Numbered from the stretch's first letter, positions 1 to 64,000 are shown. The stretch is 64,000 nt of DNA from a virus (IMGVR_UViG_3300027749_000073:25503-89502), one strand, 5' to 3'. The notes: a model not told the origin generated them from the letters alone. Translations and numbers: made by a program.

Positions 1-929
1 TTGAAGCAGTTGATCGTATGATCTCTGAACAACTTGCACAAGAAATTGTTGAATTTTCAGAAGACCGTAAAGGTCTAGCAGAAATGAAAGTTAAGCTAGC
101 TAGAAAAATGACAGAAAGCACACAAATGTTAAACACATTTGTTACTCGTCAACTAGCATCTGAAGTTAGAGAATTGCATGAAGATCAAGTTGCAATTGCT
201 AACAAGTTCGGCGTTTTAGAAAACTTCATCGTTGAAGCTCTAGCTCAAGAAATTACTGAATTCTATAGAGACAAACAAGACTTAGCAGAAACTAAAGTAC
301 GTTTAGTCCGCGAAGGTCGTAAAGAAATCAAAAAGGTAAAAGAACAATTTGTTCAACGTGCTGCAACTATGGTTGAAAGTGTTGTTAGTCGATCATTACG
401 TGCTGAAATAACTTCATTAAAAGAAGATATCGAATCGGCTCGTCGTACAGATTTTGGACGCAAACTATTCGAAGCTTTTGCTGCTGAATACCAATCTAGT
501 TACCTCAATGAAAAATCGGAAACTTCTAAATTACTCAAAGTCATAGACATGAAAGATTTAGCTATGCAAGAAGCAGCTGATGCTGTTATAAAAGCAGAGA
601 AAATACTAGAAAGTAAACAAGCAGAAATCCGTGCGCTGAAAGAATCGCAAGAAAGAAAAGCAATCATGAGTGAACTACTGGCTCCGCTTAATTCGGAACA
701 AAGAGCAATCATGGGCGAATTGTTAGAAAGCGTAAAAACTTCTAGATTAAACGAAGGATTCGAGAAGTATCTACCAGCTGTTGTTACGGGGAAAGCTCCT
801 CAGAAAAGACAGGCACTAGTAGAGGCTAAAGAAATAACTGGAAATAAGACAATTTCCAACACCAATCGTAGCAGCGAGTCAGATGTTAACATCATTGATA
901 TTCGTAAGCTCGCTGGACTAAAAATTTAA
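1..929 (+). CDS. gp22: Prohead core scaffold protein gp22 (5' partial)
   Basis: The frame is open to the left edge (codons in phase from base 3), so the ATG at 18 is probably internal and the gene begins outside the window. The product is highly charged and almost entirely predicted coiled coil. A roughly 30-residue motif recurs near the N-terminal end: LAQEIVEF...DRKGLAEMKVKLAR and LAQEITEF...DKQDLAETKVRLVR, with weaker copies. The tail carries FEKYLPAVVT, a pattern I associate with gp22 of T4-like phages. In T4, gp22 forms the internal core on which gp23 assembles and is later digested by the gp21 protease. The position immediately upstream of gp23, with a 12-nt gap, matches the T4 order 21-22-23. 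The missing N-terminus limits the call slightly. Confidence 0.88.
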   Translation, partial: EAVDRMISEQLAQEIVEFSEDRKGLAEMKVKLARKMTESTQMLNTFVTRQLASEVRELHEDQVAIANKFGVLENFIVEALAQEITEFYRDKQDLAETKVRLVREGRKEIKKVKEQFVQRAATMVESVVSRSLRAEITSLKEDIESARRTDFGRKLFEAFAAEYQSSYLNEKSETSKLLKVIDMKDLAMQEAADAVIKAEKILESKQAEIRALKESQERKAIMSELLAPLNSEQRAIMGELLESVKTSRLNEGFEKYLPAVVTGKAPQKRQALVEAKEITGNKTISNTNRSSESDVNIIDIRKLAGLKI

Positions 930-941
930 GGAGAAATTTAA

Positions 942-2108
942 ATGTCAGAACTACTTAATGGCCGTTGGGCAGAAACTAAAGAAGCCCTATTAGAAGGCTT
1001 ATCAGGCACAAAAAAATCAGTAATGGGAGTTACATTAGAAAATACTCGTAAGTATTTAATGGAATCACCGACTGCAGGTGCTACTTCTGCTGGAAACGTT
1101 GCAACATTAAACCGTGTAATTTTACCGGTAATCCGTCGTGTTATGCCAACTGTTATTGCTAACGAATTAGTTGGTGTACAACCTATGACTGGCCCAGTTG
1201 GTCAAATTCATACATTACGTGTACGTTATAGTGACACAAATTCAGGTGCAGGTGTTGTAGCTGGTGAAGAAGCATTAAGCCCATTCAAAATTGCAGAAGC
1301 ATATTCAGGTAACTCTGCAGGTAAAGCAGCATCAACAGCAACATTAGAAGGACAAGCTGGCAACAGAATGTCGATCCAAATCTTGAAACAAACTGTTGAA
1401 GCTAAAACACGTAAATTATCAGCTCGTTGGACTTTTGAAGCTGCACAAGATGCGCAAGCACAACAAGGTATTGACGTTGAAGCAGAAATTATGGCTGCTT
1501 TAGCACAAGAAATTACTGCTGAGATCGACCAAGAAATTATTGGTTCATTGATTACTTTAGCTGGTTCAGCTACTGAAACTTATGACCAAGCAAATGTTTC
1601 TGGCACAGCAACATTCGTAGGTGACGAACACGCTGCATTAGCAATCCAAATCAACCGTGTGAGCAACTTGATTGCACAACGTACACGTCGTGGTGCTGGT
1701 AACTATGCTGTTGTATCTCCATTTGCATTAACAATTTTACAATCTGCTACTACTTCAGCATTTGCTCGTACAACAGAAGGTACATTCGAAGCTCCTACAA
1801 ATACTAAATTTGTTGGTACATTAAACAATTCATTAAAAGTTTACGTAAACAGCTACGCACAAGATACTACTTCTATCTTAGTTGGTTACAAAGGTGGTTC
1901 AGAATCAGATGCACCAGCATTCTACTGTCCATATATTCCATTAATGTCATCAGGTGTTGTTTTAGATCCATCAACATTTGAACCAGTTGTTTCTTTCATG
2001 ACACGTTATGGTTATGTTGAATTATCAAACACTGCGTCATCTTTAGGTAACGCGGCTGACTACTTAGGTTTAGTTGGTATTACTAGCGGAAACGTTAAAT
2101 TCAGCTAA
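942..2108 (+). CDS. gp23: Major capsid protein gp23
   Basis: This 388-residue protein is the precursor of the hexameric head shell. After a short charged leader it shows the conserved T4-like core (LNRVILPVIRRVMPTVIANE, then VGVQPMTGPVGQIHTLRVRY) and a C-terminal domain with PFALTILQSA, FVGTLNN and a late MTRYGYVEL segment. The leader contains KYLMES. LME/S fits the L/I-x-E site of the T4 prohead protease, predicting removal of about 41 residues; that is inference. The protein is shorter than T4 gp23 (about 520 residues), as in many marine relatives. A strong AAGGAG ribosome site precedes the ATG, and a hairpin terminator follows at 2135-2161, consistent with a highly expressed end-of-operon gene. 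Confidence 0.97.
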   Translation: MSELLNGRWAETKEALLEGLSGTKKSVMGVTLENTRKYLMESPTAGATSAGNVATLNRVILPVIRRVMPTVIANELVGVQPMTGPVGQIHTLRVRYSDTNSGAGVVAGEEALSPFKIAEAYSGNSAGKAASTATLEGQAGNRMSIQILKQTVEAKTRKLSARWTFEAAQDAQAQQGIDVEAEIMAALAQEITAEIDQEIIGSLITLAGSATETYDQANVSGTATFVGDEHAALAIQINRVSNLIAQRTRRGAGNYAVVSPFALTILQSATTSAFARTTEGTFEAPTNTKFVGTLNNSLKVYVNSYAQDTTSILVGYKGGSESDAPAFYCPYIPLMSSGVVLDPSTFEPVVSFMTRYGYVELSNTASSLGNAADYLGLVGITSGNVKFS

Positions 2109-2134
2109 TTTATACTTAGGTATAACACACTGTG

Positions 2135-2161
2135 GAAAGGCTCTTAGGAGCCTTTCTTTTT
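2135..2161 (+). terminator. Rho-independent terminator after gp23
   Basis: A perfect 9-bp stem (GAAAGGCTC with GAGCCTTTC) encloses a 4-nt loop and is followed by five T residues. It closes the capsid transcript before the next late-promoter motif. Confidence 0.85.
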
Positions 2162-2166
2162 GAGTA

Positions 2167-2174
2167 GATAAATA
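2167..2174 (+). promoter_or_regulatory. Putative T4-type late promoter (GATAAATA)
   Basis: GATAAATA differs in one base from the T4 late consensus TATAAATA. It sits between the gp23 terminator and the next virion gene, so it would restart late transcription, with +1 predicted near 2180. Confidence 0.6.
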
Positions 2175-2176
2175 CA

Positions 2177-2234
2177 AAGTCTAAATGAGCTTGTAAACAC
2201 AAGACTTATGCTGTGACCCCACAGCGTAGACTTA
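2177..2234 (+). ncRNA. Structured 5' leader with competing stems
   Basis: Two clear hairpins are visible: CTTGT-aaac-ACAAG (2190-2203) and ATGCTGTG-accc-CACAGCGT (2208-2227, one G-U pair). AAGTCTA at 2177-2183 can pair with TAGACTT at 2227-2233, closing a three-way junction. Its first six bases can instead pair with AGACTT at 2202-2207, which disrupts the first hairpin. The element lies between the late promoter and the AGGAG ribosome site at 2245-2249. A regulatory role is inference. Confidence 0.5.
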
Positions 2235-2257
2235 AAACGTCATTAGGAGAAAAACAA

Positions 2258-3010
2258 ATGGGACGTCCTTTACATAAAAAATATTTTGGTAACCGTAATA
2301 TCGGTTCGACAACAACAACTGCTGATGATAAAATTGGCGGTGAAGGTGTAGCAAGCGTGGTTGTTACTGGCACATTCTCAGGTAAAACTACTGCAACAGA
2401 TTATGCTATTCCAGCATCAGTTATTTCATCACCAGATTTACCAGACGGTATCAAACCGACTCTAACAATTAGATTTTCATCAGCAACTGCCGGTGCAGTT
2501 ACTGTTGTAGACAAAGGTTCAGGTTATTCAGCAGCACCTACAATCTCAGGTGCAGCACTTCAAGCATTAGGTGGCGGTGCTGGTACTGTAGTACTAACTG
2601 CAGCACTTACAGTTAGTACAGGTTTTGTAGGATCTGCAACTAATCAAGAAAATGCAATTTCAATTACTGCATGGGTTCCTGCAACAGGCGCAGCTGGAAA
2701 TATTTCAGGTAACGGCACTAGTGCAGTTGTAGGCGATATTAGACGCCAAGTTGGCAGCAAAAAGTATGTAGTCGAAACTGCGCAAGGCGTTGGCCGTGTG
2801 ACTTTAGTTGCAGCTACTCCTGCAACAGGACAAGCAACTATTATTGCAACTGATTCTGCTAGTAATACCTATTATGTTACTAAATTAACTGCACACAAAG
2901 CAAAATTAACAAGATTAAGTGGATCTAGTTATTTGTATGCAACAGGACAAACTGCAAACTGGTCATTTGCTACTGCAAGTGGCGCGATTGTTCAAATTGC
3001 AAACGCTTAA
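2258..3010 (+). CDS. Virion structural protein (MGRPLHKK family)
   Basis: A 250-residue protein. I start it at ATG 2258 because AGGAG lies eight bases upstream; an in-frame upstream ATG at 2213 would begin inside an RNA hairpin and lacks a ribosome site. The N-terminus MGRPLHKKYFGNRNIG is a pattern I recognise from virion proteins of marine T4-like phages. The middle is Gly/Ala/Thr-rich beta structure with a GSGYSAAPTISG element of the type that recurs in fibre proteins. The C-terminal half (QVGSKKYVV...GVGRVTLV) looks like a compact beta domain. It lies between gp23 and the fibre genes and is closed by a terminator. Its exact place in the particle is not known to me. Confidence 0.75.
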   Translation: MGRPLHKKYFGNRNIGSTTTTADDKIGGEGVASVVVTGTFSGKTTATDYAIPASVISSPDLPDGIKPTLTIRFSSATAGAVTVVDKGSGYSAAPTISGAALQALGGGAGTVVLTAALTVSTGFVGSATNQENAISITAWVPATGAAGNISGNGTSAVVGDIRRQVGSKKYVVETAQGVGRVTLVAATPATGQATIIATDSASNTYYVTKLTAHKAKLTRLSGSSYLYATGQTANWSFATASGAIVQIANA

Positions 3011-3019
3011 TATGCAAGC

Positions 3020-3048
3020 GGAGGGAGATATTTTCTCCCTCCTTTTTT
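3020..3048 (+). terminator. Rho-independent terminator
   Basis: A 9-bp stem (GGAGGGAGA with TCTCCCTCC) is followed by six T residues, directly after the preceding virion gene. Confidence 0.85.
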
Positions 3049-3059
3049 AGGATCTAATA

Positions 3060-4076
3060 ATGTCAAGAATTTTAAAAGTTAACCAAAGTGATTATCGGGT
3101 GCAAGTCCGATCTGGCGGAAATATTACTCTAGATACCGGTGTTGCAGCAGGTGAAGTGCGAGTAACCGGAAATCTAGTAGTTTCGGGAAACTATACGACA
3201 CTCAATGTTTCAGATATGCAAATTGAAGATAACATTATTATCCTTAACAAAGGCGAAACCGGATACGGAGTAACTGAAGGAACTTCAGGTATTCAAATCT
3301 CACGTGGTGGTCATCTAGCCCAACCTGATGCGCAACTTGTGTTTGACGAAAATGTTTCATTCTACGATCCTATCACTGAATCAGAATTACCCGGAACATG
3401 GGTATTTAAAAATACTGAAAATCAATTAATTGGTATCTCAGTTAGATCAATCACATCTGACGGAAATAATGATATTGCAATTGACATGCAAAATTCGGTT
3501 TTAACTGTATTTAAGTTAGCAAATGTTGATGCAGACGCATATTCAGATTTATTATTAGCGTTAGATCCAACTGGATATCACGACAACGATATTCCAACTA
3601 AAAAGTACATTACGCGCTACATGCAATCTGGTGTGTTTACGCCAGGTATGGCTGATGTAGATAAAATTTACAAACGTGACGATATTACACCTTTTACAGA
3701 ACGTTCTAGAGTACAAGCGTTTTCAACTAGTATTGATTTTTTAATTAATTCCGGACTAAGTGCAAGACTTGATTCTACTGGATTACAAGTTAACCACATT
3801 AATATTTTCAACGACACTATATCGAATACCTCAGCAACTCAACTTAAATTATCATCAAGTATTAACCTAGTTGAAGTTGATGCAGTTTTATCATTAACTA
3901 ACCAGTCTACAACTATAACTGCTACTACTTTAAAAAATAAATTATATTCAAAAGCTACAGACGGCCCTGGTCGAACTGGTCTTTATTTTACAAATACAAA
4001 CCAGTATAACGGTGCAAATAATAGTGACGAATTAGTAAGCAAAAACAGAGCAGTACTTTTAAGTATGCTTTTTTAA
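3060..4076 (+). CDS. Fibre-like virion structural protein
   Basis: A 338-residue protein with an N-terminal module (QVRSGGNITLDTG...GEVRVTGNLVVSGNYTTLN) followed by MQIEDNIIILNKGETG. This arrangement is typical of collar and fibre proteins of marine T4-like phages. The SGGNI-TLDTG-VTGNLVV pattern is a beta-strand repeat also seen in the longer fibres downstream. The C-terminal part is rich in polar residues and ends with ...KNRAVLLSML. No signal peptide, membrane segment or catalytic motif is visible. Tight spacing to the next four genes (9, 1, 9 nt) suggests one structural operon. Function in attachment or fibre connection is inference. Confidence 0.7.
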   Translation: MSRILKVNQSDYRVQVRSGGNITLDTGVAAGEVRVTGNLVVSGNYTTLNVSDMQIEDNIIILNKGETGYGVTEGTSGIQISRGGHLAQPDAQLVFDENVSFYDPITESELPGTWVFKNTENQLIGISVRSITSDGNNDIAIDMQNSVLTVFKLANVDADAYSDLLLALDPTGYHDNDIPTKKYITRYMQSGVFTPGMADVDKIYKRDDITPFTERSRVQAFSTSIDFLINSGLSARLDSTGLQVNHINIFNDTISNTSATQLKLSSSINLVEVDAVLSLTNQSTTITATTLKNKLYSKATDGPGRTGLYFTNTNQYNGANNSDELVSKNRAVLLSMLF

Positions 4077-4085
4077 GGATAACAC

Positions 4086-4418
4086 ATGGCAATTTACAAT
4101 ACAGCAGTAACATCTTCAAACACTACACTAAGTACCGGAGCAGGTGATCGTGCAATTACAACTCTTATTTTTTGTAACACATCGACTTATGTACCTGCAA
4201 CACCTGCATTAAATCAATCATTATTGTATGTGTATGCAGTACCTTCGGGTGGGACTGCCGGAAATGGTAATATTATCGTTAACGGGTTACCGGTACCAGC
4301 AGGCGAAACAGTAAGCTTTGATCAAGAAAAAATAGTGTTAGGTACGGGTGATTTTATAGTAGCAAAAACAGATTCACTGAGCAATATTACTGCTACAGTT
4401 AGTATTTTGGCGGTATAA
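4086..4418 (+). CDS. Small fibre-associated beta protein
   Basis: A 110-residue, all-beta, Thr/Ser-rich protein. It shares a layout with the small proteins at 12804 and 26458: a run of TT/SS residues, then a strand of the form LTxxIFCNxS or LTICNRN, an ANG/PAG turn (VPAGETVSF), and a C-terminal strand pair. All three lie in the fibre block, two of them directly after a long fibre gene. This recurrent placement suggests a partner or connector subunit of the fibres, though no biochemical role is known to me. The AAGGATAAC ribosome site overlaps the end of the preceding gene. Confidence 0.6.
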   Translation: MAIYNTAVTSSNTTLSTGAGDRAITTLIFCNTSTYVPATPALNQSLLYVYAVPSGGTAGNGNIIVNGLPVPAGETVSFDQEKIVLGTGDFIVAKTDSLSNITATVSILAV

Positions 4419-4419
4419 C

Positions 4420-5430
4420 ATGAGATATTTACGTAAACAAGTTTTAAATCGTAGAGCACCGTGGGATCAACGATTATATGTTAATCTTGATGATGCAGTT
4501 GTAATGACCTCAACAAACAACGTAACATTGCCATCCGGTACTACTGCGCAACGACCAGTTAGCCCAGTTAACGGTATGATAAGATACAATACTGACATTG
4601 TTACCGGCGGTGAAATCGAAGTGTATCAAGCTAGTCAGTGGCGCAGTTTAAGATTTAAAGAACCTACATTAATTACACAGCAAAGTTTAGGTGCCGGCGA
4701 TAGTAACAATATATATTTTGGTCCGCTAAATCCTGCACCGCCGACTACCGTACAAAGCAATACAACTTGGGGCGGCCAAAATCTTCTAGTTATAGTTGAA
4801 AATGTAATTCAACTTGCAAACACTAATTACGCAATTGTTCAAAATCCGACTACAATTCCAGCCGAAGTATATACCGGAACACTAAGTAAAGCAGCAATAT
4901 TAGGTGATACTACTTTGTATTTTAACACTAGTTTAGTAGCAACAGGAGCAACAGGAGCAAGCGGAACTGTAACAATTACCTTTACTAATCGACCTGCAGC
5001 AGTATCGTTTGCAGTTGGATCAACAATTGTTGTTACTGGATTCATACCAACTTCTTATAATGGGACATTTACTGTAACTGGCTCAACGACAAGTTCTGTA
5101 AGCTATGCAAACGCAACTACTACAACTGCAACATTTGCAGGTACAGTATCAAGCAGTAATACAATCTATACTTCAGTTGATTTGACTAGCGCAGTTGCAT
5201 CTGGCCAAGCAAGCATTCCTACCGGTGACACTATTACATCTTTTGTTGCTGATGCAAACACTGATGCGCTAATTAGTATAACTTTAAGCAGTTCTGTAGG
5301 TGTAACTGCAGGTAATTCTAGTATCACTCTTACGAAAAGTAGTTATACAGGAACTGGCTACTATCTAAAATTCAGTTCGCCAGTTCCGCTAGGTAAAATG
5401 GTAACAGTATTACACGGTTTTGACAAATAA
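4420..5430 (+). CDS. Fibre-type virion structural protein
   Basis: A 336-residue protein with the widespread phage fibre motif LPSGTTAQRPVSPVNGMIRYNT...EVYQASQW around residues 38-75. The same motif occurs near the C-termini of the two long fibres downstream. The rest is beta-rich. One Ig-like-looking stretch (VGSTIVVTGF...YNGTFTVTG) resembles a domain repeated in many aquatic phage fibres, and the C-terminus ends KMVTVLHGFDK. It begins one base after the stop of the previous gene, so translation is probably coupled. It is likely a fibre or baseplate-proximal structural component; no enzyme motif is visible. Confidence 0.65.
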   Translation: MRYLRKQVLNRRAPWDQRLYVNLDDAVVMTSTNNVTLPSGTTAQRPVSPVNGMIRYNTDIVTGGEIEVYQASQWRSLRFKEPTLITQQSLGAGDSNNIYFGPLNPAPPTTVQSNTTWGGQNLLVIVENVIQLANTNYAIVQNPTTIPAEVYTGTLSKAAILGDTTLYFNTSLVATGATGASGTVTITFTNRPAAVSFAVGSTIVVTGFIPTSYNGTFTVTGSTTSSVSYANATTTTATFAGTVSSSNTIYTSVDLTSAVASGQASIPTGDTITSFVADANTDALISITLSSSVGVTAGNSSITLTKSSYTGTGYYLKFSSPVPLGKMVTVLHGFDK

Positions 5431-5439
5431 GGAACCACA

Positions 5440-8400
5440 ATGGGTATAGAAATGGGTAGAATTAGCGGCCAGCTATTATCAGAAAATCTGGTAAGAAACG
5501 GCGAAAACTTAGCGTTTGATACTACGCTATTATATCTTGATGTTAATTCTGGTTTCGTTGGAATTGGTACTGATTCTCCTACCCGTTCAATTACTGTCGG
5601 TGGTACTTCAAATATTGATAACATTCTTGTTACTACGCAAGCTGATTTTACTTCGCTGACTTTTGTTTCAAATAAAATTCAAAATGTTAGTGGTAACATT
5701 GTTATTAGTCCTAACCAATCAGTTAATCCGATTGTAACAGTTCGAGAATTACAAACTGCAAATCTAAGTTTTACTAATCAAAAAATTGAAAACTTAGTTA
5801 CTAATAGTGACATTAACATTGCAGCAAACGGTACTGGACAAGTTAAATTTTATGCACCTATTGTTAATGTTAATGGAACTTTACATTCTACAGGTGATAT
5901 TACCTGGGACGGTACTATTACCATCGGTAATGATAACACTGATAGTGTTACATTTAAAGCTGATGTTACAAGTAACATTATTTCAGATGTTAACAACACC
6001 TACGAATTAGGTTCAGTAAGTAGATTTTGGAAAACGTTATATTCTGTAAATTTAAACTCAACAACAGTTACTACTCCACTAATCACTGCAAATAATATTA
6101 ATCTGCTGTTGACACAAGGACATACCATTTATGTTTCAGTTAATGGCAGTGACAGTAACTATGGAAATCTTTTACATTCGACATATAGAACTTTAAAATT
6201 TGCACTAAGTGTTGCACAAACCGGTGATGAAGTTGTAATTTTTCCCGGTACTTATACCGAAGTTTTTCCGTTAACAATTCCACAAGGTGTATGTGTGCGT
6301 GGTACCAGTACCCGTTCGGTAATTATTAAACCAACAAATGATACAAATAACAAAGACGCATTTCTATTAAATGGCGATACTACAGTATCTTTCTTAACTG
6401 TTCAAGATTATTTTTTCGATAGTGCTAACAACACAGGGTATGCATTTAGGTTTGCTAGCAATTTTAAATCATTGTCCCGCAGCCCGTATATTCAAAATGT
6501 TACAATTTTAACCAAAGGATCAGTAACATCAAATAGTGATCCTTTAGGATTTAATCAAGGTGATGCTGGAGCAGGTATCCTTGTTGACGGTAGTGTTGCT
6601 AATTCAACAGGTACAATTGTACCGACAATGTTATTTTTTGCAATTACTTTGGTAACGCCAAATCAAAATGGTATAACAGCTAAGAATGGTGTTAGAGTTG
6701 AATGGTTAAATTCATTTACCTATTTTGCAAGCAAAGGTATTTACTTAACAAACGGTACTAGTGGATTTGCTAATCTAGGTGTAAAATTTGGCGCTGAACT
6801 GCGAAGTATCAATAGTGCAAACATCTACGGTAACTACGGTGCAGTTGCAGACGGTGCAAGTACTATTGGTTATCTCGTTGGTCATAATTTTAGTTATATA
6901 GGATCAGGGTTAGATTCATCAAACGATAGCTCATTAACTATTCAAGCCAATGAAATTGTTGCAACAAATAATGCACAATTATTATACGAAAGTGTTGATC
7001 AACAAGGTGACTTTCGTATCGGTGATATTTTTTACGTTAACCAAGAAACTGGCATTGTTTCATTTAATGCACAAAGCCTAAATTTTAATGCTTCAGGCGG
7101 ACTTGTTTTTGAAAGCCAATACGGTATCACTAGCATTACTCCTCGGGGAGTTCAAACCGGAAATATTCGTTTCGAAAATAACACTATTATTTCACTTCTT
7201 GGCCCTGTTAATGCATTTGCAAAATCAGGATCAACGCGATTAAACACTAATGTATTTGTAACCGGTTTAGTTAACGTTAGCAATGATGTTAATGTTAAAG
7301 GCAATTTAACATTAGGTAACGAAACAACAGACACTATTGCAGTAACTCCAAATCTTACACAGTTAATTAAACCCAACCAAAATAATACTTTTGCACTAGG
7401 ACGTAAAGGTGCCGATCCTAAAGTTTGGAACACATTATTTTTAAAGTTAATTGATGTTGACAGTGTTACTCAAATAACTAACAACACTATTTCAACATTA
7501 ACAGCTAATACTGATTTACAGCTGGTTGCATCTGGAACTGGAAAAATACAAGTTTCTACAACTGATGTTCAAATTGATAACAATCTTACAGTTGCAGGAA
7601 CAACTACTATCAATGGAAGTAGTTCATTAAAAAATGTAACTGCAGTTGGAACAACAACGATCACAGGTGCGATTAACCAAACAGGCAATACTGGTATTAC
7701 AGGTTTGTTTTCAAATAATAATATTATTATAACTGAGTCAACATCGTATTTTCAAGTTCCTAGTATTAAATTACAAACTAATAAAATTTCCGCAACATTA
7801 TTAAACAGTGATATTGCTTTTTCTGCTAACGGGCTAGGCGGTGTAGTACTAGACAGTAAATTAAAAATCACTGATTCTACAATTAGTAATCGATGGGCTA
7901 GTGCTACTACTGATTCTCAAAAAAGTATAATATTTTCACCTAATGGCACAGGAAATACAGTAATCAATACTACTAGATTTTTAACTATTCCATATGCAAA
8001 TGATAGTAATCGAGTTCTATCAACTTACGGCGAGGTGCGACAAAACTCAACAACTACATGGTACGAAGGTTACTTGCCTTCTGGTAATGTTAGTTTTAAT
8101 AATCTTTATGATTTCGATAAAAATACATATATTACCGCAGAGCTAACTCCAGGTACCGATGATAAAATTTTAAGATTTGGAATCGACGGATCTGTGCGTG
8201 CAACTATTGATTCATCCAAATTAACAACTAGTTTGGTTAATATTGACAATGTTCAATTAACTTCAAACAATATTAGTAACACGCTAGCTTCAAACGATTT
8301 AGAATTTTTACCTAACGGAACAGGGAACACTAGTATTAACGGTGTGTTTGTCAAAGGTTCAAAAGTTATCAATCAATTAAACACTCCTTTAATTTTTACA

Positions 8401-8637
8401 AATACAGGCACCGGATATGTTAAATTTGACGGTACGTACGGTATAGTAATTCCTGTTGGATCTGATTTACAACGACCTGTTTCAGCTGAAACAGGCGAAA
8501 TCCGTTACAGCACTACCCATAGTTATGTCGAAGTGTTTGATGGCACTTCCTGGGCAATCTCAACTGGTGTATCTGGTAATATTTCCGAAAACGATGTAAC
8601 TGAAATTATGAACTTCTGGAGCATCATCCTAGGCTAA
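5440..8637 (+). CDS. Long fibre protein with beta-helix domain (1065 aa)
   Basis: The N-terminus (GRISGQLLSENLVRNGENLAFD...LLYLDVNSGFVGIG) is a head or attachment module shared with the next gene. Around residues 226-310 comes a DUF1565/pectate-lyase-like start of a right-handed beta-helix (YVSVNGSDSNYG, TLKFALSVAQTGDEVVIFPGTY, LTIPQGVCVRG), continuing to about residue 500. The C-terminal half consists of repeats of the type TNSDINIAANGTGQVKF and ANTDLQLVASGTGKIQV, then a closing GSDLQRPVSAETGEIRYST...W motif. It is a receptor-binding or spacer fibre by analogy. The beta-helix may bind or cut surface glycans; no catalytic residues can be assigned by eye. Confidence 0.75.
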   Translation: MGIEMGRISGQLLSENLVRNGENLAFDTTLLYLDVNSGFVGIGTDSPTRSITVGGTSNIDNILVTTQADFTSLTFVSNKIQNVSGNIVISPNQSVNPIVTVRELQTANLSFTNQKIENLVTNSDINIAANGTGQVKFYAPIVNVNGTLHSTGDITWDGTITIGNDNTDSVTFKADVTSNIISDVNNTYELGSVSRFWKTLYSVNLNSTTVTTPLITANNINLLLTQGHTIYVSVNGSDSNYGNLLHSTYRTLKFALSVAQTGDEVVIFPGTYTEVFPLTIPQGVCVRGTSTRSVIIKPTNDTNNKDAFLLNGDTTVSFLTVQDYFFDSANNTGYAFRFASNFKSLSRSPYIQNVTILTKGSVTSNSDPLGFNQGDAGAGILVDGSVANSTGTIVPTMLFFAITLVTPNQNGITAKNGVRVEWLNSFTYFASKGIYLTNGTSGFANLGVKFGAELRSINSANIYGNYGAVADGASTIGYLVGHNFSYIGSGLDSSNDSSLTIQANEIVATNNAQLLYESVDQQGDFRIGDIFYVNQETGIVSFNAQSLNFNASGGLVFESQYGITSITPRGVQTGNIRFENNTIISLLGPVNAFAKSGSTRLNTNVFVTGLVNVSNDVNVKGNLTLGNETTDTIAVTPNLTQLIKPNQNNTFALGRKGADPKVWNTLFLKLIDVDSVTQITNNTISTLTANTDLQLVASGTGKIQVSTTDVQIDNNLTVAGTTTINGSSSLKNVTAVGTTTITGAINQTGNTGITGLFSNNNIIITESTSYFQVPSIKLQTNKISATLLNSDIAFSANGLGGVVLDSKLKITDSTISNRWASATTDSQKSIIFSPNGTGNTVINTTRFLTIPYANDSNRVLSTYGEVRQNSTTTWYEGYLPSGNVSFNNLYDFDKNTYITAELTPGTDDKILRFGIDGSVRATIDSSKLTTSLVNIDNVQLTSNNISNTLASNDLEFLPNGTGNTSINGVFVKGSKVINQLNTPLIFTNTGTGYVKFDGTYGIVIPVGSDLQRPVSAETGEIRYSTTHSYVEVFDGTSWAISTGVSGNISENDVTEIMNFWSIILG

Positions 8638-8649
8638 TCTGCTAATTGC

Positions 8650-8657
8650 GATAAATA
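8650..8657 (+). promoter_or_regulatory. Putative T4-type late promoter (GATAAATA)
   Basis: GATAAATA lies 12 nt after the stop of the first long fibre and about 100 nt before the second, with a long structured leader between. Confidence 0.55.
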
Positions 8658-8662
8658 CTTTT

Positions 8663-8757
8663 ACTGCTGGGATTAGACCAAAGATCCTACGAGACGAAAC
8701 TGTGGTAAACCCGCAATGTAAGGTGGTTAGCCGTGAAACGCGGTGGTTAAGGAGAGT
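8663..8757 (+). ncRNA. Structured 5' leader of second long fibre gene
   Basis: Three local stems can be drawn: GGGAT/ATCCT (8669-8688), TGTGG-taaac-CCGCA (8701-8715) and CCGT-gaaac-GCGG (8731-8743). The third overlaps the edge of a direct repeat, GGTGGTTA at 8722-8729 and 8742-8749. It ends at an AAGGAGAG ribosome site. The leader is unusually long for this gene-dense block. It is not a tRNA. Function is unknown. Confidence 0.4.
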
Positions 8758-8759
8758 AT

Positions 8760-11700
8760 ATGGCTGTTGGTCGAATTTCTGGTCCGCTCTTAAAAGCAAA
8801 CCTTCTTCGCGACGGTGTGAATTTAGCTTTTGAGACCGACTTATTATTTTTAGATGTAGTAAACGGGCGGATAGGCATTAAGACAGCATCGCCACAATAC
8901 ACACTTGACGTTAATGGTACAACTCGTACTACAAATCTTCAAACAACAACTCAAGCAAATATTGCTTCGTTTACATTTAGTACAAATACTATTGCAAGCA
9001 CTAACAGCATTATTAGTTTAGAGCCATCTGGCTCAAACTCTGTTGTTTATCAAAGTAAAGTTTTAGTTAATAATAATCTTCAACTTTATACAAACAGTAT
9101 TCAAACAACTACTACTAATTCTGATTTAGAAATTAGAACCAATGGTACTGGCCAAGTTAATATTAATTCAAACGTCTATGTCACAGGTAATGTGCATGCA
9201 ACCGGCAATATTACTGCTGATGGAAATATTACTATTGGTGATGCAAATACTGATGGTGTTACTTTTAACGCAGATATTACAAGTAATATTATTCCGGATG
9301 TTACCAATTTTTATGACCTAGGAAGTGATCCTACAGCTAGCGGAAAAGCATGGAAAACATCATACATTACAGATGTTAAAACTACAAATATTACCACTGC
9401 TGGCATTACTGCTAATGGCGTTAACCTAGTTTTACCTCAAGGTAATATCCGATATGTTGCAACTACCGGTAGCGATTCGAACGCAGGCGTCCATGAACAC
9501 AATCCGTATTTAACGTTAAAATATGCACTAAGCCAAGCACAAAGCGGTGATACTATTGTCATATATCCAGGAACATACTCTGAAATATTTCCTTTAACGA
9601 TTCCGCAAGGAGTAACGGTTAAAGGAACAGGAGTTCGTGCGGTTAATATTACGCCTACTGTTGGCACAATTGACAAAGATGCGTTTTTATTAAACGGCGA
9701 AGTTACTATCGAAGATTTAACTATTAGTGGGTTTAGATTTAATTCAACTAATAATACCGGGTATGGTTTTAGATTTGCTAGCAATTTCTTAGTCACTACT
9801 CGCAGTCCATATATTAGAAATGTAACAGTAATTACAAAAGGATCAACTACATCTACTGCTGATCCATATGGGTTTGACAGCAATGATGCAGGTAAAGGTG
9901 CATTATTAGACGGTAGTGTTGCAAATGTAAACAGTAAAGAAGCTACTGGTTTATTCCATTCTGTAACTTTTATTACACCTAACCAAGAAACATTGATTGC
10001 AACTAATGGTGTCAGGATTGAATGGTTAAATTCATTCACTTACTTCGCAGATATTGGCATATACGCATACAGCGGGACTACAGGTTTTGCAGGTGCAGGT
10101 CAAACACGTCTTAGAATCGATACACGCACCGGAACATGGGCAACTGGTAACACAGTAACATACTATGATACTAATGGAACTACTGTTTTAGGAACAGGTA
10201 CAATTGCAAGTATTACTGGAAACTATGTTAACTTAACTGGAAAATGTATTGGTTTTCAAACAATTTCTAATAGAACAAGTAAGTTAATTTATCCAAGTGG
10301 TAATGCATCTTTATCGACTGCTCAAAAGAAATTTGGTACAGCAAGTCTTGCATTGGACGGCACTGGCGATTTTATCACAGTTGCATCGCAGCCTGATTTT
10401 GAATTTGGCACAGGTGATTTCTGCGTTGAAATGTGGATCTATAGAACCGGAAGTCCTGGTGTTAATCAAATCTTAGCCGATTTTCGTTCATCGACACCGC
10501 AGATTGTTCCGACATTTTATTTAAGTACAACATATTACCCTTCGTTAGTTGTTAACGGTGCAACTGTTATTACTGGCACTACCGCTGCTGCATTAAATAC
10601 ATGGACACACGTTGCACTATCTAAAAGTGGAACTAGTACTAAGATTTTTATTAACGGTACTCAAACCGGATCTACATACACCGATACTAATACCTATGTT
10701 CAAGGACCTGTTACTATTGGTGCGCGTTTTGATAATACTACTGCATTCTTTGGCTACATCGACGATGTGAGAATCAGTAAAGGTGTTCCGAGATACACCA
10801 GTACATTTACAGTACCGGCTGCTGCATTAAGTGGCGATTTAAGCACTGTTCTTTTGCTACATTTTAATGGCACAAATGGTTCAACAACTATTTTAGATGA
10901 CGGTGTTACACTTCAAGATTTAAGAACAAGCGCAGGCGGCACTGCTACTATAATCAATCACGCAGATTATTCTGATTTTGCTGCTGAAATTCGAGCAATC
11001 GGCAGTGCAAATATTTACGGTAACTATGGCATCAAAGGTGACGGCGATGGTGTTGTTATATACTTAATCTCACATAATTTATCGTATGTTGGCTCAGGAA
11101 AATCTAGTATTAATAACCCTAGCGAACGCATTGATGCCAATGAAATTACAAAATTAAATCGTGCTAAAATCTATTTTTCCTATGTTGACAATGACGGTAA
11201 CTTTAACGTAGGCGACAAGTTTTCTGTTAATCAAAAAACAGGAGATGTAACATTTAACGGCCAGACAGTTAACGTTACATCGTTGACCGGTGTAACTTTT
11301 ACCGATGGCACACATACTACATCAGTAACTGCTCAAGAAATTGATACTGGCAATCTTAGAATTAGCGGTAACACTATCGAAAGTATTACAGGTGATGTAA
11401 ACGTTACTGCAGCAAGTGGTGCAATTAATCTACAAAATAATACCTACGTTTCTGGTAATTTAGATGTTACAGGAAATGTAACTATTGGCGGAAATATCAC
11501 TATCGGTGATCAAACTACAGACACGGTTAGTTTTATTGCAGGTATTAACAGTGATTTAATTCCATCAACTACTGCTACATATAACCTAGGAACAACAAGT
11601 TTACGTTGGAATAATGCGTATCTAAGTAGAGTTGAAATTGACAATTTAGTCATTGACAGCAACACGATTAGCACTACAAATGCTAATGATGATCTTCAAC

Positions 11701-12800
11701 TTATTGCAAACGGCACCGGAAGAATTTACATTCCTAGTAGCAGTGTTCAAATTGATCAGAATTTAACAGTTACTAATAACCTAACAGTAACAACCGGAAC
11801 TACCTATTTAAAAAGCGCAGGAGTTACTGGTACAATTACACAAACTGGTGACATTAACCAAACTGGCAATTTTACAACTAGCGGCAATACAAGTGTTACT
11901 GGGAATATTACTGGTACTGGTTACCTGCAATTACCGCAAATTACAATTTCAGGTAACACTGTCCAAACTACAGTTACAGACACTGATTTGGAATTACAAG
12001 CAAATGGTACAGGGAATGTTATTATTGAAGGAATCAAAGTTCAAGATAACATCATCCAAAGTATTGTTGCTAACTCTAATATTACACTTACGCCTCAAGG
12101 CACAGGCGGCGTAATAATTAACAGTACTCAAAGCTTACAAATACCAGTAGGTACAACTGCCCAACGTCCTGGAACTCCTACTAATGGCATGGTGCGGTAT
12201 AATACTTCTTTGTTGAGATACGAAGGATACAACAATGGTTATTGGTTACAACTTAGTGGTGTTATCGATAACAGCGGCAACACTAGGATTTTAGCAGAAG
12301 CAACTCCCGGTGCAAATGATAATATTTTATATTTTTATGCTAACAATAATTTAACTGCTACAATTGACAGTACAAAATTATTCACGCAACGATTACAAAC
12401 TAGCAACTTAGATATTAATAATAACACTATTAGTTCAATAACTACAAACAGTGATATTAATTTAACTGCAACCGGGACTGGTCGTATTAGGTTTGGAAAT
12501 CTAGCAGTAAGCAGCAACACAATTGCTAATATTGTTACTGATGCAATTACAGATTTCTCACAGGCAGGGACAGGTTACGTTAAATTTAGTGGCACCTATG
12601 GTGTCGTAATTCCTAGTGGTAATACTGCAACCGATCGCCCACCTGTAACTGAAACCGGTATGATACGATTTAATACAGTCGACAAAGGTGTCGAAGTCTT
12701 TAACGGTATTTCATGGGGTAGTGTTGCAGGTAGTGCTAACGGAGTGTCAGCATCAACTGCAAATGATATTGGGTTAGCATCTGCATTAATTTTTGGATAA
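8760..12800 (+). CDS. Long fibre protein with beta-helix and inserted LamG-like lectin domain (1346 aa)
   Basis: A paralogue of the preceding fibre: same N-terminus (VGRISGPLLKANLLRDGVNLAFE), same beta-helix opening at about residues 223-290, same ANGTG repeats and a C-terminal TTAQRPGTPTNGMVRYNT motif. Between the two halves of the beta-helix, at about residues 515-710, it carries an extra concanavalin/LamG-like domain. Signs are FGTASLALDGTGDF, FCVEMWIYRT, WTHVALSKSG, TKIFINGTQTGS and FFGYIDDVRISKG. The helix then resumes with IRAIGSANIYGNYG, matching the sister protein. The insert probably binds sugars. Its own late-promoter motif and leader suggest separate regulation. Confidence 0.78.
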   Translation: MAVGRISGPLLKANLLRDGVNLAFETDLLFLDVVNGRIGIKTASPQYTLDVNGTTRTTNLQTTTQANIASFTFSTNTIASTNSIISLEPSGSNSVVYQSKVLVNNNLQLYTNSIQTTTTNSDLEIRTNGTGQVNINSNVYVTGNVHATGNITADGNITIGDANTDGVTFNADITSNIIPDVTNFYDLGSDPTASGKAWKTSYITDVKTTNITTAGITANGVNLVLPQGNIRYVATTGSDSNAGVHEHNPYLTLKYALSQAQSGDTIVIYPGTYSEIFPLTIPQGVTVKGTGVRAVNITPTVGTIDKDAFLLNGEVTIEDLTISGFRFNSTNNTGYGFRFASNFLVTTRSPYIRNVTVITKGSTTSTADPYGFDSNDAGKGALLDGSVANVNSKEATGLFHSVTFITPNQETLIATNGVRIEWLNSFTYFADIGIYAYSGTTGFAGAGQTRLRIDTRTGTWATGNTVTYYDTNGTTVLGTGTIASITGNYVNLTGKCIGFQTISNRTSKLIYPSGNASLSTAQKKFGTASLALDGTGDFITVASQPDFEFGTGDFCVEMWIYRTGSPGVNQILADFRSSTPQIVPTFYLSTTYYPSLVVNGATVITGTTAAALNTWTHVALSKSGTSTKIFINGTQTGSTYTDTNTYVQGPVTIGARFDNTTAFFGYIDDVRISKGVPRYTSTFTVPAAALSGDLSTVLLLHFNGTNGSTTILDDGVTLQDLRTSAGGTATIINHADYSDFAAEIRAIGSANIYGNYGIKGDGDGVVIYLISHNLSYVGSGKSSINNPSERIDANEITKLNRAKIYFSYVDNDGNFNVGDKFSVNQKTGDVTFNGQTVNVTSLTGVTFTDGTHTTSVTAQEIDTGNLRISGNTIESITGDVNVTAASGAINLQNNTYVSGNLDVTGNVTIGGNITIGDQTTDTVSFIAGINSDLIPSTTATYNLGTTSLRWNNAYLSRVEIDNLVIDSNTISTTNANDDLQLIANGTGRIYIPSSSVQIDQNLTVTNNLTVTTGTTYLKSAGVTGTITQTGDINQTGNFTTSGNTSVTGNITGTGYLQLPQITISGNTVQTTVTDTDLELQANGTGNVIIEGIKVQDNIIQSIVANSNITLTPQGTGGVIINSTQSLQIPVGTTAQRPGTPTNGMVRYNTSLLRYEGYNNGYWLQLSGVIDNSGNTRILAEATPGANDNILYFYANNNLTATIDSTKLFTQRLQTSNLDINNNTISSITTNSDINLTATGTGRIRFGNLAVSSNTIANIVTDAITDFSQAGTGYVKFSGTYGVVIPSGNTATDRPPVTETGMIRFNTVDKGVEVFNGISWGSVAGSANGVSASTANDIGLASALIFG

Positions 12801-12803
12801 ACA

Positions 12804-13133
12804 ATGGCTACATTTTTAAGAACAACAGTAAAGAAAAATATCGGAACTACTCCGATCACTGTATTAACAGCAGGTGCAACTAGTAGTTTTACGATTATCG
12901 GGTGTAATTTATCAAATACAACAGACTACGATGTTATTGTTAACATAACAATTACTGATGCTACTAGTGTAACCGGTAGCTATGTATCTGCACTAACAAT
13001 ACGACCGTACAATAGCGCAAAGATAATCACTAACGGTGAAAAATTAATATTAGCAAGTACTTGCACGATGACAATAACTAGTGATACAGATAACAGTATC
13101 GATGCAATAATAAGTTATGCTGAAGTAATATAA
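12804..13133 (+). CDS. Small fibre-associated beta protein
   Basis: A 109-residue all-beta protein starting three bases after the stop of the long fibre, so probably translationally coupled. It has the same size and general layout as the small proteins at 4086 and 26458: a Thr-rich N-terminus, a central strand FTIIGCNLSN, an IRPYNSAKIITNGEKL hairpin and a C-terminal strand IDAIISYAEVI. No enzymatic motif is seen. A role as accessory or cap subunit of the adjacent fibre is inferred from position and recurrence only. Confidence 0.6.
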   Translation: MATFLRTTVKKNIGTTPITVLTAGATSSFTIIGCNLSNTTDYDVIVNITITDATSVTGSYVSALTIRPYNSAKIITNGEKLILASTCTMTITSDTDNSIDAIISYAEVI

Positions 13134-13142
13134 GGAATTACA

Positions 13143-13499
13143 ATGAGTAATTATTTTTTAGGTAATGAAAAATCTGATATCATAGGTGATAGTGCAACAT
13201 ATTTGTACGGATTACGCAGAACAGATGATGGTGAATTATATTTTGCAAGAGTAAATCAACTAAGCAGAAGCGATTCAATACAAATTAACAAAGAGGGCGA
13301 TCCTTCTGAAAATTATCCTGATTTTGAAATGGATGTTGATTTTTTTGAAGGTAGAGATGTGTATCATAATTTAACTTACAAAAACTTAAATTATGAACAA
13401 TATCGGTGGGAAGACAGAAACATATATTACTATATTGATAGTTCAGGCAATTTAGTAATGCGGACTGACACTAAATATCAGTATCCAACTGGAATATAA
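13143..13499 (+). CDS. Conserved small virion protein (118 aa)
   Basis: The protein begins MSNYFLGNEKSDIIG and continues LYGLRRTDDGELYFARVNQLS, ENYPDFEMDVDFFEGRDV and LNYEQYRWEDRNIYYYID. I recognise this pattern from a small structural protein found beside long fibre genes in marine T4-like phages. It is acidic and Tyr/Asp-rich, without membrane or catalytic signatures. It lies between a small beta protein and the 1866-residue fibre with gaps of about ten bases, within the structural operon. Its place in the virion is unknown. Confidence 0.68.
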   Translation: MSNYFLGNEKSDIIGDSATYLYGLRRTDDGELYFARVNQLSRSDSIQINKEGDPSENYPDFEMDVDFFEGRDVYHNLTYKNLNYEQYRWEDRNIYYYIDSSGNLVMRTDTKYQYPTGI

Positions 13500-13510
13500 C
13501 GAGGTAAGAA

Positions 13511-16500
13511 ATGGCTGAATTTAAATTAGATAAAATTAGATTTACCTGGAAAGGTGATTGGACTACTAGTATTTTTTATACTAAAGACGACATTGTTCGT
13601 TATGGCGGAAAGTCGTATGTATGTCTAGTAGGACACACTGCAAGTTCCAATTTCTATACAGACTTAAACTATATTAATACTGCAACTGAACCTGATATTG
13701 CTGCTCCAAAATGGACACTATGGTTTGATGGTTATGCATGGAAAAGTAGTTGGAATTATTCAACATTTTATAATCAAGGCGATGTTGTTAGATTTAACGG
13801 ATATTTATATCTTTGTATTACCTCTCACACCTCTACTGCAAATATTAACAGCATGTCAGGGTTAACTACTGATTCATCAAACTGGTCAGTCTATCTTAAA
13901 ACTGATTATTGGACAGGTGAATGGATAGTTACTACTGCATACCAAAAAGGCGATATTGCAAGATATGGCGGCACTATTTATAGATGTATAATTACACATC
14001 AGTCAGATCCACTAATTGGTTTTCCAAGTTGGGGATGGGAAATTGTTACACAAGGTATTGATTATAAATCATCGTGGGCAAGCTCAACTGTGTACAAAGC
14101 ATACGACCTTGTAAAATATGGAGCAAATATTTGGAAATGTACTACTGATCATACTTCCGCAAGTACGTTTACACCAGCTAATTGGACAATTTACGTACCT
14201 GGTGTAACATTTAGAAACAATTGGAATAATGCTACTAGCTATATTCCAGGTGATATTGTAGGATATGGCGGTTACAATTACACAAGTAATACTCACAATA
14301 CAAATTCAGTGCCATCGACTCATCTAGTTGATTGGACATTAGTAACTAAAGGTTTTAGAATACAAGGTGACTGGTCATCTGCTACGCAATATTATGTCGG
14401 TGACGTTGTTAGAAGAAATGGCTATGTGTATGTTAGTATCGCAGATAATTTAAATTTAGAGCCAGCATCAAACGTAAGTTATTGGACTACCTTAATCACT
14501 GGTACGCAGTGGAATAATCGCTGGGTAGTCGGTACTTCATATTTATTAGGCGATATTGTAATTTACAAATCAATTGCATATCTATGTATTTTAGCCCATA
14601 CTGCGTCATCAGGTAACAATCCAATTTCTGGTATCGGTGTACAATGGAATACATTAATTTCAGGTGATGCAAATGAACCTATGACAACTATAGGTGATAC
14701 TCTAACCTATAACATAGTTAATACTGCATTGCCGATCGGAACATCCGGCAATGTTCTTAAATCATCAGGAACGATGCCGTACTGGGGAGACTTTGGCGGT
14801 ATTACAGTTGTGTATTACGTTGCTCCAAACGGTACAGATACGGTTACTTCTGGTACTACGTTAGCAAACCCGTTTTTAACTATAAAATATGCATGTGATT
14901 TTATTAGAGGATTAGCAGTACCTAGTGCTACATTGTTTATTAAAACAGGTATTTACACAGAAACATTGCCTATCATTGTTGCTGCTGGATTAGAATTAGT
15001 AGGTGACGAAATTAGAAGCACTGTTGTTCAACCTGCATCTGGATATACAACGTCAAATATGTTCTATGTACGAAATGGTTCTGGTATTAGAAACATGACA
15101 TTAACAGGGCTATCTGGTTCATTAGGCACAGCAAATATTTATGGAACTAGTCGCCCAACAGCAGGAGCGTATGTTAGTTTAGACCCGGGTTCAGGCACTA
15201 ATGATTCTTCGGTTTGGATTACGACAAAATCACCATATGTACAAAATGTATCTACATTTGGAACTGGTTGCACTGGCTTAAAAATTGATGGAACATTACA
15301 TAACGGCGGCAACAAATCAGTTGTTGCTAACGATTTTACTCAGATCTTAAGTGATGGTATTGGCGTTTGGTGTACTGGCTCAAGTGCATTAGTTGAATTA
15401 GTATCTGTGTTTTCATATTATGGCCACATTGGATACTTAGCAGAAAATGGTGGCAAAATTCGTGCTACAAATGGTAACAGTTCATATGGTACATACGGTA
15501 CAGTATCAGAAGGATACGATTCAACCGAAACTCCATTAGCTGGAACTGTTAATAACAGAAATCAATCTGCACAAGTTGCATCTGTTTTTGCAGGTCAAGC
15601 ACAAAATAAAATTTTAGCAGTTGAATACTCAAATGCAGGTCAAAATTACTCATTAATCTCTCCACCTACTTTTACATTTGGAGGTGCAGGAACTAACGTA
15701 AGCACATTAGTAGACGAATATAGAGACGGTGCAGTTTTTGAAGCAATGATAACTGGTACAGACGCAAATGCAGGTGGTTTTGGCTATTTAACTGCAGGAA
15801 ACCAAGCACAAGGTGGTACTTCGACTACTATTGTTATTGCATCAAATGATACTAACTTAGCTGCAAATTATATAGGAATGCGAGTTATTATTAACAGCGG
15901 AACAGGTGTTGGACAATACGGTTATGTTCAAGCATACAACAGTCTTTCAAAAACAATTTCAGTTTATAAAGAAAGCACGGGTACTGCAGGGTGGGATCAT
16001 GTTGTTCCAGGTACTACTATTGCAACAACTTTAGATTCAACTACGGTTTACAGTATTGAACCTTGTGTTACATTTACTACACCGACGTTTGCATTAGGAA
16101 GTACCGGTACTCCGACTAACGCAAACAGTATTACTTATGGTAATGGAAAGTTTGTAGTTGTAGGTGGATCAGGTACTGGGGTTATGCAATATTCATCTAA
16201 TGGAACATCGTGGACTACCGGTACCGGTTCTGTTGCATTTAATAATCCATCAGTTGCATTTGCTGCAGCATCTAATACATTTGTTGGTATTAATGCTAGC
16301 GGAAGTACTTATGGATATTCGGCTAACGGTACATTGTGGACTGCTGGTACATTACCAACATCTGCAACAAATTCCTCTATCATTTCTGCAAGCACTAATG
16401 TAGCGTATATAAGTTACAGCGGAAGTACTAGAACTAACCTGTTAACTTATAGTGAGAATTTTAGTACCTGGAATACCAGCCTACCAGGAATTTCTAGTAA

Positions 16501-19111
16501 TGCAACTACTGCACCTGACGGAACAACTACCGGAACGTTATTTACTTCATCTATTACATCACAATCAGTTTGGTGGAATTATACTATAAACACTAATGAT
16601 ACTACTATTAGAACATTTTCAGTATTTCTTAAACCAGGAACTGTAGTATCTACTGGTATTGTTATGGTATATACCGGTTCTGCTAGTTCATACATTCAAT
16701 GCCAGATAACATGGAGTACATTATCTGTTACTTCACAGAATACTGCAGGTAACGTATCAGTCTCAACTCCAGTTGCAGTCGGTAATGGATGGTATAGATT
16801 GTCAGTAACTGGTAGTAATTTAGTAGCAGCTAATACGTTCATACAACTCCAAATTCAACCAGCTTACACAGGTACTGGAACATGTTACGTATGGGGCGCA
16901 CAACTTGAAACAGGAACCAGAGCATCAGGATATATTCAATCAGTTGCTACTCAAGGTACTGCAACCACTGAATTATTAACTTCTTCAGACGGTACGACAT
17001 GGAATGCACTAGGCTGCCCTGCAGGAAATTTTAAATATCTTGCATATGGCACCGGAGTTTATATAGCTTCTACAGGTACAAATACAAACACAATTGGATA
17101 TAGTTATAACGGTATAACTTGGACTAATATAACATTACCAGAAACTAACTATTGGTCAGCTATCGCATACGGTAATGGCCGATTTGTAATAACTAACACT
17201 AATGGATACTCGAGTTCATTTTATTCATTGGACGGAATTACTTGGACACGCGCAGATTTACCTACTAGCGGATATTGGAGTATTACTTACGGTCAAGGTA
17301 TGTTTATAGCAGTGTCTGGTACTAATGGAGGTTGTAGAAGCACAGACGGAATTAACTGGACGTCATTTACTCCTGGTGCATTTTATAACTATATTGCAAT
17401 CGGTAACCCATCTAATACACCGAGATTTGTAGCAGTTAGCTCAACCGGAAGTCTAACAGGCACGGTTGGAACACCTGCATTAGGTAGAGTTACTGTCGGA
17501 TCTGGTAAAATTGGTTCAATTAAATTGTGGAATCCAGGAAGTGGATATCCTGCAACTCCTACTACTGCGCAATTTGTTGCTAGTGTAAATGGAACAATAT
17601 TATCGTTAACCTTATTAAATTTAGGTTCTATAGTTAACGGTATGGTATTATATGGCGGACGTGGTAATGTTGCAGCTAACACTGTAATTACTGGACAAAA
17701 TAACGTAACATTTGTTGGTTTTATTAATGGAACAATATTAACAGTAACATCAGTTAGTGTTGGTTCAATGGCAGTAGGATTAGTTCTTACTAATAGTGGC
17801 GTAGTTACTGGTACTACTGTAATAAGTTCAGATACAGCTGTGTTTAATGGTACTATTGCCGGTTCTACCTTAACAGTAACGACTATGGGATCAGGTATTA
17901 TATATCCGGGTATGGTTTTAACTGGTGGTGCATTACCTGCAGGATTGTATATTGTTTCTAATATTAGTGGAGCAGGTACTAATAGTACATGGCAAGTAAG
18001 TCAATCAGGTTCATATATTGTTTCTAATATTAATGGTATTAGATATCAAGTTGATACTTCTCAAACGATTGCAGTTGGATCTACATTTGGTGGTACTAGT
18101 TACAATATTAGTATTAGCCAAACATTAGCAACTGCTAACTTTTATGCATCACTTGAACCAGGTGCAATCGCTACTATAACTGACCCAAATGCATCGTCAA
18201 CTGTGGTTATAAACTGTCGTGTAGGAAATGGAGTTTTAGGTAATCCATCATTTATCAATCGTGGAAATAACTATCAAACATCAACTACTACTTGTACAAT
18301 TACAGGCGGTGCAGGGTATGCTGATATCTACCCAGTTTCAAAGTACTTAACAGTTAGCAATTTATCATATTCTCCAAGTTTAGGTGCAAGTTTAACAATT
18401 GGAGCAAATCAGACTCAATATAAGATTGTTAATGTTACGAATCTAACCGGCGGAACATATTACTTACAAATTAGTCCAAGTATTTCAAGATCAATTACGC
18501 CGGCACACGGCACTGCAATTGCAATTAGACAGAAATATAGTCAAGTACGACTAACAGGACATGATTATTTGTTAATTGGTACAGGTAATAAAACTACATC
18601 AAATTATCCAAATACTGATATAACTACTGCAAAATCATATAATCAAGTAATGGAAAATAATTTAGGTCGTGTATTTGTAACTGCAACTGATCAAGATGGT
18701 AATTTTAAAGTTGGTAATTTATTTGGTGTACAGCAAGCAACAGGAACTGTTACTATATCTGCAGATTTATTTAATTTATCAGGACTTAATCAAATTACAT
18801 TAGGCGGTGTACAAGTTGGGCAAAACACCGTTACTATTACACAGTTTTCAACTGATCCGTATTTTGTTGCAAACAGTGATAATATTGTTCCAACGCAGAA
18901 AGCAATTAAATCGTACATTGCAAATCAAATTAGTAACGGCGGTGCAAACGCGCAGACATCTATTATTACTGCAGGCACTGTTGGTGTTGGGCCATTCAGC
19001 ATATTTTCATCAGCAGGTACGTCGATTAAAATTAACAATAAAATGAATATGACCAAAGGGGTCGACGGTGTAATGTTAGCGTTAGCATACTTTAAATCAA
19101 GTAGAAGATAA
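13511..19111 (+). CDS. Giant modular fibre/adhesin (1866 aa)
   Basis: Residues 1 to about 390 hold seven or so repeats of a CBM5/12-like module (WKGDW...YTKDDIVRYGGKSYVCLVGHTAS and variants). A right-handed beta-helix follows from about residue 430 (VYYVAPNGTDT, LFIKTGIYTETLPI, NGGNKSVVANDF). From about residue 860 come beta-propeller blades of the form YGNGKFVVVG...SSNGTSW. These are interrupted at about residues 974-1140 by a lectin-like module (NLLTYSENFSTW...GWYRLSVTG...VWGAQLE). The C-terminus (TDQDGNFKVGNLFGVQQATG, FSTDPYFVANSDNIVPTQKA) is the conserved end of such fibres. This is a plausible receptor-binding long fibre, and the repeats imply rapid shuffling. Confidence 0.78.
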   Translation: MAEFKLDKIRFTWKGDWTTSIFYTKDDIVRYGGKSYVCLVGHTASSNFYTDLNYINTATEPDIAAPKWTLWFDGYAWKSSWNYSTFYNQGDVVRFNGYLYLCITSHTSTANINSMSGLTTDSSNWSVYLKTDYWTGEWIVTTAYQKGDIARYGGTIYRCIITHQSDPLIGFPSWGWEIVTQGIDYKSSWASSTVYKAYDLVKYGANIWKCTTDHTSASTFTPANWTIYVPGVTFRNNWNNATSYIPGDIVGYGGYNYTSNTHNTNSVPSTHLVDWTLVTKGFRIQGDWSSATQYYVGDVVRRNGYVYVSIADNLNLEPASNVSYWTTLITGTQWNNRWVVGTSYLLGDIVIYKSIAYLCILAHTASSGNNPISGIGVQWNTLISGDANEPMTTIGDTLTYNIVNTALPIGTSGNVLKSSGTMPYWGDFGGITVVYYVAPNGTDTVTSGTTLANPFLTIKYACDFIRGLAVPSATLFIKTGIYTETLPIIVAAGLELVGDEIRSTVVQPASGYTTSNMFYVRNGSGIRNMTLTGLSGSLGTANIYGTSRPTAGAYVSLDPGSGTNDSSVWITTKSPYVQNVSTFGTGCTGLKIDGTLHNGGNKSVVANDFTQILSDGIGVWCTGSSALVELVSVFSYYGHIGYLAENGGKIRATNGNSSYGTYGTVSEGYDSTETPLAGTVNNRNQSAQVASVFAGQAQNKILAVEYSNAGQNYSLISPPTFTFGGAGTNVSTLVDEYRDGAVFEAMITGTDANAGGFGYLTAGNQAQGGTSTTIVIASNDTNLAANYIGMRVIINSGTGVGQYGYVQAYNSLSKTISVYKESTGTAGWDHVVPGTTIATTLDSTTVYSIEPCVTFTTPTFALGSTGTPTNANSITYGNGKFVVVGGSGTGVMQYSSNGTSWTTGTGSVAFNNPSVAFAAASNTFVGINASGSTYGYSANGTLWTAGTLPTSATNSSIISASTNVAYISYSGSTRTNLLTYSENFSTWNTSLPGISSNATTAPDGTTTGTLFTSSITSQSVWWNYTINTNDTTIRTFSVFLKPGTVVSTGIVMVYTGSASSYIQCQITWSTLSVTSQNTAGNVSVSTPVAVGNGWYRLSVTGSNLVAANTFIQLQIQPAYTGTGTCYVWGAQLETGTRASGYIQSVATQGTATTELLTSSDGTTWNALGCPAGNFKYLAYGTGVYIASTGTNTNTIGYSYNGITWTNITLPETNYWSAIAYGNGRFVITNTNGYSSSFYSLDGITWTRADLPTSGYWSITYGQGMFIAVSGTNGGCRSTDGINWTSFTPGAFYNYIAIGNPSNTPRFVAVSSTGSLTGTVGTPALGRVTVGSGKIGSIKLWNPGSGYPATPTTAQFVASVNGTILSLTLLNLGSIVNGMVLYGGRGNVAANTVITGQNNVTFVGFINGTILTVTSVSVGSMAVGLVLTNSGVVTGTTVISSDTAVFNGTIAGSTLTVTTMGSGIIYPGMVLTGGALPAGLYIVSNISGAGTNSTWQVSQSGSYIVSNINGIRYQVDTSQTIAVGSTFGGTSYNISISQTLATANFYASLEPGAIATITDPNASSTVVINCRVGNGVLGNPSFINRGNNYQTSTTTCTITGGAGYADIYPVSKYLTVSNLSYSPSLGASLTIGANQTQYKIVNVTNLTGGTYYLQISPSISRSITPAHGTAIAIRQKYSQVRLTGHDYLLIGTGNKTTSNYPNTDITTAKSYNQVMENNLGRVFVTATDQDGNFKVGNLFGVQQATGTVTISADLFNLSGLNQITLGGVQVGQNTVTITQFSTDPYFVANSDNIVPTQKAIKSYIANQISNGGANAQTSIITAGTVGVGPFSIFSSAGTSIKINNKMNMTKGVDGVMLALAYFKSSRR
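15395..15486 (+). repeat. Near-identical 92-nt segment shared with the next fibre gene (copy 1)
   Basis: Bases 15395-15486 match 22502-22593 at 91 of 92 positions by my reading, while the DNA just upstream is clearly more diverged. It encodes the beta-helix segment ELVSVFSYYGHIGYLAENGG and the residues after it. Confidence 0.7.
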
Positions 19112-19128
19112 TGCATTGCAATTAAACA

Positions 19129-19136
19129 CATAAATA
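19129..19136 (+). promoter_or_regulatory. Putative T4-type late promoter (CATAAATA)
   Basis: CATAAATA lies in the 51-nt gap between the two giant fibre genes, 26 nt before the ATG, with a TTGGAG ribosome site between. Confidence 0.55.
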
Positions 19137-19162
19137 TATACATATAGATCTTGGAGCATTAA

Positions 19163-22100
19163 ATGGCTGAATTTAAATTAGGTAGAATACGGTTTATCTG
19201 GAAAGGTGCATGGGCATCTTCTACAACGTATTTAAAAGATGATATCATACGAAATGGCGGAAAAACGTATGTGTGCGTAGTTGGGCATACAAGTTCTGCA
19301 GATTTCACAACAGATCTTAGTAATGTACCAACAAGGTGGAATCAAGTTTCTGATGGCACTGCATGGATGTCAGATTGGACTGTTAATACATACTATAGAT
19401 TAAATGATGTAGTAAAATACGGTGGTAAGCTGTATATCTGTACAGCAACACATACATCTGCTGCAACTATTACTTTAGGATTAGAAGCAAACATTGCAAG
19501 CTGGGATGTGTATGCAAATGGATTTAAATGGCAGACTACTTGGGCAACTTCTACAAAATACAGAATTAATGAAGTAGTAAAATACGGTGGTATTGTATAT
19601 GTCTGTAACACCGGACACACATCTGCTGCAACTGCAACTCTTGGTCTTGAAAACGATCAATCAAAATGGGATATTTTTCATAAAGGTCTTGATTATTTAG
19701 GACAATGGAGCGGAAGTTCTGTACGATATAAAGTTAACGATCTTGTTAACTATGGTGCAGATGTTTGGATTTGTACGACTTACCACACATCGGCTGCATC
19801 GTTTGTTGAGGCAAACTGGGCACGATTTGTAGAAGCATTAACATTTGAAAATACATGGTCAAGTGCTACTATTTACCAACCAGGTGATATCGTCGGATAC
19901 GGTGGTTACTCATATATCAGTAAAACAATAAACAGCAACGCTACTCCGTCTACAAGCACTGCAAACTGGGGATTATTTACCACTGGGTTTACATTAATTG
20001 GTGATTGGGCAACTTCTACATCTTACTTAGTTGGAAATATAGTTCGGTTAGGCGGTTATACCTATGTTGCAATCTTAGATCATACATCGAGTGGTTCAAG
20101 TACACCTCCAAATCTAACATATTGGTCAAGATTAAATTATGGTATCAGATGGAATAATACTGCTAAATCATATACCGGGTTAGCTGGTACAAATATCACC
20201 GGTACAGGAACAACTGCTACATTTAACGTGGCAACTGTCGGTACTGCGTATACTGTTACTGTAAATGCAGTAGGTACAGGATATGCGGCTACTAATACAA
20301 TTAAAATTTTAGGCACTGCAGTTGGCGGGTTAACTCCGTTTAATGATATTATAATTACAGTTGCTACTATTTCAGGTAGTGCAATTGCTACAATTACTTA
20401 TACAGGTATTGCATCAACTTGGGCAACTGCTACTGGATATGTTGCAGGTGATACTGTTAGTTTTGGACCAAACAGTTATATTTGTATCCTTGCTCACACT
20501 AGTGCTGCAGGTAACAGACCTGATGCAGACACAGTAGCAACATACTGGAACATGGTTGCAGCAGGTGCATCTACAAGTGTTTTAACAACAACTGGTGATA
20601 TTCCGTACATGGGAGCAAGTGGTTCTACTAGATTAGGTATAGGTTCTGCAGGACAAGTATTGAAAGTCTCTTCGAGTTTAGTGCCATTTTGGACATATTT
20701 TGGTATTATTGATCAGGTTTACTATGTTGCACCGACCGGAACAAACACTCCTGCACCTGACTATGGTGTTACTTTAGATCGTCCGTGGCTAACTGTTCGG
20801 TATGCAGCTGAACAAGTTGACGCAGGCCCATTAAATCCAAATGGCTCATATTTGCTTTCAAGAAATAGAAGTTATATCCAAAGTGAGATAATTGCATGGA
20901 TTAACTATCAAGTTACAAATAATATTGCGCCATTTGTAGGTTTTACGTATGTGCAAGCAACATGTCAACGTGACGTTGGGTATGTTATCGACGCGTTAGT
21001 ATACGATTTATCACATGGCGGTAATGCACGTTCGGTAGCAGTTGCACAAGCATATGTGGGCGGTACATATACTCAATTAGCTAATCAAAAAACACAAGAT
21101 GTTGCAGGTTATAATCAAATGGTGTCTGTTATTAACTCAGTTATTGCAAACTCTGCACCAGGTACAACATATCAAGCAACTGTTACACGGATTAGTGATT
21201 CTACAAAAACATTAGAAACTGGTGTTACTACATTAGTTACTAACCTAGTTAAAGTAATCACTGATGCAATCACCGCAGGTGTTTCTACAAATATTCCAGC
21301 AGTAGTTAATACTAACTATACAATTTTTGTCAAAACTGGTATTTACTATGAAACATTACCTATTATTGTTCCTGCAAATACTGCAATTGTTGGTGACGAA
21401 TTACGTTCATCTAATATTAGACCAAAGAGTACATCAATTGCAACTACTGATACAACTTATAGTATAGCAACGGTAACTAGATTACAAAGTATTATATCAA
21501 ACTTAGTACAAAATTTAACAGTTACTCCTACCACAGGCAATCCATTAACTCCAGTTACTACACGTCCTGCAAGTAATTCAACAGTAGGTACGGCGGCGGC
21601 GGCATTATTAACAAATTATATTGCTTATATCAACTGGTATATTAACAGTAGTGGTTCTGCTCCTGCATTAGTTGGCACAAATACACCAACTGCTACACAA
21701 GCATATTATGATGCAGTAGAAGTGTTAGAAGCAAATAAAGAATTTTTAGCTCAAGAAGCAGTTGCGTATACCAATTATACATACAGTACAACTGTATCAG
21801 CTACTGCTACAAATGGTAATATCACAGTTGCAAACTCTACTAACTTTGCAGTCGGTATGCCTGTAGTGTTTAGTGGTACTGTTGGTTCTTCTGGCATTGT
21901 AGTTGGAACTGTTTATTATGTTAAAACTTCAGCTGCTAACGTGTTAACTGTTGCTGCAACATCGGGCGGTACTGCACTAACATGGACAGCAACATCTGGC
22001 ATGTCATTTACCGTTACACTATCATATGTTTCTGCAACGTGTGCGCGTGATGTTAGAGTGTTAGTAAACGCAATAAAATATGACTTAGTTTATACTGGCA

Positions 22101-25100
22101 ATTATAAAACATTATTAGCTGCTCGTTATTACAGACGGTGTGTACAAACTTCAATAACTGAAGATATGTTCTATGTTCGTAATGCAACTGGGTTACGTAA
22201 CATGACAGTACAAGGGTTAACTGGTACGTTAGGCACTGCAAATACTTATGGAACAAAACGTCCAAGTGCTGGTGCATATGTTAGTTTAGATCCAGGTTGG
22301 GGTGCAGCAGACAATCGCACTTGGATTACATCACGTTCACCGTATATACAAAACGTAACAACTTTCGGAACTGGTTGTACTGGTTTAAAAATTGACGGAA
22401 CACTGCATAATGGCGGTAACCGATCAGTTGTAGCAAATGATTTTACTCAGATATTAAGTGATGGTATTGGTGTTTGGTGTACTGGTACTAGTTCATTAAC
22501 TGAATTAGTATCTGTGTTTTCATACTATGGCCACATTGGATACTTAGCAGAAAATGGTGGCAAAATTCGTGCTACAAATGGTAACAGTTCATACGGAACA
22601 TACGGAACCGTTGCAGAAGGAGTTGATTCATCTGAAACTGCATTAACTGCAACCGTTAACAACCGTGCTAATCAAGCATTAATTACTAATGTTGTTACTG
22701 ATTTAGTTAATAAAATTTATCGTGTAGAATATTCAAATGCTGGTACAGGTTATAATACTGCAACTTATGCATTTAGCGGGTCAGGTTATGGTGTTGTTTC
22801 TACAGGAAACGAATTTAGAGATAACGCAGTATTTGAAACAAGACTATTAACTAATGGTGCAAACTATGTAACTTCAACAAATACAGCACAAAATGGTAAC
22901 ACTGTTCAAATTACAATTGCTGCGGTTGATAGCGCAATTAGTAGTGCTTATGCAGGTATGAGAATCCAGTTATTAAGTGGCACAGGTGTAGGACAAAGTG
23001 GTTATATTGTTAACTACAACTCAGGTACTAAACTTGCGCTAGTTGCAAAGGAAAGTTTCCCAAGTATGACTGCAACTGCAACAACCGCAAGTTCTGATTT
23101 AATTACTGTTGCAAGCACAAGTACATTAACCGCAAATATGCCAGTTTATTTTAGTGCTGCTCTTGCTAATATTTCAGCAAATACGTTGTACTATGTTAAA
23201 ACTATTTCAAGTACTACACAATTTAGTATTAGTACGATTGCTGCTGGTACTGTATTTGATATTACAAGTGATACATCGGCGCAAACTGTAGCAGTTCATG
23301 CTGCAGGGTGGGATCATGCAATTAGTGGTACTCCGGCTGTTGCAGCATTAGACGTTACAACTAGTTACATTATTGAACCAAGAATTGTTTTTGCTTCGCC
23401 AACATACAGTACTAATACTAATACAATTGCATCAAATTCATGGGTTGACATAGCATATGGTGATATCTATGCTACTTATACAACTGTTGCAACGGTTGGC
23501 GGTTCTGGTTCTGGTGCAACAATTACTGTAACTAGAACGGGCAACACATATTCTGCTGCGCTTGGTTCAGGTGGAACCAATTATAAAATTGGGGATGTTG
23601 TTACAGTTCTTGGAACAAACTTAGGTGGAGTTGGTCATACCACTGCATTCTCTGCATCTTTTGGTTTACCAAGTTCTGCTAACTGGATATCAGTAACTTA
23701 CGGAAATGGTAAATTTGTTGCAGTGGCAAATGGTTCAACTGCAACAGCATATTCAACAGATGGTATTACATGGCTTACTCCTGGCATTGGGCTACCAAGT
23801 TCTACTACTTGGGAATCTGTTACTTACGGAAATGGCAAATTTGTTGCTATTGTAAACGCTTCAACTGCAGCAGCATATTCAACAGATGGTATTACATGGA
23901 ATGCAGCTAATGCTTTACCAAGTGCTGCTAGCTGGCAATCAGTTACCTATGGAAATGGTAAATTTGTTGCGGTAGCGTATGGTGCAACTGTAGCAGCATA
24001 TTCAACAGATGGTATTACATGGTTTGCATCTAATGCGTTACCAAGTGCTGCTAGCTGGGGATCTGTTACTTACGGAAACGGTAAATTTGTTGCAGTGGCA
24101 AATAGTTCAACTGCAGCAGCATATTCAACAGATGGTATTACATGGATTGCAGCTAATGCGTTACCGAGTGCTACTAACTGGCAATCAGTTACCTATGGAA
24201 ATGGTAAATTTGTTGCAGTGGCAAATGGTTCATCAACTGCAGCAGCATATTCAACAGATGGTATTACATGGTTTGCAGCTAATGCGTTACCAAGTGCTGC
24301 TAACTGGCAATCAGTTACTTACGGAAACGGTAAATTTGTTGCGGTAGCATATAGTTCAACTGCAGCAGCATATTCAACAGATGGCATTACTTGGGTTTCT
24401 GCTACGTCGCCAAGTGCTGCTAACTGGCAATCAGTTACCTATGGAAATGGTAAATTTGTTGCTGTGTCTTATGGTGCAACATCTGCTTCATACTTACCAG
24501 ACCTTAGTAACAACTTATACGTTACTGTAACTAACGTAGCAAGTGGTGTAATTAACAACTTTACATATGCAGGACAAGGGGCAGGTGGTAACTTTGTTGC
24601 AGTTCAAGCAAGTACAGGAACATATATAAGTACAACTGGTGCATCATGGTCAGCAGGCGGAGCATTGCCAACAGGATCGTGGACTTCTGTTGCGTACGGT
24701 GTAGTTAGTAGTGTTAGTACATGGGTAGTTGTACAAAATGGATCTAATAATACTGCATACTCAACTAACGGTGGAACAACTTGGACTACTGGGGGTACAT
24801 TATCTGTATCAGGAACCTGGTCAAGTATTGCATTTGGTAATGGGAAATTTATAACATTACTAGGTAGTGCATCGTCAACCACCGCTAATATTTCATCTAA
24901 TGGTGGAACCTCATGGACCGCAACTGGTACATTACCATCTGCTACATGGATTGCCGTAGCATACGGTGCCGGAACATGGGTTGCAATTGGAACAAGCGGA
25001 ACTGTTGCTGCATATTCAACTAATGACGGAACATCATGGACTTCGTCAACATTACCTACTAATGCAGGATGGACAAGTGTTACATACGGTAATGGAAGAT

Positions 25101-26440
25101 TTGTTGCAGTAGCAAACGGTACGGCAGCAGCATATTCATTAGACGGTATTACATGGTATAGTGTAACTTTACCCGTAAGTTCAAACTGGTCAAAAGTTAG
25201 ATATGGACAAGGTGTATTTGTTACTATACCTAGTTCTACACCAGCTAGCGCATTGTCATCGGAAGATGGGTTATTTTGGATATCTAGATCACTTCCAGTA
25301 AATGCTCTAATGTTTGCAATTGCATTTGGAAATCCTAATAATATTCCAACGTGGCCAATTTTGCCACAAGGAAATACATCAGGTATATACTTAACATTAG
25401 GTGCAACTGCTAAAGGTCGTGTAAAAGTATCAACTGGTTCTATCGGTGAATTTAGAATCGTTGAACCAGGCAGCAGTTATTCATCAGCACCGACATTAAC
25501 TATTACTGATTCAAATGCTACAAGTGCATTTACTTATACAGTTAGAACAGGTGTAGGTGCGCTAGCTAATCCAACTTTTACGAACAGAGGAACGCAATTT
25601 GCAACTGCAAGTGCAACTGTATCAGGTAATGGTTATGCAGATATGTATCAAACTGGTAATTATATTAACGTATCTGGGTTAACTAGTCAACCAACTGCTG
25701 GATCAAATATAGTATTTACAGGTAACTCAACAGTGTACAAACTAGTAGCAGTTACTAACTATCTAAGTTCAGGCGGTGGCATTGCACCATACAATGCAAC
25801 ATTCCAAGTTAGTCCAAGCATGACAATTACACTTGCACCTGCGCATATAACAGATACAACATTGCGTATTAAGTACAGTCAAGTACGATTAACTGGACAT
25901 GACTTTTTAAATATTGGTACTGGCAACATAACAAATACTAATTACCCAGGTACACCTAGTTTAGCTGTTGATAGTACAAAACAAACTGTTCAATATGGTG
26001 GTGGGCGTGTATTCTTTACTAGTACTGACCAAGACGGTAACTTTAACGTTGGTAACTTGTTCTCAGTACAACAATCAACTGGTGTTGCAACATTAAATGC
26101 AGACTCGTTTAACATTGCAGGATTAAATCAGTTGACACTAGGTGCAGTAACATTAGGCGGAACAAGTGCTACTATTACTTCGTTCTCAACTGATCCGTAC
26201 TTTACCTTAAACAGCGACAATGTTGTTCCGACACAAAAAGCTATTAAAGCATATATTTCAAGTCAAATAGGTGGCGGTGGTAGCTCTTTGAATGTAAATA
26301 CATTAACTGCAGGTGTTCTTTACCTTTCAGGTAATACAATTTCAACTACAACAGGTGTTCAAATTAACGTAACAACTAAACTTTATTTTATTGGCGGCGT
26401 TGATGGCTCACCAATGGCATTAACATACTTTTTAACATAA
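19163..26440 (+). CDS. Giant modular fibre/adhesin with tandem beta-propeller blades (2425 aa)
   Basis: A paralogue of the preceding fibre: the N-termini are nearly identical (MAEFKLGRIRFIWKGAW) and CBM5/12-like repeats fill the first 330 or so residues. A beta-helix starts at about residue 516 (VYYVAPTGTNTPAPDYG). It carries two helical inserts with the CQRDVGYVIDALVYDLSHGG and CARDVRVLVNAIKYDL patterns. Residues from about 1500 to 1770 are seven near-identical blades of about 41 residues (SVTYGNGKFVAV...AYSTDGITW), followed by more divergent blades. The C-terminus (TDQDGNFNVGNLFSVQQSTG, FSTDPYFTLNSDNVVPTQKA) matches its sister. It is one of the largest proteins of the phage and probably a receptor-binding fibre. 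Confidence 0.78.
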   Translation: MAEFKLGRIRFIWKGAWASSTTYLKDDIIRNGGKTYVCVVGHTSSADFTTDLSNVPTRWNQVSDGTAWMSDWTVNTYYRLNDVVKYGGKLYICTATHTSAATITLGLEANIASWDVYANGFKWQTTWATSTKYRINEVVKYGGIVYVCNTGHTSAATATLGLENDQSKWDIFHKGLDYLGQWSGSSVRYKVNDLVNYGADVWICTTYHTSAASFVEANWARFVEALTFENTWSSATIYQPGDIVGYGGYSYISKTINSNATPSTSTANWGLFTTGFTLIGDWATSTSYLVGNIVRLGGYTYVAILDHTSSGSSTPPNLTYWSRLNYGIRWNNTAKSYTGLAGTNITGTGTTATFNVATVGTAYTVTVNAVGTGYAATNTIKILGTAVGGLTPFNDIIITVATISGSAIATITYTGIASTWATATGYVAGDTVSFGPNSYICILAHTSAAGNRPDADTVATYWNMVAAGASTSVLTTTGDIPYMGASGSTRLGIGSAGQVLKVSSSLVPFWTYFGIIDQVYYVAPTGTNTPAPDYGVTLDRPWLTVRYAAEQVDAGPLNPNGSYLLSRNRSYIQSEIIAWINYQVTNNIAPFVGFTYVQATCQRDVGYVIDALVYDLSHGGNARSVAVAQAYVGGTYTQLANQKTQDVAGYNQMVSVINSVIANSAPGTTYQATVTRISDSTKTLETGVTTLVTNLVKVITDAITAGVSTNIPAVVNTNYTIFVKTGIYYETLPIIVPANTAIVGDELRSSNIRPKSTSIATTDTTYSIATVTRLQSIISNLVQNLTVTPTTGNPLTPVTTRPASNSTVGTAAAALLTNYIAYINWYINSSGSAPALVGTNTPTATQAYYDAVEVLEANKEFLAQEAVAYTNYTYSTTVSATATNGNITVANSTNFAVGMPVVFSGTVGSSGIVVGTVYYVKTSAANVLTVAATSGGTALTWTATSGMSFTVTLSYVSATCARDVRVLVNAIKYDLVYTGNYKTLLAARYYRRCVQTSITEDMFYVRNATGLRNMTVQGLTGTLGTANTYGTKRPSAGAYVSLDPGWGAADNRTWITSRSPYIQNVTTFGTGCTGLKIDGTLHNGGNRSVVANDFTQILSDGIGVWCTGTSSLTELVSVFSYYGHIGYLAENGGKIRATNGNSSYGTYGTVAEGVDSSETALTATVNNRANQALITNVVTDLVNKIYRVEYSNAGTGYNTATYAFSGSGYGVVSTGNEFRDNAVFETRLLTNGANYVTSTNTAQNGNTVQITIAAVDSAISSAYAGMRIQLLSGTGVGQSGYIVNYNSGTKLALVAKESFPSMTATATTASSDLITVASTSTLTANMPVYFSAALANISANTLYYVKTISSTTQFSISTIAAGTVFDITSDTSAQTVAVHAAGWDHAISGTPAVAALDVTTSYIIEPRIVFASPTYSTNTNTIASNSWVDIAYGDIYATYTTVATVGGSGSGATITVTRTGNTYSAALGSGGTNYKIGDVVTVLGTNLGGVGHTTAFSASFGLPSSANWISVTYGNGKFVAVANGSTATAYSTDGITWLTPGIGLPSSTTWESVTYGNGKFVAIVNASTAAAYSTDGITWNAANALPSAASWQSVTYGNGKFVAVAYGATVAAYSTDGITWFASNALPSAASWGSVTYGNGKFVAVANSSTAAAYSTDGITWIAANALPSATNWQSVTYGNGKFVAVANGSSTAAAYSTDGITWFAANALPSAANWQSVTYGNGKFVAVAYSSTAAAYSTDGITWVSATSPSAANWQSVTYGNGKFVAVSYGATSASYLPDLSNNLYVTVTNVASGVINNFTYAGQGAGGNFVAVQASTGTYISTTGASWSAGGALPTGSWTSVAYGVVSSVSTWVVVQNGSNNTAYSTNGGTTWTTGGTLSVSGTWSSIAFGNGKFITLLGSASSTTANISSNGGTSWTATGTLPSATWIAVAYGAGTWVAIGTSGTVAAYSTNDGTSWTSSTLPTNAGWTSVTYGNGRFVAVANGTAAAYSLDGITWYSVTLPVSSNWSKVRYGQGVFVTIPSSTPASALSSEDGLFWISRSLPVNALMFAIAFGNPNNIPTWPILPQGNTSGIYLTLGATAKGRVKVSTGSIGEFRIVEPGSSYSSAPTLTITDSNATSAFTYTVRTGVGALANPTFTNRGTQFATASATVSGNGYADMYQTGNYINVSGLTSQPTAGSNIVFTGNSTVYKLVAVTNYLSSGGGIAPYNATFQVSPSMTITLAPAHITDTTLRIKYSQVRLTGHDFLNIGTGNITNTNYPGTPSLAVDSTKQTVQYGGGRVFFTSTDQDGNFNVGNLFSVQQSTGVATLNADSFNIAGLNQLTLGAVTLGGTSATITSFSTDPYFTLNSDNVVPTQKAIKAYISSQIGGGGSSLNVNTLTAGVLYLSGNTISTTTGVQINVTTKLYFIGGVDGSPMALTYFLT
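22502..22593 (+). repeat. Near-identical 92-nt segment shared with the previous fibre gene (copy 2)
   Basis: This is the second copy of the segment at 15395-15486; the only difference I see is one T/C substitution. It is consistent with recent recombination or gene conversion between the two fibre genes. Confidence 0.7.
23660..24480 (+). repeat. Coding tandem repeat, about 123-nt unit, seven copies
   Basis: Seven head-to-tail copies encode SVTYGNGKFVAV...AAAYSTDGITW...ALPSAA.W. Most units are 41 codons; the first is 42 and one copy has an extra codon. The copies remain very similar at DNA level, implying recent expansion and a potential for copy-number change without loss of frame. Confidence 0.85.
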
Positions 26441-26457
26441 TTGGAGAATAAATAAAC

Positions 26458-26796
26458 ATGGCATCAGGAAGATTAGGCGTAGCAGACTTAGCGGCAACTA
26501 CATACACAAACGTGTATACTTGCCCTGCTACAACATTTACAGTTGCATCACTTACGATCTGTAACAGAAACGCAACATCAGTTCAAGTTCGTGTAGCATT
26601 AACAACAACATCAGCAGCAGGTAATACTGCTCCAGTAGATAACGCATTTCTTGAATATGGTGTTACTATTCCTGCTAACTCGGTGTTAGAACGTACTGGT
26701 TTAGTGTTGGATGCAACAAACAAATACTTAGTAGTATATTCAAGTACTACTGGTGTCAATGCTGTAGTGTACGGTATTGAAACAAGCACAGTTTAA
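26458..26796 (+). CDS. Small fibre-associated beta protein
   Basis: A 112-residue beta protein (MASGRLGVADLAATTYTNVYTCPATTFTVASLTICNRN...). The SLTICNRN...VRVAL strand pair and the VTIPANSVLERTGLVL turn follow the same plan as the proteins at 4086 and 12804. It directly follows the 2425-residue fibre and precedes the Gly/Cys-rich adhesin pair. As with its relatives, recurrence next to each fibre hints at a connecting or capping role. No stronger evidence is available from the sequence. Confidence 0.62.
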   Translation: MASGRLGVADLAATTYTNVYTCPATTFTVASLTICNRNATSVQVRVALTTTSAAGNTAPVDNAFLEYGVTIPANSVLERTGLVLDATNKYLVVYSSTTGVNAVVYGIETSTV

Positions 26797-26808
26797 TGGG
26801 AGAATAAT

Positions 26809-28422
26809 ATGGGAAGATTTGTCCCAATAACCGTAACAACAGTTATCGCAGAAAAGGCTGTTCCTGTAGTAACAGCTGCAAAGGCTTATTACGATGGTAA
26901 GCAATGTTGGCAATATAAAGTAGTGTATGATCGCCCTGGTAGTTATACCTGGACTGCACCAACTAATGCAGTTTGTGTCAGGACCGTATTAGTCGGGGGC
27001 GGCGGTAAGCCTAAGTGTAGCGGTACTAGCTTTGGCGGCGGAACCTGCTGCTCTTCTGCAGGCTCAGGTGGCGCATACAGTGAAAAATGTCACGGAGTAA
27101 CTGCAGGCACAACTACATTTAACCTAGTAGTAGGTAGACAAGAGCAAGATACTACACTAGCGTGTAATTCAGTTGCTGTCCACACCGCCGGCGGCGCAGC
27201 TGGATGTGTTCAAGGAGTAGCTACAGGCGGTGATTGGAACAGCACTGGAGGATTAGGTGGCTGGGGATGTACCTACTGCGGCGGCAGTTATAGTCATGGT
27301 ACTCAATGTTTCTATACTTGTTTTGCTAACTGTTGTGGTTATTGCATAGCGTATGTGTGCAACCCTACCGGAACTTGCGGTGATTGCGCAGCGTCATTTG
27401 CAGGCGGCGGATCAGCAGGCTCGCCTCGAGCACTCACTGGAGGATGTGCAAGTTGTATCTGTCAATACGTATCCAGCAGTGTTGCCGGCGGTGGCGCTGG
27501 TATAGGTGACGTATGTTGCAATATTCCAGTTTGGCATTACCCTTGTTGCAATTGTATATGCACTGTCTGGTTTTGTTGCGAAGCCACAAAACCGTGTTAC
27601 AATTACCCTACTAGTAATCAAGGCGGTGGTGGTTCGGAAGCCCGTTGTAATTTTTCATGCCGCAGCACAACGCAAACTTGTACATGGGGTTACTGGAAAT
27701 CAGGTGACGGCGGACCAGGAGGCCTTACTGATGAGAGTAGCACATACGGATGGGAATTTGAATGGGGATATCAGGGAAACTGTGTATATCCATTTGGTAT
27801 CCGCTGTATGGGACAAATTTCTCAACCGAGATGTGCATCTTCTGCACCGCAGAATGTGTGTGTTTTAAATCAACAGCAATGGGATATACAAAATATATCA
27901 GGATCAGGATCACCCGGAACTGGCTTGTTATATTGCTCATCATGCTACCCTTATGACTCTAACTCGACACCTCGCCCGCGAAATGCAGGCGAAGGCGCAG
28001 GAACAGGTGGTTTTTCATTATACAAGTGTGATGCTGAAAGCATGGATGATTTAGGCATAGGATACATGAGCAGCTCTGGTTATAACATGTTAAATTGGTT
28101 AAAGATTTGCCAATTAGGTATGTGCGGACAATGCGACCAAGCATGGCTTATGCAAGATGGGTTATTTCCATTCTTTATTACGTGTGCAGGTACACTAGGT
28201 GGCAGTGGAGGAGTAGGTATATGCGGTTATACTAGCAAAGCCGGAAAAGGTGGCGGCGGCGGCCAATCTAAAAATCAAATTTTATGTATATGTTACGGCG
28301 GTGCATTTAATTGTTGTAACCAGGTTGCAAGTACACCGTTAGCATTCCCGCCATGTTTACTAGACCAAATGGTAAGCAACGCAGGAACCGGCATGGCAAT
28401 TATATATTACAGGGAATCATAA
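26809..28422 (+). CDS. Gly/Cys-rich putative fibre-tip adhesin A (537 aa)
   Basis: After an N-terminal strand region (CWQYKVVYDRPGSYTWTAP...VRTVLVGGGGK) the protein is dominated by Gly tracts and about 50 cysteines, an extreme Cys content for a phage structural protein. Examples are CCNIPVWHYPCCNCICTVWFCC and CFYTCFANCCGYC. The opening PGSYTWTAP...VLVGGGG is the common start of glycine-rich phage fibre domains. The closing SKAGKGGGGG...AGTGMAIIYY matches such domains at their C-termini. By analogy with the Gly-rich loops of the T-even gp38 adhesin, a receptor-contact role is likely. The cysteines could bind metal or form disulfides outside the cell. It is paired with a paralogue one base downstream. 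Confidence 0.65.
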   Translation: MGRFVPITVTTVIAEKAVPVVTAAKAYYDGKQCWQYKVVYDRPGSYTWTAPTNAVCVRTVLVGGGGKPKCSGTSFGGGTCCSSAGSGGAYSEKCHGVTAGTTTFNLVVGRQEQDTTLACNSVAVHTAGGAAGCVQGVATGGDWNSTGGLGGWGCTYCGGSYSHGTQCFYTCFANCCGYCIAYVCNPTGTCGDCAASFAGGGSAGSPRALTGGCASCICQYVSSSVAGGGAGIGDVCCNIPVWHYPCCNCICTVWFCCEATKPCYNYPTSNQGGGGSEARCNFSCRSTTQTCTWGYWKSGDGGPGGLTDESSTYGWEFEWGYQGNCVYPFGIRCMGQISQPRCASSAPQNVCVLNQQQWDIQNISGSGSPGTGLLYCSSCYPYDSNSTPRPRNAGEGAGTGGFSLYKCDAESMDDLGIGYMSSSGYNMLNWLKICQLGMCGQCDQAWLMQDGLFPFFITCAGTLGGSGGVGICGYTSKAGKGGGGGQSKNQILCICYGGAFNCCNQVASTPLAFPPCLLDQMVSNAGTGMAIIYYRES

Positions 28423-28423
28423 T

Positions 28424-30040
28424 ATGGGAAGATATATTAGTACAGGGTCAGCACAATCAAACACGTGTAGTACTATTGTAAATACAACTTGTTATCAAGT
28501 TTCTGGACAAAAGTACTCACAGGATAATAACAGTTGCTGGCAAAATAGAATAATTGTTGATACACCGGGAAGTTATACATTTACAGTTCCGGCTGGTATA
28601 ACGTGTTTACGTGCAATTGCAGTTGGCGGAGGAGGGAAAGCTTCTTACGCAGCTTCTGCTACTTACAACTTTGGAGGAGCCGGCGGAGGCTATGTAGAGC
28701 GGACTGACACAGTGGCATCAGGATGCACTGTAACAATCGTAGTAGGTCGTCAGTCTCAAGATACAACCATTGCATATACAAATAGTAGTGCAACTGCTAG
28801 AACTCTAACAGGCGGCGGCGCTGTATGTAATAACCCAGGTGCTGCTACAGGCGGAGATTGGAATAGCAATGGAGGGGCACCAGGTTGTGGATATGCTAGC
28901 GGTACGTATTGCGGAGTTGGCAACTGTTTTAATATAACTACGTGTTGTGGTTATTGTGTAGTTTTCGGTGGTTACGGTATAACATATCAACCTGATAATA
29001 GTGCAGTATGTTGCACCGGCCACGCGCCCGGAGGCGGATCGGCAGGATCCTGGATTTGGGCATGCGGCGGGAGTGGCGGTACCGCATACTACGAAGACCA
29101 GATTGTAGGCGGCGGATATGGTCCAGTTGCAGGCGGAGGCGGTGGAATTGGATATATTTGTAAAAAAGGCGTAATGCAGTCAGTGTGTAATTGCATTTGC
29201 ACAAACGAACGTTGTAATCAAGGTTATCCAGGCGGACGAAAATTTTATTTTATGGGGACAGCAGACGGTGGTGGCGGTACTAAACTTCAAATGTGCGACA
29301 CATGTTATGCTAGAAATGTAGGGTTTAGGGGAATGTGTGTCGCCGGCCAATATTTTAATGGCAGCGGCGGTTGGGGCGGTTACGATAATGACGAAGGACG
29401 CGGTTCACGATTTATGTGGTACCACACTGGCTGCTTTGGCGCGGTAAATTATTATCAAGAGCATGGTCCACAGCCAAAGTGTTATACATGGCATGACATT
29501 CATGCCATGTGCGGCAGCGGTAGCAGCGGTGTGAGCTTTATGGACGGTGCTTGCTATCGTTCATGTAATAACTGGAATCATGGTCCGAGAATTGCAGGAA
29601 ACGCATGGCATGACGCAGGCGAAGGTGCAGGTACTGGCGGTATTGCTTATTACTGTTGCGAAGTGACATCAATGAACATACCAAACCAAATGGCTGGAGC
29701 AGCGTGTGCGTCATCTGTAAATTGGAATTTATTGTGTTGTTTAGGGTTATCTGGAAAAATATGTTGTGCAGACAAGATGCAAGATCAATTGTTTCCCTAC
29801 ATTACACACTGTGCAGGCACACTTGGTGGCGCCGGCGGAGTTGACATAGGCTGGATGTCAAGTAAAGCTGGAAAAGGCGGAGGAGCCGGCATGGTAAGAT
29901 GTTACTTGCTATGTGTATGTTGGGGCGGATCTTATAACCTGTGTAATGGTACAGGTCCTGCACTTGCATTCCCGCCATGTGATTTAGACTGGCGTGTTAA
30001 TACTGCTGGTACAGGTATGGCAATTTTATATTGGAAATGA
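28424..30040 (+). CDS. Gly/Cys-rich putative fibre-tip adhesin B (538 aa)
   Basis: A tandem paralogue of the preceding gene, of almost equal length and starting one base after its stop. It shares the opening CWQNRIIVDTPGSYTFTVPAG...AVGGGGK, the central GGDWNSNGG, a CCGYC element, the AGEGAGTGG segment, and the closing AGTLGGAGGV...SKAGKGGG...FPPC...AGTGMAILYW. It has about 40 cysteines. Between these anchors the loops differ strongly in sequence, as expected for receptor-contact surfaces diversifying after a duplication. No catalytic motif is seen. The two may form a heteromer or offer alternative specificities, which is inference. Confidence 0.65.
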   Translation: MGRYISTGSAQSNTCSTIVNTTCYQVSGQKYSQDNNSCWQNRIIVDTPGSYTFTVPAGITCLRAIAVGGGGKASYAASATYNFGGAGGGYVERTDTVASGCTVTIVVGRQSQDTTIAYTNSSATARTLTGGGAVCNNPGAATGGDWNSNGGAPGCGYASGTYCGVGNCFNITTCCGYCVVFGGYGITYQPDNSAVCCTGHAPGGGSAGSWIWACGGSGGTAYYEDQIVGGGYGPVAGGGGGIGYICKKGVMQSVCNCICTNERCNQGYPGGRKFYFMGTADGGGGTKLQMCDTCYARNVGFRGMCVAGQYFNGSGGWGGYDNDEGRGSRFMWYHTGCFGAVNYYQEHGPQPKCYTWHDIHAMCGSGSSGVSFMDGACYRSCNNWNHGPRIAGNAWHDAGEGAGTGGIAYYCCEVTSMNIPNQMAGAACASSVNWNLLCCLGLSGKICCADKMQDQLFPYITHCAGTLGGAGGVDIGWMSSKAGKGGGAGMVRCYLLCVCWGGSYNLCNGTGPALAFPPCDLDWRVNTAGTGMAILYWK

Positions 30041-30068
30041 CATATAATTTAATAATTAGGAGATTTAA

Positions 30069-30824
30069 ATGATTTGGGCAAAAATAGTAAACAAAGAAAT
30101 TATGCAAACGCACGATGAGGATCCGGCAGGGTTGTGGCATCCGGATGCAATTGCAAAAAATGATATTTTAGGATATTGGGAAGAAGTTCCGGAGTACGTT
30201 AACGTGGGCTGGAAATTTAAAAATGATGAGTGGATTTCGGGCGGACAGTGGCTAGAAGAGCAGGTGGCAGAAACTCCTATACTGCCACCTGGACCATCAT
30301 CGTGTCGTATAGATGCTTCAATTAGCAATGACCCAATGCTCGATACCTGCGAAGTGTTGTTTGATTCAAATGTTGCAGGAATATATGATTCATGGAGTAT
30401 TACTATTGACGGTGTTAATTATTCTACTAAAGTAACGTCTACTAATAGTGACACTAATGAATTAACTTGTACAACAACGGTGTGGTTATCAGTTGGTGAC
30501 CTAGTAACGTTTATGAATCCAGTATTTGGTGGTGTTGATAAACATACATCGTATGTTGTGCATTCTGTAGTTAGTCCAACGAAATTTAGAATAACTAACC
30601 TACAAACGCCAATAGAAGAATTCCAGTTAACTACTGGTACCGGTAATATGATGATGTCTAAAGGTCCAAATTTTAAACATACGTTTCAAAAAACCGATTC
30701 TCCGCAGCATATTGCAGTAGAAATTACAGCAACAAATTCAGACAACAGTGCTACATATTCTATGGAAAATGATTGTGCATTAATTATACCTGAAAAATGG
30801 GTTCCTTTATTTGCTAGACCATAA
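30069..30824 (+). CDS. Putative fibre-associated protein (251 aa)
   Basis: The N-terminal 70 residues are Trp-rich (MIWAKIVNKEIMQ...GLWHPDAI...ILGYWEEVPEYVNVGWKF...WISGGQWLEE). They look like the small domain found in fibre-assembly or fibre-cap proteins. The remainder is a beta-sandwich-like region with SWSITIDGVNYSTKV and DLVTFMNPVFGG. It follows the adhesin pair and is the last gene before a terminator, a typical place for a fibre chaperone or tip protein. A good AGGAG ribosome site precedes it. The exact role is not recognised. Confidence 0.5.
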   Translation: MIWAKIVNKEIMQTHDEDPAGLWHPDAIAKNDILGYWEEVPEYVNVGWKFKNDEWISGGQWLEEQVAETPILPPGPSSCRIDASISNDPMLDTCEVLFDSNVAGIYDSWSITIDGVNYSTKVTSTNSDTNELTCTTTVWLSVGDLVTFMNPVFGGVDKHTSYVVHSVVSPTKFRITNLQTPIEEFQLTTGTGNMMMSKGPNFKHTFQKTDSPQHIAVEITATNSDNSATYSMENDCALIIPEKWVPLFARP

Positions 30825-30841
30825 AAAGTAAATTATTCTAT

Positions 30842-30865
30842 AAAAAGGCGAACAATCGCCTTTTT
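30842..30865 (+). terminator. Rho-independent terminator ending the fibre block
   Basis: A 10-bp perfect stem (AAAAAGGCGA with TCGCCTTTTT) with a 4-nt loop; the T-run doubles as the 3' arm. Confidence 0.85.
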
Positions 30866-30887
30866 ATTTGAGTTGATAAAGTTTATA

Positions 30888-30895
30888 GTTAAATA
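30888..30895 (+). promoter_or_regulatory. Possible late promoter giving a leaderless mRNA (GTTAAATA)
   Basis: GTTAAATA ends 4 nt before ATG 30900, right after a terminator. The downstream gene has no Shine-Dalgarno sequence. With T4 spacing the transcript would begin at or next to the ATG. Confidence 0.4.
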
Positions 30896-30899
30896 CAAT

Positions 30900-31685
30900 A
30901 TGACACAACTTTTTAATTTACCAATTCCAATATTATTTGTACAATACCCGGTCGGTGCAGGCGGTTGGTTTTTAACATCATTACTTTATACAGCATTTAA
31001 TCCGACTGAGTCTATTAAACAGAATGCGAGAGGGTCAGGGCATGCTAATACTAAAATTACATCGTTAAACAACTTTTGTACAATTTCATTAGACGACACG
31101 TATCAATCTATTTTATATCAGACTGAATCAACTATGTCTCAGTCTGATAAAATAGAATACCTTAGAAATACATTAATTAGCAATCCTTACAAAGAAGAAA
31201 AAATAATCCATACTATATCTATTCATTGCCAAGATATTAACATATTTTTAGAAGCATTTCCTAATAGTAAAGTAATACAGATTGAAATTAAAGATGAACA
31301 CATTCCGTTATGCACATTTAATTTTATTCATAAAGTATTAAAAGGAAATTTAATATATTTTGAAAAAATATGTAATGATTACTGCAAAAATTTTGATATT
31401 GAACAGACTTATTTAGAAAATATTGATCTAACGGCACTTACTAATTTAAAATGGATATCTAGTCTAATAGAACTTTCAAACATAAAAAGTGCAATATTAG
31501 AAAAGTTTGCAAGTCGAGTGCTAACTATAGAATATGATCAATATATAAAATATGCTAATGCTAACCACTTAATTGATGTTATTGAAAATTTTTTACAAGC
31601 AGAATGGACTATGCAGATAAAACAACAACTAGTAAATGAATTAGAATTATATCGAATAATTCAACCAACTATGCCAGAAACATAA
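30900..31685 (+). CDS. Sulfotransferase-like P-loop protein (261 aa)
   Basis: I start this gene at ATG 30900; an upstream in-frame TTG at 30873 has no better ribosome site. The N-terminus PIPILFVQYPVGAGGWFLTSLL is a strand-loop-helix resembling the 5'-phosphosulfate loop of sulfotransferases and similar phage P-loop proteins. The rest is AT-rich and helical, with isolated strands (HTISIHCQDINIFLEAFPNSKVIQIEI) consistent with an alpha/beta fold. It opens the accessory island and is followed one base later by another sulfotransferase-like gene. The substrate is unknown. The motif is degenerate compared with Walker A, so the call is tentative. Confidence 0.45.
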   Translation: MTQLFNLPIPILFVQYPVGAGGWFLTSLLYTAFNPTESIKQNARGSGHANTKITSLNNFCTISLDDTYQSILYQTESTMSQSDKIEYLRNTLISNPYKEEKIIHTISIHCQDINIFLEAFPNSKVIQIEIKDEHIPLCTFNFIHKVLKGNLIYFEKICNDYCKNFDIEQTYLENIDLTALTNLKWISSLIELSNIKSAILEKFASRVLTIEYDQYIKYANANHLIDVIENFLQAEWTMQIKQQLVNELELYRIIQPTMPET

Positions 31686-31686
31686 C

Positions 31687-32796
31687 ATGAATATTATAAT
31701 ATTAACACCCGACAGAGTAGGATCAAGTTTACTGCAAAAGTATATTACAGTGACTATGCAACAATATGACTATCAACACCCAGTTATTAATTTACACGAA
31801 CTCACTAACGGAATTGAATCATATCATTCAACAAAATATAACCAACAAGTATTAGGAAAACCTGAAAAATCTAATTGGGGATACCATCAAACACTTGAAG
31901 AAATAACACAATTATTAAGTAGTGTAGACCATTACAAAGTATCAAGATTAGCACAATATCATATTTTAAATAGACAAGATTTATTAAAAGATCAACTAAG
32001 TTTTTATCAATATATTAATGACAATTTTTTTATAATTAGTGCCCGTAGACAAAATTTGTTCGAACATGCTTTAAGTTGGTGTATAGCTGCGTTTTCAAAA
32101 CACTTAAACGTGTATGACCATCAAGAAAAAATTAGTGTATTTAAGGATTTATACCAACGGAAAATTACTATAGATCAAGAAGTATTTAAAAATTATCTAG
32201 ACAAATATGTAAATTATCTAAAATGGACTGATAATCACTTTGCAATAAATTCAATATTTAATTATGAAAAAGATGTAATAGATCTTGAGTCTTACGTAGA
32301 CAATCTTGACATATTTCCAATCAACCATCACCGCGTAAGTTGGGCAGATCATTATGGCATTTCTTGGAAAGATTGGAACGCATGCCATTATCTTATCAGT
32401 GATATGAGCGGTTTTTCTACAGAGGTTCCATCCACTCTTCTTTTAGAAAATTCAAATACTATTCACCGGCCATTATTATCGATGAATATGAATCAACTAA
32501 TGACACGACCTGGACTAAGTGTAGCTCATCAAGAGTTCTTAACTACAAATTCAACAAATTATTTAAATACCTATAAAACAATATATAATTTAGTAGACGA
32601 CAGAACTTTAATTGCAGGGATGCCTATTAAGTTACAAACGCTAGCAGAAAAATCACTATTAGTAAAGAATTTTAAAGAATGTTTGAATACGTATAATGAT
32701 TGGAGCAATAAATCTTCGATAGGAAAGTTTTTATCCTTAGAAAAGTTAGGTAACACTGCATTAACTGAATTAGAAACTTGGTATAATCATAAATGA
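31687..32796 (+). CDS. Sulfotransferase-family protein (369 aa)
   Basis: The N-terminus MNIIILTPDRVGSSLLQKYI has the strand-loop-helix of the PAPS 5'-phosphosulfate-binding loop (compare PRSGTTLL in the family). Around residues 118-131 comes FIISARRQNLFEHALSW, which resembles the conserved 3'-phosphate-binding segment with R and S. The remaining 240 residues are unrecognised and rich in aromatic residues. The substrate is likely a sugar or small acceptor. The stop overlaps the ATG of the SGNH hydrolase (ATGA), so the two are translationally coupled and may act on the same molecule. Confidence 0.6.
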   Translation: MNIIILTPDRVGSSLLQKYITVTMQQYDYQHPVINLHELTNGIESYHSTKYNQQVLGKPEKSNWGYHQTLEEITQLLSSVDHYKVSRLAQYHILNRQDLLKDQLSFYQYINDNFFIISARRQNLFEHALSWCIAAFSKHLNVYDHQEKISVFKDLYQRKITIDQEVFKNYLDKYVNYLKWTDNHFAINSIFNYEKDVIDLESYVDNLDIFPINHHRVSWADHYGISWKDWNACHYLISDMSGFSTEVPSTLLLENSNTIHRPLLSMNMNQLMTRPGLSVAHQEFLTTNSTNYLNTYKTIYNLVDDRTLIAGMPIKLQTLAEKSLLVKNFKECLNTYNDWSNKSSIGKFLSLEKLGNTALTELETWYNHK

Positions 32797-33548
32797 ATGT
32801 ATTTAACGAATTTATATTAACTACTACTGCAAACGAGTTTGACGCAACCTGCGGTATTGACAGTTTAGAGCATTGTAGAGACGTTATACATTATAAAATG
32901 TATGAAAAAAGTATTCTGTATGTGTATAATAGTTTTGGTTATCGAGATGAAGAATGGCCTTTGGATTTAACTGATGTTATTTGGTGTGTAGGTGACAGTT
33001 TTACAGTAGGACTTGGCCAACCGTACAACGAAACTTGGGTCAATCTTGTAGGAGAACAAACAGGAAAAAGAACAGTAAACGTTAGTATGAATGGAGCTAG
33101 TAATGATTGGATTGCGAGACGTGTACACGCTATTATTAATAATTTTAGTCCAAAAATTATTTTAATACAATGGAGTTATTGTCATCGAAGAGAAAGCACA
33201 GATACCTCGTTGATCGACGAGGATCGAAAAATTCATTTTATTAAGCCTGAAGGCGGTCGAGAACAGTTTGCAGATATGCAGGAATTAGATAAACAAAATT
33301 GTATAAACAACATACTTAATATCGATAATCATCCGTTTACTCAAATAGTACATTCATTTATTCCTAAATTTGCAAGAACTGATGATGCAGAATTTATATA
33401 CAATAAACTAACAACACACGATATTACCTTTTTTCCCGAACAGCCGCAGATTGATTTTGCAAGAGATCACCACCATTATGATATACAAACTGCTACTAAT
33501 TATGCAAACTTGTATCTAAGTAAATTAGAGATGCAGAATATTACTTAA
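32793..33548 (+). CDS. SGNH/GDSL-type hydrolase (251 aa)
   Basis: Block I is VIWCVGDSFTVGLG near residue 67, with the nucleophile Ser in GDSFT. A Gly block (VNVSMNGASNDW) follows, and near the C-terminus FARDHHHYD supplies a D-x-x-H catalytic pair. This is the esterase/lipase/acyl-hydrolase fold that removes or transfers acyl groups on glycans and lipids. The block III GxND signature is not obvious. The protein is cytoplasmic, since no signal peptide is seen. Coupling to the sulfotransferase upstream (4-nt overlap) suggests joint editing of a surface sugar. It converges on the 2OG oxygenases with an 8-nt overlap. Confidence 0.72.
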   Translation: MNVFNEFILTTTANEFDATCGIDSLEHCRDVIHYKMYEKSILYVYNSFGYRDEEWPLDLTDVIWCVGDSFTVGLGQPYNETWVNLVGEQTGKRTVNVSMNGASNDWIARRVHAIINNFSPKIILIQWSYCHRRESTDTSLIDEDRKIHFIKPEGGREQFADMQELDKQNCINNILNIDNHPFTQIVHSFIPKFARTDDAEFIYNKLTTHDITFFPEQPQIDFARDHHHYDIQTATNYANLYLSKLEMQNIT

Positions 33549-34059
33549 AGTTAGGACCATACACCCACCCAAAGATAGCATACCTTGAACCTTCTTCAAC
33601 AATTGATACTTTGTGCGGTAAAAAAGAAGGAAAAATTAACAATTTTCCAGACTGGCAGGTTACAGTTGACTCAGTTAGTGTTATAAATTCTCCTCCTTGA
33701 AAGTTATCGTTTAATAACAATGAAAACGATAATTTACGTTGAACATCTCCGGATATACAATCCATGTGCATACTGTTGTAGTGCATACCTGTATCATACC
33801 TACCAAAAAAACAATCGATATAGTTAAAATCTAAATCAAATTTAAAATGATTGCTGTTAATAAACTTAAGACTATCTATTAAAAACGGAATATCTGTAAT
33901 ATCAATGTTTGCAATCCGAACGTTTCTATGTGTCTGTTGTACTACATTTTCTAATTGTATAGTATCATGTTTATCAATTAGTTGATTACATTGTGCATTA
34001 TCTAGTAATGTTTTACTAATTACTACAATTTGTTCATAACTTTGGTTTTGCATTTGCAT
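33541..34059 (-). CDS. 2OG-Fe(II) oxygenase, prolyl-4-hydroxylase-like (172 aa)
   Basis: A double-stranded beta-helix dioxygenase: the iron triad appears as HMD (H-x-D) in YNSMHMDCISG and H in PSFLPHKVS. The 2OG-binding Arg lies in EEGSRYAIFGWVYG. LSFSLLLNDNFQGGEFITL and SGKLLIFPSFLPH are the usual core strands. It hydroxylates an unknown substrate with O2 and 2-oxoglutarate. It is the last of three minus-strand oxygenase genes. Its start lies 26 nt inside the end of the middle gene, so they form one operon. At 172 residues it is compact, with little beyond the catalytic core. Confidence 0.82.
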   Translation of the reverse strand: MQMQNQSYEQIVVISKTLLDNAQCNQLIDKHDTIQLENVVQQTHRNVRIANIDITDIPFLIDSLKFINSNHFKFDLDFNYIDCFFGRYDTGMHYNSMHMDCISGDVQRKLSFSLLLNDNFQGGEFITLTESTVTCQSGKLLIFPSFLPHKVSIVEEGSRYAIFGWVYGPNFK

Positions 34060-34627
34060 ATATTTTTTCTTCTGTAAAGTAGTTATTTATGCTGGGTTCA
34101 ATGCACATTTCCATGTTGATAGCAATTCTATAATTGAAACTACTATGAAATAACGGCTCGTGTACTGTGTGATTTGGCATAATTAATAAATCACCTTCGT
34201 CAGGTTGAAATTGGATAACTTCTGAGTTAGTAGTGTACAAATTCAAACCCCCTTCGGTACTATTAATATCTTTTGGCATTGTTAAATAGTATATTGCGTT
34301 AATAGAACTAGTTTTAATATGATTATGTGCATTAGTTCTAAAAGTTTCTGTATTGTAGACATTAGCCCAACACCATGTTTTATGTATTGGAGATAATTTT
34401 ACATTCCCAAATAAAGTTGTAACAGTATCAAAAAAGAAATTATAGAGTATCTTAAAATCACCAAAATTATCCTGTATATGAAAAGTATATCCGCCATGGT
34501 AATTTGCTGTATCTTTTTGCGATATCACTGTATCAATCATACGTGCTTTTACATCTAAATCTAACAACAATTGTGTTTCTAGCACTTGTGGGAAAATTGG
34601 ATTAAAAAAAATATTAGTCACTGGCAT
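34034..34627 (-). CDS. 2OG-Fe(II) oxygenase, 2OG-FeII_Oxy_5-like (197 aa)
   Basis: The N-terminal half (NIFFNPIFPQVLETQLLLDLD, WCWANVYNTETF) and the HNH iron ligands in FRTNAHNHIKTSSINAIYYL fit a putative 2OG-Fe(II) oxygenase subfamily common in aquatic phages. The distal ligand is in MPNHTVHEPLF and the 2OG-binding Arg in NYRIAINMEM. GDLLIMP is a core strand. The target is unknown; nucleotide, protein or sugar hydroxylation are all possible. It overlaps both neighbours, the upstream oxygenase by 10 nt and the downstream one by 26 nt, and is clearly cotranscribed with them. Confidence 0.82.
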   Translation of the reverse strand: MPVTNIFFNPIFPQVLETQLLLDLDVKARMIDTVISQKDTANYHGGYTFHIQDNFGDFKILYNFFFDTVTTLFGNVKLSPIHKTWCWANVYNTETFRTNAHNHIKTSSINAIYYLTMPKDINSTEGGLNLYTTNSEVIQFQPDEGDLLIMPNHTVHEPLFHSSFNYRIAINMEMCIEPSINNYFTEEKIYANAKPKL

Positions 34628-35235
34628 AAAATATTAAAACTAATAATAACTCTATCTTCCAACGATAAATTAGGGTTAGTTTCGTGTTTTAAGTATCCGG
34701 GAAAAATTACTAATTTGCCAGGAACTACACTAATAGGAAATGTCATATTTCCTCGCCACTTAGTAAACGATGGTTCGTTACTTAACGCATATTCTTTAGG
34801 ATCTAACAGGATTAAATCACCGCAATTTTCAGCAGCATTTACATAATAACTACCGCTCCAATGTGCAGTACCGTGATTGTGATGAGGGACAAATGAACCA
34901 TGCGGATAAACATTGGCCCATGCATTTGTAAAATTCCAAGTTTGATTAAAGTCTAATTGATTAAAAAAATCTGTAATTATTGGAGAAATTGCGGTAAAAA
35001 AATCATTAAAATTTTCATTGTCAATAAGATTTCCGTGATTGAATGAACTATAGCCAACATCTGCTGCAATATCTGTTAAAATATTACTATGCCAATAGTG
35101 ACTAAGTAATCGTTTATCATCAATTGTATCAAACAATGTTTGTATTTTAAGATGTAATGATTTATTTAAAGTGCTAGCGTCAGGTATAATTGCTTCTAAC
35201 ACAGGCACGGCAAACGCATTTATAATTTTTTTCAT
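34618..35235 (-). CDS. 2OG-Fe(II) oxygenase, 2OG-FeII_Oxy_5-like (205 aa)
   Basis: The first gene of the oxygenase trio. WANVYPHGSFVPHHNHGTAHWSG contains the HxH-type iron ligands, GKLVIFPGYLKHE the distal His, and EDRVIISFNI the 2OG-anchoring Arg. Its organisation (AFAVPVLEAIIPDASTLN at the N-terminus) parallels the middle gene, so these two are probably an old duplication. A GAGGGAA ribosome site precedes the ATG. It is divergent from the glycosyltransferase operon, with 157 nt between. No strong sigma70 promoter for this strand is obvious there. Substrate unknown. Confidence 0.82.
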   Translation of the reverse strand: MKKIINAFAVPVLEAIIPDASTLNKSLHLKIQTLFDTIDDKRLLSHYWHSNILTDIAADVGYSSFNHGNLIDNENFNDFFTAISPIITDFFNQLDFNQTWNFTNAWANVYPHGSFVPHHNHGTAHWSGSYYVNAAENCGDLILLDPKEYALSNEPSFTKWRGNMTFPISVVPGKLVIFPGYLKHETNPNLSLEDRVIISFNILCQ

Positions 35236-35314
35236 ATTTCCCTCACAAAAATCTAGTAATACAGTATATAGCTATTATTACTGATAAGGAACAATTAAAA
35301 TGAAAATTTACTGA

Positions 35315-35343
35315 TTGACACGCAGTCAATAGTACTGTATAAT
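35315..35343 (+). promoter_or_regulatory. Consensus sigma70-type promoter
   Basis: TTGACA (35315-35320) and TATAAT (35338-35343) are separated by exactly 17 nt, a perfect match to the bacterial housekeeping consensus. The start site would be near 35350, ahead of the AAAAGGAT ribosome site of the glycosyltransferase gene. It is likely read early by host RNA polymerase. Confidence 0.82.
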
Positions 35344-35392
35344 AAGATATGAGATTATAAATAAAATTAACTAAGCATATTAAAAGGATAAC

Positions 35393-36322
35393 ATGAAGAA
35401 AATATTTTTTATTAACGGCGGTGCCGGACGCGTACTTGCTAGCATTCCTGCATTAGAAGAAAGCCACCGTCGTAGTGAGTTAGGCGGCATTATATGCGAA
35501 GGCGGTATGGAATTTTATATGGGCCATCCAATACTGCAACATGTTGCATGGGATGTTAATCACAAAGGACTTTTTGAAAATCTAATTAAGGATAACCAAT
35601 GTGTTAGCCCTGAACCATATCGCGACTACGAATACTATAATCAGAGATCTAGTCTTCAACAAAGTTTTTGGTGGGAAATTATTGGTGAAAGAATTAACAA
35701 AAATGTTCAACCTACACTAATCTTAAATAAATCAGAAGAAATGATGGCATTAGAGATCATTGGTCAGGTGGTTCAACAGCACAAAAAAGAAAAAACTATT
35801 GTAATACAGCCATTTGGAAGATCAAGTAGTTTAAGTAACAGCAGTATTGTTTATGATCAAAGTTCTCGTAGTTTAGAACAATCGACATTTATGGAATTAG
35901 TTGCAGAATTATCAAAAGATTATAACATTATGTATATGGGTGAACATAAGTTAAATGTAGTTAATCTTCCAATATTTCAACCTGACCAACAAATGTCATT
36001 GCGTATTTGGGCAGCAATTATTGAAGCAACTGATTATTTTATTGGCTGTGATAGTGTTGGACAACATATTGCATATTCATTTAATAAACCGGGTACAATT
36101 GTATGTGGAAGTACGTTCCCTATTAATATTACCTATCCGGAACATTTTAATATTATTGAGAAAAAAGATGCAGTTCGCCAATATAGTCCAATTAGGATTG
36201 CGGGATTTGCTTCAGAAGAAGCTGATAGAATGAATGATACAATTATGGATTTTAGCAAAGAAGAGCTTAAATCTGTAATTGAAAATATCAAAGCACATAT
36301 TAAGAAAACAACAAAAGGATAA
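35393..36322 (+). CDS. GT9 (heptosyltransferase)-like glycosyltransferase (309 aa)
   Basis: The N-terminus MKKIFFINGGAGRVLASIPALEE resembles the nucleotide-sugar transferase fold. The C-terminal domain has IVIQPFGRS and, most tellingly, ATDYFIGCDSVGQHIAYSFNKPGTIVCGST. This matches the conserved D-S-x-x-x-H-x-A...P...G-S/T segment of GT9 enzymes such as ADP-heptose:LPS heptosyltransferases. GT9 enzymes add sugars to LPS or other glycans from nucleotide-activated donors. It is led by a perfect sigma70 promoter and followed three bases later by the carbamoyltransferase. The two could build and then carbamoylate a sugar. Donor and acceptor are not determinable. Confidence 0.68.
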   Translation: MKKIFFINGGAGRVLASIPALEESHRRSELGGIICEGGMEFYMGHPILQHVAWDVNHKGLFENLIKDNQCVSPEPYRDYEYYNQRSSLQQSFWWEIIGERINKNVQPTLILNKSEEMMALEIIGQVVQQHKKEKTIVIQPFGRSSSLSNSSIVYDQSSRSLEQSTFMELVAELSKDYNIMYMGEHKLNVVNLPIFQPDQQMSLRIWAAIIEATDYFIGCDSVGQHIAYSFNKPGTIVCGSTFPINITYPEHFNIIEKKDAVRQYSPIRIAGFASEEADRMNDTIMDFSKEELKSVIENIKAHIKKTTKG

Positions 36323-36325
36323 TAC

Positions 36326-38023
36326 ATGTGGTTATTAGGAATTAATGTTGGCCATAATGGGTCAGCAGCATTATATAAAGATAGTAAATTAATCTTTTAT
36401 ATTGAAGAAGATCGATTAAGTCGGTTAAAATACGACGGTAATCCGTTTTTAGGTATTGAAAAAGCATTTGAATATACTGATCATATTGATTTCGTTATAT
36501 TATGCGGCACTAGCAATGCATTTGGGAAAGTACCGTGGACTGCTGAAGATGCATATACGTGTTTAGTTAGAAAAAAACAACCTGGAATTCCTGTAGAAAC
36601 TATCAAATTAGGTGATGATCATCATATGACTCATGCAGTAACTGCGTTTTATAATTCAGGGTTTGATGATGCTGCTGCAATAGTGATTGATGGAGCCGGT
36701 AGCGGAATTAATATTCCAGATTTTGAACAAATACAACATGATACATGGGAAGTAGAATCAATTTGGTCATTGTCGTATCCTGCAGGCATCAAGAAGCATT
36801 TAGTAAACTATGGCACTAATCTTGTAGATAGTCTGTCGTTACAAGACGACGACTGTGAAATAGAAATTTCAGACGGACACGGCATTACAAAAACATACGA
36901 AGCAGTTACACAATACTTAGGATTTCATGCTATTGAAGCTGGGAAAACTATGGGTATTGCACCATATGGCAAGCCAAATGACTCTATTAAAATACACGAA
37001 GGCAGATTTAGTAATAGAAACTTAATTAAACCTAAATTTCCTGCAGGTAACGTTATTAGATGTGATTTAAATCCAGAGTTAAAAGAACATGAAGGTGACA
37101 CATCGTGGCATACTGATCCAAATTTAATTGATGATTTTAGAAAAGACTTGGCGTATGCAGTGCAAAAATCAGCCGAAGAACGAGTTAGCAATCTTATTAG
37201 AAAAACGATTGAGATCACTGGTAAAAAACAAATTGTAATGGCAGGTGGTTTTGTATTAAATTGTGTTGCAAACTATGAATTCTTAAAAGAGTTTCCAGAT
37301 GTTGAATTTTATCATGAGCCTGTAAGTCACGACGGCGGTAATGTAATGGGTGCATGCCAGCATGTATACAGAACAATGACACAGGACAGCGTTAAAGCAC
37401 CGTTAACTAGTTTATACATTGGACCTGATAATTCTGCAAATTATACAGACATTGATTTTACTGACTTTGATGTAACTGACACAACTGCAGCAGATATTGC
37501 AAAATTGATTGCAGATGAACATATTGTATGTTTATATCAAGGTAGATCAGAAGCTGGTCCTCGCGCACTAGGTAACAGAAGTATTTTGTTTGATCCATCA
37601 GTTGTTAATGGTAAAGATATAGTAAATGAAGTTAAACATAGAGAATGGTTTAGACCATTTGCAGGAACAGTATTAGCTGAAAAAGCAAATGATTGGTTTG
37701 ATTTTAGATCAAGAACTGATAGCCCATTTATGATGTATGCTGTAAATGTATTAGAAGATAAACAAAGTCTTATTCCTGCAATTACACATGTTGACGGGAC
37801 TTGCAGAATTCAAACTGTAACATCTAAACAAAATAAACATTATTACGAATTAATTAGTGAGTTTGATAAAATTAAAGATATTCCAATCTTGTTTAATACT
37901 AGCTTTAATCTAGCAGGTGATCCACTAGTCGAAACAGTTAAAGAAGCATTAGACACTTTAAGAAAATCAGATTTAAAATACTTATGGTTACCTGAAATTG
38001 GAAAATTATTATCTAAACAATAA
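36326..38023 (+). CDS. Carbamoyltransferase of the NodU/CmcH/TobZ family (565 aa)
   Basis: This is a full-length two-domain enzyme. The N-terminal Kae1-like part has LGINVGHNGSAALYKD and the metal-binding LGDDHHMTHAVTAFYNSGFD near residue 97, then VIDGAGSG, AGKTMGIAPYGKP and MAGGFVLNCVANYEF. The C-terminal YrdC-like part has GRSEAGPRALGNRSILFDP, HREWFRPFAGTVL and PILFNTSFNLAGDP. These enzymes use carbamoyl phosphate and ATP to place an O-carbamoyl group on a sugar or other hydroxyl via a carbamoyl-adenylate. Related genes occur in aquatic phages. The substrate may be the product of the neighbouring glycosyltransferase; modified-nucleotide chemistry is an alternative. Confidence 0.92.
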   Translation: MWLLGINVGHNGSAALYKDSKLIFYIEEDRLSRLKYDGNPFLGIEKAFEYTDHIDFVILCGTSNAFGKVPWTAEDAYTCLVRKKQPGIPVETIKLGDDHHMTHAVTAFYNSGFDDAAAIVIDGAGSGINIPDFEQIQHDTWEVESIWSLSYPAGIKKHLVNYGTNLVDSLSLQDDDCEIEISDGHGITKTYEAVTQYLGFHAIEAGKTMGIAPYGKPNDSIKIHEGRFSNRNLIKPKFPAGNVIRCDLNPELKEHEGDTSWHTDPNLIDDFRKDLAYAVQKSAEERVSNLIRKTIEITGKKQIVMAGGFVLNCVANYEFLKEFPDVEFYHEPVSHDGGNVMGACQHVYRTMTQDSVKAPLTSLYIGPDNSANYTDIDFTDFDVTDTTAADIAKLIADEHIVCLYQGRSEAGPRALGNRSILFDPSVVNGKDIVNEVKHREWFRPFAGTVLAEKANDWFDFRSRTDSPFMMYAVNVLEDKQSLIPAITHVDGTCRIQTVTSKQNKHYYELISEFDKIKDIPILFNTSFNLAGDPLVETVKEALDTLRKSDLKYLWLPEIGKLLSKQ

Positions 38024-38594
38024 ACGCATATTTTTTACAGGTGTGCCGGGTAGTAGATGGAGTGGTATAGCACGTACTATTGAAGATAGTATTACTAGCT
38101 TTAACACATCGGATAGATCTGTAGATAAACAATATACGCATCATGCATTTAGTGGTCACGTTGGTGCGTATTTTGGAAAAGAAATGGAATATGATTCATG
38201 TTTAGATGATCCTAATTATTTAGATTCCGCTTGGTTAACTCCGGGCGGAACTAGACTTATTAAAAGTCATGATTGGGCGTATAAATTAGATAGTATTAAA
38301 GAAGTGTATCCTAATGATTGGATTATGTTAGTATATCGACCCGATGCAAGTAGTTATGCATGGTGGTTTGAAGCAGGGGGATTTCAAATTAGTTATCCTA
38401 ATTATAGTTGGTATAAAAATCACGCTAAAATGCTAGCAGAGATTACTATACAAAATAATAATATCTTAGAATTTGGATATAAGCATAATGTAACATGGGA
38501 ATATTTTACACCTCAGTGGCTTAGTAAACAGTTTAATCAAACAGTAGAGTTTACACAAACTTGGCCAGATATATTAGTAGCAATTGTAAAATGA
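37998..38594 (+). CDS. Sulfotransferase-like P-loop protein (198 aa)
   Basis: RIFFTGVPGSRWSGIARTIE is a strand-loop-helix like the sulfotransferase PAPS loop. DWIMLVYRPDASSYAWWFE around residues 107-125 resembles the R...S segment that contacts the 3'-phosphate. The best start is a TTG at 37998, 26 nt inside the carbamoyltransferase gene, because no ATG precedes the P-loop. Weak ribosome binding suggests translational coupling. The ending overlaps the next small gene by ATGA. Its position in the sigma70-driven operon implies it acts on the same glycan as its neighbours. Confidence 0.55.
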   Translation: MENYYLNNKRIFFTGVPGSRWSGIARTIEDSITSFNTSDRSVDKQYTHHAFSGHVGAYFGKEMEYDSCLDDPNYLDSAWLTPGGTRLIKSHDWAYKLDSIKEVYPNDWIMLVYRPDASSYAWWFEAGGFQISYPNYSWYKNHAKMLAEITIQNNNILEFGYKHNVTWEYFTPQWLSKQFNQTVEFTQTWPDILVAIVK

Positions 38595-38821
38595 GAGATC
38601 ACGTCTGGTATATCAAATACGCAAGTGCAGCTACTATTCTAACTGCTATGATTTTTCATGTATTAGGACTTACTCCGTGGAATAGCATACTACAAATGAT
38701 TGGTGCTAGTGGATGGATATATGTAGGATACAGATGGAAAGAACCTGCATTACTATTCAATTTTATTCCACAGTTTTTTATTATAATTCCTGGATTAATC
38801 TATCTTTATTTTTTTAAATAA
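38591..38821 (+). CDS. Small two-to-three-helix membrane protein (76 aa)
   Basis: I place the start at ATG 38591, overlapping the upstream stop as ATGA. The product MRDHVWYIKYASAATILTAMIF...PWNSILQMIGASGWIYVGYRW...FIPQFFIIIPGLIYLYFFK has two clear and one possible hydrophobic helices. It resembles small membrane proteins annotated as DUF6552 in aquatic phages and bacteria, recalled from memory and with low certainty. It could anchor the operon's enzymes at the inner membrane or alter the envelope. Its end overlaps the convergent methyltransferase by 16 nt. Confidence 0.6.
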   Translation: MRDHVWYIKYASAATILTAMIFHVLGLTPWNSILQMIGASGWIYVGYRWKEPALLFNFIPQFFIIIPGLIYLYFFK

Positions 38822-39543
38822 ACAAAAAATAATCGATTATTATTATCTTTTTTAAATGTTTCTAATGAAAGATTATATTGCTTTGCAAAATTATATGCAA
38901 TTTCAAATGACCATGCAAAAATATCTACGTATGGTCCATTTGGATGTAATATACCTGGATTTGCTCTAATATAAATTTTGCCATTTGGAGCAAGCAACGA
39001 CACAATTTTTGAAAATCTTTGATCAATATCATCGTGCGAATTAAAATTTAACGATCCTAAAACAAGTATATGATCAAATAACAATTCTGTAATATTAAAG
39101 TCTAAAATATCAACCATATATTCAGCACAATTATTATACGGATCGATACCTATTAAATTGTGTATTCTTCCTTTAAATGGATGATATCCACAACCAACGT
39201 CTAACACTGCATTAGGCTGTTGGTTATTAATTTCATCAACTAGATTCCAACCGCTATATGTGTATGCTTCAGTTTTTGGTTTCCATATTTCACCAAAAAA
39301 TCTATTTAAATATCGAGCATCTAATGCATTTACAACTGTGTCAATCGTGCCATTAACATCTACTGTATCAAAATTTAACTCTTGTTTAATTGTATTTTGA
39401 AATTTAAGATATCTTGCAGGAGTCCATGGTAATTCGTTTATAACACTTTTTGAATTTAATTCAAGTCTTGTATTGTTATATTTTGGTAAATTGAAGGATT
39501 GTTCTAAATTTTTTATAATTAGATTAAAAATTCTAGTATTCAT
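38806..39543 (-). CDS. SAM-dependent methyltransferase (245 aa)
   Basis: I choose ATG 39543 rather than an upstream start at 39660, which would overlap the divergent di-iron gene and its promoter. Motif I is AVLDVGCGYHPFKGRI followed by LIGIDPYNNCAEY, the class I Rossmann methyltransferase signature. ILVLGSLNFNSHDDIDQRF and LAPNGKIYIRANPGILHPNGPYVD are the later core strands. The family methylates small molecules, lipids, sugars or proteins; the acceptor cannot be told. It stands alone on the minus strand inside the modification island, divergent from the ferritin-like gene. Confidence 0.75.
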   Translation of the reverse strand: MNTRIFNLIIKNLEQSFNLPKYNNTRLELNSKSVINELPWTPARYLKFQNTIKQELNFDTVDVNGTIDTVVNALDARYLNRFFGEIWKPKTEAYTYSGWNLVDEINNQQPNAVLDVGCGYHPFKGRIHNLIGIDPYNNCAEYMVDILDFNITELLFDHILVLGSLNFNSHDDIDQRFSKIVSLLAPNGKIYIRANPGILHPNGPYVDIFAWSFEIAYNFAKQYNLSLETFKKDNNNRLFFVYLKK

Positions 39544-39561
39544 TAATGATTTTCCGTATGT

Positions 39562-39569
39562 GATAAATA
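39562..39569 (+). promoter_or_regulatory. Putative T4-type late promoter (GATAAATA)
   Basis: GATAAATA lies 56 nt before the ATG of the di-iron protein gene, in the divergent spacer. Confidence 0.5.
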
Positions 39570-39625
39570 ATATTATAAAAATACAAAAATTTTGTATTAT
39601 AGTGTAATTATCAAGGAGATAATAT

Positions 39626-40324
39626 ATGTTAACAGGAAAAGAGTTTGTTGCAAAAATCAAACAAGAGAACGCTGCATTATTTAAAGCTAGCCAAATTAAT
39701 GTAAAAGCATACTTTGACAGTAACCCAAGTCAAGAAGAATTAGTTGACCATTTTATTGGTCGTATGGTTAATGAGCGCATGAATATGGTTGAAATTAGCC
39801 AAGCTATTGCAGAATTACCAGCTGATACTGATCCAGTTGAATTGCAATTATTAACACAACAAGCCCATGATGAGGCTGTACATTTTCGTCTAGTTAAAGA
39901 AGTAATTGAACACATTCAAGGTTCGCCTGTTGATGTTAATGCTGCAATTGCTGCAGAAGCTGCAAAACCTACAGCTAAAGGTGCATCGTTGTTAGCAAAA
40001 TACGGCGCAGAAACTGATCCGCTTGCGTTAGCTGCATATCAACTAATTGCCGAAGGCCGTGCTGAAGCAGTTTGGAATCAAATGGCAGAATGCATTGAAG
40101 ATACTTTTATTAGTAAATCATATGCGAAAATTGCCAAAGACGAAGGATTTCATTCTAATATTGGCGGATGGAAACTTGAAAAATTAGCAGTAGATTCAAC
40201 TACACAAGCATACGTTACAACTATTGTAGATCAAATGCGTAAAGATTTATTTGATATTAGCTGCAAAAATACACTCGAAGTTCCTGCTGCAAAACAATTA
40301 GTTACCGACGCATACGGTTGGTAA
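39626..40324 (+). CDS. Ferritin-like di-iron protein, putative oxygenase (232 aa)
   Basis: This is an all-helical protein with the carboxylate-bridged di-iron pattern. There is a Glu in RMVNERMNMVEIS, E83-x-x-H86 in QAHDEAVHF, a Glu in EGRAEAVWNQM, and E173-x-x-H176 in AKDEGFHSN. Two E/ExxH pairs separated by about 90 residues is the ferritin/ribonucleotide-reductase-like arrangement used by oxygenases and hydroxylases as well as iron stores. The spacing and lack of a storage-cage signature favour a monooxygenase or N-oxygenase, which is inference. It has a strong AAGGAGAT ribosome site, a late-promoter motif and its own terminator, so it is a single-gene unit, perhaps well expressed. Confidence 0.72.
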   Translation: MLTGKEFVAKIKQENAALFKASQINVKAYFDSNPSQEELVDHFIGRMVNERMNMVEISQAIAELPADTDPVELQLLTQQAHDEAVHFRLVKEVIEHIQGSPVDVNAAIAAEAAKPTAKGASLLAKYGAETDPLALAAYQLIAEGRAEAVWNQMAECIEDTFISKSYAKIAKDEGFHSNIGGWKLEKLAVDSTTQAYVTTIVDQMRKDLFDISCKNTLEVPAAKQLVTDAYGW

Positions 40325-40331
40325 TACACTT

Positions 40332-40356
40332 AAGACGGGGTTACTCCCGTCTTTCT
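40332..40356 (+). terminator. Rho-independent terminator after di-iron protein gene
   Basis: An 8-bp stem (AAGACGGG with CCCGTCTT) with a 6-nt loop is followed by a pyrimidine- and T-rich tail. Confidence 0.75.
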
Positions 40357-40379
40357 TTCACCTTTTTTAAAATAATAAT

Positions 40380-40808
40380 ATGAAAGCACAACGCATTTTA
40401 GTAATGGGATTGCCTGGTGCTGGCAAAACTTACTTAACATCACACATTGTAACTGAATTAAAAAACCGTAATAAACTTGTTAAATGGTTAAATGCAGACA
40501 CTATACGAGAACAATACAATGATTGGGATTTTAGTACAGAAGGTAGAATCCGTCAAAGTAAACGTATGCGAGATCTTGCAGATTTGTCAACAGATATAGA
40601 TTTTGTCATATGCGATTTTGTTGCACCATTGATTGAAATGAGAGATATTTTTGATGCAACATATGTAATCTGGGTTGATACAATTAATACATCACAATTT
40701 GCAGATACTAACAGTATGTTTATTCCTCCTCAAAATTATACATTTCGTGTTACTGAACAACACAGTGAAAAATGGGGTAAAATTATTGTGGATGATATTG
40801 TTTTATGA
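40380..40808 (+). CDS. APS-kinase (CysC)-like P-loop kinase (142 aa)
   Basis: Walker A is GLPGAGKTYL at residues 10-19. It is followed by the CysC-like segment WLNADTIREQYNDWDFSTEGRIRQSKRM and then FVICDFVAPLIEMRDIF, matching the SFISP...RD region of adenylylsulfate kinases. At 142 residues it is shorter than usual CysC (about 200). The classical ERDPKGLY region is replaced by a shorter QFADTNSMFIPP segment. CysC makes PAPS from APS and ATP; close relatives phosphorylate other nucleotides, such as the CDP-linked intermediate in Campylobacter phosphoramidate synthesis. It heads a four-gene ATGA-coupled operon with two P-loop proteins and an amidotransferase. Confidence 0.72.
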   Translation: MKAQRILVMGLPGAGKTYLTSHIVTELKNRNKLVKWLNADTIREQYNDWDFSTEGRIRQSKRMRDLADLSTDIDFVICDFVAPLIEMRDIFDATYVIWVDTINTSQFADTNSMFIPPQNYTFRVTEQHSEKWGKIIVDDIVL

Positions 40809-41431
40809 AACAACTGTTATTGTTAACTGGACCTCAAGGTGCCGGAAATCATTTATGGAGCAAAATTTTTAGTTTACATCCCGAGGTATATGGATGGAAA
40901 ACATTATTAGAAAACTATTGGGAAGCACATAGATTTGCAGAACCGTTTTGTAATTATTGGAAAGATCACAGTTTATTAGATACATTTGATTGGTCACAAA
41001 GTAATTTTTACTTTACTAGTATTAGTTGCCCATTAGGAATACAAGAACATAAATGGATGCCTGATATTGCAGGATTTACTGCTGCAGTTGAACAACATAA
41101 GGTTAATGTAACTATCGTAGTTTGCGGACGTGATCAAACTATTTTAGAAAATCAACAAATTAGATTAAGAAGTGAACATACCTTTCCGCTGTTTATGGAA
41201 CAGTTACTTACTTTTAAGCAGCCAATATTTTTAAGTTATGAGTTGTTGTATTTGTATAAAGAAAAGTATTTACAAAGTCTTAATCTTAATATTCCAATTG
41301 CGTACAATGATACCCGTATATACAAAATACTTAAAGATGACAGTAATAAAAAATATATACATTATGTTGATAATTATATTCTTGACCAATGTAATAAAAC
41401 TGGGATTCCTTTAAAAGAGCTACCAAAATGA
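40805..41431 (+). CDS. Sulfotransferase-like P-loop protein, tandem copy 1 (208 aa)
   Basis: The N-terminus LLLLTGPQGAGNHLWSKIFSLHP is a P-loop-like strand-loop-helix. VTIVVCGRDQTILENQQIRLR near residues 100-120 resembles the R...(S/N) nucleotide-contact segment of sulfotransferases. It is a clear paralogue of the next gene: the same TGPQG(A/S)GNH start, GWK.LL...YW, ISCP/VSCP, RDQTI and a C-terminal DxNSKY-type segment. I recognise this TGPQGxGNH family from other aquatic T4-like phages. Start and stop overlap both neighbours as ATGA. The activity is unproven; transfer of sulfate or another activated group is possible. Confidence 0.6.
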   Translation: MKQLLLLTGPQGAGNHLWSKIFSLHPEVYGWKTLLENYWEAHRFAEPFCNYWKDHSLLDTFDWSQSNFYFTSISCPLGIQEHKWMPDIAGFTAAVEQHKVNVTIVVCGRDQTILENQQIRLRSEHTFPLFMEQLLTFKQPIFLSYELLYLYKEKYLQSLNLNIPIAYNDTRIYKILKDDSNKKYIHYVDNYILDQCNKTGIPLKELPK

Positions 41432-42069
41432 AAAAACTTTTAATATTAACAGGGCCGCAAGGATCAGGTAATCATATTTTTAGTAGAGTATTAAGCACAC
41501 ATCCTAACGTTGGCGGATGGAAAGAATTACTAAGTAGCTATTGGATTCCTAGTGACCAAGAAACATTTGCAAAATTTTGGGTATATCCAGAACTATTAAC
41601 AGAACAAGATTTTGATGGATTTGATTTTTGGCTTGCAAATGTTAGTTGCCCTTTTTTCTACGACGGAATAAGATATGTTCCAAAGATATTAGAAGTAGCC
41701 AATCGCGCGTCGTTGTTTGGTATAACAGTTGAAATTGCAATCGTAGTTAGAGATCAAACCATTAACTCACTCCAACAAGAGCGTGTAGGCGGCCAAATTA
41801 CACTATCAATTGCTCAGGATTATTATTATACTACCTTAGTACCAAGCAACTACAAAATACATTTCATAGATCACGAAGCCTTCTTTTTACATAAGTCGTA
41901 CTATCTAAAATGGTTAAGTTCTATCCTTGATTTTCCTATTTTATACGACAGCAATGAAGTAATGAAATTTATAGAAACTGATGCTAATTCTAAATATGTA
42001 CAATCAATTGAGACACACTGGCTTGATAGTGAAATTAGACACGGTCGTAAACCGTTTACTGATCGATGA
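41428..42069 (+). CDS. Sulfotransferase-like P-loop protein, tandem copy 2 (213 aa)
   Basis: A paralogue of the preceding gene, beginning LLILTGPQGSGNHIFSRVLSTHP. It continues GGWKELLSSYW, LANVSCPFFYDG and VEIAIVVRDQTINSLQQERV, and ends near DANSKYVQSIETHWLD. The conserved RDQT segment and the GNH P-loop suggest the same nucleotide or PAPS ligand, while the central region differs, which may change the acceptor. Its ATG overlaps the stop of copy 1 and its stop overlaps the amidotransferase start. The four proteins are therefore probably made together in fixed proportion. Confidence 0.6.
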   Translation: MKKLLILTGPQGSGNHIFSRVLSTHPNVGGWKELLSSYWIPSDQETFAKFWVYPELLTEQDFDGFDFWLANVSCPFFYDGIRYVPKILEVANRASLFGITVEIAIVVRDQTINSLQQERVGGQITLSIAQDYYYTTLVPSNYKIHFIDHEAFFLHKSYYLKWLSSILDFPILYDSNEVMKFIETDANSKYVQSIETHWLDSEIRHGRKPFTDR

Positions 42070-42614
42070 ACATAGGGTTAAGTCAAAGGATTTGGTATGA
42101 CAAAGGACTGTCTTATGATGCACTCGATAGTTCTTGGTATTCATTTTTAAAAGATCATCAAATAACTGCTATTCAAAATCGAATTGATCAAAATTTTGAT
42201 TACCTTGCAGATACACTTGATAGTTTTATCATTACTGGTGGCAATGATGCATCTATTAGAAGAATAGTTGAAATTAAATTAGCTACTGCAATGATGATAC
42301 GAGGTAAACCTGTTTTAGGCATTTGTCATGGTGCATTTTTATTAACTGAACTGTTAGGTGGCACTATCATGTTGTGCAATAATCATACAGATACTAATCA
42401 CATAGTAATTATAGATAACACTAGCATAATGGTTAATTCATTTCATACATTGCAAATAACTAACCCTCCGCCTGCTGCAACAGTATTGGCAGTTGATACA
42501 GAGGGGTATTGTGAATCGTGGATTGATAACTCATTAGCTGGTATAGTGTGGCATCCTGAAAGAATGAAATTTCCAGTTGTGCCTAACGACATTACAGTAT
42601 TACTGCATATTTGA
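42066..42614 (+). CDS. Class I glutamine amidotransferase (182 aa)
   Basis: The triad is complete: nucleophile Cys87 in LGICHGAF, His163 and Glu165 in GIVWHPER, with the FIITGGND oxyanion region near residue 55. The start IGLSQRI...DALDSSWYSFL and the VNSFHTL strand resemble gamma-glutamyl hydrolases of the PuuD/Cj1417 type rather than biosynthetic GATases. Cj1417 frees a CDP-phosphoramidate from its gamma-glutamyl form in Campylobacter capsule synthesis. That pathway also uses a CysC-like kinase, and one sits three genes upstream here. No fused synthase domain is present. It converges on the HAD gene with a 15-nt overlap. Confidence 0.78.
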   Translation: MNIGLSQRIWYDKGLSYDALDSSWYSFLKDHQITAIQNRIDQNFDYLADTLDSFIITGGNDASIRRIVEIKLATAMMIRGKPVLGICHGAFLLTELLGGTIMLCNNHTDTNHIVIIDNTSIMVNSFHTLQITNPPPAATVLAVDTEGYCESWIDNSLAGIVWHPERMKFPVVPNDITVLLHI

Positions 42615-43172
42615 ATCTAAAGATTTAGCAAAATCTAATAGATTAGGAAATTCACTAGCATTGCTACCAACTGGTAGTTTTACTGATCCGTTGTTAATTA
42701 ATACTGGCGATGATTTTACTTTTGATGCTGCTTTAACATCAGCAGCTGACGAACCAATATAAATTGAATCTTTCCAAATAATCATATTTTCTTTTTGTGC
42801 TCGATCAAACATAGCTGTGTTTGGTTTAACATAGTCATCATGTTTGTCAGTACCAGGTGCAAAATACACATTTTTTATTCTTCCACCTGATTGTTGAATA
42901 AATTCAGTTACTGATCCAATGATATTTTCAAAATCTTGTTGTTGTAAATTCTTAGTACGTAACGTAGGTTGCCCACTAATAATTAAAAAATCATAACCCT
43001 TTCTTACTAATGTTTGAATTGCTAACTCTGCCCCTTCAAATATTTGTAACTGATCACCAGGTGTAAATGCAGTTGAGTTATCAAGTAATACTCCAAATAT
43101 TTCTAAGCCAATTACTTTGCGATTTGCCTGCAGTTCCCATACATCTTTAACATATTTTAAATATCGGTTCAT
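42600..43172 (-). CDS. HAD-superfamily protein, catalytically degenerate (190 aa)
   Basis: The start is ATG 43172, with ACGGAG upstream. The layout follows histidinol-phosphatase/GmhB-type HAD proteins: motif I region IGLEIFGVLLD, then YDFLIISGQPTLR, then VKPNTAMFDRAQKE and YIGSSAADVKAA. Motif I should be D-x-D-G but reads E24-I-F26-G. Motif IV should be GDxxxD but reads GSSAAD. The nucleophile and a metal ligand are thus replaced, so the protein may be a binding or regulatory pseudoenzyme. The motif II polar residue (S of ISGQ) and motif III Lys (VKPN) remain. It is convergent with the amidotransferase and presumably part of the same cassette. Confidence 0.65.
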   Translation of the reverse strand: MNRYLKYVKDVWELQANRKVIGLEIFGVLLDNSTAFTPGDQLQIFEGAELAIQTLVRKGYDFLIISGQPTLRTKNLQQQDFENIIGSVTEFIQQSGGRIKNVYFAPGTDKHDDYVKPNTAMFDRAQKENMIIWKDSIYIGSSAADVKAASKVKSSPVLINNGSVKLPVGSNASEFPNLLDFAKSLDSNMQ

Positions 43173-43228
43173 ATATACTCCGTGTTGTGAAATATTTAGT
43201 AAGCAACAATATTTACGCCTTGCTTTTT

Positions 43229-43236
43229 GATAAATA
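43229..43236 (+). promoter_or_regulatory. Putative T4-type late promoter (GATAAATA)
   Basis: GATAAATA lies 24 nt before ATG 43261, where the window returns from accessory to virion genes. Confidence 0.55.
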
Positions 43237-43260
43237 TAAGATAATGAATGGTGCATATAT

Positions 43261-44292
43261 ATGAGTTTTTTAAATTATTTTTTACCTGGACTAGGATCTA
43301 CCCTTAAATTTAAAAATAGTCCTAAACTATCTTACAAAGGAACTGTAATTACAGTTACACCTAATGTAGTGGTAGACAGCTGGTTTGTGACTGATTTTTC
43401 AAGTGCAACATACGACATTGCAATTGAATATGGTATAAATGATATCGAACACGTTAATATTGTTGTAACATCACGGGTTAATCAAGCATCTATAATGATA
43501 TACGGTATTACAAATTTAGGAAAAGATTTAGTTAAATTTACTGCAACTGTTGATTCATCAAAGGTATATTTAATTGCAAATCCATATACTGATGGAACTA
43601 ATTCGTTAGTTAATATAAAACTTATTGTAAAATCAACATATTCTGAAAAAATAATGCCGTCACAAGTTCCAACTGTTACTGATTCCTCATCTAATATAGG
43701 CGGCGCAGATGGATCGTTTTTAAATTGGCAAAATTCAAATTTAGCAAACGGCACATTGTATGTAGCTGATGATGGAAATTTAAGTATTAGCAACATTGGT
43801 ATTATTACTGTACCGTTAAACACTAGTTTAGCATCGGATTTTATTATGTCAACGTTGCATATACAGAATACAGATGGGTATATCGGAATTACTACTAATA
43901 GTTTAACCAATACTCTTACATTTACACTTAATTCAACTCCTAATTTAAATGTAATTAATTCTGTAGCAGCAACTCCGGCAGTATTATCAACGATTAATAA
44001 TGTTAGTTTTGGCCTTACAACACCAGCTCCTGCAACATTTTCTAATTTAACAAACAATGCATCAACAACGCTATCACCTAGCAATCTAACAGTAACTATT
44101 GCACCTAGCGGCACTGGAACTATTAATATTTCTGCAGGAACTACTGGCACTATCGATAATACATCATTTGGAAGTACAACCGCAACAACTGGAAATTTTA
44201 ACAGTTTGATGTTAAGTGGTACTGCAATTAATAAAACAAATTTGGTAAAAATTAAAGAATTAACACCAATACTTTTCTGTGGAGCAATATAA
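43261..44292 (+). CDS. Fibre-type virion protein (343 aa)
   Basis: The N-terminal 120 residues form a separate beta domain (TLKFKNSPKLSYKGTVITVTP...VNIVVTSRVNQASIMIYGI). The C-terminal part has strand repeats including GTIDNTSFGSTTATTGNFNSL, a motif (IDNxxIGSTxxxxGxF) also found in the next two genes. Such repeats usually form trimeric beta-prism fibre shafts. No Shine-Dalgarno sequence is obvious. Its stop overlaps the next ATG. It is likely a component of a second, shorter fibre or whisker structure; the location is inference. Confidence 0.6.
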   Translation: MSFLNYFLPGLGSTLKFKNSPKLSYKGTVITVTPNVVVDSWFVTDFSSATYDIAIEYGINDIEHVNIVVTSRVNQASIMIYGITNLGKDLVKFTATVDSSKVYLIANPYTDGTNSLVNIKLIVKSTYSEKIMPSQVPTVTDSSSNIGGADGSFLNWQNSNLANGTLYVADDGNLSISNIGIITVPLNTSLASDFIMSTLHIQNTDGYIGITTNSLTNTLTFTLNSTPNLNVINSVAATPAVLSTINNVSFGLTTPAPATFSNLTNNASTTLSPSNLTVTIAPSGTGTINISAGTTGTIDNTSFGSTTATTGNFNSLMLSGTAINKTNLVKIKELTPILFCGAI

Positions 44293-44816
44293 TGAACGGT
44301 TATACATATATTAGTGTATCAGGTCAAAACACAATTGGATTAAATTATTCAAATAATACACTTAATTTAGTTGCATCTGGAGGTATCAATCTAACTACAA
44401 ATTCAACTACACAAACATTAACTATTAATACTAGTTCAAATTTTTCAGTTAGCGACCTTAATGTAACTAACTCATTAACTCTTAATCCAGTTAATATTGG
44501 ATCTATTGACAACGTATCAATTGGATCTATTACACCAAGAATTGGAGTATTTTCAACTCTTGTTGCAACTGGAGCAGTAACTTTTAATCCAGCAAATGCA
44601 AACATTACTATTAGCCCAATCGGATCTGGAACTCTTATTATTAATCCAGCAACTACTGGATCTATTAATAATGTTAATATAGGAAGTACTGTACCAGCTG
44701 CTGGTACATTTACTAATGTAACAATAACATCATTACAACAATCTAATGCTGCCAGTGCAGTAACAAAAGGGTTTGCAACTGCCCTTGCGGCAGCATATGG
44801 TGTTGCATTATCATAA
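44292..44816 (+). CDS. Short fibre-type virion protein (174 aa)
   Basis: The product starts MNGYTYISVSGQNTIGLNYSNNTLNL and then carries two copies of the shaft motif: GSIDNVSIGSITPRIGVFSTL and GSINNVNIGSTVPAAGTFTNV. It also has a PIGSGTLIINP strand of the ANGTG type seen in the long fibres. It ends with an Ala-rich helix (AASAVTKGFATALAAAYGVAL) similar to the C-terminus of the next protein. The overlapping start suggests coupling with the preceding gene. It is probably a subunit of the same fibre as its neighbours. Confidence 0.58.
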   Translation: MNGYTYISVSGQNTIGLNYSNNTLNLVASGGINLTTNSTTQTLTINTSSNFSVSDLNVTNSLTLNPVNIGSIDNVSIGSITPRIGVFSTLVATGAVTFNPANANITISPIGSGTLIINPATTGSINNVNIGSTVPAAGTFTNVTITSLQQSNAASAVTKGFATALAAAYGVALS

Positions 44817-44829
44817 TGAAGATTAACAT

Positions 44830-46548
44830 ATGACATCAGTATTAAAATTATTTAGAAGTTCACACGGGTTTAATAGTCCATATTTTGTAGTAGACGCAAG
44901 CGGTAATATAGTTTCAAAATCGTTAACTATTACCGGAAGTCGAATTGAATTAACTAGTAATTCGTATATAAGTTATAACGGGTCGCCATTAATAACAAAT
45001 ACCGCGTTGTCATCAACGATTACATCTATTCCTGGAATATTAACTAGTTTAACTGTTAACGGAAATGTTTCAGTAACGGGCGGAAATGCATTAATAAATC
45101 CGTATACAACCGGTACGATTGATAACGTTATTATTGGTAGCACTACTGCAAAATCAGGGTCGTTTAGTACATTAACTGCATCGTCATTAGGATCTGTTAA
45201 TTTAAGTCCATTAGGATTAGTTAACATTAATCCAACTGGACCTGTTTTTATAAAATCATCCGGTACTACAACTAGTATTAATTTAAATGCAACTGCATCG
45301 TCTTTACAATTAGGCGGAAGTAGAACTGCAGTATCGTCAACTTGGGCAATTTTAACTGGCACATTAAATTTACAATCAACCGGGTTACCGTATCATAGTT
45401 ATAATAACCCACTGGCTACTGTTCCAACTGTTCAAAATTTTAATGTAACAATAAAGTTAAAAGCCGGAACCAATCAAGCAGCTAGTACACCTTTATTAGT
45501 TCCATCAAATACCCCTATTGGCTACTGCTTAAACGGTGTTGCTATTTTTAGTCCATCCGGTTATAATAAATCACCTACTGGTACAAATGCATATTATCCC
45601 GGATGGGAATACAATGCAGCACCAAGTTCAGGAATTGCATTAGGATATACATTTAATGATGATAATGCAGGTGGATCTGCATCATTATCAGGTACTTATC
45701 ATTATAGAGATTTTAGCTTTATAACTGCATGGACTACTGGTGTAGGGTATACATTAGGTTCAACTACTACTACCGGTCTTGCAGAAATTAATACAATTCC
45801 GTATTATAATGGCAGTTTTACGCAAACAGATAATCATTCAAAAATATTAGGATTTGCAAACGACGGGTATCCTATCTATGGACCATATGGATATAGTACA
45901 GCAACTGATAGGTTTTCCACAGTTACGCGCATGGTTTCAGGATATACATTAAATACAATTAGAGTAGGTATTAATGCTCCTCTTGTAAATTCAACATATC
46001 CGTTAGGTATTTTTGTGCAAGATTATACGTTTACAACTGCTGGCACATTGGATGCAAACAATGGCAGATATTGTGTAACGCCTGATTATCCAAATGGCAC
46101 TTACGCTTATTTTGTAACAGTTAATTCATCAGGATCTCCAGTGTATCCTTATATTATAGGACCTACATTCTATGGTGATATGAGTGCATCAGGTACTGGA
46201 TTTGGACCATCAACAATTAATAACGGATCAGTAACTATTAGTCCAGCAAATACGCTTACCTTAGGTACAGTTGGACAAACTACTAACATTATTAGTAATT
46301 TAACATTAACTAATAATCAAAATATTACAATACGCCCAATTGGCACTGGTGTGTTATCGGTTAATCCTGTAACATTAGGCACTATTGATAATATGAATAT
46401 TGGATCAACAATTGCTACAACTGGTAGATTTACAAATGTAACATTAACGACTTCTGATGAAAATTGGAATTCAAATAGATCTCAAGTATCTACTAAACGA
46501 TATGCAGAAAACATGTCATTAGCATTAACATTCTTTGGAATGCATTAA
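44830..46548 (+). CDS. Fibre protein with YHYH domain (572 aa)
   Basis: The flanks carry the IDNxxIGST shaft motif (GTIDNVIIGSTTAKSGSFSTL near residue 97, GTIDNMNIGSTIATTGRFTNV near 520). Between them, at about residues 220-450, lies a YHYH-type domain: YCLNGVAIFSPSGYN, GTYHYRDFSF, HSKILGFANDGYPIYGPYGY. YHYH domains occur in secreted bacterial proteins and phage tails. Their His/Tyr cluster suggests metal binding, but no function is established that I know of. Insertion of the domain into a fibre shaft suggests a displayed head domain for surface recognition. Confidence 0.7.
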   Translation: MTSVLKLFRSSHGFNSPYFVVDASGNIVSKSLTITGSRIELTSNSYISYNGSPLITNTALSSTITSIPGILTSLTVNGNVSVTGGNALINPYTTGTIDNVIIGSTTAKSGSFSTLTASSLGSVNLSPLGLVNINPTGPVFIKSSGTTTSINLNATASSLQLGGSRTAVSSTWAILTGTLNLQSTGLPYHSYNNPLATVPTVQNFNVTIKLKAGTNQAASTPLLVPSNTPIGYCLNGVAIFSPSGYNKSPTGTNAYYPGWEYNAAPSSGIALGYTFNDDNAGGSASLSGTYHYRDFSFITAWTTGVGYTLGSTTTTGLAEINTIPYYNGSFTQTDNHSKILGFANDGYPIYGPYGYSTATDRFSTVTRMVSGYTLNTIRVGINAPLVNSTYPLGIFVQDYTFTTAGTLDANNGRYCVTPDYPNGTYAYFVTVNSSGSPVYPYIIGPTFYGDMSASGTGFGPSTINNGSVTISPANTLTLGTVGQTTNIISNLTLTNNQNITIRPIGTGVLSVNPVTLGTIDNMNIGSTIATTGRFTNVTLTTSDENWNSNRSQVSTKRYAENMSLALTFFGMH

Positions 46549-46576
46549 CACATAATATATTTGGAGATATTTTAAA

Positions 46577-49500
46577 ATGGCCAAAAGTCAGATTAAACAA
46601 TACACGTTTACACCCGGAGCAGCAGGTTCCGGTACAATTATAATTCCTGGAAAATTTGATTTAACACAGCTTCTCATAATTACAAACACTACAAAAAATA
46701 CAATTCTTTATAATTTTGCAGATAGTACGTATTCTGGTACTACTTCAACTTTTACTCGCGGAGCTGCTAATGCTAATTGGCCTACAGGATTAGATAATTC
46801 TGACGGATATTCAACAATTACATTAGCAACCAATACATCGACTATGTCTTCATCAGATATTTTACAAATCTTTATTGAATTAGAATATCAGATAACAAGA
46901 CCGTGGCACATGGGGACTGATGCATTTGAACGGACTCGTGTTGCATTACCTCAGTCAATGCTTGATGCTGACTTTGAATATGGATTACAGCCTACAAAAT
47001 GGCAAGTAATTGATATGATGCGAGGATATCCGTCAGTATACGAAGTACCTGGAACAGATACCTCAGTAACAACAGTTACTACAGATGCATCAACCGGTAC
47101 AAGCGGTGTTGGTGCTAGTCTAATTACTGTAACAACAGTTAATGCCCATAACTTTACGGTAGGACAGCCAATAACAGTAAAAGGTTATATTAATACAGTT
47201 ACAGGATTTTCAAGAGCTGAAGGAACATTTGTTATTAACACAGTACCGGCTAACCCTGCAGATGCAGTAGGTAGTCCAACTACGTTTACTTACTATGCAA
47301 AAGCAAAAGTTGGTACTAATAATGGAGATGTGCTGTCATCAACATATACACAATTACGTAAAGGTTCGTATTATACCGGCGCTAGCGTTTCAACTCCGGC
47401 GTTTTCATATAATGCTAATGCTACTTCTACTATTACTGTTACATTTCCAGGACCACATGGGTTTGTGCCTGGAGATTCTATTACAACAGTGATTAGTTCT
47501 GATAACGGAAGTAACAACCACACCCTTGCACAAGGTCCATTTTATGTTGAATCGATCCCCTCAGCTGTATCATTAACTTTTACTGCAAGAGCCGCTGGAA
47601 CCATTACAGGTACGATACTAGGCACATTGTATAGTAGACCTGATTGTTTTTATATTCACAGACCATTTGACGGAGGAGTGCAGTTAGGAACTGGTGGTCC
47701 TAGCCACGGTGCGCATGCAATTCGTATGAGTAAAAAATATATTAGGTATCAATCAGGTAAAGCTATTAATTATAATACTGGTATATTGTTTGCACCTAAT
47801 TATGATATTAGAAGTGTTAGTGCATCAGGTACTGCGATCGGCAGTACAATTACTGTTGTTACTGATGATACAGATCATGGTTGCCAAGTAGGCTGTACTA
47901 TTTCTATAACAGGCGCAACTACATCAGGATATAACGGGTCTTATGTAGTCAATGGCATTGTTGATGAACGTGCATTAACCGTACTTGCAACTAATGTACT
48001 TGGATCGACGTTATCTGGGTTATCATCGCCTGCGTATATTAGCGTAAAATATTGGAACGGATCGACTGTGCGTGCAGGAACATTTGATGATCAAAATGGC
48101 ATGTATTGGCAATACGATGGTCAAACTCTTGCAATTGGTAAACGATCATCAACATATCAAATTTCAGGCAACGTTACTGTAGTTCCTGATAGTAATTCAA
48201 TAACTGGTTCAAATTCTCGGTTTACAACACAGTTAGTTGCAGGTGATCGAATTGTTATCAAAGGAATGTCCCACGTGGTTTCATCGGTTGTAAACGATAC
48301 TCAAATATATATAACACCTGATTATCGTGGTTCAGTTAGCGCAGTTGGCGTTAAAATGGTAAAAACGATTGACTATATTGTTCCTCAAAGTCAATGGAAT
48401 ACTGATCGATGCGACGGAGGGAACGATGCTCATAATCCAAGTGGGTACAACATTGATGTGTCTAAAATGCAAATGATTGGATTACAATGGACATGGTATG
48501 GTGCAGGATTTATTGAATGGATGATACGCGGTCCATTAGGAAATTTTATTGTTGTTCATAGATTACGCGGGAACAATTTAAACAATGAAGCATATATGCG
48601 GTCAGGTAACATGCCAGTTAGATATGAAGTATTAAACGAAAGTGCAAGAACTGCGACTACTGCTGATCCAGGAAGCAGCGGTACTACGTTGTCTGTACTT
48701 GATACTACATTTTTCCCAACAACTGGAACATTATATGTCGATAATGAAATTATTACCTATACATCGAAAACTGCAACATCTTTTGGTAATTTAACACGCG
48801 GTGCATCTCTTACTAATTTTAATGCAGGTCTAAATAGAACGTATTCGGCAGGTGCTGCAGCTAGTCATTCGATTAACACTGGTGTTATTTTAATTGGGCA
48901 AACTGCAACTCCTAGTGTTAGTCATTGGGGCTCTGCATTTATAACAGATGGCCAATTTGACAACGATAGAGGATATATTTTTAACTATCAGGCTACTAAC
49001 ATTAACATTTCAACTAAAAAAACTACTGCATTTGCAATTAGATTAGCACCTAGTGTATCTAATGCAATTATTGGTGATTTAGGAGTAAGAGAATTAATTA
49101 ACAGAGCACAATTGTTATTACAAGGTATTGAAATTACTGCAGGTAACAGTAGTAATGCAAACACTGCAATTGTTATTGAAGGAATATTAAATCCGTCAAA
49201 TTATCCAACTAACGTAGCTAATATCACATGGAACGGTTTACAATTACAATCACAAAGTGGACAACCAAGTTTTTGTCAAATTTCATCCGGTTCTTCTGTA
49301 ACATTTTTAGGTGTTAATACGTTATCAACATCTACATCAGGCGCACTAGTTGGTGCAACTGTTATTCCTGTTGCAAGTACAACTGGTGTTGCAATTGGTG
49401 ACGATGTTTACTCAACTTCCGTAACAAATGCATTTGCCGGTAATGCTAAGGTTATAACATTTGTAGCAAATACAAGTATTACAATATCATCACCATTAGT

Positions 49501-49765
49501 TACTGTATTAACTAATGGTAACAATGTTACTATTAGTAGAAATTCGTATGCGTTACCAGGAGAGACTATTTTTTCTTTTATTAGTTCTCCTGCAAATAAA
49601 GACTCATTAGATCTATCACCATTAAAAGAGTTAACAAATACTCCAATCGGAGGACGCGGCACATTCCCTAATGGACCTGATGTATTGTTTATTAATTGTT
49701 ATTTAACGCAAGGATCACCGATTAATGCAAACTTAGTATTACGCTGGGGCGAAGCGCAGGCTTAA
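46577..49765 (+). CDS. Large conserved virion structural protein (1062 aa)
   Basis: The protein begins KSQIKQYTFTPGAAGSGTIIIPGKFD and contains RPWHMGTDAFERTRVALPQSMLD, YIHRPFDGGVQLGTGGPSHG and RYQSGKAINYNTGILFAPNYD. It also has a run with MYWQYDGQTLAIGKRSS, QSQWNTDRCDG and GLQWTWYGAGFIEWM. I recognise this as a large structural protein conserved in marine T4-like phages. Several small Ig-like stretches of the form VGxTIxVxG...YNGSYVVNGI interrupt it. It may belong to the baseplate or collar, but I cannot place it. It ends 4 nt into the convergent Nudix gene. Confidence 0.68.
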   Translation: MAKSQIKQYTFTPGAAGSGTIIIPGKFDLTQLLIITNTTKNTILYNFADSTYSGTTSTFTRGAANANWPTGLDNSDGYSTITLATNTSTMSSSDILQIFIELEYQITRPWHMGTDAFERTRVALPQSMLDADFEYGLQPTKWQVIDMMRGYPSVYEVPGTDTSVTTVTTDASTGTSGVGASLITVTTVNAHNFTVGQPITVKGYINTVTGFSRAEGTFVINTVPANPADAVGSPTTFTYYAKAKVGTNNGDVLSSTYTQLRKGSYYTGASVSTPAFSYNANATSTITVTFPGPHGFVPGDSITTVISSDNGSNNHTLAQGPFYVESIPSAVSLTFTARAAGTITGTILGTLYSRPDCFYIHRPFDGGVQLGTGGPSHGAHAIRMSKKYIRYQSGKAINYNTGILFAPNYDIRSVSASGTAIGSTITVVTDDTDHGCQVGCTISITGATTSGYNGSYVVNGIVDERALTVLATNVLGSTLSGLSSPAYISVKYWNGSTVRAGTFDDQNGMYWQYDGQTLAIGKRSSTYQISGNVTVVPDSNSITGSNSRFTTQLVAGDRIVIKGMSHVVSSVVNDTQIYITPDYRGSVSAVGVKMVKTIDYIVPQSQWNTDRCDGGNDAHNPSGYNIDVSKMQMIGLQWTWYGAGFIEWMIRGPLGNFIVVHRLRGNNLNNEAYMRSGNMPVRYEVLNESARTATTADPGSSGTTLSVLDTTFFPTTGTLYVDNEIITYTSKTATSFGNLTRGASLTNFNAGLNRTYSAGAAASHSINTGVILIGQTATPSVSHWGSAFITDGQFDNDRGYIFNYQATNINISTKKTTAFAIRLAPSVSNAIIGDLGVRELINRAQLLLQGIEITAGNSSNANTAIVIEGILNPSNYPTNVANITWNGLQLQSQSGQPSFCQISSGSSVTFLGVNTLSTSTSGALVGATVIPVASTTGVAIGDDVYSTSVTNAFAGNAKVITFVANTSITISSPLVTVLTNGNNVTISRNSYALPGETIFSFISSPANKDSLDLSPLKELTNTPIGGRGTFPNGPDVLFINCYLTQGSPINANLVLRWGEAQA

Positions 49766-50211
49766 AGACTATCGATAATATCGATAACAGTTTGGATCTT
49801 AGTTTGTATAATTTTATTACGCAGGCTAAGATCTAACCCACGATGAAGCGGTTTCGGTAAACTTTTTAAAGTAAACCATCCCCATGCAACATGCTCATCG
49901 CTTAATTTCGGTATAAATTCATCTTGAATTAGACAAAAATATGTATGAAAATTAAAAACACTATCGTTAGAAACAAATTTTTCTAATGGTAGTGTTTTTT
50001 TAATGACCGGTAAAAACCCAATTTCTTCTTCAATTTCACGAGTTAGTCCCTGCCATGGGTTTTCATTAATTAGATTAGTGCCGCCGACTAACCCCCAGGT
50101 TCCTTGATGTTTACCTGAGGATTTTTGTATTAGCAGTACTCTGTGAGTATGTTGGGCATATATTAATGCTCCACTACAAATAATTTTATCTTTTACAGTT
50201 CGATTTTCCAT
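49762..50211 (-). CDS. Nudix hydrolase (149 aa)
   Basis: A complete Nudix box (GX5EX7REUXEEXGU) is readable at residues 44-66, from GTNLINE to REIEEEIGF. It follows the strand VLLIQKSSGKHQGTWGLVGG. Nudix enzymes hydrolyse nucleoside diphosphates linked to other moieties, such as 8-oxo-dGTP, ADP-ribose, NDP-sugars or RNA caps. T4 itself encodes NudE. The overall length and RGLVGG-type strand fit a MutT-like hydrolase. It is the last gene of a minus-strand unit and starts 19 nt inside gp15, so it would be made with the neck proteins, which is odd for a metabolic enzyme. Confidence 0.85.
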   Translation of the reverse strand: MENRTVKDKIICSGALIYAQHTHRVLLIQKSSGKHQGTWGLVGGTNLINENPWQGLTREIEEEIGFLPVIKKTLPLEKFVSNDSVFNFHTYFCLIQDEFIPKLSDEHVAWGWFTLKSLPKPLHRGLDLSLRNKIIQTKIQTVIDIIDSL

Positions 50212-51668
50212 AATCCATCTTTGTATACACCTTCGAATGATTTAACCCACGAAACACCGTTCCATAAGTATTGGACTCCTGTGTATATATTTGTTTGCCA
50301 AACCATTGTGTCATGCTCTTGATTGCTGTTAAAAATAACATTCCATTGGGATCCTGACCATTCGATAATATCATTTGACCGTGCAACTAGATCAGTACCG
50401 CTAACTGATTTCCATGCATCTGCACCGTCTTCGTTTTGTATTGCGCCCATGTCTTCAATAATGATTAATCTAAGTTTAACAGGAATATTTTCAATACCGT
50501 TGTATTCTACTAGTGGATTAAATGTTTGCGGATTAACAATTGCATCAACTTTACTTCTTGCAGATGATTGATCAAACCCTTCGTCAGTGTTAAATAACCC
50601 GTTACTATCGATCAATGAATCAAACTGCAATGTTAACGGATCCCATACTACATTTAAAATTACAGGATTCTCAGAGTCTATATCGATTGTACCAACGATT
50701 TCACTTCCGTCATCTTGGCTTAAAAATAATCTACTTACGCCTGCGATAAATTCAGCACCGTATGCAGCAAAAATGTCAGTCCAGTTTATAGGGTGGCCTT
50801 GTTTTATCGGTATTTCAATTACCGGTTCTGCTGGCACAACATTTTCCGAAGGTCCTAGTAAAATAACTTGGCTGTCGTAAACTTGAATATTAAATCTTGT
50901 AATAGTTGTTCTAATTTTTGTTAGTAATTCTGCAAGCGACGGTGTAGGTTCAGCAGTGTCGACACCCAGTCCTTCAACATAACCTGTTTTATTGTAATCG
51001 TTTTGTCCCCAAATGCCTGTGATAATATTTGTAATTACGCCAAGTTGTTTAACTTTAACGGGTGGACTTATCCATATAGGAGTGTCTAAGGTTATAGTTG
51101 CAATATCGATAGGGCTATCAGTGCCTACTGGCACTTGTCTACTTGACCAGTTTACGTCGTTTAAGTATAATACGCTTAAACTTGTCCAATCGAGATAGTT
51201 CTCATTAGTTTGCAACTCTAAACTTGGATTAAAAAACATTAAAATTTGTTCTAATAACTGTAATTTTTGATCAGTATTTGCTGACCAAATATCAACTTTT
51301 AATGCAAGTTTAAACGGAGTTGGCATTAATCGTTCAACAGTGTAATTACGACCGTTTGAATTATTATACGCACCTGTTTCGGGGTCAATACCTCTTTCTC
51401 GCAAATGCATTTTTCCAACAAAGGTTGCATCAGCCAATCTATCTTTATCAAGTGATAAGCTACTAATGTATACACTTATTCTTGGCACACTGTTAATTTT
51501 ATTTTCAGAATTTTGTCGCATAATAGTTGCAGCTTGTCTATCCGCATCACCGTATAAAACAGGAACCCTGACTAGAGTACCATCGCCATATCTTACAGTG
51601 AAGTTACTTAAAATACGAATTGTTTGGGTAAGATATCGTCTTATTTGTCCATCATAAAAGTGCATCAT
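50193..51668 (-). CDS. gp15: Tail sheath terminator/stabiliser gp15 homologue (491 aa)
   Basis: The N-terminal 270 residues follow T4 gp15: HFYDGQIRRYLTQTIRILSNFTVRY, VRVPVLYGDADRQAATI, NSVPRISVYISSLSLD, RLMPTPFKLALKVDIWSANTDQKLQLLEQILMFFNP and PIWISPPV. Gp15 caps the sheath after gp18 polymerises and binds the neck. T4 gp15 is about 270 residues; this one has some 220 extra C-terminal residues. The extension ends in a Trp-rich segment (WSGSQWNVIF...WQTNIYTGVQYLWNGVSW). It lies 2 nt after gp14 on the minus strand, opposite to most structural genes. Confidence 0.88.
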   Translation of the reverse strand: MMHFYDGQIRRYLTQTIRILSNFTVRYGDGTLVRVPVLYGDADRQAATIMRQNSENKINSVPRISVYISSLSLDKDRLADATFVGKMHLRERGIDPETGAYNNSNGRNYTVERLMPTPFKLALKVDIWSANTDQKLQLLEQILMFFNPSLELQTNENYLDWTSLSVLYLNDVNWSSRQVPVGTDSPIDIATITLDTPIWISPPVKVKQLGVITNIITGIWGQNDYNKTGYVEGLGVDTAEPTPSLAELLTKIRTTITRFNIQVYDSQVILLGPSENVVPAEPVIEIPIKQGHPINWTDIFAAYGAEFIAGVSRLFLSQDDGSEIVGTIDIDSENPVILNVVWDPLTLQFDSLIDSNGLFNTDEGFDQSSARSKVDAIVNPQTFNPLVEYNGIENIPVKLRLIIIEDMGAIQNEDGADAWKSVSGTDLVARSNDIIEWSGSQWNVIFNSNQEHDTMVWQTNIYTGVQYLWNGVSWVKSFEGVYKDGLWKIEL

Positions 51669-51670
51669 AA

Positions 51671-53227
51671 TTATAGGTCCGCCCTTGGTTTAAGTGCTTT
51701 TGAAAGACTTTGCCTTTGCAATTCACGAGAATTACATAATTCAATTTTCCATGTACCGTAATAGGGAATGTCATGTCCTTCGGGTAGGGTTATTCTTACT
51801 TTTTCGACTGAATCAACAGTGTATGCTGTAATAATTCCCGGATAATCTGCAACAGTAAACGGTAATTGATACGGAATAACTTCTGCAGAATGCAAGGTTA
51901 ATATTAGATAATTTACATTTACAAAATTAATCTGTGTATCGATAGCAAAATCACCAACCTCTAAAGTTGCATATTCTGTTGCGATTGCATGTTGATAGGT
52001 ATAATCAATGTTATTAACAAAACTTGTTTTTAATGTTTGTCTCGTATCTGTTTGAGTCATTGTCATTCGAACTGCATCTTCGGTGCGTAACCATTTTGTG
52101 CCGTCGAATCTAAATAATCTATTTGGTAAGAAATCGTTGCGTAAATAGAAATCGTCTTTTGCGGGATTAGTTGGAAATTGTATTCCGTGTCCAAACACGT
52201 ATCCATTAACTGGATAACCGTCTCCGACTAAGTAACCAGTATAACCAGTGCGCAATGGTACTGCATTATTACTACTTGCAAGAATATTATCACCTTCAAA
52301 ACTAGCATCGATTTCATAAGTGTCAGCTCGGTTTAATATAACACTGCCGTCATTGGGATCAGCAGATAATGTATAAAATTGTCGAGTTTCGTAGCCACTC
52401 AACGGCGCGTCATTTTCAGACTGTGCAATAACAGCATCGTTAATTTGATATTCTATTGCTCGAGTGCTTAGAATATTTTCAAGCGTATTTCCGATAAATG
52501 GTGCAAAGTATTGTGAATTGGACGGCTCATTATTTGTAGTGCTTGCAGTAACGTTGAATAATAATCCATTACGTCTAACAATTTCACCGGGTTGGTAAGT
52601 TGTTGCAGCATCGTAATCGCCAACAAATACATCGGCATCTTCGCCTACTGGTTTAGTAAGCACGTCGGCAAATTGTTGACTATCTGTGATTTTTTTAATT
52701 TTTAATCTATATAGATGTGGAAACCATGTTGCGCTAAAACCTTCGCTAGCACGACCTACATCTTCTATAACATAATATCGCGGCAGACTTACATCAAAAT
52801 CATTAAGAGCAAAATCATCTCGTAGGTGTGGCATTTCCATTACATCACCACATAATGGTTTGCGTCCAAGGAACTTAATAAAATCGTTGATATGTACTGT
52901 CATAAAAATCGTGTCGTTGTCAATGAATAAACCAAATTGACTTAAATTGAAATCGATGTTTTGCACATTGTAGATTCCTCGGATCCTGTAAATCTCCGGA
53001 TCGTACTTTCTATCACGATTTTCTAAAAACAGCAAATCTTGTATATTAGTTTCTTTTACTGCATCATAAACTGGTTGATCAGCAGTGCCCTCGTCCTGTA
53101 TTTTAGGACCAAGGTATTTGTGAACATATACATCAGTGCCGCCGACTTGAAACATCTGCGAGATATGGTGATCAATAAATCTATAATTATTACCTTTCTC
53201 AGGTTTATATAAGCTTAATTTGGGCAA
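51671..53227 (-). CDS. gp14: Neck protein gp14 homologue (518 aa)
   Basis: The sequence runs NNYRFIDHHISQMFQVGGTDVYVHKYLGPK, YRIRGIYNVQNIDFNLSQFGLFIDNDTIFMTVHINDF, PLCGDVMEMPHLRDDF and VSLPRYYVIEDVGRASEGFSATWFPHLYRLKIKKI. This is the fold of T4 gp14, the neck ring protein joining head and tail. The start is TTG at 53227: GGAGAAG lies seven bases upstream and the next ATG is 24 codons in. At about residue 205 it carries GDYDAATTYQPGEIVRRNGLLFNVTAST, a CBM5/12-like unit like those of the giant fibres. The second half (PAKDDFYLRNDFLPNRLFRFDGTKWLRTED) is absent from T4 gp14. Confidence 0.85.
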   Translation of the reverse strand: MPKLSLYKPEKGNNYRFIDHHISQMFQVGGTDVYVHKYLGPKIQDEGTADQPVYDAVKETNIQDLLFLENRDRKYDPEIYRIRGIYNVQNIDFNLSQFGLFIDNDTIFMTVHINDFIKFLGRKPLCGDVMEMPHLRDDFALNDFDVSLPRYYVIEDVGRASEGFSATWFPHLYRLKIKKITDSQQFADVLTKPVGEDADVFVGDYDAATTYQPGEIVRRNGLLFNVTASTTNNEPSNSQYFAPFIGNTLENILSTRAIEYQINDAVIAQSENDAPLSGYETRQFYTLSADPNDGSVILNRADTYEIDASFEGDNILASSNNAVPLRTGYTGYLVGDGYPVNGYVFGHGIQFPTNPAKDDFYLRNDFLPNRLFRFDGTKWLRTEDAVRMTMTQTDTRQTLKTSFVNNIDYTYQHAIATEYATLEVGDFAIDTQINFVNVNYLILTLHSAEVIPYQLPFTVADYPGIITAYTVDSVEKVRITLPEGHDIPYYGTWKIELCNSRELQRQSLSKALKPRADL

Positions 53228-53251
53228 AGTACTTCTCCGTGAGTGTTATCA

Positions 53252-53259
53252 TATTTATC
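53252..53259 (-). promoter_or_regulatory. Putative late promoter for gp14 (GATAAATA, minus strand)
   Basis: Reading the minus strand, GATAAATA at 53259-53252 precedes the TTG start of gp14 by 24 nt, with the GGAG ribosome site between. It overlaps the stop codon of the tiny zinc-finger ORF. Confidence 0.5.
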
Positions 53260-53371
53260 GTAATATAGATCTACAATTGTTTCCGTGCCACCTGTTGTAA
53301 TTACATTTAACGCATATTATACCGCAATGTTCGCATGTGTACGTTGGTCTTAGTGATGCTAATTCTGACAT
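53255..53371 (-). CDS. Tiny zinc-finger protein (38 aa)
   Basis: The 38 residues include TYTCEHCGIICVKC and NRWHGNNCRSILR. The pattern CxxCG...NRWHxxNC matches a small zinc finger (CPHCGK...RWHxxNC) that I associate with HNH and other proteins in T4-like phages. The ORF continues upstream without an ATG to a stop about 13 codons earlier. No good ribosome site precedes the ATG at 53371. It may be a genuine small protein or the remnant C-terminus of a lost gene. It fills part of an otherwise empty 320-nt spacer. Confidence 0.5.
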   Translation of the reverse strand: MSELASLRPTYTCEHCGIICVKCNYNRWHGNNCRSILR

Positions 53372-53546
53372 TTTCTGTTTTACTGCATCGGAGTTGAGCT
53401 GCTTTGATTATTTTGAAATAGCTATTAGTATATTTATTATCGATAAATAACATTGTTGATGTCCTCTTATGACGTTAAAGTAGTTAGGAATTGCAGTTCC
53501 GTGAGCTACATTTTTATTTATCATATAGATTTTTACGGAGCAATAT
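53372..53546. other. Spacer between divergent neck genes
   Basis: No convincing protein is seen. GATAAATA at 53442-53449 (plus) and at 53522-53515 (minus) are plausible divergent late promoters for gp13 and for the zinc-finger/gp14 side. An apparent minus-strand ORF entering gp13 is a shadow. Confidence 0.4.
53442..53449 (+). promoter_or_regulatory. Putative late promoter for gp13 (GATAAATA)
   Basis: GATAAATA lies 97 nt before the gp13 start; a TACGGAG ribosome site lies just before the ATG. Confidence 0.45.
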
Positions 53547-54317
53547 ATGTCTGATGACACAACTTCATTACTAGAACGAAATAAAGTATTTGAATATGTT
53601 AGAACTCTTCTCGGTGACGGTATGATTGACATTGAGCTCGACCCTATCCATTACGAAACTGCACTTGATAAAGCACTAATTCGTTTTAGACAGAGGAGTC
53701 CAAATGCGGTCGAAGAAAGTTACTGTTTTATAGAATTAACACAGGATCAAAATGAATATAGATTACCGGATGAAATCATTGAAGTTCAGAGTGTATTCCG
53801 TCGCTCAATCGGATCGCGTTCGGGCATGGGTGCCGGTGGCACTTTATTTGAACCGTTTAATTTGGCCTATACTAACACATATTTAATGAGCGGTAGTATG
53901 ATGGGCGGACTAGCAACCTATGAAATGTTTGCAGGTTATCAAAAATTAGTAGGACGTATGTTCGGTAGTTACATTGAATTTAAATGGAAACAACAAAACC
54001 ATACACTAACTATTTTACAAAGACCGTTTGCTCAAGGTGAGCAACTACTAGTTAAGACACATAATTATCGTCCTGATTTTGTGTTATTAACTGACATCTA
54101 TGCCAAACAATGGTTGCGTGATTTTACGCTTGCTACCTGTAAAATGATGTTAGGTGAAGCGCGTAGTTTATTTGCTAGCATTGCAGGACCGGGCGGTAGT
54201 ATTTCACTTAATGGTAATGATTTAAAGTCATCTGCAAAAGAAGAAATTGCAAATTTAGAAAAAGAACTTGACAATTACATGACAGGCGGTTCGCCGATGA
54301 CATTTATAATTGGCTAA
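53547..54317 (+). CDS. gp13: Neck protein gp13 homologue (256 aa)
   Basis: The N-terminus VFEYVRTLLGDGMIDIELDPIHYETALDKALIRFRQRS parallels T4 gp13 ([23 protein letters not shown]). The middle has PDEIIEVQSVFRR, MSGSMMGGLATYEMFAGYQKL and YIEFKWKQQNHTLTILQRP. The end, SLNGNDLKSSAKEEIANLEKELDNYMTGGSPMTFIIG, matches the gp13 C-terminus [21 protein letters not shown]...FGILVG. Gp13 attaches to the portal vertex after packaging and with gp14 forms the neck. It is divergent from gp14, whereas T4 has 13 and 14 in one direction. Confidence 0.85.
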   Translation: MSDDTTSLLERNKVFEYVRTLLGDGMIDIELDPIHYETALDKALIRFRQRSPNAVEESYCFIELTQDQNEYRLPDEIIEVQSVFRRSIGSRSGMGAGGTLFEPFNLAYTNTYLMSGSMMGGLATYEMFAGYQKLVGRMFGSYIEFKWKQQNHTLTILQRPFAQGEQLLVKTHNYRPDFVLLTDIYAKQWLRDFTLATCKMMLGEARSLFASIAGPGGSISLNGNDLKSSAKEEIANLEKELDNYMTGGSPMTFIIG

Positions 54318-54324
54318 AAATATA

Positions 54325-54353
54325 TTGACGCTCCGGTAATTTTGTTATATAAT
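54325..54353 (+). promoter_or_regulatory. Sigma70-type promoter before dNMP kinase gene
   Basis: TTGACG (54325-54330) and TATAAT (54348-54353) are spaced by 17 nt, with one mismatch to consensus. This is suitable for early or host-driven transcription of the nucleotide kinase. Confidence 0.75.
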
Positions 54354-54384
54354 AATACATTATGTTAGATTATTGGAGTAAAAT

Positions 54385-55023
54385 ATGATAGTTGGTATTG
54401 TTGGGTTTATCGGTTCAGGAAAAGACACTGCTGCAGAGTATCTTGAAAATGAACACAATTTCAAAAAAGAATCATTTGCTGCAAGTTTAAAAGATGCAGT
54501 ATCAAACGTATTCGGTTGGGACAGGGATCTAGTTGAAGGCCAAACTGAAAAATCAAGAGAGTGGCGAAATCAAGTCGACGAGTGGTGGGCGACTAGATTA
54601 AATATGCCGCAGTTAACACCTAGGTGGGTATTACAACACTGGGGGACTGAACTTTGTCGAGTTGGATTTCATACTGATATTTGGTTAGCTAGTTTAGAAC
54701 GACGACTTTTAAACAGTGCTACAAACGTAGTAATATCTGATTGTAGATTTGAAAATGAAATTGCTGCAATTAAACGATTAGGTGGAAAAATTATTCAAAT
54801 TAATCGTACATCGCATGTTCATGAAGAACTAATGAACTTTGCAAGTCGCGGCGACCAGACTGCTATTCAACTGCTTAACGATCTCGAAGTTCATCAAAGT
54901 GAATGGGCATGGCGGAAAGTTGCTGCAGATTATGTTATTGATAATACCGGGTCACTTTACAATTTATATTATCAACTTAAAGAAATTATAAATCAGGAGT
55001 TAAGTCACCCTGCCGCCATGTAA
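54385..55023 (+). CDS. Deoxynucleoside monophosphate kinase-like protein (212 aa)
   Basis: The P-loop is IVGFIGSGKDTAAEYL at residues 4-19. It is followed by KKESFAASLKDAVSNVFGWDRD, a CysC-unlike but T4 gp1-like region, then TPRWVLQHWGTELCR and the NVVISDCRFENEIAAIKRLGGKIIQINR strand with its Asp. T4 gp1 phosphorylates dTMP, dGMP and hydroxymethyl-dCMP to diphosphates for replication. The alignment by eye is convincing in the P-loop and the SDCRFENEI region but weaker in the lid, so substrate specificity is open. It has its own sigma70-type promoter and TTGGAG ribosome site among late genes. It converges on the HNH gene with a 38-nt overlap. Confidence 0.78.
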   Translation: MIVGIVGFIGSGKDTAAEYLENEHNFKKESFAASLKDAVSNVFGWDRDLVEGQTEKSREWRNQVDEWWATRLNMPQLTPRWVLQHWGTELCRVGFHTDIWLASLERRLLNSATNVVISDCRFENEIAAIKRLGGKIIQINRTSHVHEELMNFASRGDQTAIQLLNDLEVHQSEWAWRKVAADYVIDNTGSLYNLYYQLKEIINQELSHPAAM

Positions 55024-55321
55024 TTCCTTCTCGATGTAATATCCGTTGACAGTTTGCACACACTGTTTTAAGGTTACTTGGTCTACAATTGTTTAAATCA
55101 CCGTTTACATGATACACTGCAAACACTTCGGTAAACGGTGATTTAAACCCGCACTTTTCGCACTGATTCTTGATACGATATCCAGCCCTGTACCATCGAG
55201 CTATTCCGGCATACTTTCCGCCTTTTAAACAAGCTTCACATAATTTTCTATAATACGTCCTACCGTTTTTAATGTAATTAACTGCAGCAGGTCGGTATCC
55301 GCACGAACAAAGTGGTCTCAT
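54986..55321 (-). CDS. HNH-type zinc protein, putative endonuclease (111 aa)
   Basis: The protein starts MRPLCSCGYRPAAVNYIKNGRTYYRKLCEACLKGG, a first pair of Cys knuckles. It continues CEKCGFKSPFTEVFAVYHVNGDLNNCRPSNLKTVCANCQRILH, in which H-V-N-G-D...N...N-L...C-x-x-C is an HNH-like nuclease core. I recognise this family (ending WRQGDLTPDL) as conserved in aquatic T4-like phages. It may be a homing-type nicking enzyme or have a role in DNA processing. It sits alone on the minus strand between the dNMP kinase and gp18, a typical place for a mobile or inserted HNH gene. Confidence 0.75.
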   Translation of the reverse strand: MRPLCSCGYRPAAVNYIKNGRTYYRKLCEACLKGGKYAGIARWYRAGYRIKNQCEKCGFKSPFTEVFAVYHVNGDLNNCRPSNLKTVCANCQRILHREGITWRQGDLTPDL

Positions 55322-55386
55322 GCTTATATTTACACCTTTTCTATCCCTTTTATACAGGGTTAAACACGGTTAATTAGCCATTATAC

Positions 55387-55394
55387 TATAAATA
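55387..55394 (+). promoter_or_regulatory. Consensus T4 late promoter before gp18 (TATAAATA)
   Basis: An exact TATAAATA match lies 32 nt before the gp18 ATG, with TATGGAG as ribosome site between. It is the best match to the T4 late consensus among those I located. Confidence 0.75.
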
Positions 55395-55426
55395 CACGTA
55401 GAACTTGAATTTATGGAGAATATATT

Positions 55427-58400
55427 ATGGCTCAACTTAGTTCACCAGGCGTAAGTGTATCAGTAATCGACGAAAGCGCGTACACTTCGGCAGCTCCTGG
55501 CACAGTCCCTTTAATTTTTGTAACTTCGGAAGAAGGGAAACAAAACGCATCCGGAACAGGCACTGCTCCGGGTACATTAAAAACAAACGCAGGCAAAGTT
55601 TATCTTTTAACTAGCCAAAAAGAGTTAGCAGATACCTTCGGTACTCCTATCTTTAAAACTGACGCAAACAACAATGCAGTTCATGCAGGCGAGCAAAACG
55701 AGTTCGGATTGCAAGCAGCTTACAGTTTCTTAGGTGTTAGCAACCGTGCGTATGTAGCACGGGCAGACATTGATCTTTCACAATTAGATGCAAATGCAAC
55801 TGCACCATTAGGTGAACCAGCAAATAACACATTTTGGTTAAACACACTCGACACAAAATGGGGTGTATTTGAATGGGATTCGCGTTCGGCAGATCTAGGC
55901 GGCCAAACATACACTGTTAAAAAACCAATTGTTATCACAAGCACTGTAATTGCACCGGATGGTACACCAGTAAACACTTACGGTTTAAATGATACTTATG
56001 CAATTGTTGCAGTATCTACTGTTATTGCATTATGGTACAAAGATAACGGATCGTGGGTCAAAGTTGGCACATCTGCATGGAGAAACGCAAATCCAACAGT
56101 TATTGCTACTGCAAACACTTTTAGCGCAACTGCTACTAGTAACGACATTACCATTAACGGAATCGCGATTGATAATAATGCAGATTTAGCTGCATTAGTT
56201 AGTGGAATCAATGCAAGTTCGGCATTAATTGCATTAGGGATCACTGCAGGCACTCAAAGTGGAAAATTAGTTTTATACTCTACTGGTGTTGCAATTACTC
56301 TTAGTGGTGCATTAGTAGATGGTTTAGGTTTATCATCAACAACATATCCTGCTCCGGCACTATGGATTGGCCCGCATACTTCTATACCACCGTTTAAAGC
56401 AAATGACGAAAATCGCCCAAGTGGGTCGGTTTGGGTTAAAACAACTACACCAAACAATGGTGCTGATTGGGTAACAAAAGTTTATAGCACTGATACAGGG
56501 TCGTGGGTCTCAAAATATCCTCGATTATTTCCTTCGCACGAAGCAGCATTAGCAGGATTAGATCCAGTAAGTGGCGGATTAAGTCTTGCAGGTAACACAA
56601 TGTATATCAAATACAACGTTGCAGAAGGAGTTACTAACGGCAAGCCAGATGCTGCTAACTTTACAGTTTATCGTCGTCGTAGCGCAGTATCTACTAGCAT
56701 AGTTTCGTTTACTGTTGTCGCAGAAACAGGTACCGGTAACGGCCATTTATCTGCAGGAGCATACGCATTTACTTTGCAAGAATCAGTTCCAGGTAGTGAT
56801 ACATTAACTACTGCAGTAACTGTCTCGTTTACTGTAACATCAGGTCAACCAGCAGCGTCTATTGCATCTGCAATCGTTACTGCGATTAGCACACAACTTT
56901 CATCTTATCGATCAAATGTTGCAGTGTCATTAGTTACCGGTACTACAAAAATTAGTATTGAACACCGCACAGGCGGCGAAATTAAATTAAATGAAACTGT
57001 CGGTACACCGATAGTAAAATTATTTAAAAGTGCAACTGGCCCATTTGTTACTAATTTATACCGACATCCAGACGGTATTACTACACATTTTATTGCAAGT
57101 ACCTGGACTTCATTACTTGACGACAACACCGGCGGATTTATATCTGCACAAGACACTGCAGTTACTGGGCCAACAGTTGACGGAAGATTGTGGTATAGTA
57201 GCGTAGTTGATGAAATTGATCTTTTAATTCACAACGGTACTAAATGGGTAGGTTACTTACATCCAACTAGTCCGACGTATGCAGCAGGTGCATTGCAAAC
57301 TGACCCGGCAGGTATAATTGTTGGTGCAACTACACCTACTACGCAAACAGATGGCACACCGTTAGCAAATGGAGATATTTGGCTTGACTCTTCGGATCTT
57401 GAAAATTATCCAATGCTTTACAGCTGGGCAGGTTTTACAAGAAAATGGTTGTTAATTGATAAATCAGATCAAACTACTGACACTGGTATTTTATTTGCCG
57501 ATGCTCGATGGGCAACTACTGGACAATCAGAAACACCATCTGCAATTACAGACTTATTAGTTAGCGATTTTGTTGAGTTTGATGCGCCTGATCCTGCATT
57601 ATATCCTAAAGGTATGCTGTTATGGAATCTACGTAGAAGCGGATTTAATGTTAAACGATTTGTTAGAAATTATGTTAATTTGCTTGAACGCAATGTTAGA
57701 TACTCAAACGAATCGCAAGGCACTAACGGCAACGAATACTATCCACACAAATGGGTTAGTGAATCTGCTAATCAAGAAAACGGCGCAGGCACTTTCGGTC
57801 GCCATGCACAACGCAAAGTAGTTGTTCAAAAATTACAAGCACTAGTTAATGCAAACCAGTCAGTTCGTGACGAAGAAAGTAAATTATTTAATTTAATTGC
57901 AACACCTGGGTATCCTGAATTAATTGGCGAAATGATTAATTTAAATTATGATCGCGGTTTAACAGCGTTTGTTGTAGGCGATACACCTGCAAGATTAACA
58001 CCAGATGCAACTACGTTAAGCAGCTGGGGTAACAATGATGCAGGTGCGTTAGAAGACAACGATCACGGGTTAGTATCAAGTGACGAGTATTTGGCTGTAT
58101 TTTATCCATGGGGTTACACTAGTGACAACATTGGCAATAACATTGCAGTCCCGCCAAGCCACATGATGTTACGCACGATTGCATTAAATGATCAAATTGC
58201 TTATCCGTGGTTTGCACCAGCAGGTACAAGCAGAGGTGGTATTACTAATGCTACGTCAGTTGGGTACATTACTGCCGAAGGTGAATTCCAGTCGGTAGCG
58301 TTAAATGTCGGGCAACGTGATACCTTAGCAAGCATTAAAGTTAATTCAATTACATTTATTGCAGGTTCAGGGTTAGTTAATTTTGCACAATATACTCGTG

Positions 58401-58747
58401 CAAGAGCAACAACGGCATTGGATCGTATCAACGTAGCACGTTTAGTTTGTTACCTTCGTAGACAGTTTGCGCAATTATCTAAACCATATTTGTTTGAACC
58501 AAACGACAAAGTTACACGTGATCAAATTAAATCAGCAGCAGAAAATTTATTACTTGAATTAGTAGGACAGCGTGCATTGTACGACTACTTAGTAGTATGT
58601 GATGAATCAAATAATACTCCTGCAAGAATTGATCGTAGTGAGCTTTACTTAGATGTTGCAGTTGAACCAGTAAAAGCAGTAGAATTTATTTACATTCCAT
58701 TGCGTATTAAAAACACTGGTGAAATTAAAGCACTAGGCAACGCATAA
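55427..58747 (+). CDS. gp18: Tail sheath protein gp18 (1106 aa)
   Basis: The N-terminus AQLSSPGVSVSVIDESAYTSAAPGTVPLIFVTSEEGK is the classic contractile sheath start. The C-terminal domain (PSHMMLRTIALNDQIAYPWFAPAGTSRG, VNSITFIAGSGLVNFAQYTRARATTALDRINVARLVCYLRRQF, YLFEPND...RDQIKSAAENLL, YIPLRIKNTGEI) forms the sheath core. T4 gp18 is 659 residues; the extra 450 or so lie in the middle, in domains exposed on the sheath surface (residues about 130-720). The sheath contracts to drive the tube through the envelope. It is followed 15 nt later by the tube gene. Confidence 0.95.
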   Translation: MAQLSSPGVSVSVIDESAYTSAAPGTVPLIFVTSEEGKQNASGTGTAPGTLKTNAGKVYLLTSQKELADTFGTPIFKTDANNNAVHAGEQNEFGLQAAYSFLGVSNRAYVARADIDLSQLDANATAPLGEPANNTFWLNTLDTKWGVFEWDSRSADLGGQTYTVKKPIVITSTVIAPDGTPVNTYGLNDTYAIVAVSTVIALWYKDNGSWVKVGTSAWRNANPTVIATANTFSATATSNDITINGIAIDNNADLAALVSGINASSALIALGITAGTQSGKLVLYSTGVAITLSGALVDGLGLSSTTYPAPALWIGPHTSIPPFKANDENRPSGSVWVKTTTPNNGADWVTKVYSTDTGSWVSKYPRLFPSHEAALAGLDPVSGGLSLAGNTMYIKYNVAEGVTNGKPDAANFTVYRRRSAVSTSIVSFTVVAETGTGNGHLSAGAYAFTLQESVPGSDTLTTAVTVSFTVTSGQPAASIASAIVTAISTQLSSYRSNVAVSLVTGTTKISIEHRTGGEIKLNETVGTPIVKLFKSATGPFVTNLYRHPDGITTHFIASTWTSLLDDNTGGFISAQDTAVTGPTVDGRLWYSSVVDEIDLLIHNGTKWVGYLHPTSPTYAAGALQTDPAGIIVGATTPTTQTDGTPLANGDIWLDSSDLENYPMLYSWAGFTRKWLLIDKSDQTTDTGILFADARWATTGQSETPSAITDLLVSDFVEFDAPDPALYPKGMLLWNLRRSGFNVKRFVRNYVNLLERNVRYSNESQGTNGNEYYPHKWVSESANQENGAGTFGRHAQRKVVVQKLQALVNANQSVRDEESKLFNLIATPGYPELIGEMINLNYDRGLTAFVVGDTPARLTPDATTLSSWGNNDAGALEDNDHGLVSSDEYLAVFYPWGYTSDNIGNNIAVPPSHMMLRTIALNDQIAYPWFAPAGTSRGGITNATSVGYITAEGEFQSVALNVGQRDTLASIKVNSITFIAGSGLVNFAQYTRARATTALDRINVARLVCYLRRQFAQLSKPYLFEPNDKVTRDQIKSAAENLLLELVGQRALYDYLVVCDESNNTPARIDRSELYLDVAVEPVKAVEFIYIPLRIKNTGEIKALGNA

Positions 58748-58762
58748 TAGGAGCATAATAAA

Positions 58763-59398
58763 ATGTCAATTGCAACATTATCAAGATTTACAGTACCACT
58801 AGCAACTGATTCAAGTGCTAGTGCGCAAGGCTTATTAATGCCTAAACTGAAATATCGATTCAGAGTAACATTTAATAGTTTTGGTGTTTCTGCTGCAACT
58901 ACTGAGCTTACTAAGCAAATAGCTGAAGCAGGACGTCCCGAAATATCCTTTGAAAAGAAAACAATCGATGTTTATAACAGTAAAATTCAATATGCTGGCA
59001 AATGGACCTGGAGCGCAATCAGTATTAAAATACGTGACGACGTTACTGGTGCAGTTAGCAAAATTGTTGGCGAACAAAACCAAAAGCAAATGGACTTTTT
59101 TGAACAAAGTTCTGCTGCTGCTGCAGGTGACTACAAGTTTACAATGGTAGTTGAAATGTTAGACGGCGGCAACGGCGCTAACAAACCGGTGGTGTTAGAA
59201 ACTTGGGAATGTTATGGTTGTTTCATTGAAAAAACAACTTATGACACTCTTGCATATAACTCAGCTGACCCTGTTCAGATTACATTGTCAATTCAACCTG
59301 ATAATTGTGTTCAAACTGGCGCAACTGCAGGATTTGGTGTTCCTGGATCACCAAGAACCGCTGGTACAAGCATGACAGTGGGCAGTAAAAAAGCTTAA
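58763..59398 (+). CDS. gp19: Tail tube protein gp19 (211 aa)
   Basis: LLMPKLKYRFRVTFNSFGV, TKQIAEAGRPEISFEKKTIDVYNSKIQYAGKWTWSAISIKIRDDVTGAVSKIVGEQ and CFIEKTTYDTLAYNSADPVQITLSIQPDNCVQ follow T4 gp19. Its hexamers stack into the inner tail tube. It is somewhat longer than T4 gp19 (163 residues), with a Gly/Ser/Thr-rich tail of about 25 residues. The location right after the sheath is the expected order. A terminator follows at 59416. Confidence 0.93.
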   Translation: MSIATLSRFTVPLATDSSASAQGLLMPKLKYRFRVTFNSFGVSAATTELTKQIAEAGRPEISFEKKTIDVYNSKIQYAGKWTWSAISIKIRDDVTGAVSKIVGEQNQKQMDFFEQSSAAAAGDYKFTMVVEMLDGGNGANKPVVLETWECYGCFIEKTTYDTLAYNSADPVQITLSIQPDNCVQTGATAGFGVPGSPRTAGTSMTVGSKKA

Positions 59399-59415
59399 CT
59401 GAAATTGCTATTAAG

Positions 59416-59441
59416 AAAGCTCGCTATATGCGGGCTTTTTT
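59416..59441 (+). terminator. Rho-independent terminator after gp19
   Basis: A 9-bp stem (AAAGCTCGC with GCGGGCTTT, one G-U pair) is followed by further T residues. Confidence 0.8.
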
Positions 59442-59476
59442 ATTGACTAGACATAATATGCGCAGTTAACTTATTG

Positions 59477-59484
59477 CATAAATA
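59477..59484 (+). promoter_or_regulatory. Late promoter motif giving a predicted leaderless mRNA (CATAAATA)
   Basis: CATAAATA ends 5 nt before ATG 59490. With T4 late-promoter geometry the +1 base is the A of the ATG. No Shine-Dalgarno sequence is present. Confidence 0.55.
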
Positions 59485-59489
59485 ATTGT

Positions 59490-60440
59490 ATGTCATTTAC
59501 ACCTACGAACCAATTATATTCAGATCCAAATATATTTTTGCGTAACCAGCAGCACGCCTCGCGATTATTTGTCGACGATCAATTTAGATTACTACCAAAA
59601 AATAAATTCTTATTTCATGTTGCTTTTAATATCAATCCAAAAGCAGTATATAATACAGAACTGTTAGCTCGTCATAAAAACGAAATTAATATGCTAGTTA
59701 AATCTATCGATTTACCTAAGTTTACAGTTCATAATGTAACGCTTCATCAGTATAATAGAAAAAAAGTCGTTCAGTATCAGCACAAATTTGAACCGCTAAC
59801 GGTAAAATTTAACGATGACAACATGGGCGTAATGAACCTGTTATGGCAAAATTATTATCGATATTACTACTACGATCAAGGTGCCGCAGAAAAAGGTACT
59901 GCATTTAAACGAAACGCAATACAATCGTCATCGGCAATTAGAAGTAACTACGGTTATACTGCGCCACTTGAGCCATTTTTTAATTACATCACAATTTACC
60001 AAATGGCAAGACATGACTTTGTAAGTTATCGATTAATAAATCCAGTGTTCAGCGAATGGAACCATAATAGTTTAGATTATGCAGTGTCTGACCCATGCGA
60101 GTTTGATGCAAAAATTGCCTACGAATCTGTATATTATGATAGGGGTACAGTAAGCTCTGACACTGTTGACGGATTTGGATTAGAACATTATGATTTAACA
60201 CCGTCACCGTTGAGTGGTACGCCTAACACTACAGCAACTCCGATTATTACCGGTACTGATTCTACAAATCCATCGGCAGCTACACAAGTAAACAACTATC
60301 AAAATATGGCTACAAAATCAAACTTATCAACATTAACATCTAACACGCAGCAAACAACCAGCGGCTTAAATGGTATTACGTTTCCTGGGAGTACTACTAA
60401 CACTAGTACAGTTGCATCGTTAGTTAATTTAGGAGTATAA
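59490..60440 (+). CDS. Second tail-tube-like protein (316 aa)
   Basis: The middle of the protein has the tube-protein plan: NKFLFHVAFNINPKAV, NMLVKSIDLPKFTVHNVTLHQYNRKKVVQYQHKFEPLTVKFNDDNMGVMNLLW and DYAVSDPCEFDAKIAYESVYYDRG. Compare the gp19 segments for the strand-turn-strand with a polar insertion loop. It is about 100 residues longer than gp19, with a Thr/Asn-rich C-terminal tail. Such gp19-like paralogues occur beside gp19 in marine T4-like phages and may form a specialised ring at one end of the tube, by analogy with T4 gp54/gp3. The predicted leaderless start is noted above. Confidence 0.7.
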   Translation: MSFTPTNQLYSDPNIFLRNQQHASRLFVDDQFRLLPKNKFLFHVAFNINPKAVYNTELLARHKNEINMLVKSIDLPKFTVHNVTLHQYNRKKVVQYQHKFEPLTVKFNDDNMGVMNLLWQNYYRYYYYDQGAAEKGTAFKRNAIQSSSAIRSNYGYTAPLEPFFNYITIYQMARHDFVSYRLINPVFSEWNHNSLDYAVSDPCEFDAKIAYESVYYDRGTVSSDTVDGFGLEHYDLTPSPLSGTPNTTATPIITGTDSTNPSAATQVNNYQNMATKSNLSTLTSNTQQTTSGLNGITFPGSTTNTSTVASLVNLGV

Positions 60441-60443
60441 CAT

Positions 60444-60815
60444 ATGGCAGGAAATTTACCTCGTGCTTTAACATCGATAGATAGTTCAACTGAAGTAAGA
60501 CAGTTTTTTGATAAATTTTACACTAACAAAGTAAGTTTTCCGGCTGCTGAAATCGATGCAACAGTTGGTTTCTTTTTAAAACGAGAATTTGATCTTGAAA
60601 GCGCCCGAGCTACTGCAATAGTGTTGCTTAATCAAGCAAAGTTAGATAATGTAAATGTTTTTGAATTACTAGATACATTGAAAACATTGCCCGATGTCCA
60701 GTTAAGTCAACTAGTTGCACAAGTTTTAAATTCTTACCGAGAAAAAACAAGTTTTCTTGGCTATCGAGTTGCCGCCATTAGCGACGACTATGAAACACGG
60801 AATATACTAGTATAA
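60444..60815 (+). CDS. Conserved small T4-like phage protein (123 aa)
   Basis: The sequence VRQFFDKFYTNKVSFPAAEIDATVGFFLKREFDLESARATAIVLLNQAKLDNVNVFELLDTLKTLPDVQLSQLVAQVLNSYR... is helical. I recognise the TNKVSFPxAEIDAxVGFF and FELLDTL patterns from a protein encoded near gp19 in aquatic T4-like phages. It has no known function. It lies 3 nt after the tube-like gene, and its stop overlaps the gp4 start (ATAATGG). A tail or head completion role is suggested only by this position. Confidence 0.68.
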   Translation: MAGNLPRALTSIDSSTEVRQFFDKFYTNKVSFPAAEIDATVGFFLKREFDLESARATAIVLLNQAKLDNVNVFELLDTLKTLPDVQLSQLVAQVLNSYREKTSFLGYRVAAISDDYETRNILV

Positions 60816-61249
60816 TGGCAAAATTTGCACGCGGCAAGTTTGCAATGAAAAACCCAGGAAAATATGTTGGTACCAAGGTTCCGACATATAGAAGTTCTTG
60901 GGAATTTAGTTTTATGCAAATGTGCGATACTAACCCTGCAATACAAAAATGGGCAAGCGAAGCAATTCAAATTCCATATCGTGATCCGTTAACAGGTAAA
61001 AACAGTGTTTACATTCCGGACTTTTTTATTCAATACCTTGATGCAAATAATAAACTAAATGTTGAACTAATCGAAATAAAACCTGCAAGCCAGCAACTAA
61101 TAGAACGTGTTGGTAAGAACAAATATAATCAAGCACAGTTTGTTAAAAATCAAGCAAAGTGGGCAGCAGCGACTATTTGGTGCAAACAACAGCATATAAA
61201 ATTTAGAATTCTAAACGAAAATGATATGTTCCATAACGGGCGAAGATAA
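60815..61249 (+). CDS. gp4: Head completion protein gp4, TnsA-like nuclease fold (144 aa)
   Basis: The N-terminus FARGKFAMKNPGKYVGTKVPTYRSSWEFSFMQMCDTNP and the later IPYRDPLTGKNSVYIPDFFIQYL...VELIEIKP match T4 gp4 (50/65) and the TnsA/PD-(D/E)xK nuclease layout. The likely catalytic set is Glu in SSWEF, Asp in IPDFF and E-x-K in IEIKP. In T4, gp4 acts late on filled heads, together with gp2, before tail joining. The residues suggest an intact active site that may trim DNA ends. It overlaps the preceding stop and is followed by gp16 after 8 nt. Confidence 0.82.
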   Translation: MAKFARGKFAMKNPGKYVGTKVPTYRSSWEFSFMQMCDTNPAIQKWASEAIQIPYRDPLTGKNSVYIPDFFIQYLDANNKLNVELIEIKPASQQLIERVGKNKYNQAQFVKNQAKWAAATIWCKQQHIKFRILNENDMFHNGRR

Positions 61250-61257
61250 GTACGTGT

Positions 61258-61740
61258 ATGACAAAAAAATTAGAAGAATTATTAAACTTACCAGCAAGTA
61301 AAGAAATTGTCCAGGAAACAGAAAAGAAAAAACCTGTTAAAACTGATCCAGGACCGTTATTTAGAGATATGTCAGAGTTTGATAAAATATCAGCAGCGTT
61401 ACCTCAGGTAAAAGGCCTAGGCGATATTAGCGATTCTGAATTCGATGCGCTTGCACAGCGTGCGACTGATGCATACGACGACCTAATGGATTTAGGAATG
61501 AACGTAGAAGCAAGATATAGTGGGCGAGTGTTTGAAGTAGCAGCTAGTATGCTTAAGAATGCAATCGATGCAAAGTCTGCAAAAATTGACAAAAAATTAA
61601 AAATGATTGAGCTGCAACTTAAAAAACAAAAGTTAGATAGTGATGTTCATTCTGATGATCCTGGAATTAAAATTGCAGGAGAGGGTGTAATCATAACAGA
61701 TCGCAATAGCTTGATTGAAAAATTAAAGAACATGAAATAA
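61258..61740 (+). CDS. gp16: Terminase small subunit gp16 (160 aa)
   Basis: The pattern is that of T4-like gp16: an N-terminal LEELLNLP segment, an acidic linker and a central coiled-coil pair (SDSEFDALAQRATDAYDDLMDLGMNVEARYSGRVFEVAASMLKNAIDAKSAKIDKKLKMIELQLKKQK). A C-terminal EGVIITDRNSLIEKLKNM follows. Gp16 rings recognise concatemeric DNA and stimulate gp17. The order gp4-gp16-two small proteins-gp17 differs from T4, where 16 and 17 are adjacent. The stop codon overlaps a late-promoter motif. Confidence 0.88.
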   Translation: MTKKLEELLNLPASKEIVQETEKKKPVKTDPGPLFRDMSEFDKISAALPQVKGLGDISDSEFDALAQRATDAYDDLMDLGMNVEARYSGRVFEVAASMLKNAIDAKSAKIDKKLKMIELQLKKQKLDSDVHSDDPGIKIAGEGVIITDRNSLIEKLKNMK

Positions 61741-61743
61741 ATA
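61736..61743 (+). promoter_or_regulatory. Putative late promoter (AATAAATA) overlapping gp16 stop
   Basis: AATAAATA spans the gp16 stop codon and lies 18 nt before the ATG of the internal-protein gene. Confidence 0.45.
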
Positions 61744-61761
61744 CATTATTGGGATTGAATT

Positions 61762-62370
61762 ATGAAATCATTTAAAGAATACTTAACCGAAAGTAAACAA
61801 GTTTACGAATTTAAAATTAAACTTGCAGGCGACCACGAGGACGCCGCTGAAAAAATTAAAGCAGCATTGGCAAAGTTTAATGTAGAATCTCTTTCTGCAG
61901 CAAAACGTACACCGATTCAAGAAACACAAGCAGATTTTCCAAACCATCAAAATATTAACGTTACTATATTCGATGCAACATTAGGTTATCCTGCTACTAA
62001 CTTAGAAATTGAAAGTTTGGTTGCAGAAGCATTGTCGTTAACTCCGTGTTGCGTGCGTATACGCAATTCTAAAGATGAAGAAGAATATGAAATTAATCAC
62101 GAACACGACGAAGTGACATTAGAACCAAAGTTGATCAGAGATTACGATAAAGAAAATAATCAAGATGTAGTCGGTGAAAAACACGTAATGAGTTTACTAA
62201 AAGATTTAAGTAAAACTAAAACTCAAGGTCTGCCGTACAAAGGTATTAACGAAAAAATTTTAGCAAAGAAAGCACCAAGTGAAAAAGTTGCTTCGGCTAA
62301 AGTCGATAAAAAAATAGGAACGACTAGTGTTATTGGTTCAAAAACTATTGAAAAACCTACAGCACGTTAA
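61762..62370 (+). CDS. Putative capsid-targeted internal head protein (202 aa)
   Basis: The protein starts MKSFKEYLTES, closely resembling the capsid-targeting sequence of T4 internal proteins and Alt (MKTYQEFIAEA). LTE/S fits the L/I-x-E site of the gp21 protease. It predicts packaging into the prohead, cleavage after residue 10 and possible injection into the host. The body has a small alpha/beta domain (VYEFKIKLAGDHEDAAEKIKAALAKF, NINVTIFDATLGYP, VAEALSLTPCCVRIR). A charged tail with Lys/Ser-rich repeats (AKKAPSEKVASAKVDKK) follows. Related proteins in marine phages lack known function. Confidence 0.62.
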   Translation: MKSFKEYLTESKQVYEFKIKLAGDHEDAAEKIKAALAKFNVESLSAAKRTPIQETQADFPNHQNINVTIFDATLGYPATNLEIESLVAEALSLTPCCVRIRNSKDEEEYEINHEHDEVTLEPKLIRDYDKENNQDVVGEKHVMSLLKDLSKTKTQGLPYKGINEKILAKKAPSEKVASAKVDKKIGTTSVIGSKTIEKPTAR

Positions 62371-62381
62371 GGAAGATAATT

Positions 62382-62900
62382 ATGAACTTTAAAGAACTAG
62401 CATTAAAATTACAAAGAATTAACGAAGGATCGATTCCGGAGTGCGGTGAAGATATGTCAAGTATGTTACCAGGTATCATGCACAAAGACGAACCGCAAAA
62501 ACAAGCTGATAATGTTAACATGACTATTAACATTTCTGGACAAGGTGCCGGTGGTCTTCGTGATTTAATGGACATCCTAAGAGATATCGAAGATGGCGGA
62601 TCAGATGCAGATGATCAAATGATGGTCGGTGGTAGTATTGACCAACTATTTGGCAAATCAGAAGAAGAACCTGAACACGAATTAATCGGCGACGGGTTCG
62701 AAAATGCACCGATAGGTGCAGATGGTCCGCACACTTTTCCGCAAGATACATTAATGAAAATTGGTTCAAATGACGGTCGTGGCGACAACGAAGCACCAAA
62801 AGTTAACGGTGGTGGTCAGCCACACAATATAAGCGAAAACTTAATTAAAGAATTGCATGCTCATTATGCCGATGTTAAAAATCGAGCATTAACAAAATAG
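62382..62900 (+). CDS. Putative internal head protein with short cleavable leader (172 aa)
   Basis: The N-terminus MNFKELALKLQRINEGSIPE is an amphipathic leader ending in INE/G, another possible gp21 cleavage site. The rest is very acidic: VNMTINISGQGAGGLRDLMDILRDIEDGGSDADD, GNEAPKVNGGGQPH and a helical end SENLIKELHAHYADVKNRALTK. It follows the other putative internal protein with an AAGGAAG ribosome site and precedes a terminator. Acidic, partly disordered, prohead-targeted proteins are typical injected or core proteins. I have no more specific family assignment. Confidence 0.52.
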   Translation: MNFKELALKLQRINEGSIPECGEDMSSMLPGIMHKDEPQKQADNVNMTINISGQGAGGLRDLMDILRDIEDGGSDADDQMMVGGSIDQLFGKSEEEPEHELIGDGFENAPIGADGPHTFPQDTLMKIGSNDGRGDNEAPKVNGGGQPHNISENLIKELHAHYADVKNRALTK

Positions 62901-62905
62901 CAACC

Positions 62906-62933
62906 AAATAGCTCCGTAAGGGGCTATTTTTTT
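62906..62933 (+). terminator. Rho-independent terminator before gp17
   Basis: A 10-bp stem (AAATAGCTCC with GGGGCTATTT, one wobble) is followed by four more T residues. Confidence 0.8.
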
Positions 62934-62934
62934 G

Positions 62935-62942
62935 GGTAAATA
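62935..62942 (+). promoter_or_regulatory. Late promoter motif giving a predicted leaderless gp17 mRNA (GGTAAATA)
   Basis: GGTAAATA ends 5 nt before ATG 62948, directly after the terminator. No Shine-Dalgarno sequence lies between. T4 late geometry would start the mRNA at the ATG. Confidence 0.5.
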
Positions 62943-62947
62943 TAGTT

Positions 62948-64000
62948 ATGGCAAAATCACTAGACGGAGTCTTAACTAAGAAGGCTCACAAAACAGAACA
63001 ATTTACAGAGCATCATGTTGCAGAAATGCTAGCGTGTGCTGATCCAGATAATGGTTACTTACACTTTTCAAGAAATTATTATCACATCCAGCATCCTGTT
63101 AAAGGTAAACTATTATTTAAACCCTTTGATTTTCAAATTAACTTATTAAGCAGTTATCATAATCATCGATTTAATATTAACATGCTACCGCGGCAGTGCG
63201 GCAAGACTACATGCGCAAGTGCTTACATACTATGGTTTGCAATGTTTCATCCTGATCAAACTATCCTAGTTGCAGCGCATAAATTTACAGGTGCGCAAGA
63301 GATTATGCAGCGTATACGATACGGATATGAATTATGTCCGGACTTTTTACGTGCAGGTGTGGTGAGTTACAATAAAGGATCAATGGAATTTGACAACGGG
63401 TCTCGTATTGTAAGTCAAACTACTACAGGCACGACTGGTAGGGGTATGGCTATTTCATTATTATACTGCGACGAGTTTGCATTCGTTCAACCAAACATTG
63501 CTGAAGAATTTTGGACATCTATTTCTCCTACACTGGCAACAGGTGGACGTGCTATTATTACTAGCACACCAAACAGCGACGAAGATCAGTTTGCACTTAT
63601 TTGGAAAGAATCAAAAGACTTGTTTGACGAATTTGGCAACGAAAACCCTAACGGTGTAGGCCGTAACGGCTTCTTTGGCTTTAAAGCCGACTGGTGGGAA
63701 CATCCAGATCGTGACGAGCAATGGAAAAAAGAAGAGCTCGGTCGTATAGGCGAAGAACGTTTTAGACGTGAATACAACTGCGAATTCTTAGTCTATGACG
63801 AAACATTAATCAACAGTATTAAACTTTCAGAACTCATAGGACGCGAACCGTTGATAAAAATGGGTCAAGTCCGCTGGTATAAAAAACCAATTCCTGGGAA
63901 CGTATATATGGTTGCACTCGATCCTAGTCTAGGAACAGGTGGCGACTATGCAGGTATACAAGTATTCGAACTTCCTAGCTTTACACAAGTTGCAGAATGG
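62948..64000 (+). CDS. gp17: Terminase large subunit gp17 (3' truncated by window end)
   Basis: The 351 codons in the window cover the ATPase and the start of the nuclease domain. Walker A is LPRQCGKTT at residues 80-88, Walker B is SLLYCDEF with D175-E176, and the coupling motif is ITSTPN. The nuclease domain begins VALDPSLGTGGDYAG, with the first RuvC-type catalytic Asp at residue 325. T4 gp17 is 610 residues, so about 40 percent lies beyond the window. It packages DNA with gp16 through the portal gp20, which is expected to the right. The reading frame stays open to 64000. Confidence 0.95.
   Translation, partial: MAKSLDGVLTKKAHKTEQFTEHHVAEMLACADPDNGYLHFSRNYYHIQHPVKGKLLFKPFDFQINLLSSYHNHRFNINMLPRQCGKTTCASAYILWFAMFHPDQTILVAAHKFTGAQEIMQRIRYGYELCPDFLRAGVVSYNKGSMEFDNGSRIVSQTTTGTTGRGMAISLLYCDEFAFVQPNIAEEFWTSISPTLATGGRAIITSTPNSDEDQFALIWKESKDLFDEFGNENPNGVGRNGFFGFKADWWEHPDRDEQWKKEELGRIGEERFRREYNCEFLVYDETLINSIKLSELIGREPLIKMGQVRWYKKPIPGNVYMVALDPSLGTGGDYAGIQVFELPSFTQVAEW

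Follow-up and report, generated by a model that had tools for sequence, protein, structure and literature searches.

The window analysed here is the whole 64,000-nt stretch of DNA spanning positions 25503-89502 of the 89.5-kb virus contig IMGVR_UViG_3300027749_000073; the contig's major head and portal proteins match the phage families phrog_138 and phrog_213, as expected for a T4-like phage. Four plus-strand ORFs joined by ATGA overlaps (4 bases at each of the KIN, PL1, PL2, and GATase junctions) and a convergent minus-strand ORF had been noticed in a sequence-only reading, and ORF calling confirms their exact positions; homologues of all four plus-strand genes occur on other phage contigs, which shows that these are not chance ORFs. 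The boundaries set in that reading, 40380-43172, are too narrow, as conserved partners lie upstream at 37998-38594, 38806-39543, and 39626-40324. Counted from the first letter of the window, the features are:

37998..38594, plus strand: PL0, a sulfotransferase-family-like P-loop protein (ORF call; PGSKWSS and RI.KSH signature)
38806..39543, minus strand: MT, a methyltransferase-like protein, divergent from the FERR gene (VlDvGCGy motif)
39626..40324, plus strand: FERR, a ferritin-like diiron protein of 232 aa (ligand pattern, helical model)
40380..40808, plus strand: KIN, a lidless APS-kinase-like P-loop kinase of 142 aa (profile matches, own clade)
40805..41431, plus strand: PL1, a P-loop protein of 208 aa, paralogue of PL2 (ORF call, sequence comparison)
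41428..42069, plus strand: PL2, a P-loop protein of 213 aa (AF2 model, PDB comparison)
42066..42614, plus strand: GATase, a class I glutamine-amidotransferase-type hydrolase of 182 aa (profiles, operon kin, trees)
42600..43256, minus strand: a HAD-IIIA-like protein, altered in motif I and judged to lie outside the cassette (HAD-IIIA/GmhB matches)

The PL0 gene overlaps a carbamoyltransferase gene (36326-38023). The MT ORF is called from 39660, and the conserved start, MNTRIF, is at about 39543; MT gives only weak matches to Pfam Methyltransf models, and its VlDvGCGy motif is conserved.

The unit to which these genes belong is larger than first described: a two-gene core, FERR-GATase, recurs in many environmental phages, among which the scans retained 170 relatives of GATase and 287 of FERR. 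Neighbours were counted from six genes before to eight genes after each of 81 distinct phage GATases (one locus each, identical last 150 residues being merged) after clustering of the surrounding ORFs. FERR is found near 71 of the 81, usually directly upstream, a figure that may be inflated, since FERR itself served as query in collecting part of the loci; the median FERR-to-GATase gap is 1 base (108 pairs, counting duplicates). The usual company of this pair is a divergent MT (60 of 81, on the strand opposite to GATase in the cassettes that carry it), one or two sulfotransferase-like P-loop proteins (PL0 at 58 loci, PL2 at 47), and a 2OG oxygenase (46), a family in which the HxD...H catalytic residues are conserved. 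The periplasmic receptor TctC (30) and KIN (21) are optional members, and a cupin (14) and TctA (10) occur less often. The window holds one version of this modular phage cassette, with neither the 2OG gene nor TctC, and thereby part of a widespread gene set.

Other loci depart further from this pattern. FERR and GATase stand without other cassette genes nearby in phage loci L126 and L171; a small group of GATases has no FERR (L139, L157-L159, L167, and L176-L178); and in L016 a GATase of the cassette kind, 33% identical to that of the window, lies without FERR between TctC on one side and PL0-2OG-fusion on the other. The scan of genome contigs gave a single match, L085, assigned to a Nitrosopumilaceae MAG; this contig looks chimeric, a phage-like 5' part being joined to archaeal CCA-adding-enzyme-like sequence in one ORF, and was rejected as a sign of cellular origin. 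The sequence-only reading did not include FERR, the usual partner of GATase, and the HAD gene that it listed does not belong to the unit: among the clustered loci it adjoins a phage GATase solely in the window. The HAD protein matches HAD-IIIA/GmhB models; its motif I (residues 52-54, read by eye) is E-I-F instead of the family's D-x-D, and phosphatase activity may therefore be lost.

FERR is predicted to be an oxygenase from its fold and ligand pattern. The ligands E50, E83xxH86, E143, and E173xxH176 are invariant in 49 sequences, and the alignment together with a helical AF2 model (pLDDT 95.8) places this set of four carboxylates and two histidines on a helical bundle; the bundle and the E, ExxH, E, ExxH pattern are common to FERR and the helical diiron oxygenases (UndA, PolF, and CADD; rubrerythrin/ferritin-like). 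No PDB or BFVD match is under 1e-3: the PDB matches of the model, to TenA/UndA/PolF/CADD-type and thioferritin folds, are weak, and a rubrerythrin-domain phage protein in BFVD matches at 1.2e-2. None of Pfam, NCBIfam, and PHROGs assigns FERR above its cut-off, and a tblastn search of 50,697 phage and 72,556 plasmid records gives no match.

The window GATase matches the Peptidase_C26 and GATase models and has an intact C87/H163/E165 triad, the Cys and His of which are kept in 148 of 156 ORFs; among triad-less GATases, the one sole-copy example opened (L186) has no FERR neighbour. An earlier likening of this protein to Cj1417 of Campylobacter holds as resemblance, not membership. The best NCBIfam model is NF045546 (gamma-glutamyl-CDP-amidate hydrolase; 59.2 bits, 5.5e-16), followed by GMP synthase (33 bits, 4e-8), but the equivalog cut-off of NF045546 is 250 bits, and the model gives a weak signal in 14 of 14 control genomes, so that the score alone proves little. 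The three GATases scanned from plasmid operons, with scores of 75-105 bits, also fall under 250. The plasmid relatives are about 30% identical to the window GATase, and operon and phage GATases have in common an N-terminal QR..D.L...W signature and a WHPER motif; like the hydrolases of the Cj1417/NF045546 kind and their relatives in plasmid phosphoramidate-type operons, the window protein is a short, single-domain class I GATase with a C-H-E triad and both motifs.

Eight of the best plasmid matches were opened (H13, H15, H17, and H19-H23; H14, H16, and H18 were left out), and each directly adjoins a gene for a cytidylyltransferase-type or a PEP-utilizing (glutamine-kinase-type) enzyme. A PEP-utilizing/pyruvate-phosphate-dikinase-type gene directly precedes GATase in seven of the eight; in Azospirillum TSA2s a tetratricopeptide-annotated gene takes that place and the PEP-utilizing enzyme is a few genes away. 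The gene after GATase is annotated as phosphocholine cytidylyltransferase family in seven of the eight and as hypothetical in Smac51. The PEP enzyme of the Pseudohalocynthiibacter operon scores 849 bits on NF004508, a family that, judged from its place in the operon, is probably glutamine kinase. Three weaker plasmid matches that were opened (H24, H26, and H27) sit in other gene settings. With the divergent phage GATases of L016 and L171 as queries the operon proteins are again the top plasmid matches, a Dinoroseobacter GATase with an amidoligase neighbour ranking just below them for L016. Trees that include no Campylobacter sequence favour grouping the phage GATases with the operon hydrolases over PuuD/GuaA (88/87 and 90/82), but the AU test does not reject a placement of the phage proteins with PuuD (p 0.44). 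Taken together, these comparisons favour gamma-glutamyl-CDP-amidate hydrolase of the Cj1417 type over PuuD and GMP synthase as the closer kin of GATase.

The kinase does not share this relationship. KIN matches APS_kinase at 5.8e-10 and keeps Walker A, the NAD/DGD-x-x-R region, and the F-[VI]-[AS]-P motif in common with CysC and with the PRK05541 kinases of phosphoramidate-type operons (Cj1415 by analogy), but it scores 40 bits on PRK05541 against a cut-off of 127, falls, with 100/100 tree support, outside a group formed by four CysC proteins and four kinases from the operons, and lacks in the alignment the CysC lid and APS-binding segment (RDPKGLYKKA...FTGIDSPYE). Its proposed identity as a Cj1415-like kinase is ruled out by the separate clade and the missing lid, and the lack of the lid also makes APS doubtful as a substrate. 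In many other phages KIN makes up the N-terminal half of a larger protein, 265 aa long, in which it is fused to an HxGH nucleotidyltransferase; GATase loci hold 18 short and 21 fused KIN ORFs, duplicates included, and of 46 GATase-bearing records 25 contain the kinase, counting two or three in which just the nucleotidyltransferase half is matched. NadR-like salvage, considered for the fusion on account of its NMNAT-like matches, was rejected, as APS kinases are the nearer kin of its kinase half.

Of the bacterial KIN relatives, four were opened: three lie next to a sulfotransferase gene or some kilobases from one, and the fourth is in a polysaccharide region; the Rhodoferax relative is beside a tail-fibre assembly gene. 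At other phage loci KIN neighbours include radical SAM, cytidylyltransferase-like, deaminase, PTPS, and sulfotransferase genes, which form no single pathway. PL0 is present in 20 of 21 cassettes with KIN and 41 of 60 without it, although the rows are related and p = 0.017 overstates the association.

The P-loop proteins resemble PAPS sulfotransferases of the tyrosylprotein type in fold and in parts of the cofactor site. The PL0 family carries the signature PGSKWSS and RI.KSH, the latter a KTH-like motif; PL0 has the 5'-PSB loop and KSH, and the 3'-phosphate Ser is absent. A relative, L002:11523, matches Pfam Sulfotransfer_3 at 7e-4, under the curated cut-off. PL2, a paralogue of PL1 (33% identity), has an invariant GPQGxGNH loop and invariant R108...Q116, with Arg at the 3'-phosphate position and Gln where Ser is expected. 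The best PDB match of its AF2 model (pLDDT 93.6) is the tyrosylprotein sulfotransferase TPST1 with PAP (1.6e-5, TM 0.48), adenylate kinases following close behind. Against this likeness, sequence similarity of PL0, PL1, and PL2 to PAPS sulfotransferases is very low and no Pfam match exceeds its cut-off; PL0 and PL2 profiles give no significant match to the bacterial sulfotransferases tested, and PL2, like FERR, is without a tblastn match in either record set (50,697 from phages, 72,556 from plasmids).

The explanation that we favour, tentatively and at somewhat less than an even chance, is an oxygenase/deglutamylase core (FERR-GATase) that feeds an optional group-transfer module, a chemistry apparently different from that of the bacterial capsule-decoration pathway. 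FERR would oxidise a small nitrogen compound carried as a gamma-glutamyl amide, from which GATase would release it. Less firmly, KIN, where present, may make a 3'-phosphonucleotide donor that the P-loop proteins could use to attach a group, either sulfate or what the core produces, to an acceptor, which might be a polymer on the host surface or a protein of the virion. No gamma-glutamyl ligase is recognised in the phage cassettes, so the host would have to supply the gamma-glutamyl carrier. For the core speak the conserved neighbourhood, the 1-base median gap, the loci where FERR and GATase stand alone, and the conserved catalytic residues. The logic proposed for it is that of bacterial operons pairing an oxygenase with a gamma-glutamyl hydrolase: a precedent is given by the GATases of Microbacterium and Paenarthrobacter, which lie beside a glutamine-synthetase-like ligase and a P450. 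PuuD-type amine-oxidation operons share this pairing with the phage core and differ in having the ligase and P450; their GATase sequences are also less close to that of the window than those of the plasmid operons. For the group-transfer part speak the match of PL2 to TPST1, the co-occurrence of KIN with PL0, and the sulfotransferases near bacterial KIN relatives. Against the explanation as a whole, FERR has no close solved relative, PL1 and PL2 have little sulfotransferase sequence likeness and match adenylate kinases nearly equally well, KIN is missing near 60 of the 81 GATases, and the cassette of the window is without 2OG and TctC. A further proposal, a phage-specific pathway in which a new diiron oxygenase family and a gamma-glutamyl hydrolase would make an oxidised or reactive nitrogen group for sulfotransferase-like proteins to attach to the host surface or virion, is rather unlikely.

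The alternative that survives best, with perhaps one chance in four, is that two unrelated units adjoin: KIN and the P-loop proteins would sulfate a surface glycan or tail protein via PAPS, and FERR-GATase would act independently. The KSH motif of PL0, the sulfotransferases near KIN relatives (with a tail-fibre assembly gene beside the one in Rhodoferax), and the phages in which FERR-GATase occurs alone all fit this division. The sequence-only reading named as a rival PAPS synthesis plus sulfation with an unrelated GATase, and for the half made up of kinase and P-loop proteins that rival may hold in part. The presence of PL0 near 58 and PL2 near 47 of the 81 phage GATases argues for a link between the halves, however, and the missing CysC lid makes APS questionable as a substrate of KIN.

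A pathway like that for Campylobacter MeOPN is improbable. In it, GATase would hydrolyse the gamma-glutamyl form of an NMP-phosphoramidate to set the latter free, the kinase would phosphorylate its 3'-OH, and the P-loop proteins would transfer the phosphoramidate (pathway facts for comparison partly from PMC6429109). The kinship of GATase favours it, NF045546 and the PEP-enzyme/cytidylyltransferase operons being nearest for three divergent phage queries, with the common N-terminal signature and WHPER and the 90/82 tree support; so does the fusion of KIN to an HxGH nucleotidyltransferase domain in many phages. The partner genes, to be sought in the rest of the genome, are not found: no glutamine kinase is recognisable among the ORF translations read from the first 25 kb of the contig outside the window, no glutamine-kinase-type protein in 41 fusion-bearing phage records (one protein query, without positive control), and no glutamine kinase (NF004508) in 46 phage records, nearly all chosen for GATase and including the 89.5-kb record. 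The two sets, which share the records of the window and of L002, amount to 85 phage records of up to 525 kb, many of them fragments. Nor is a LicC-type cytidylyltransferase found in the 41 records, that of the window included, with one plasmid protein as query and no positive control. KIN lies outside the clade of the operon kinases, FERR has no place in the pathway as described although it is the usual partner of GATase, and GATase itself is far under the curated cut-off, with the AU test leaving other placements standing. The earlier phosphoramidate interpretation is partly supported: the insight into GATase holds as resemblance, whereas neither the link drawn for the kinase nor the expected partner genes stand up.

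Least probable of all is nutrient acquisition, in which TctC/TctA would import an organic acid or amide for degradation by FERR, 2OG, and GATase to the benefit of the infected cell; TctC in 30 and TctA in 10 of the 81 cassettes, a TctA match exceeding the Pfam cut-off, and the GATase-oxygenase pairing in amine-catabolism-like operons fit it, but TctC is missing from most cassettes, the window's included, and the P-loop proteins, methyltransferase, and kinase are left unexplained.

The FERR-GATase pair and its conserved company are the strongest new fact at this locus, and the cassette is apparently undescribed so far: no description was found in the literature searched on phage diiron/amidotransferase, sulfotransferase, and TctC combinations. 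A paper on an OM43 phage mentions genes for a GATase (PF13522, with an amidoligase), 2OG, and a sulfotransferase, without the FERR-GATase cassette. The pair would give large aquatic phages a further metabolic function. Two virome papers count cysC among sulfur genes. The comparisons of KIN suggest that, among viral genes classed as cysC and assigned to sulfur metabolism, some may be members of the lidless clade and may not act on APS; claims of sulfate assimilation by viruses would be affected if so.

The cassette in the window is flanked by the following genes:

35393-38023, phrog_8954 gene, then a NodU-like carbamoyltransferase, immediately upstream of the sulfotransferase-like P-loop gene PL0
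42600-43256, HAD-IIIA-like protein

By eye, the HAD-IIIA-like protein has E-I-F where a D-x-D motif is expected. Homologues of the phrog_8954 and NodU-like genes occur together in L013, one of the compared loci.

Two kinds of related genes are carried by plasmids:

L094-L101, phosphoramidate-type operons
L263:6513-8576, consecutive genes for tail-fibre assembly, a sulfotransferase, and the lidless APS-kinase-like kinase (Rhodoferax ferrireducens plasmid)

The plasmid hosts of the phosphoramidate-type operons are Vibrio alfacsensis, Azospirillum, Agrobacterium vitis, Pseudohalocynthiibacter, and one deltaproteobacterium; according to a 2019 review, Campylobacter was the sole place where the phosphoramidate modification had been identified.

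Two further entries concern phage loci:

L155:7035-8489, TctA and TctC transporter genes within a phage cassette, as at other loci
L102:7824-13760, GATase with genes of the amidoligase, COOH.NH2 ligase, and ATP-grasp types nearby (GenBank phage, Zobellviridae)

The Zobellviridae genes apparently constitute a further GATase-based set. GATase copies from L147, L148, L258, and L259, and from L181, L184, L185, and L186, have substitutions at the catalytic positions, Ala for Cys and Asn for His. Of the latter four, neighbors were listed for L186 alone, and the ferritin-like FERR gene is not among them.

One compared record is filed as Nitrosopumilaceae:

1-12723, CALCPD010000071.1 (L085)

Its phage-like part includes cupin, PL2 (sulfotransferase-like), FERR, and GATase genes. 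The contig looks chimeric; a single 660-aa ORF passes, as assessed by eye, from the phage-like stretch into sequence resembling an archaeal CCA-adding enzyme.
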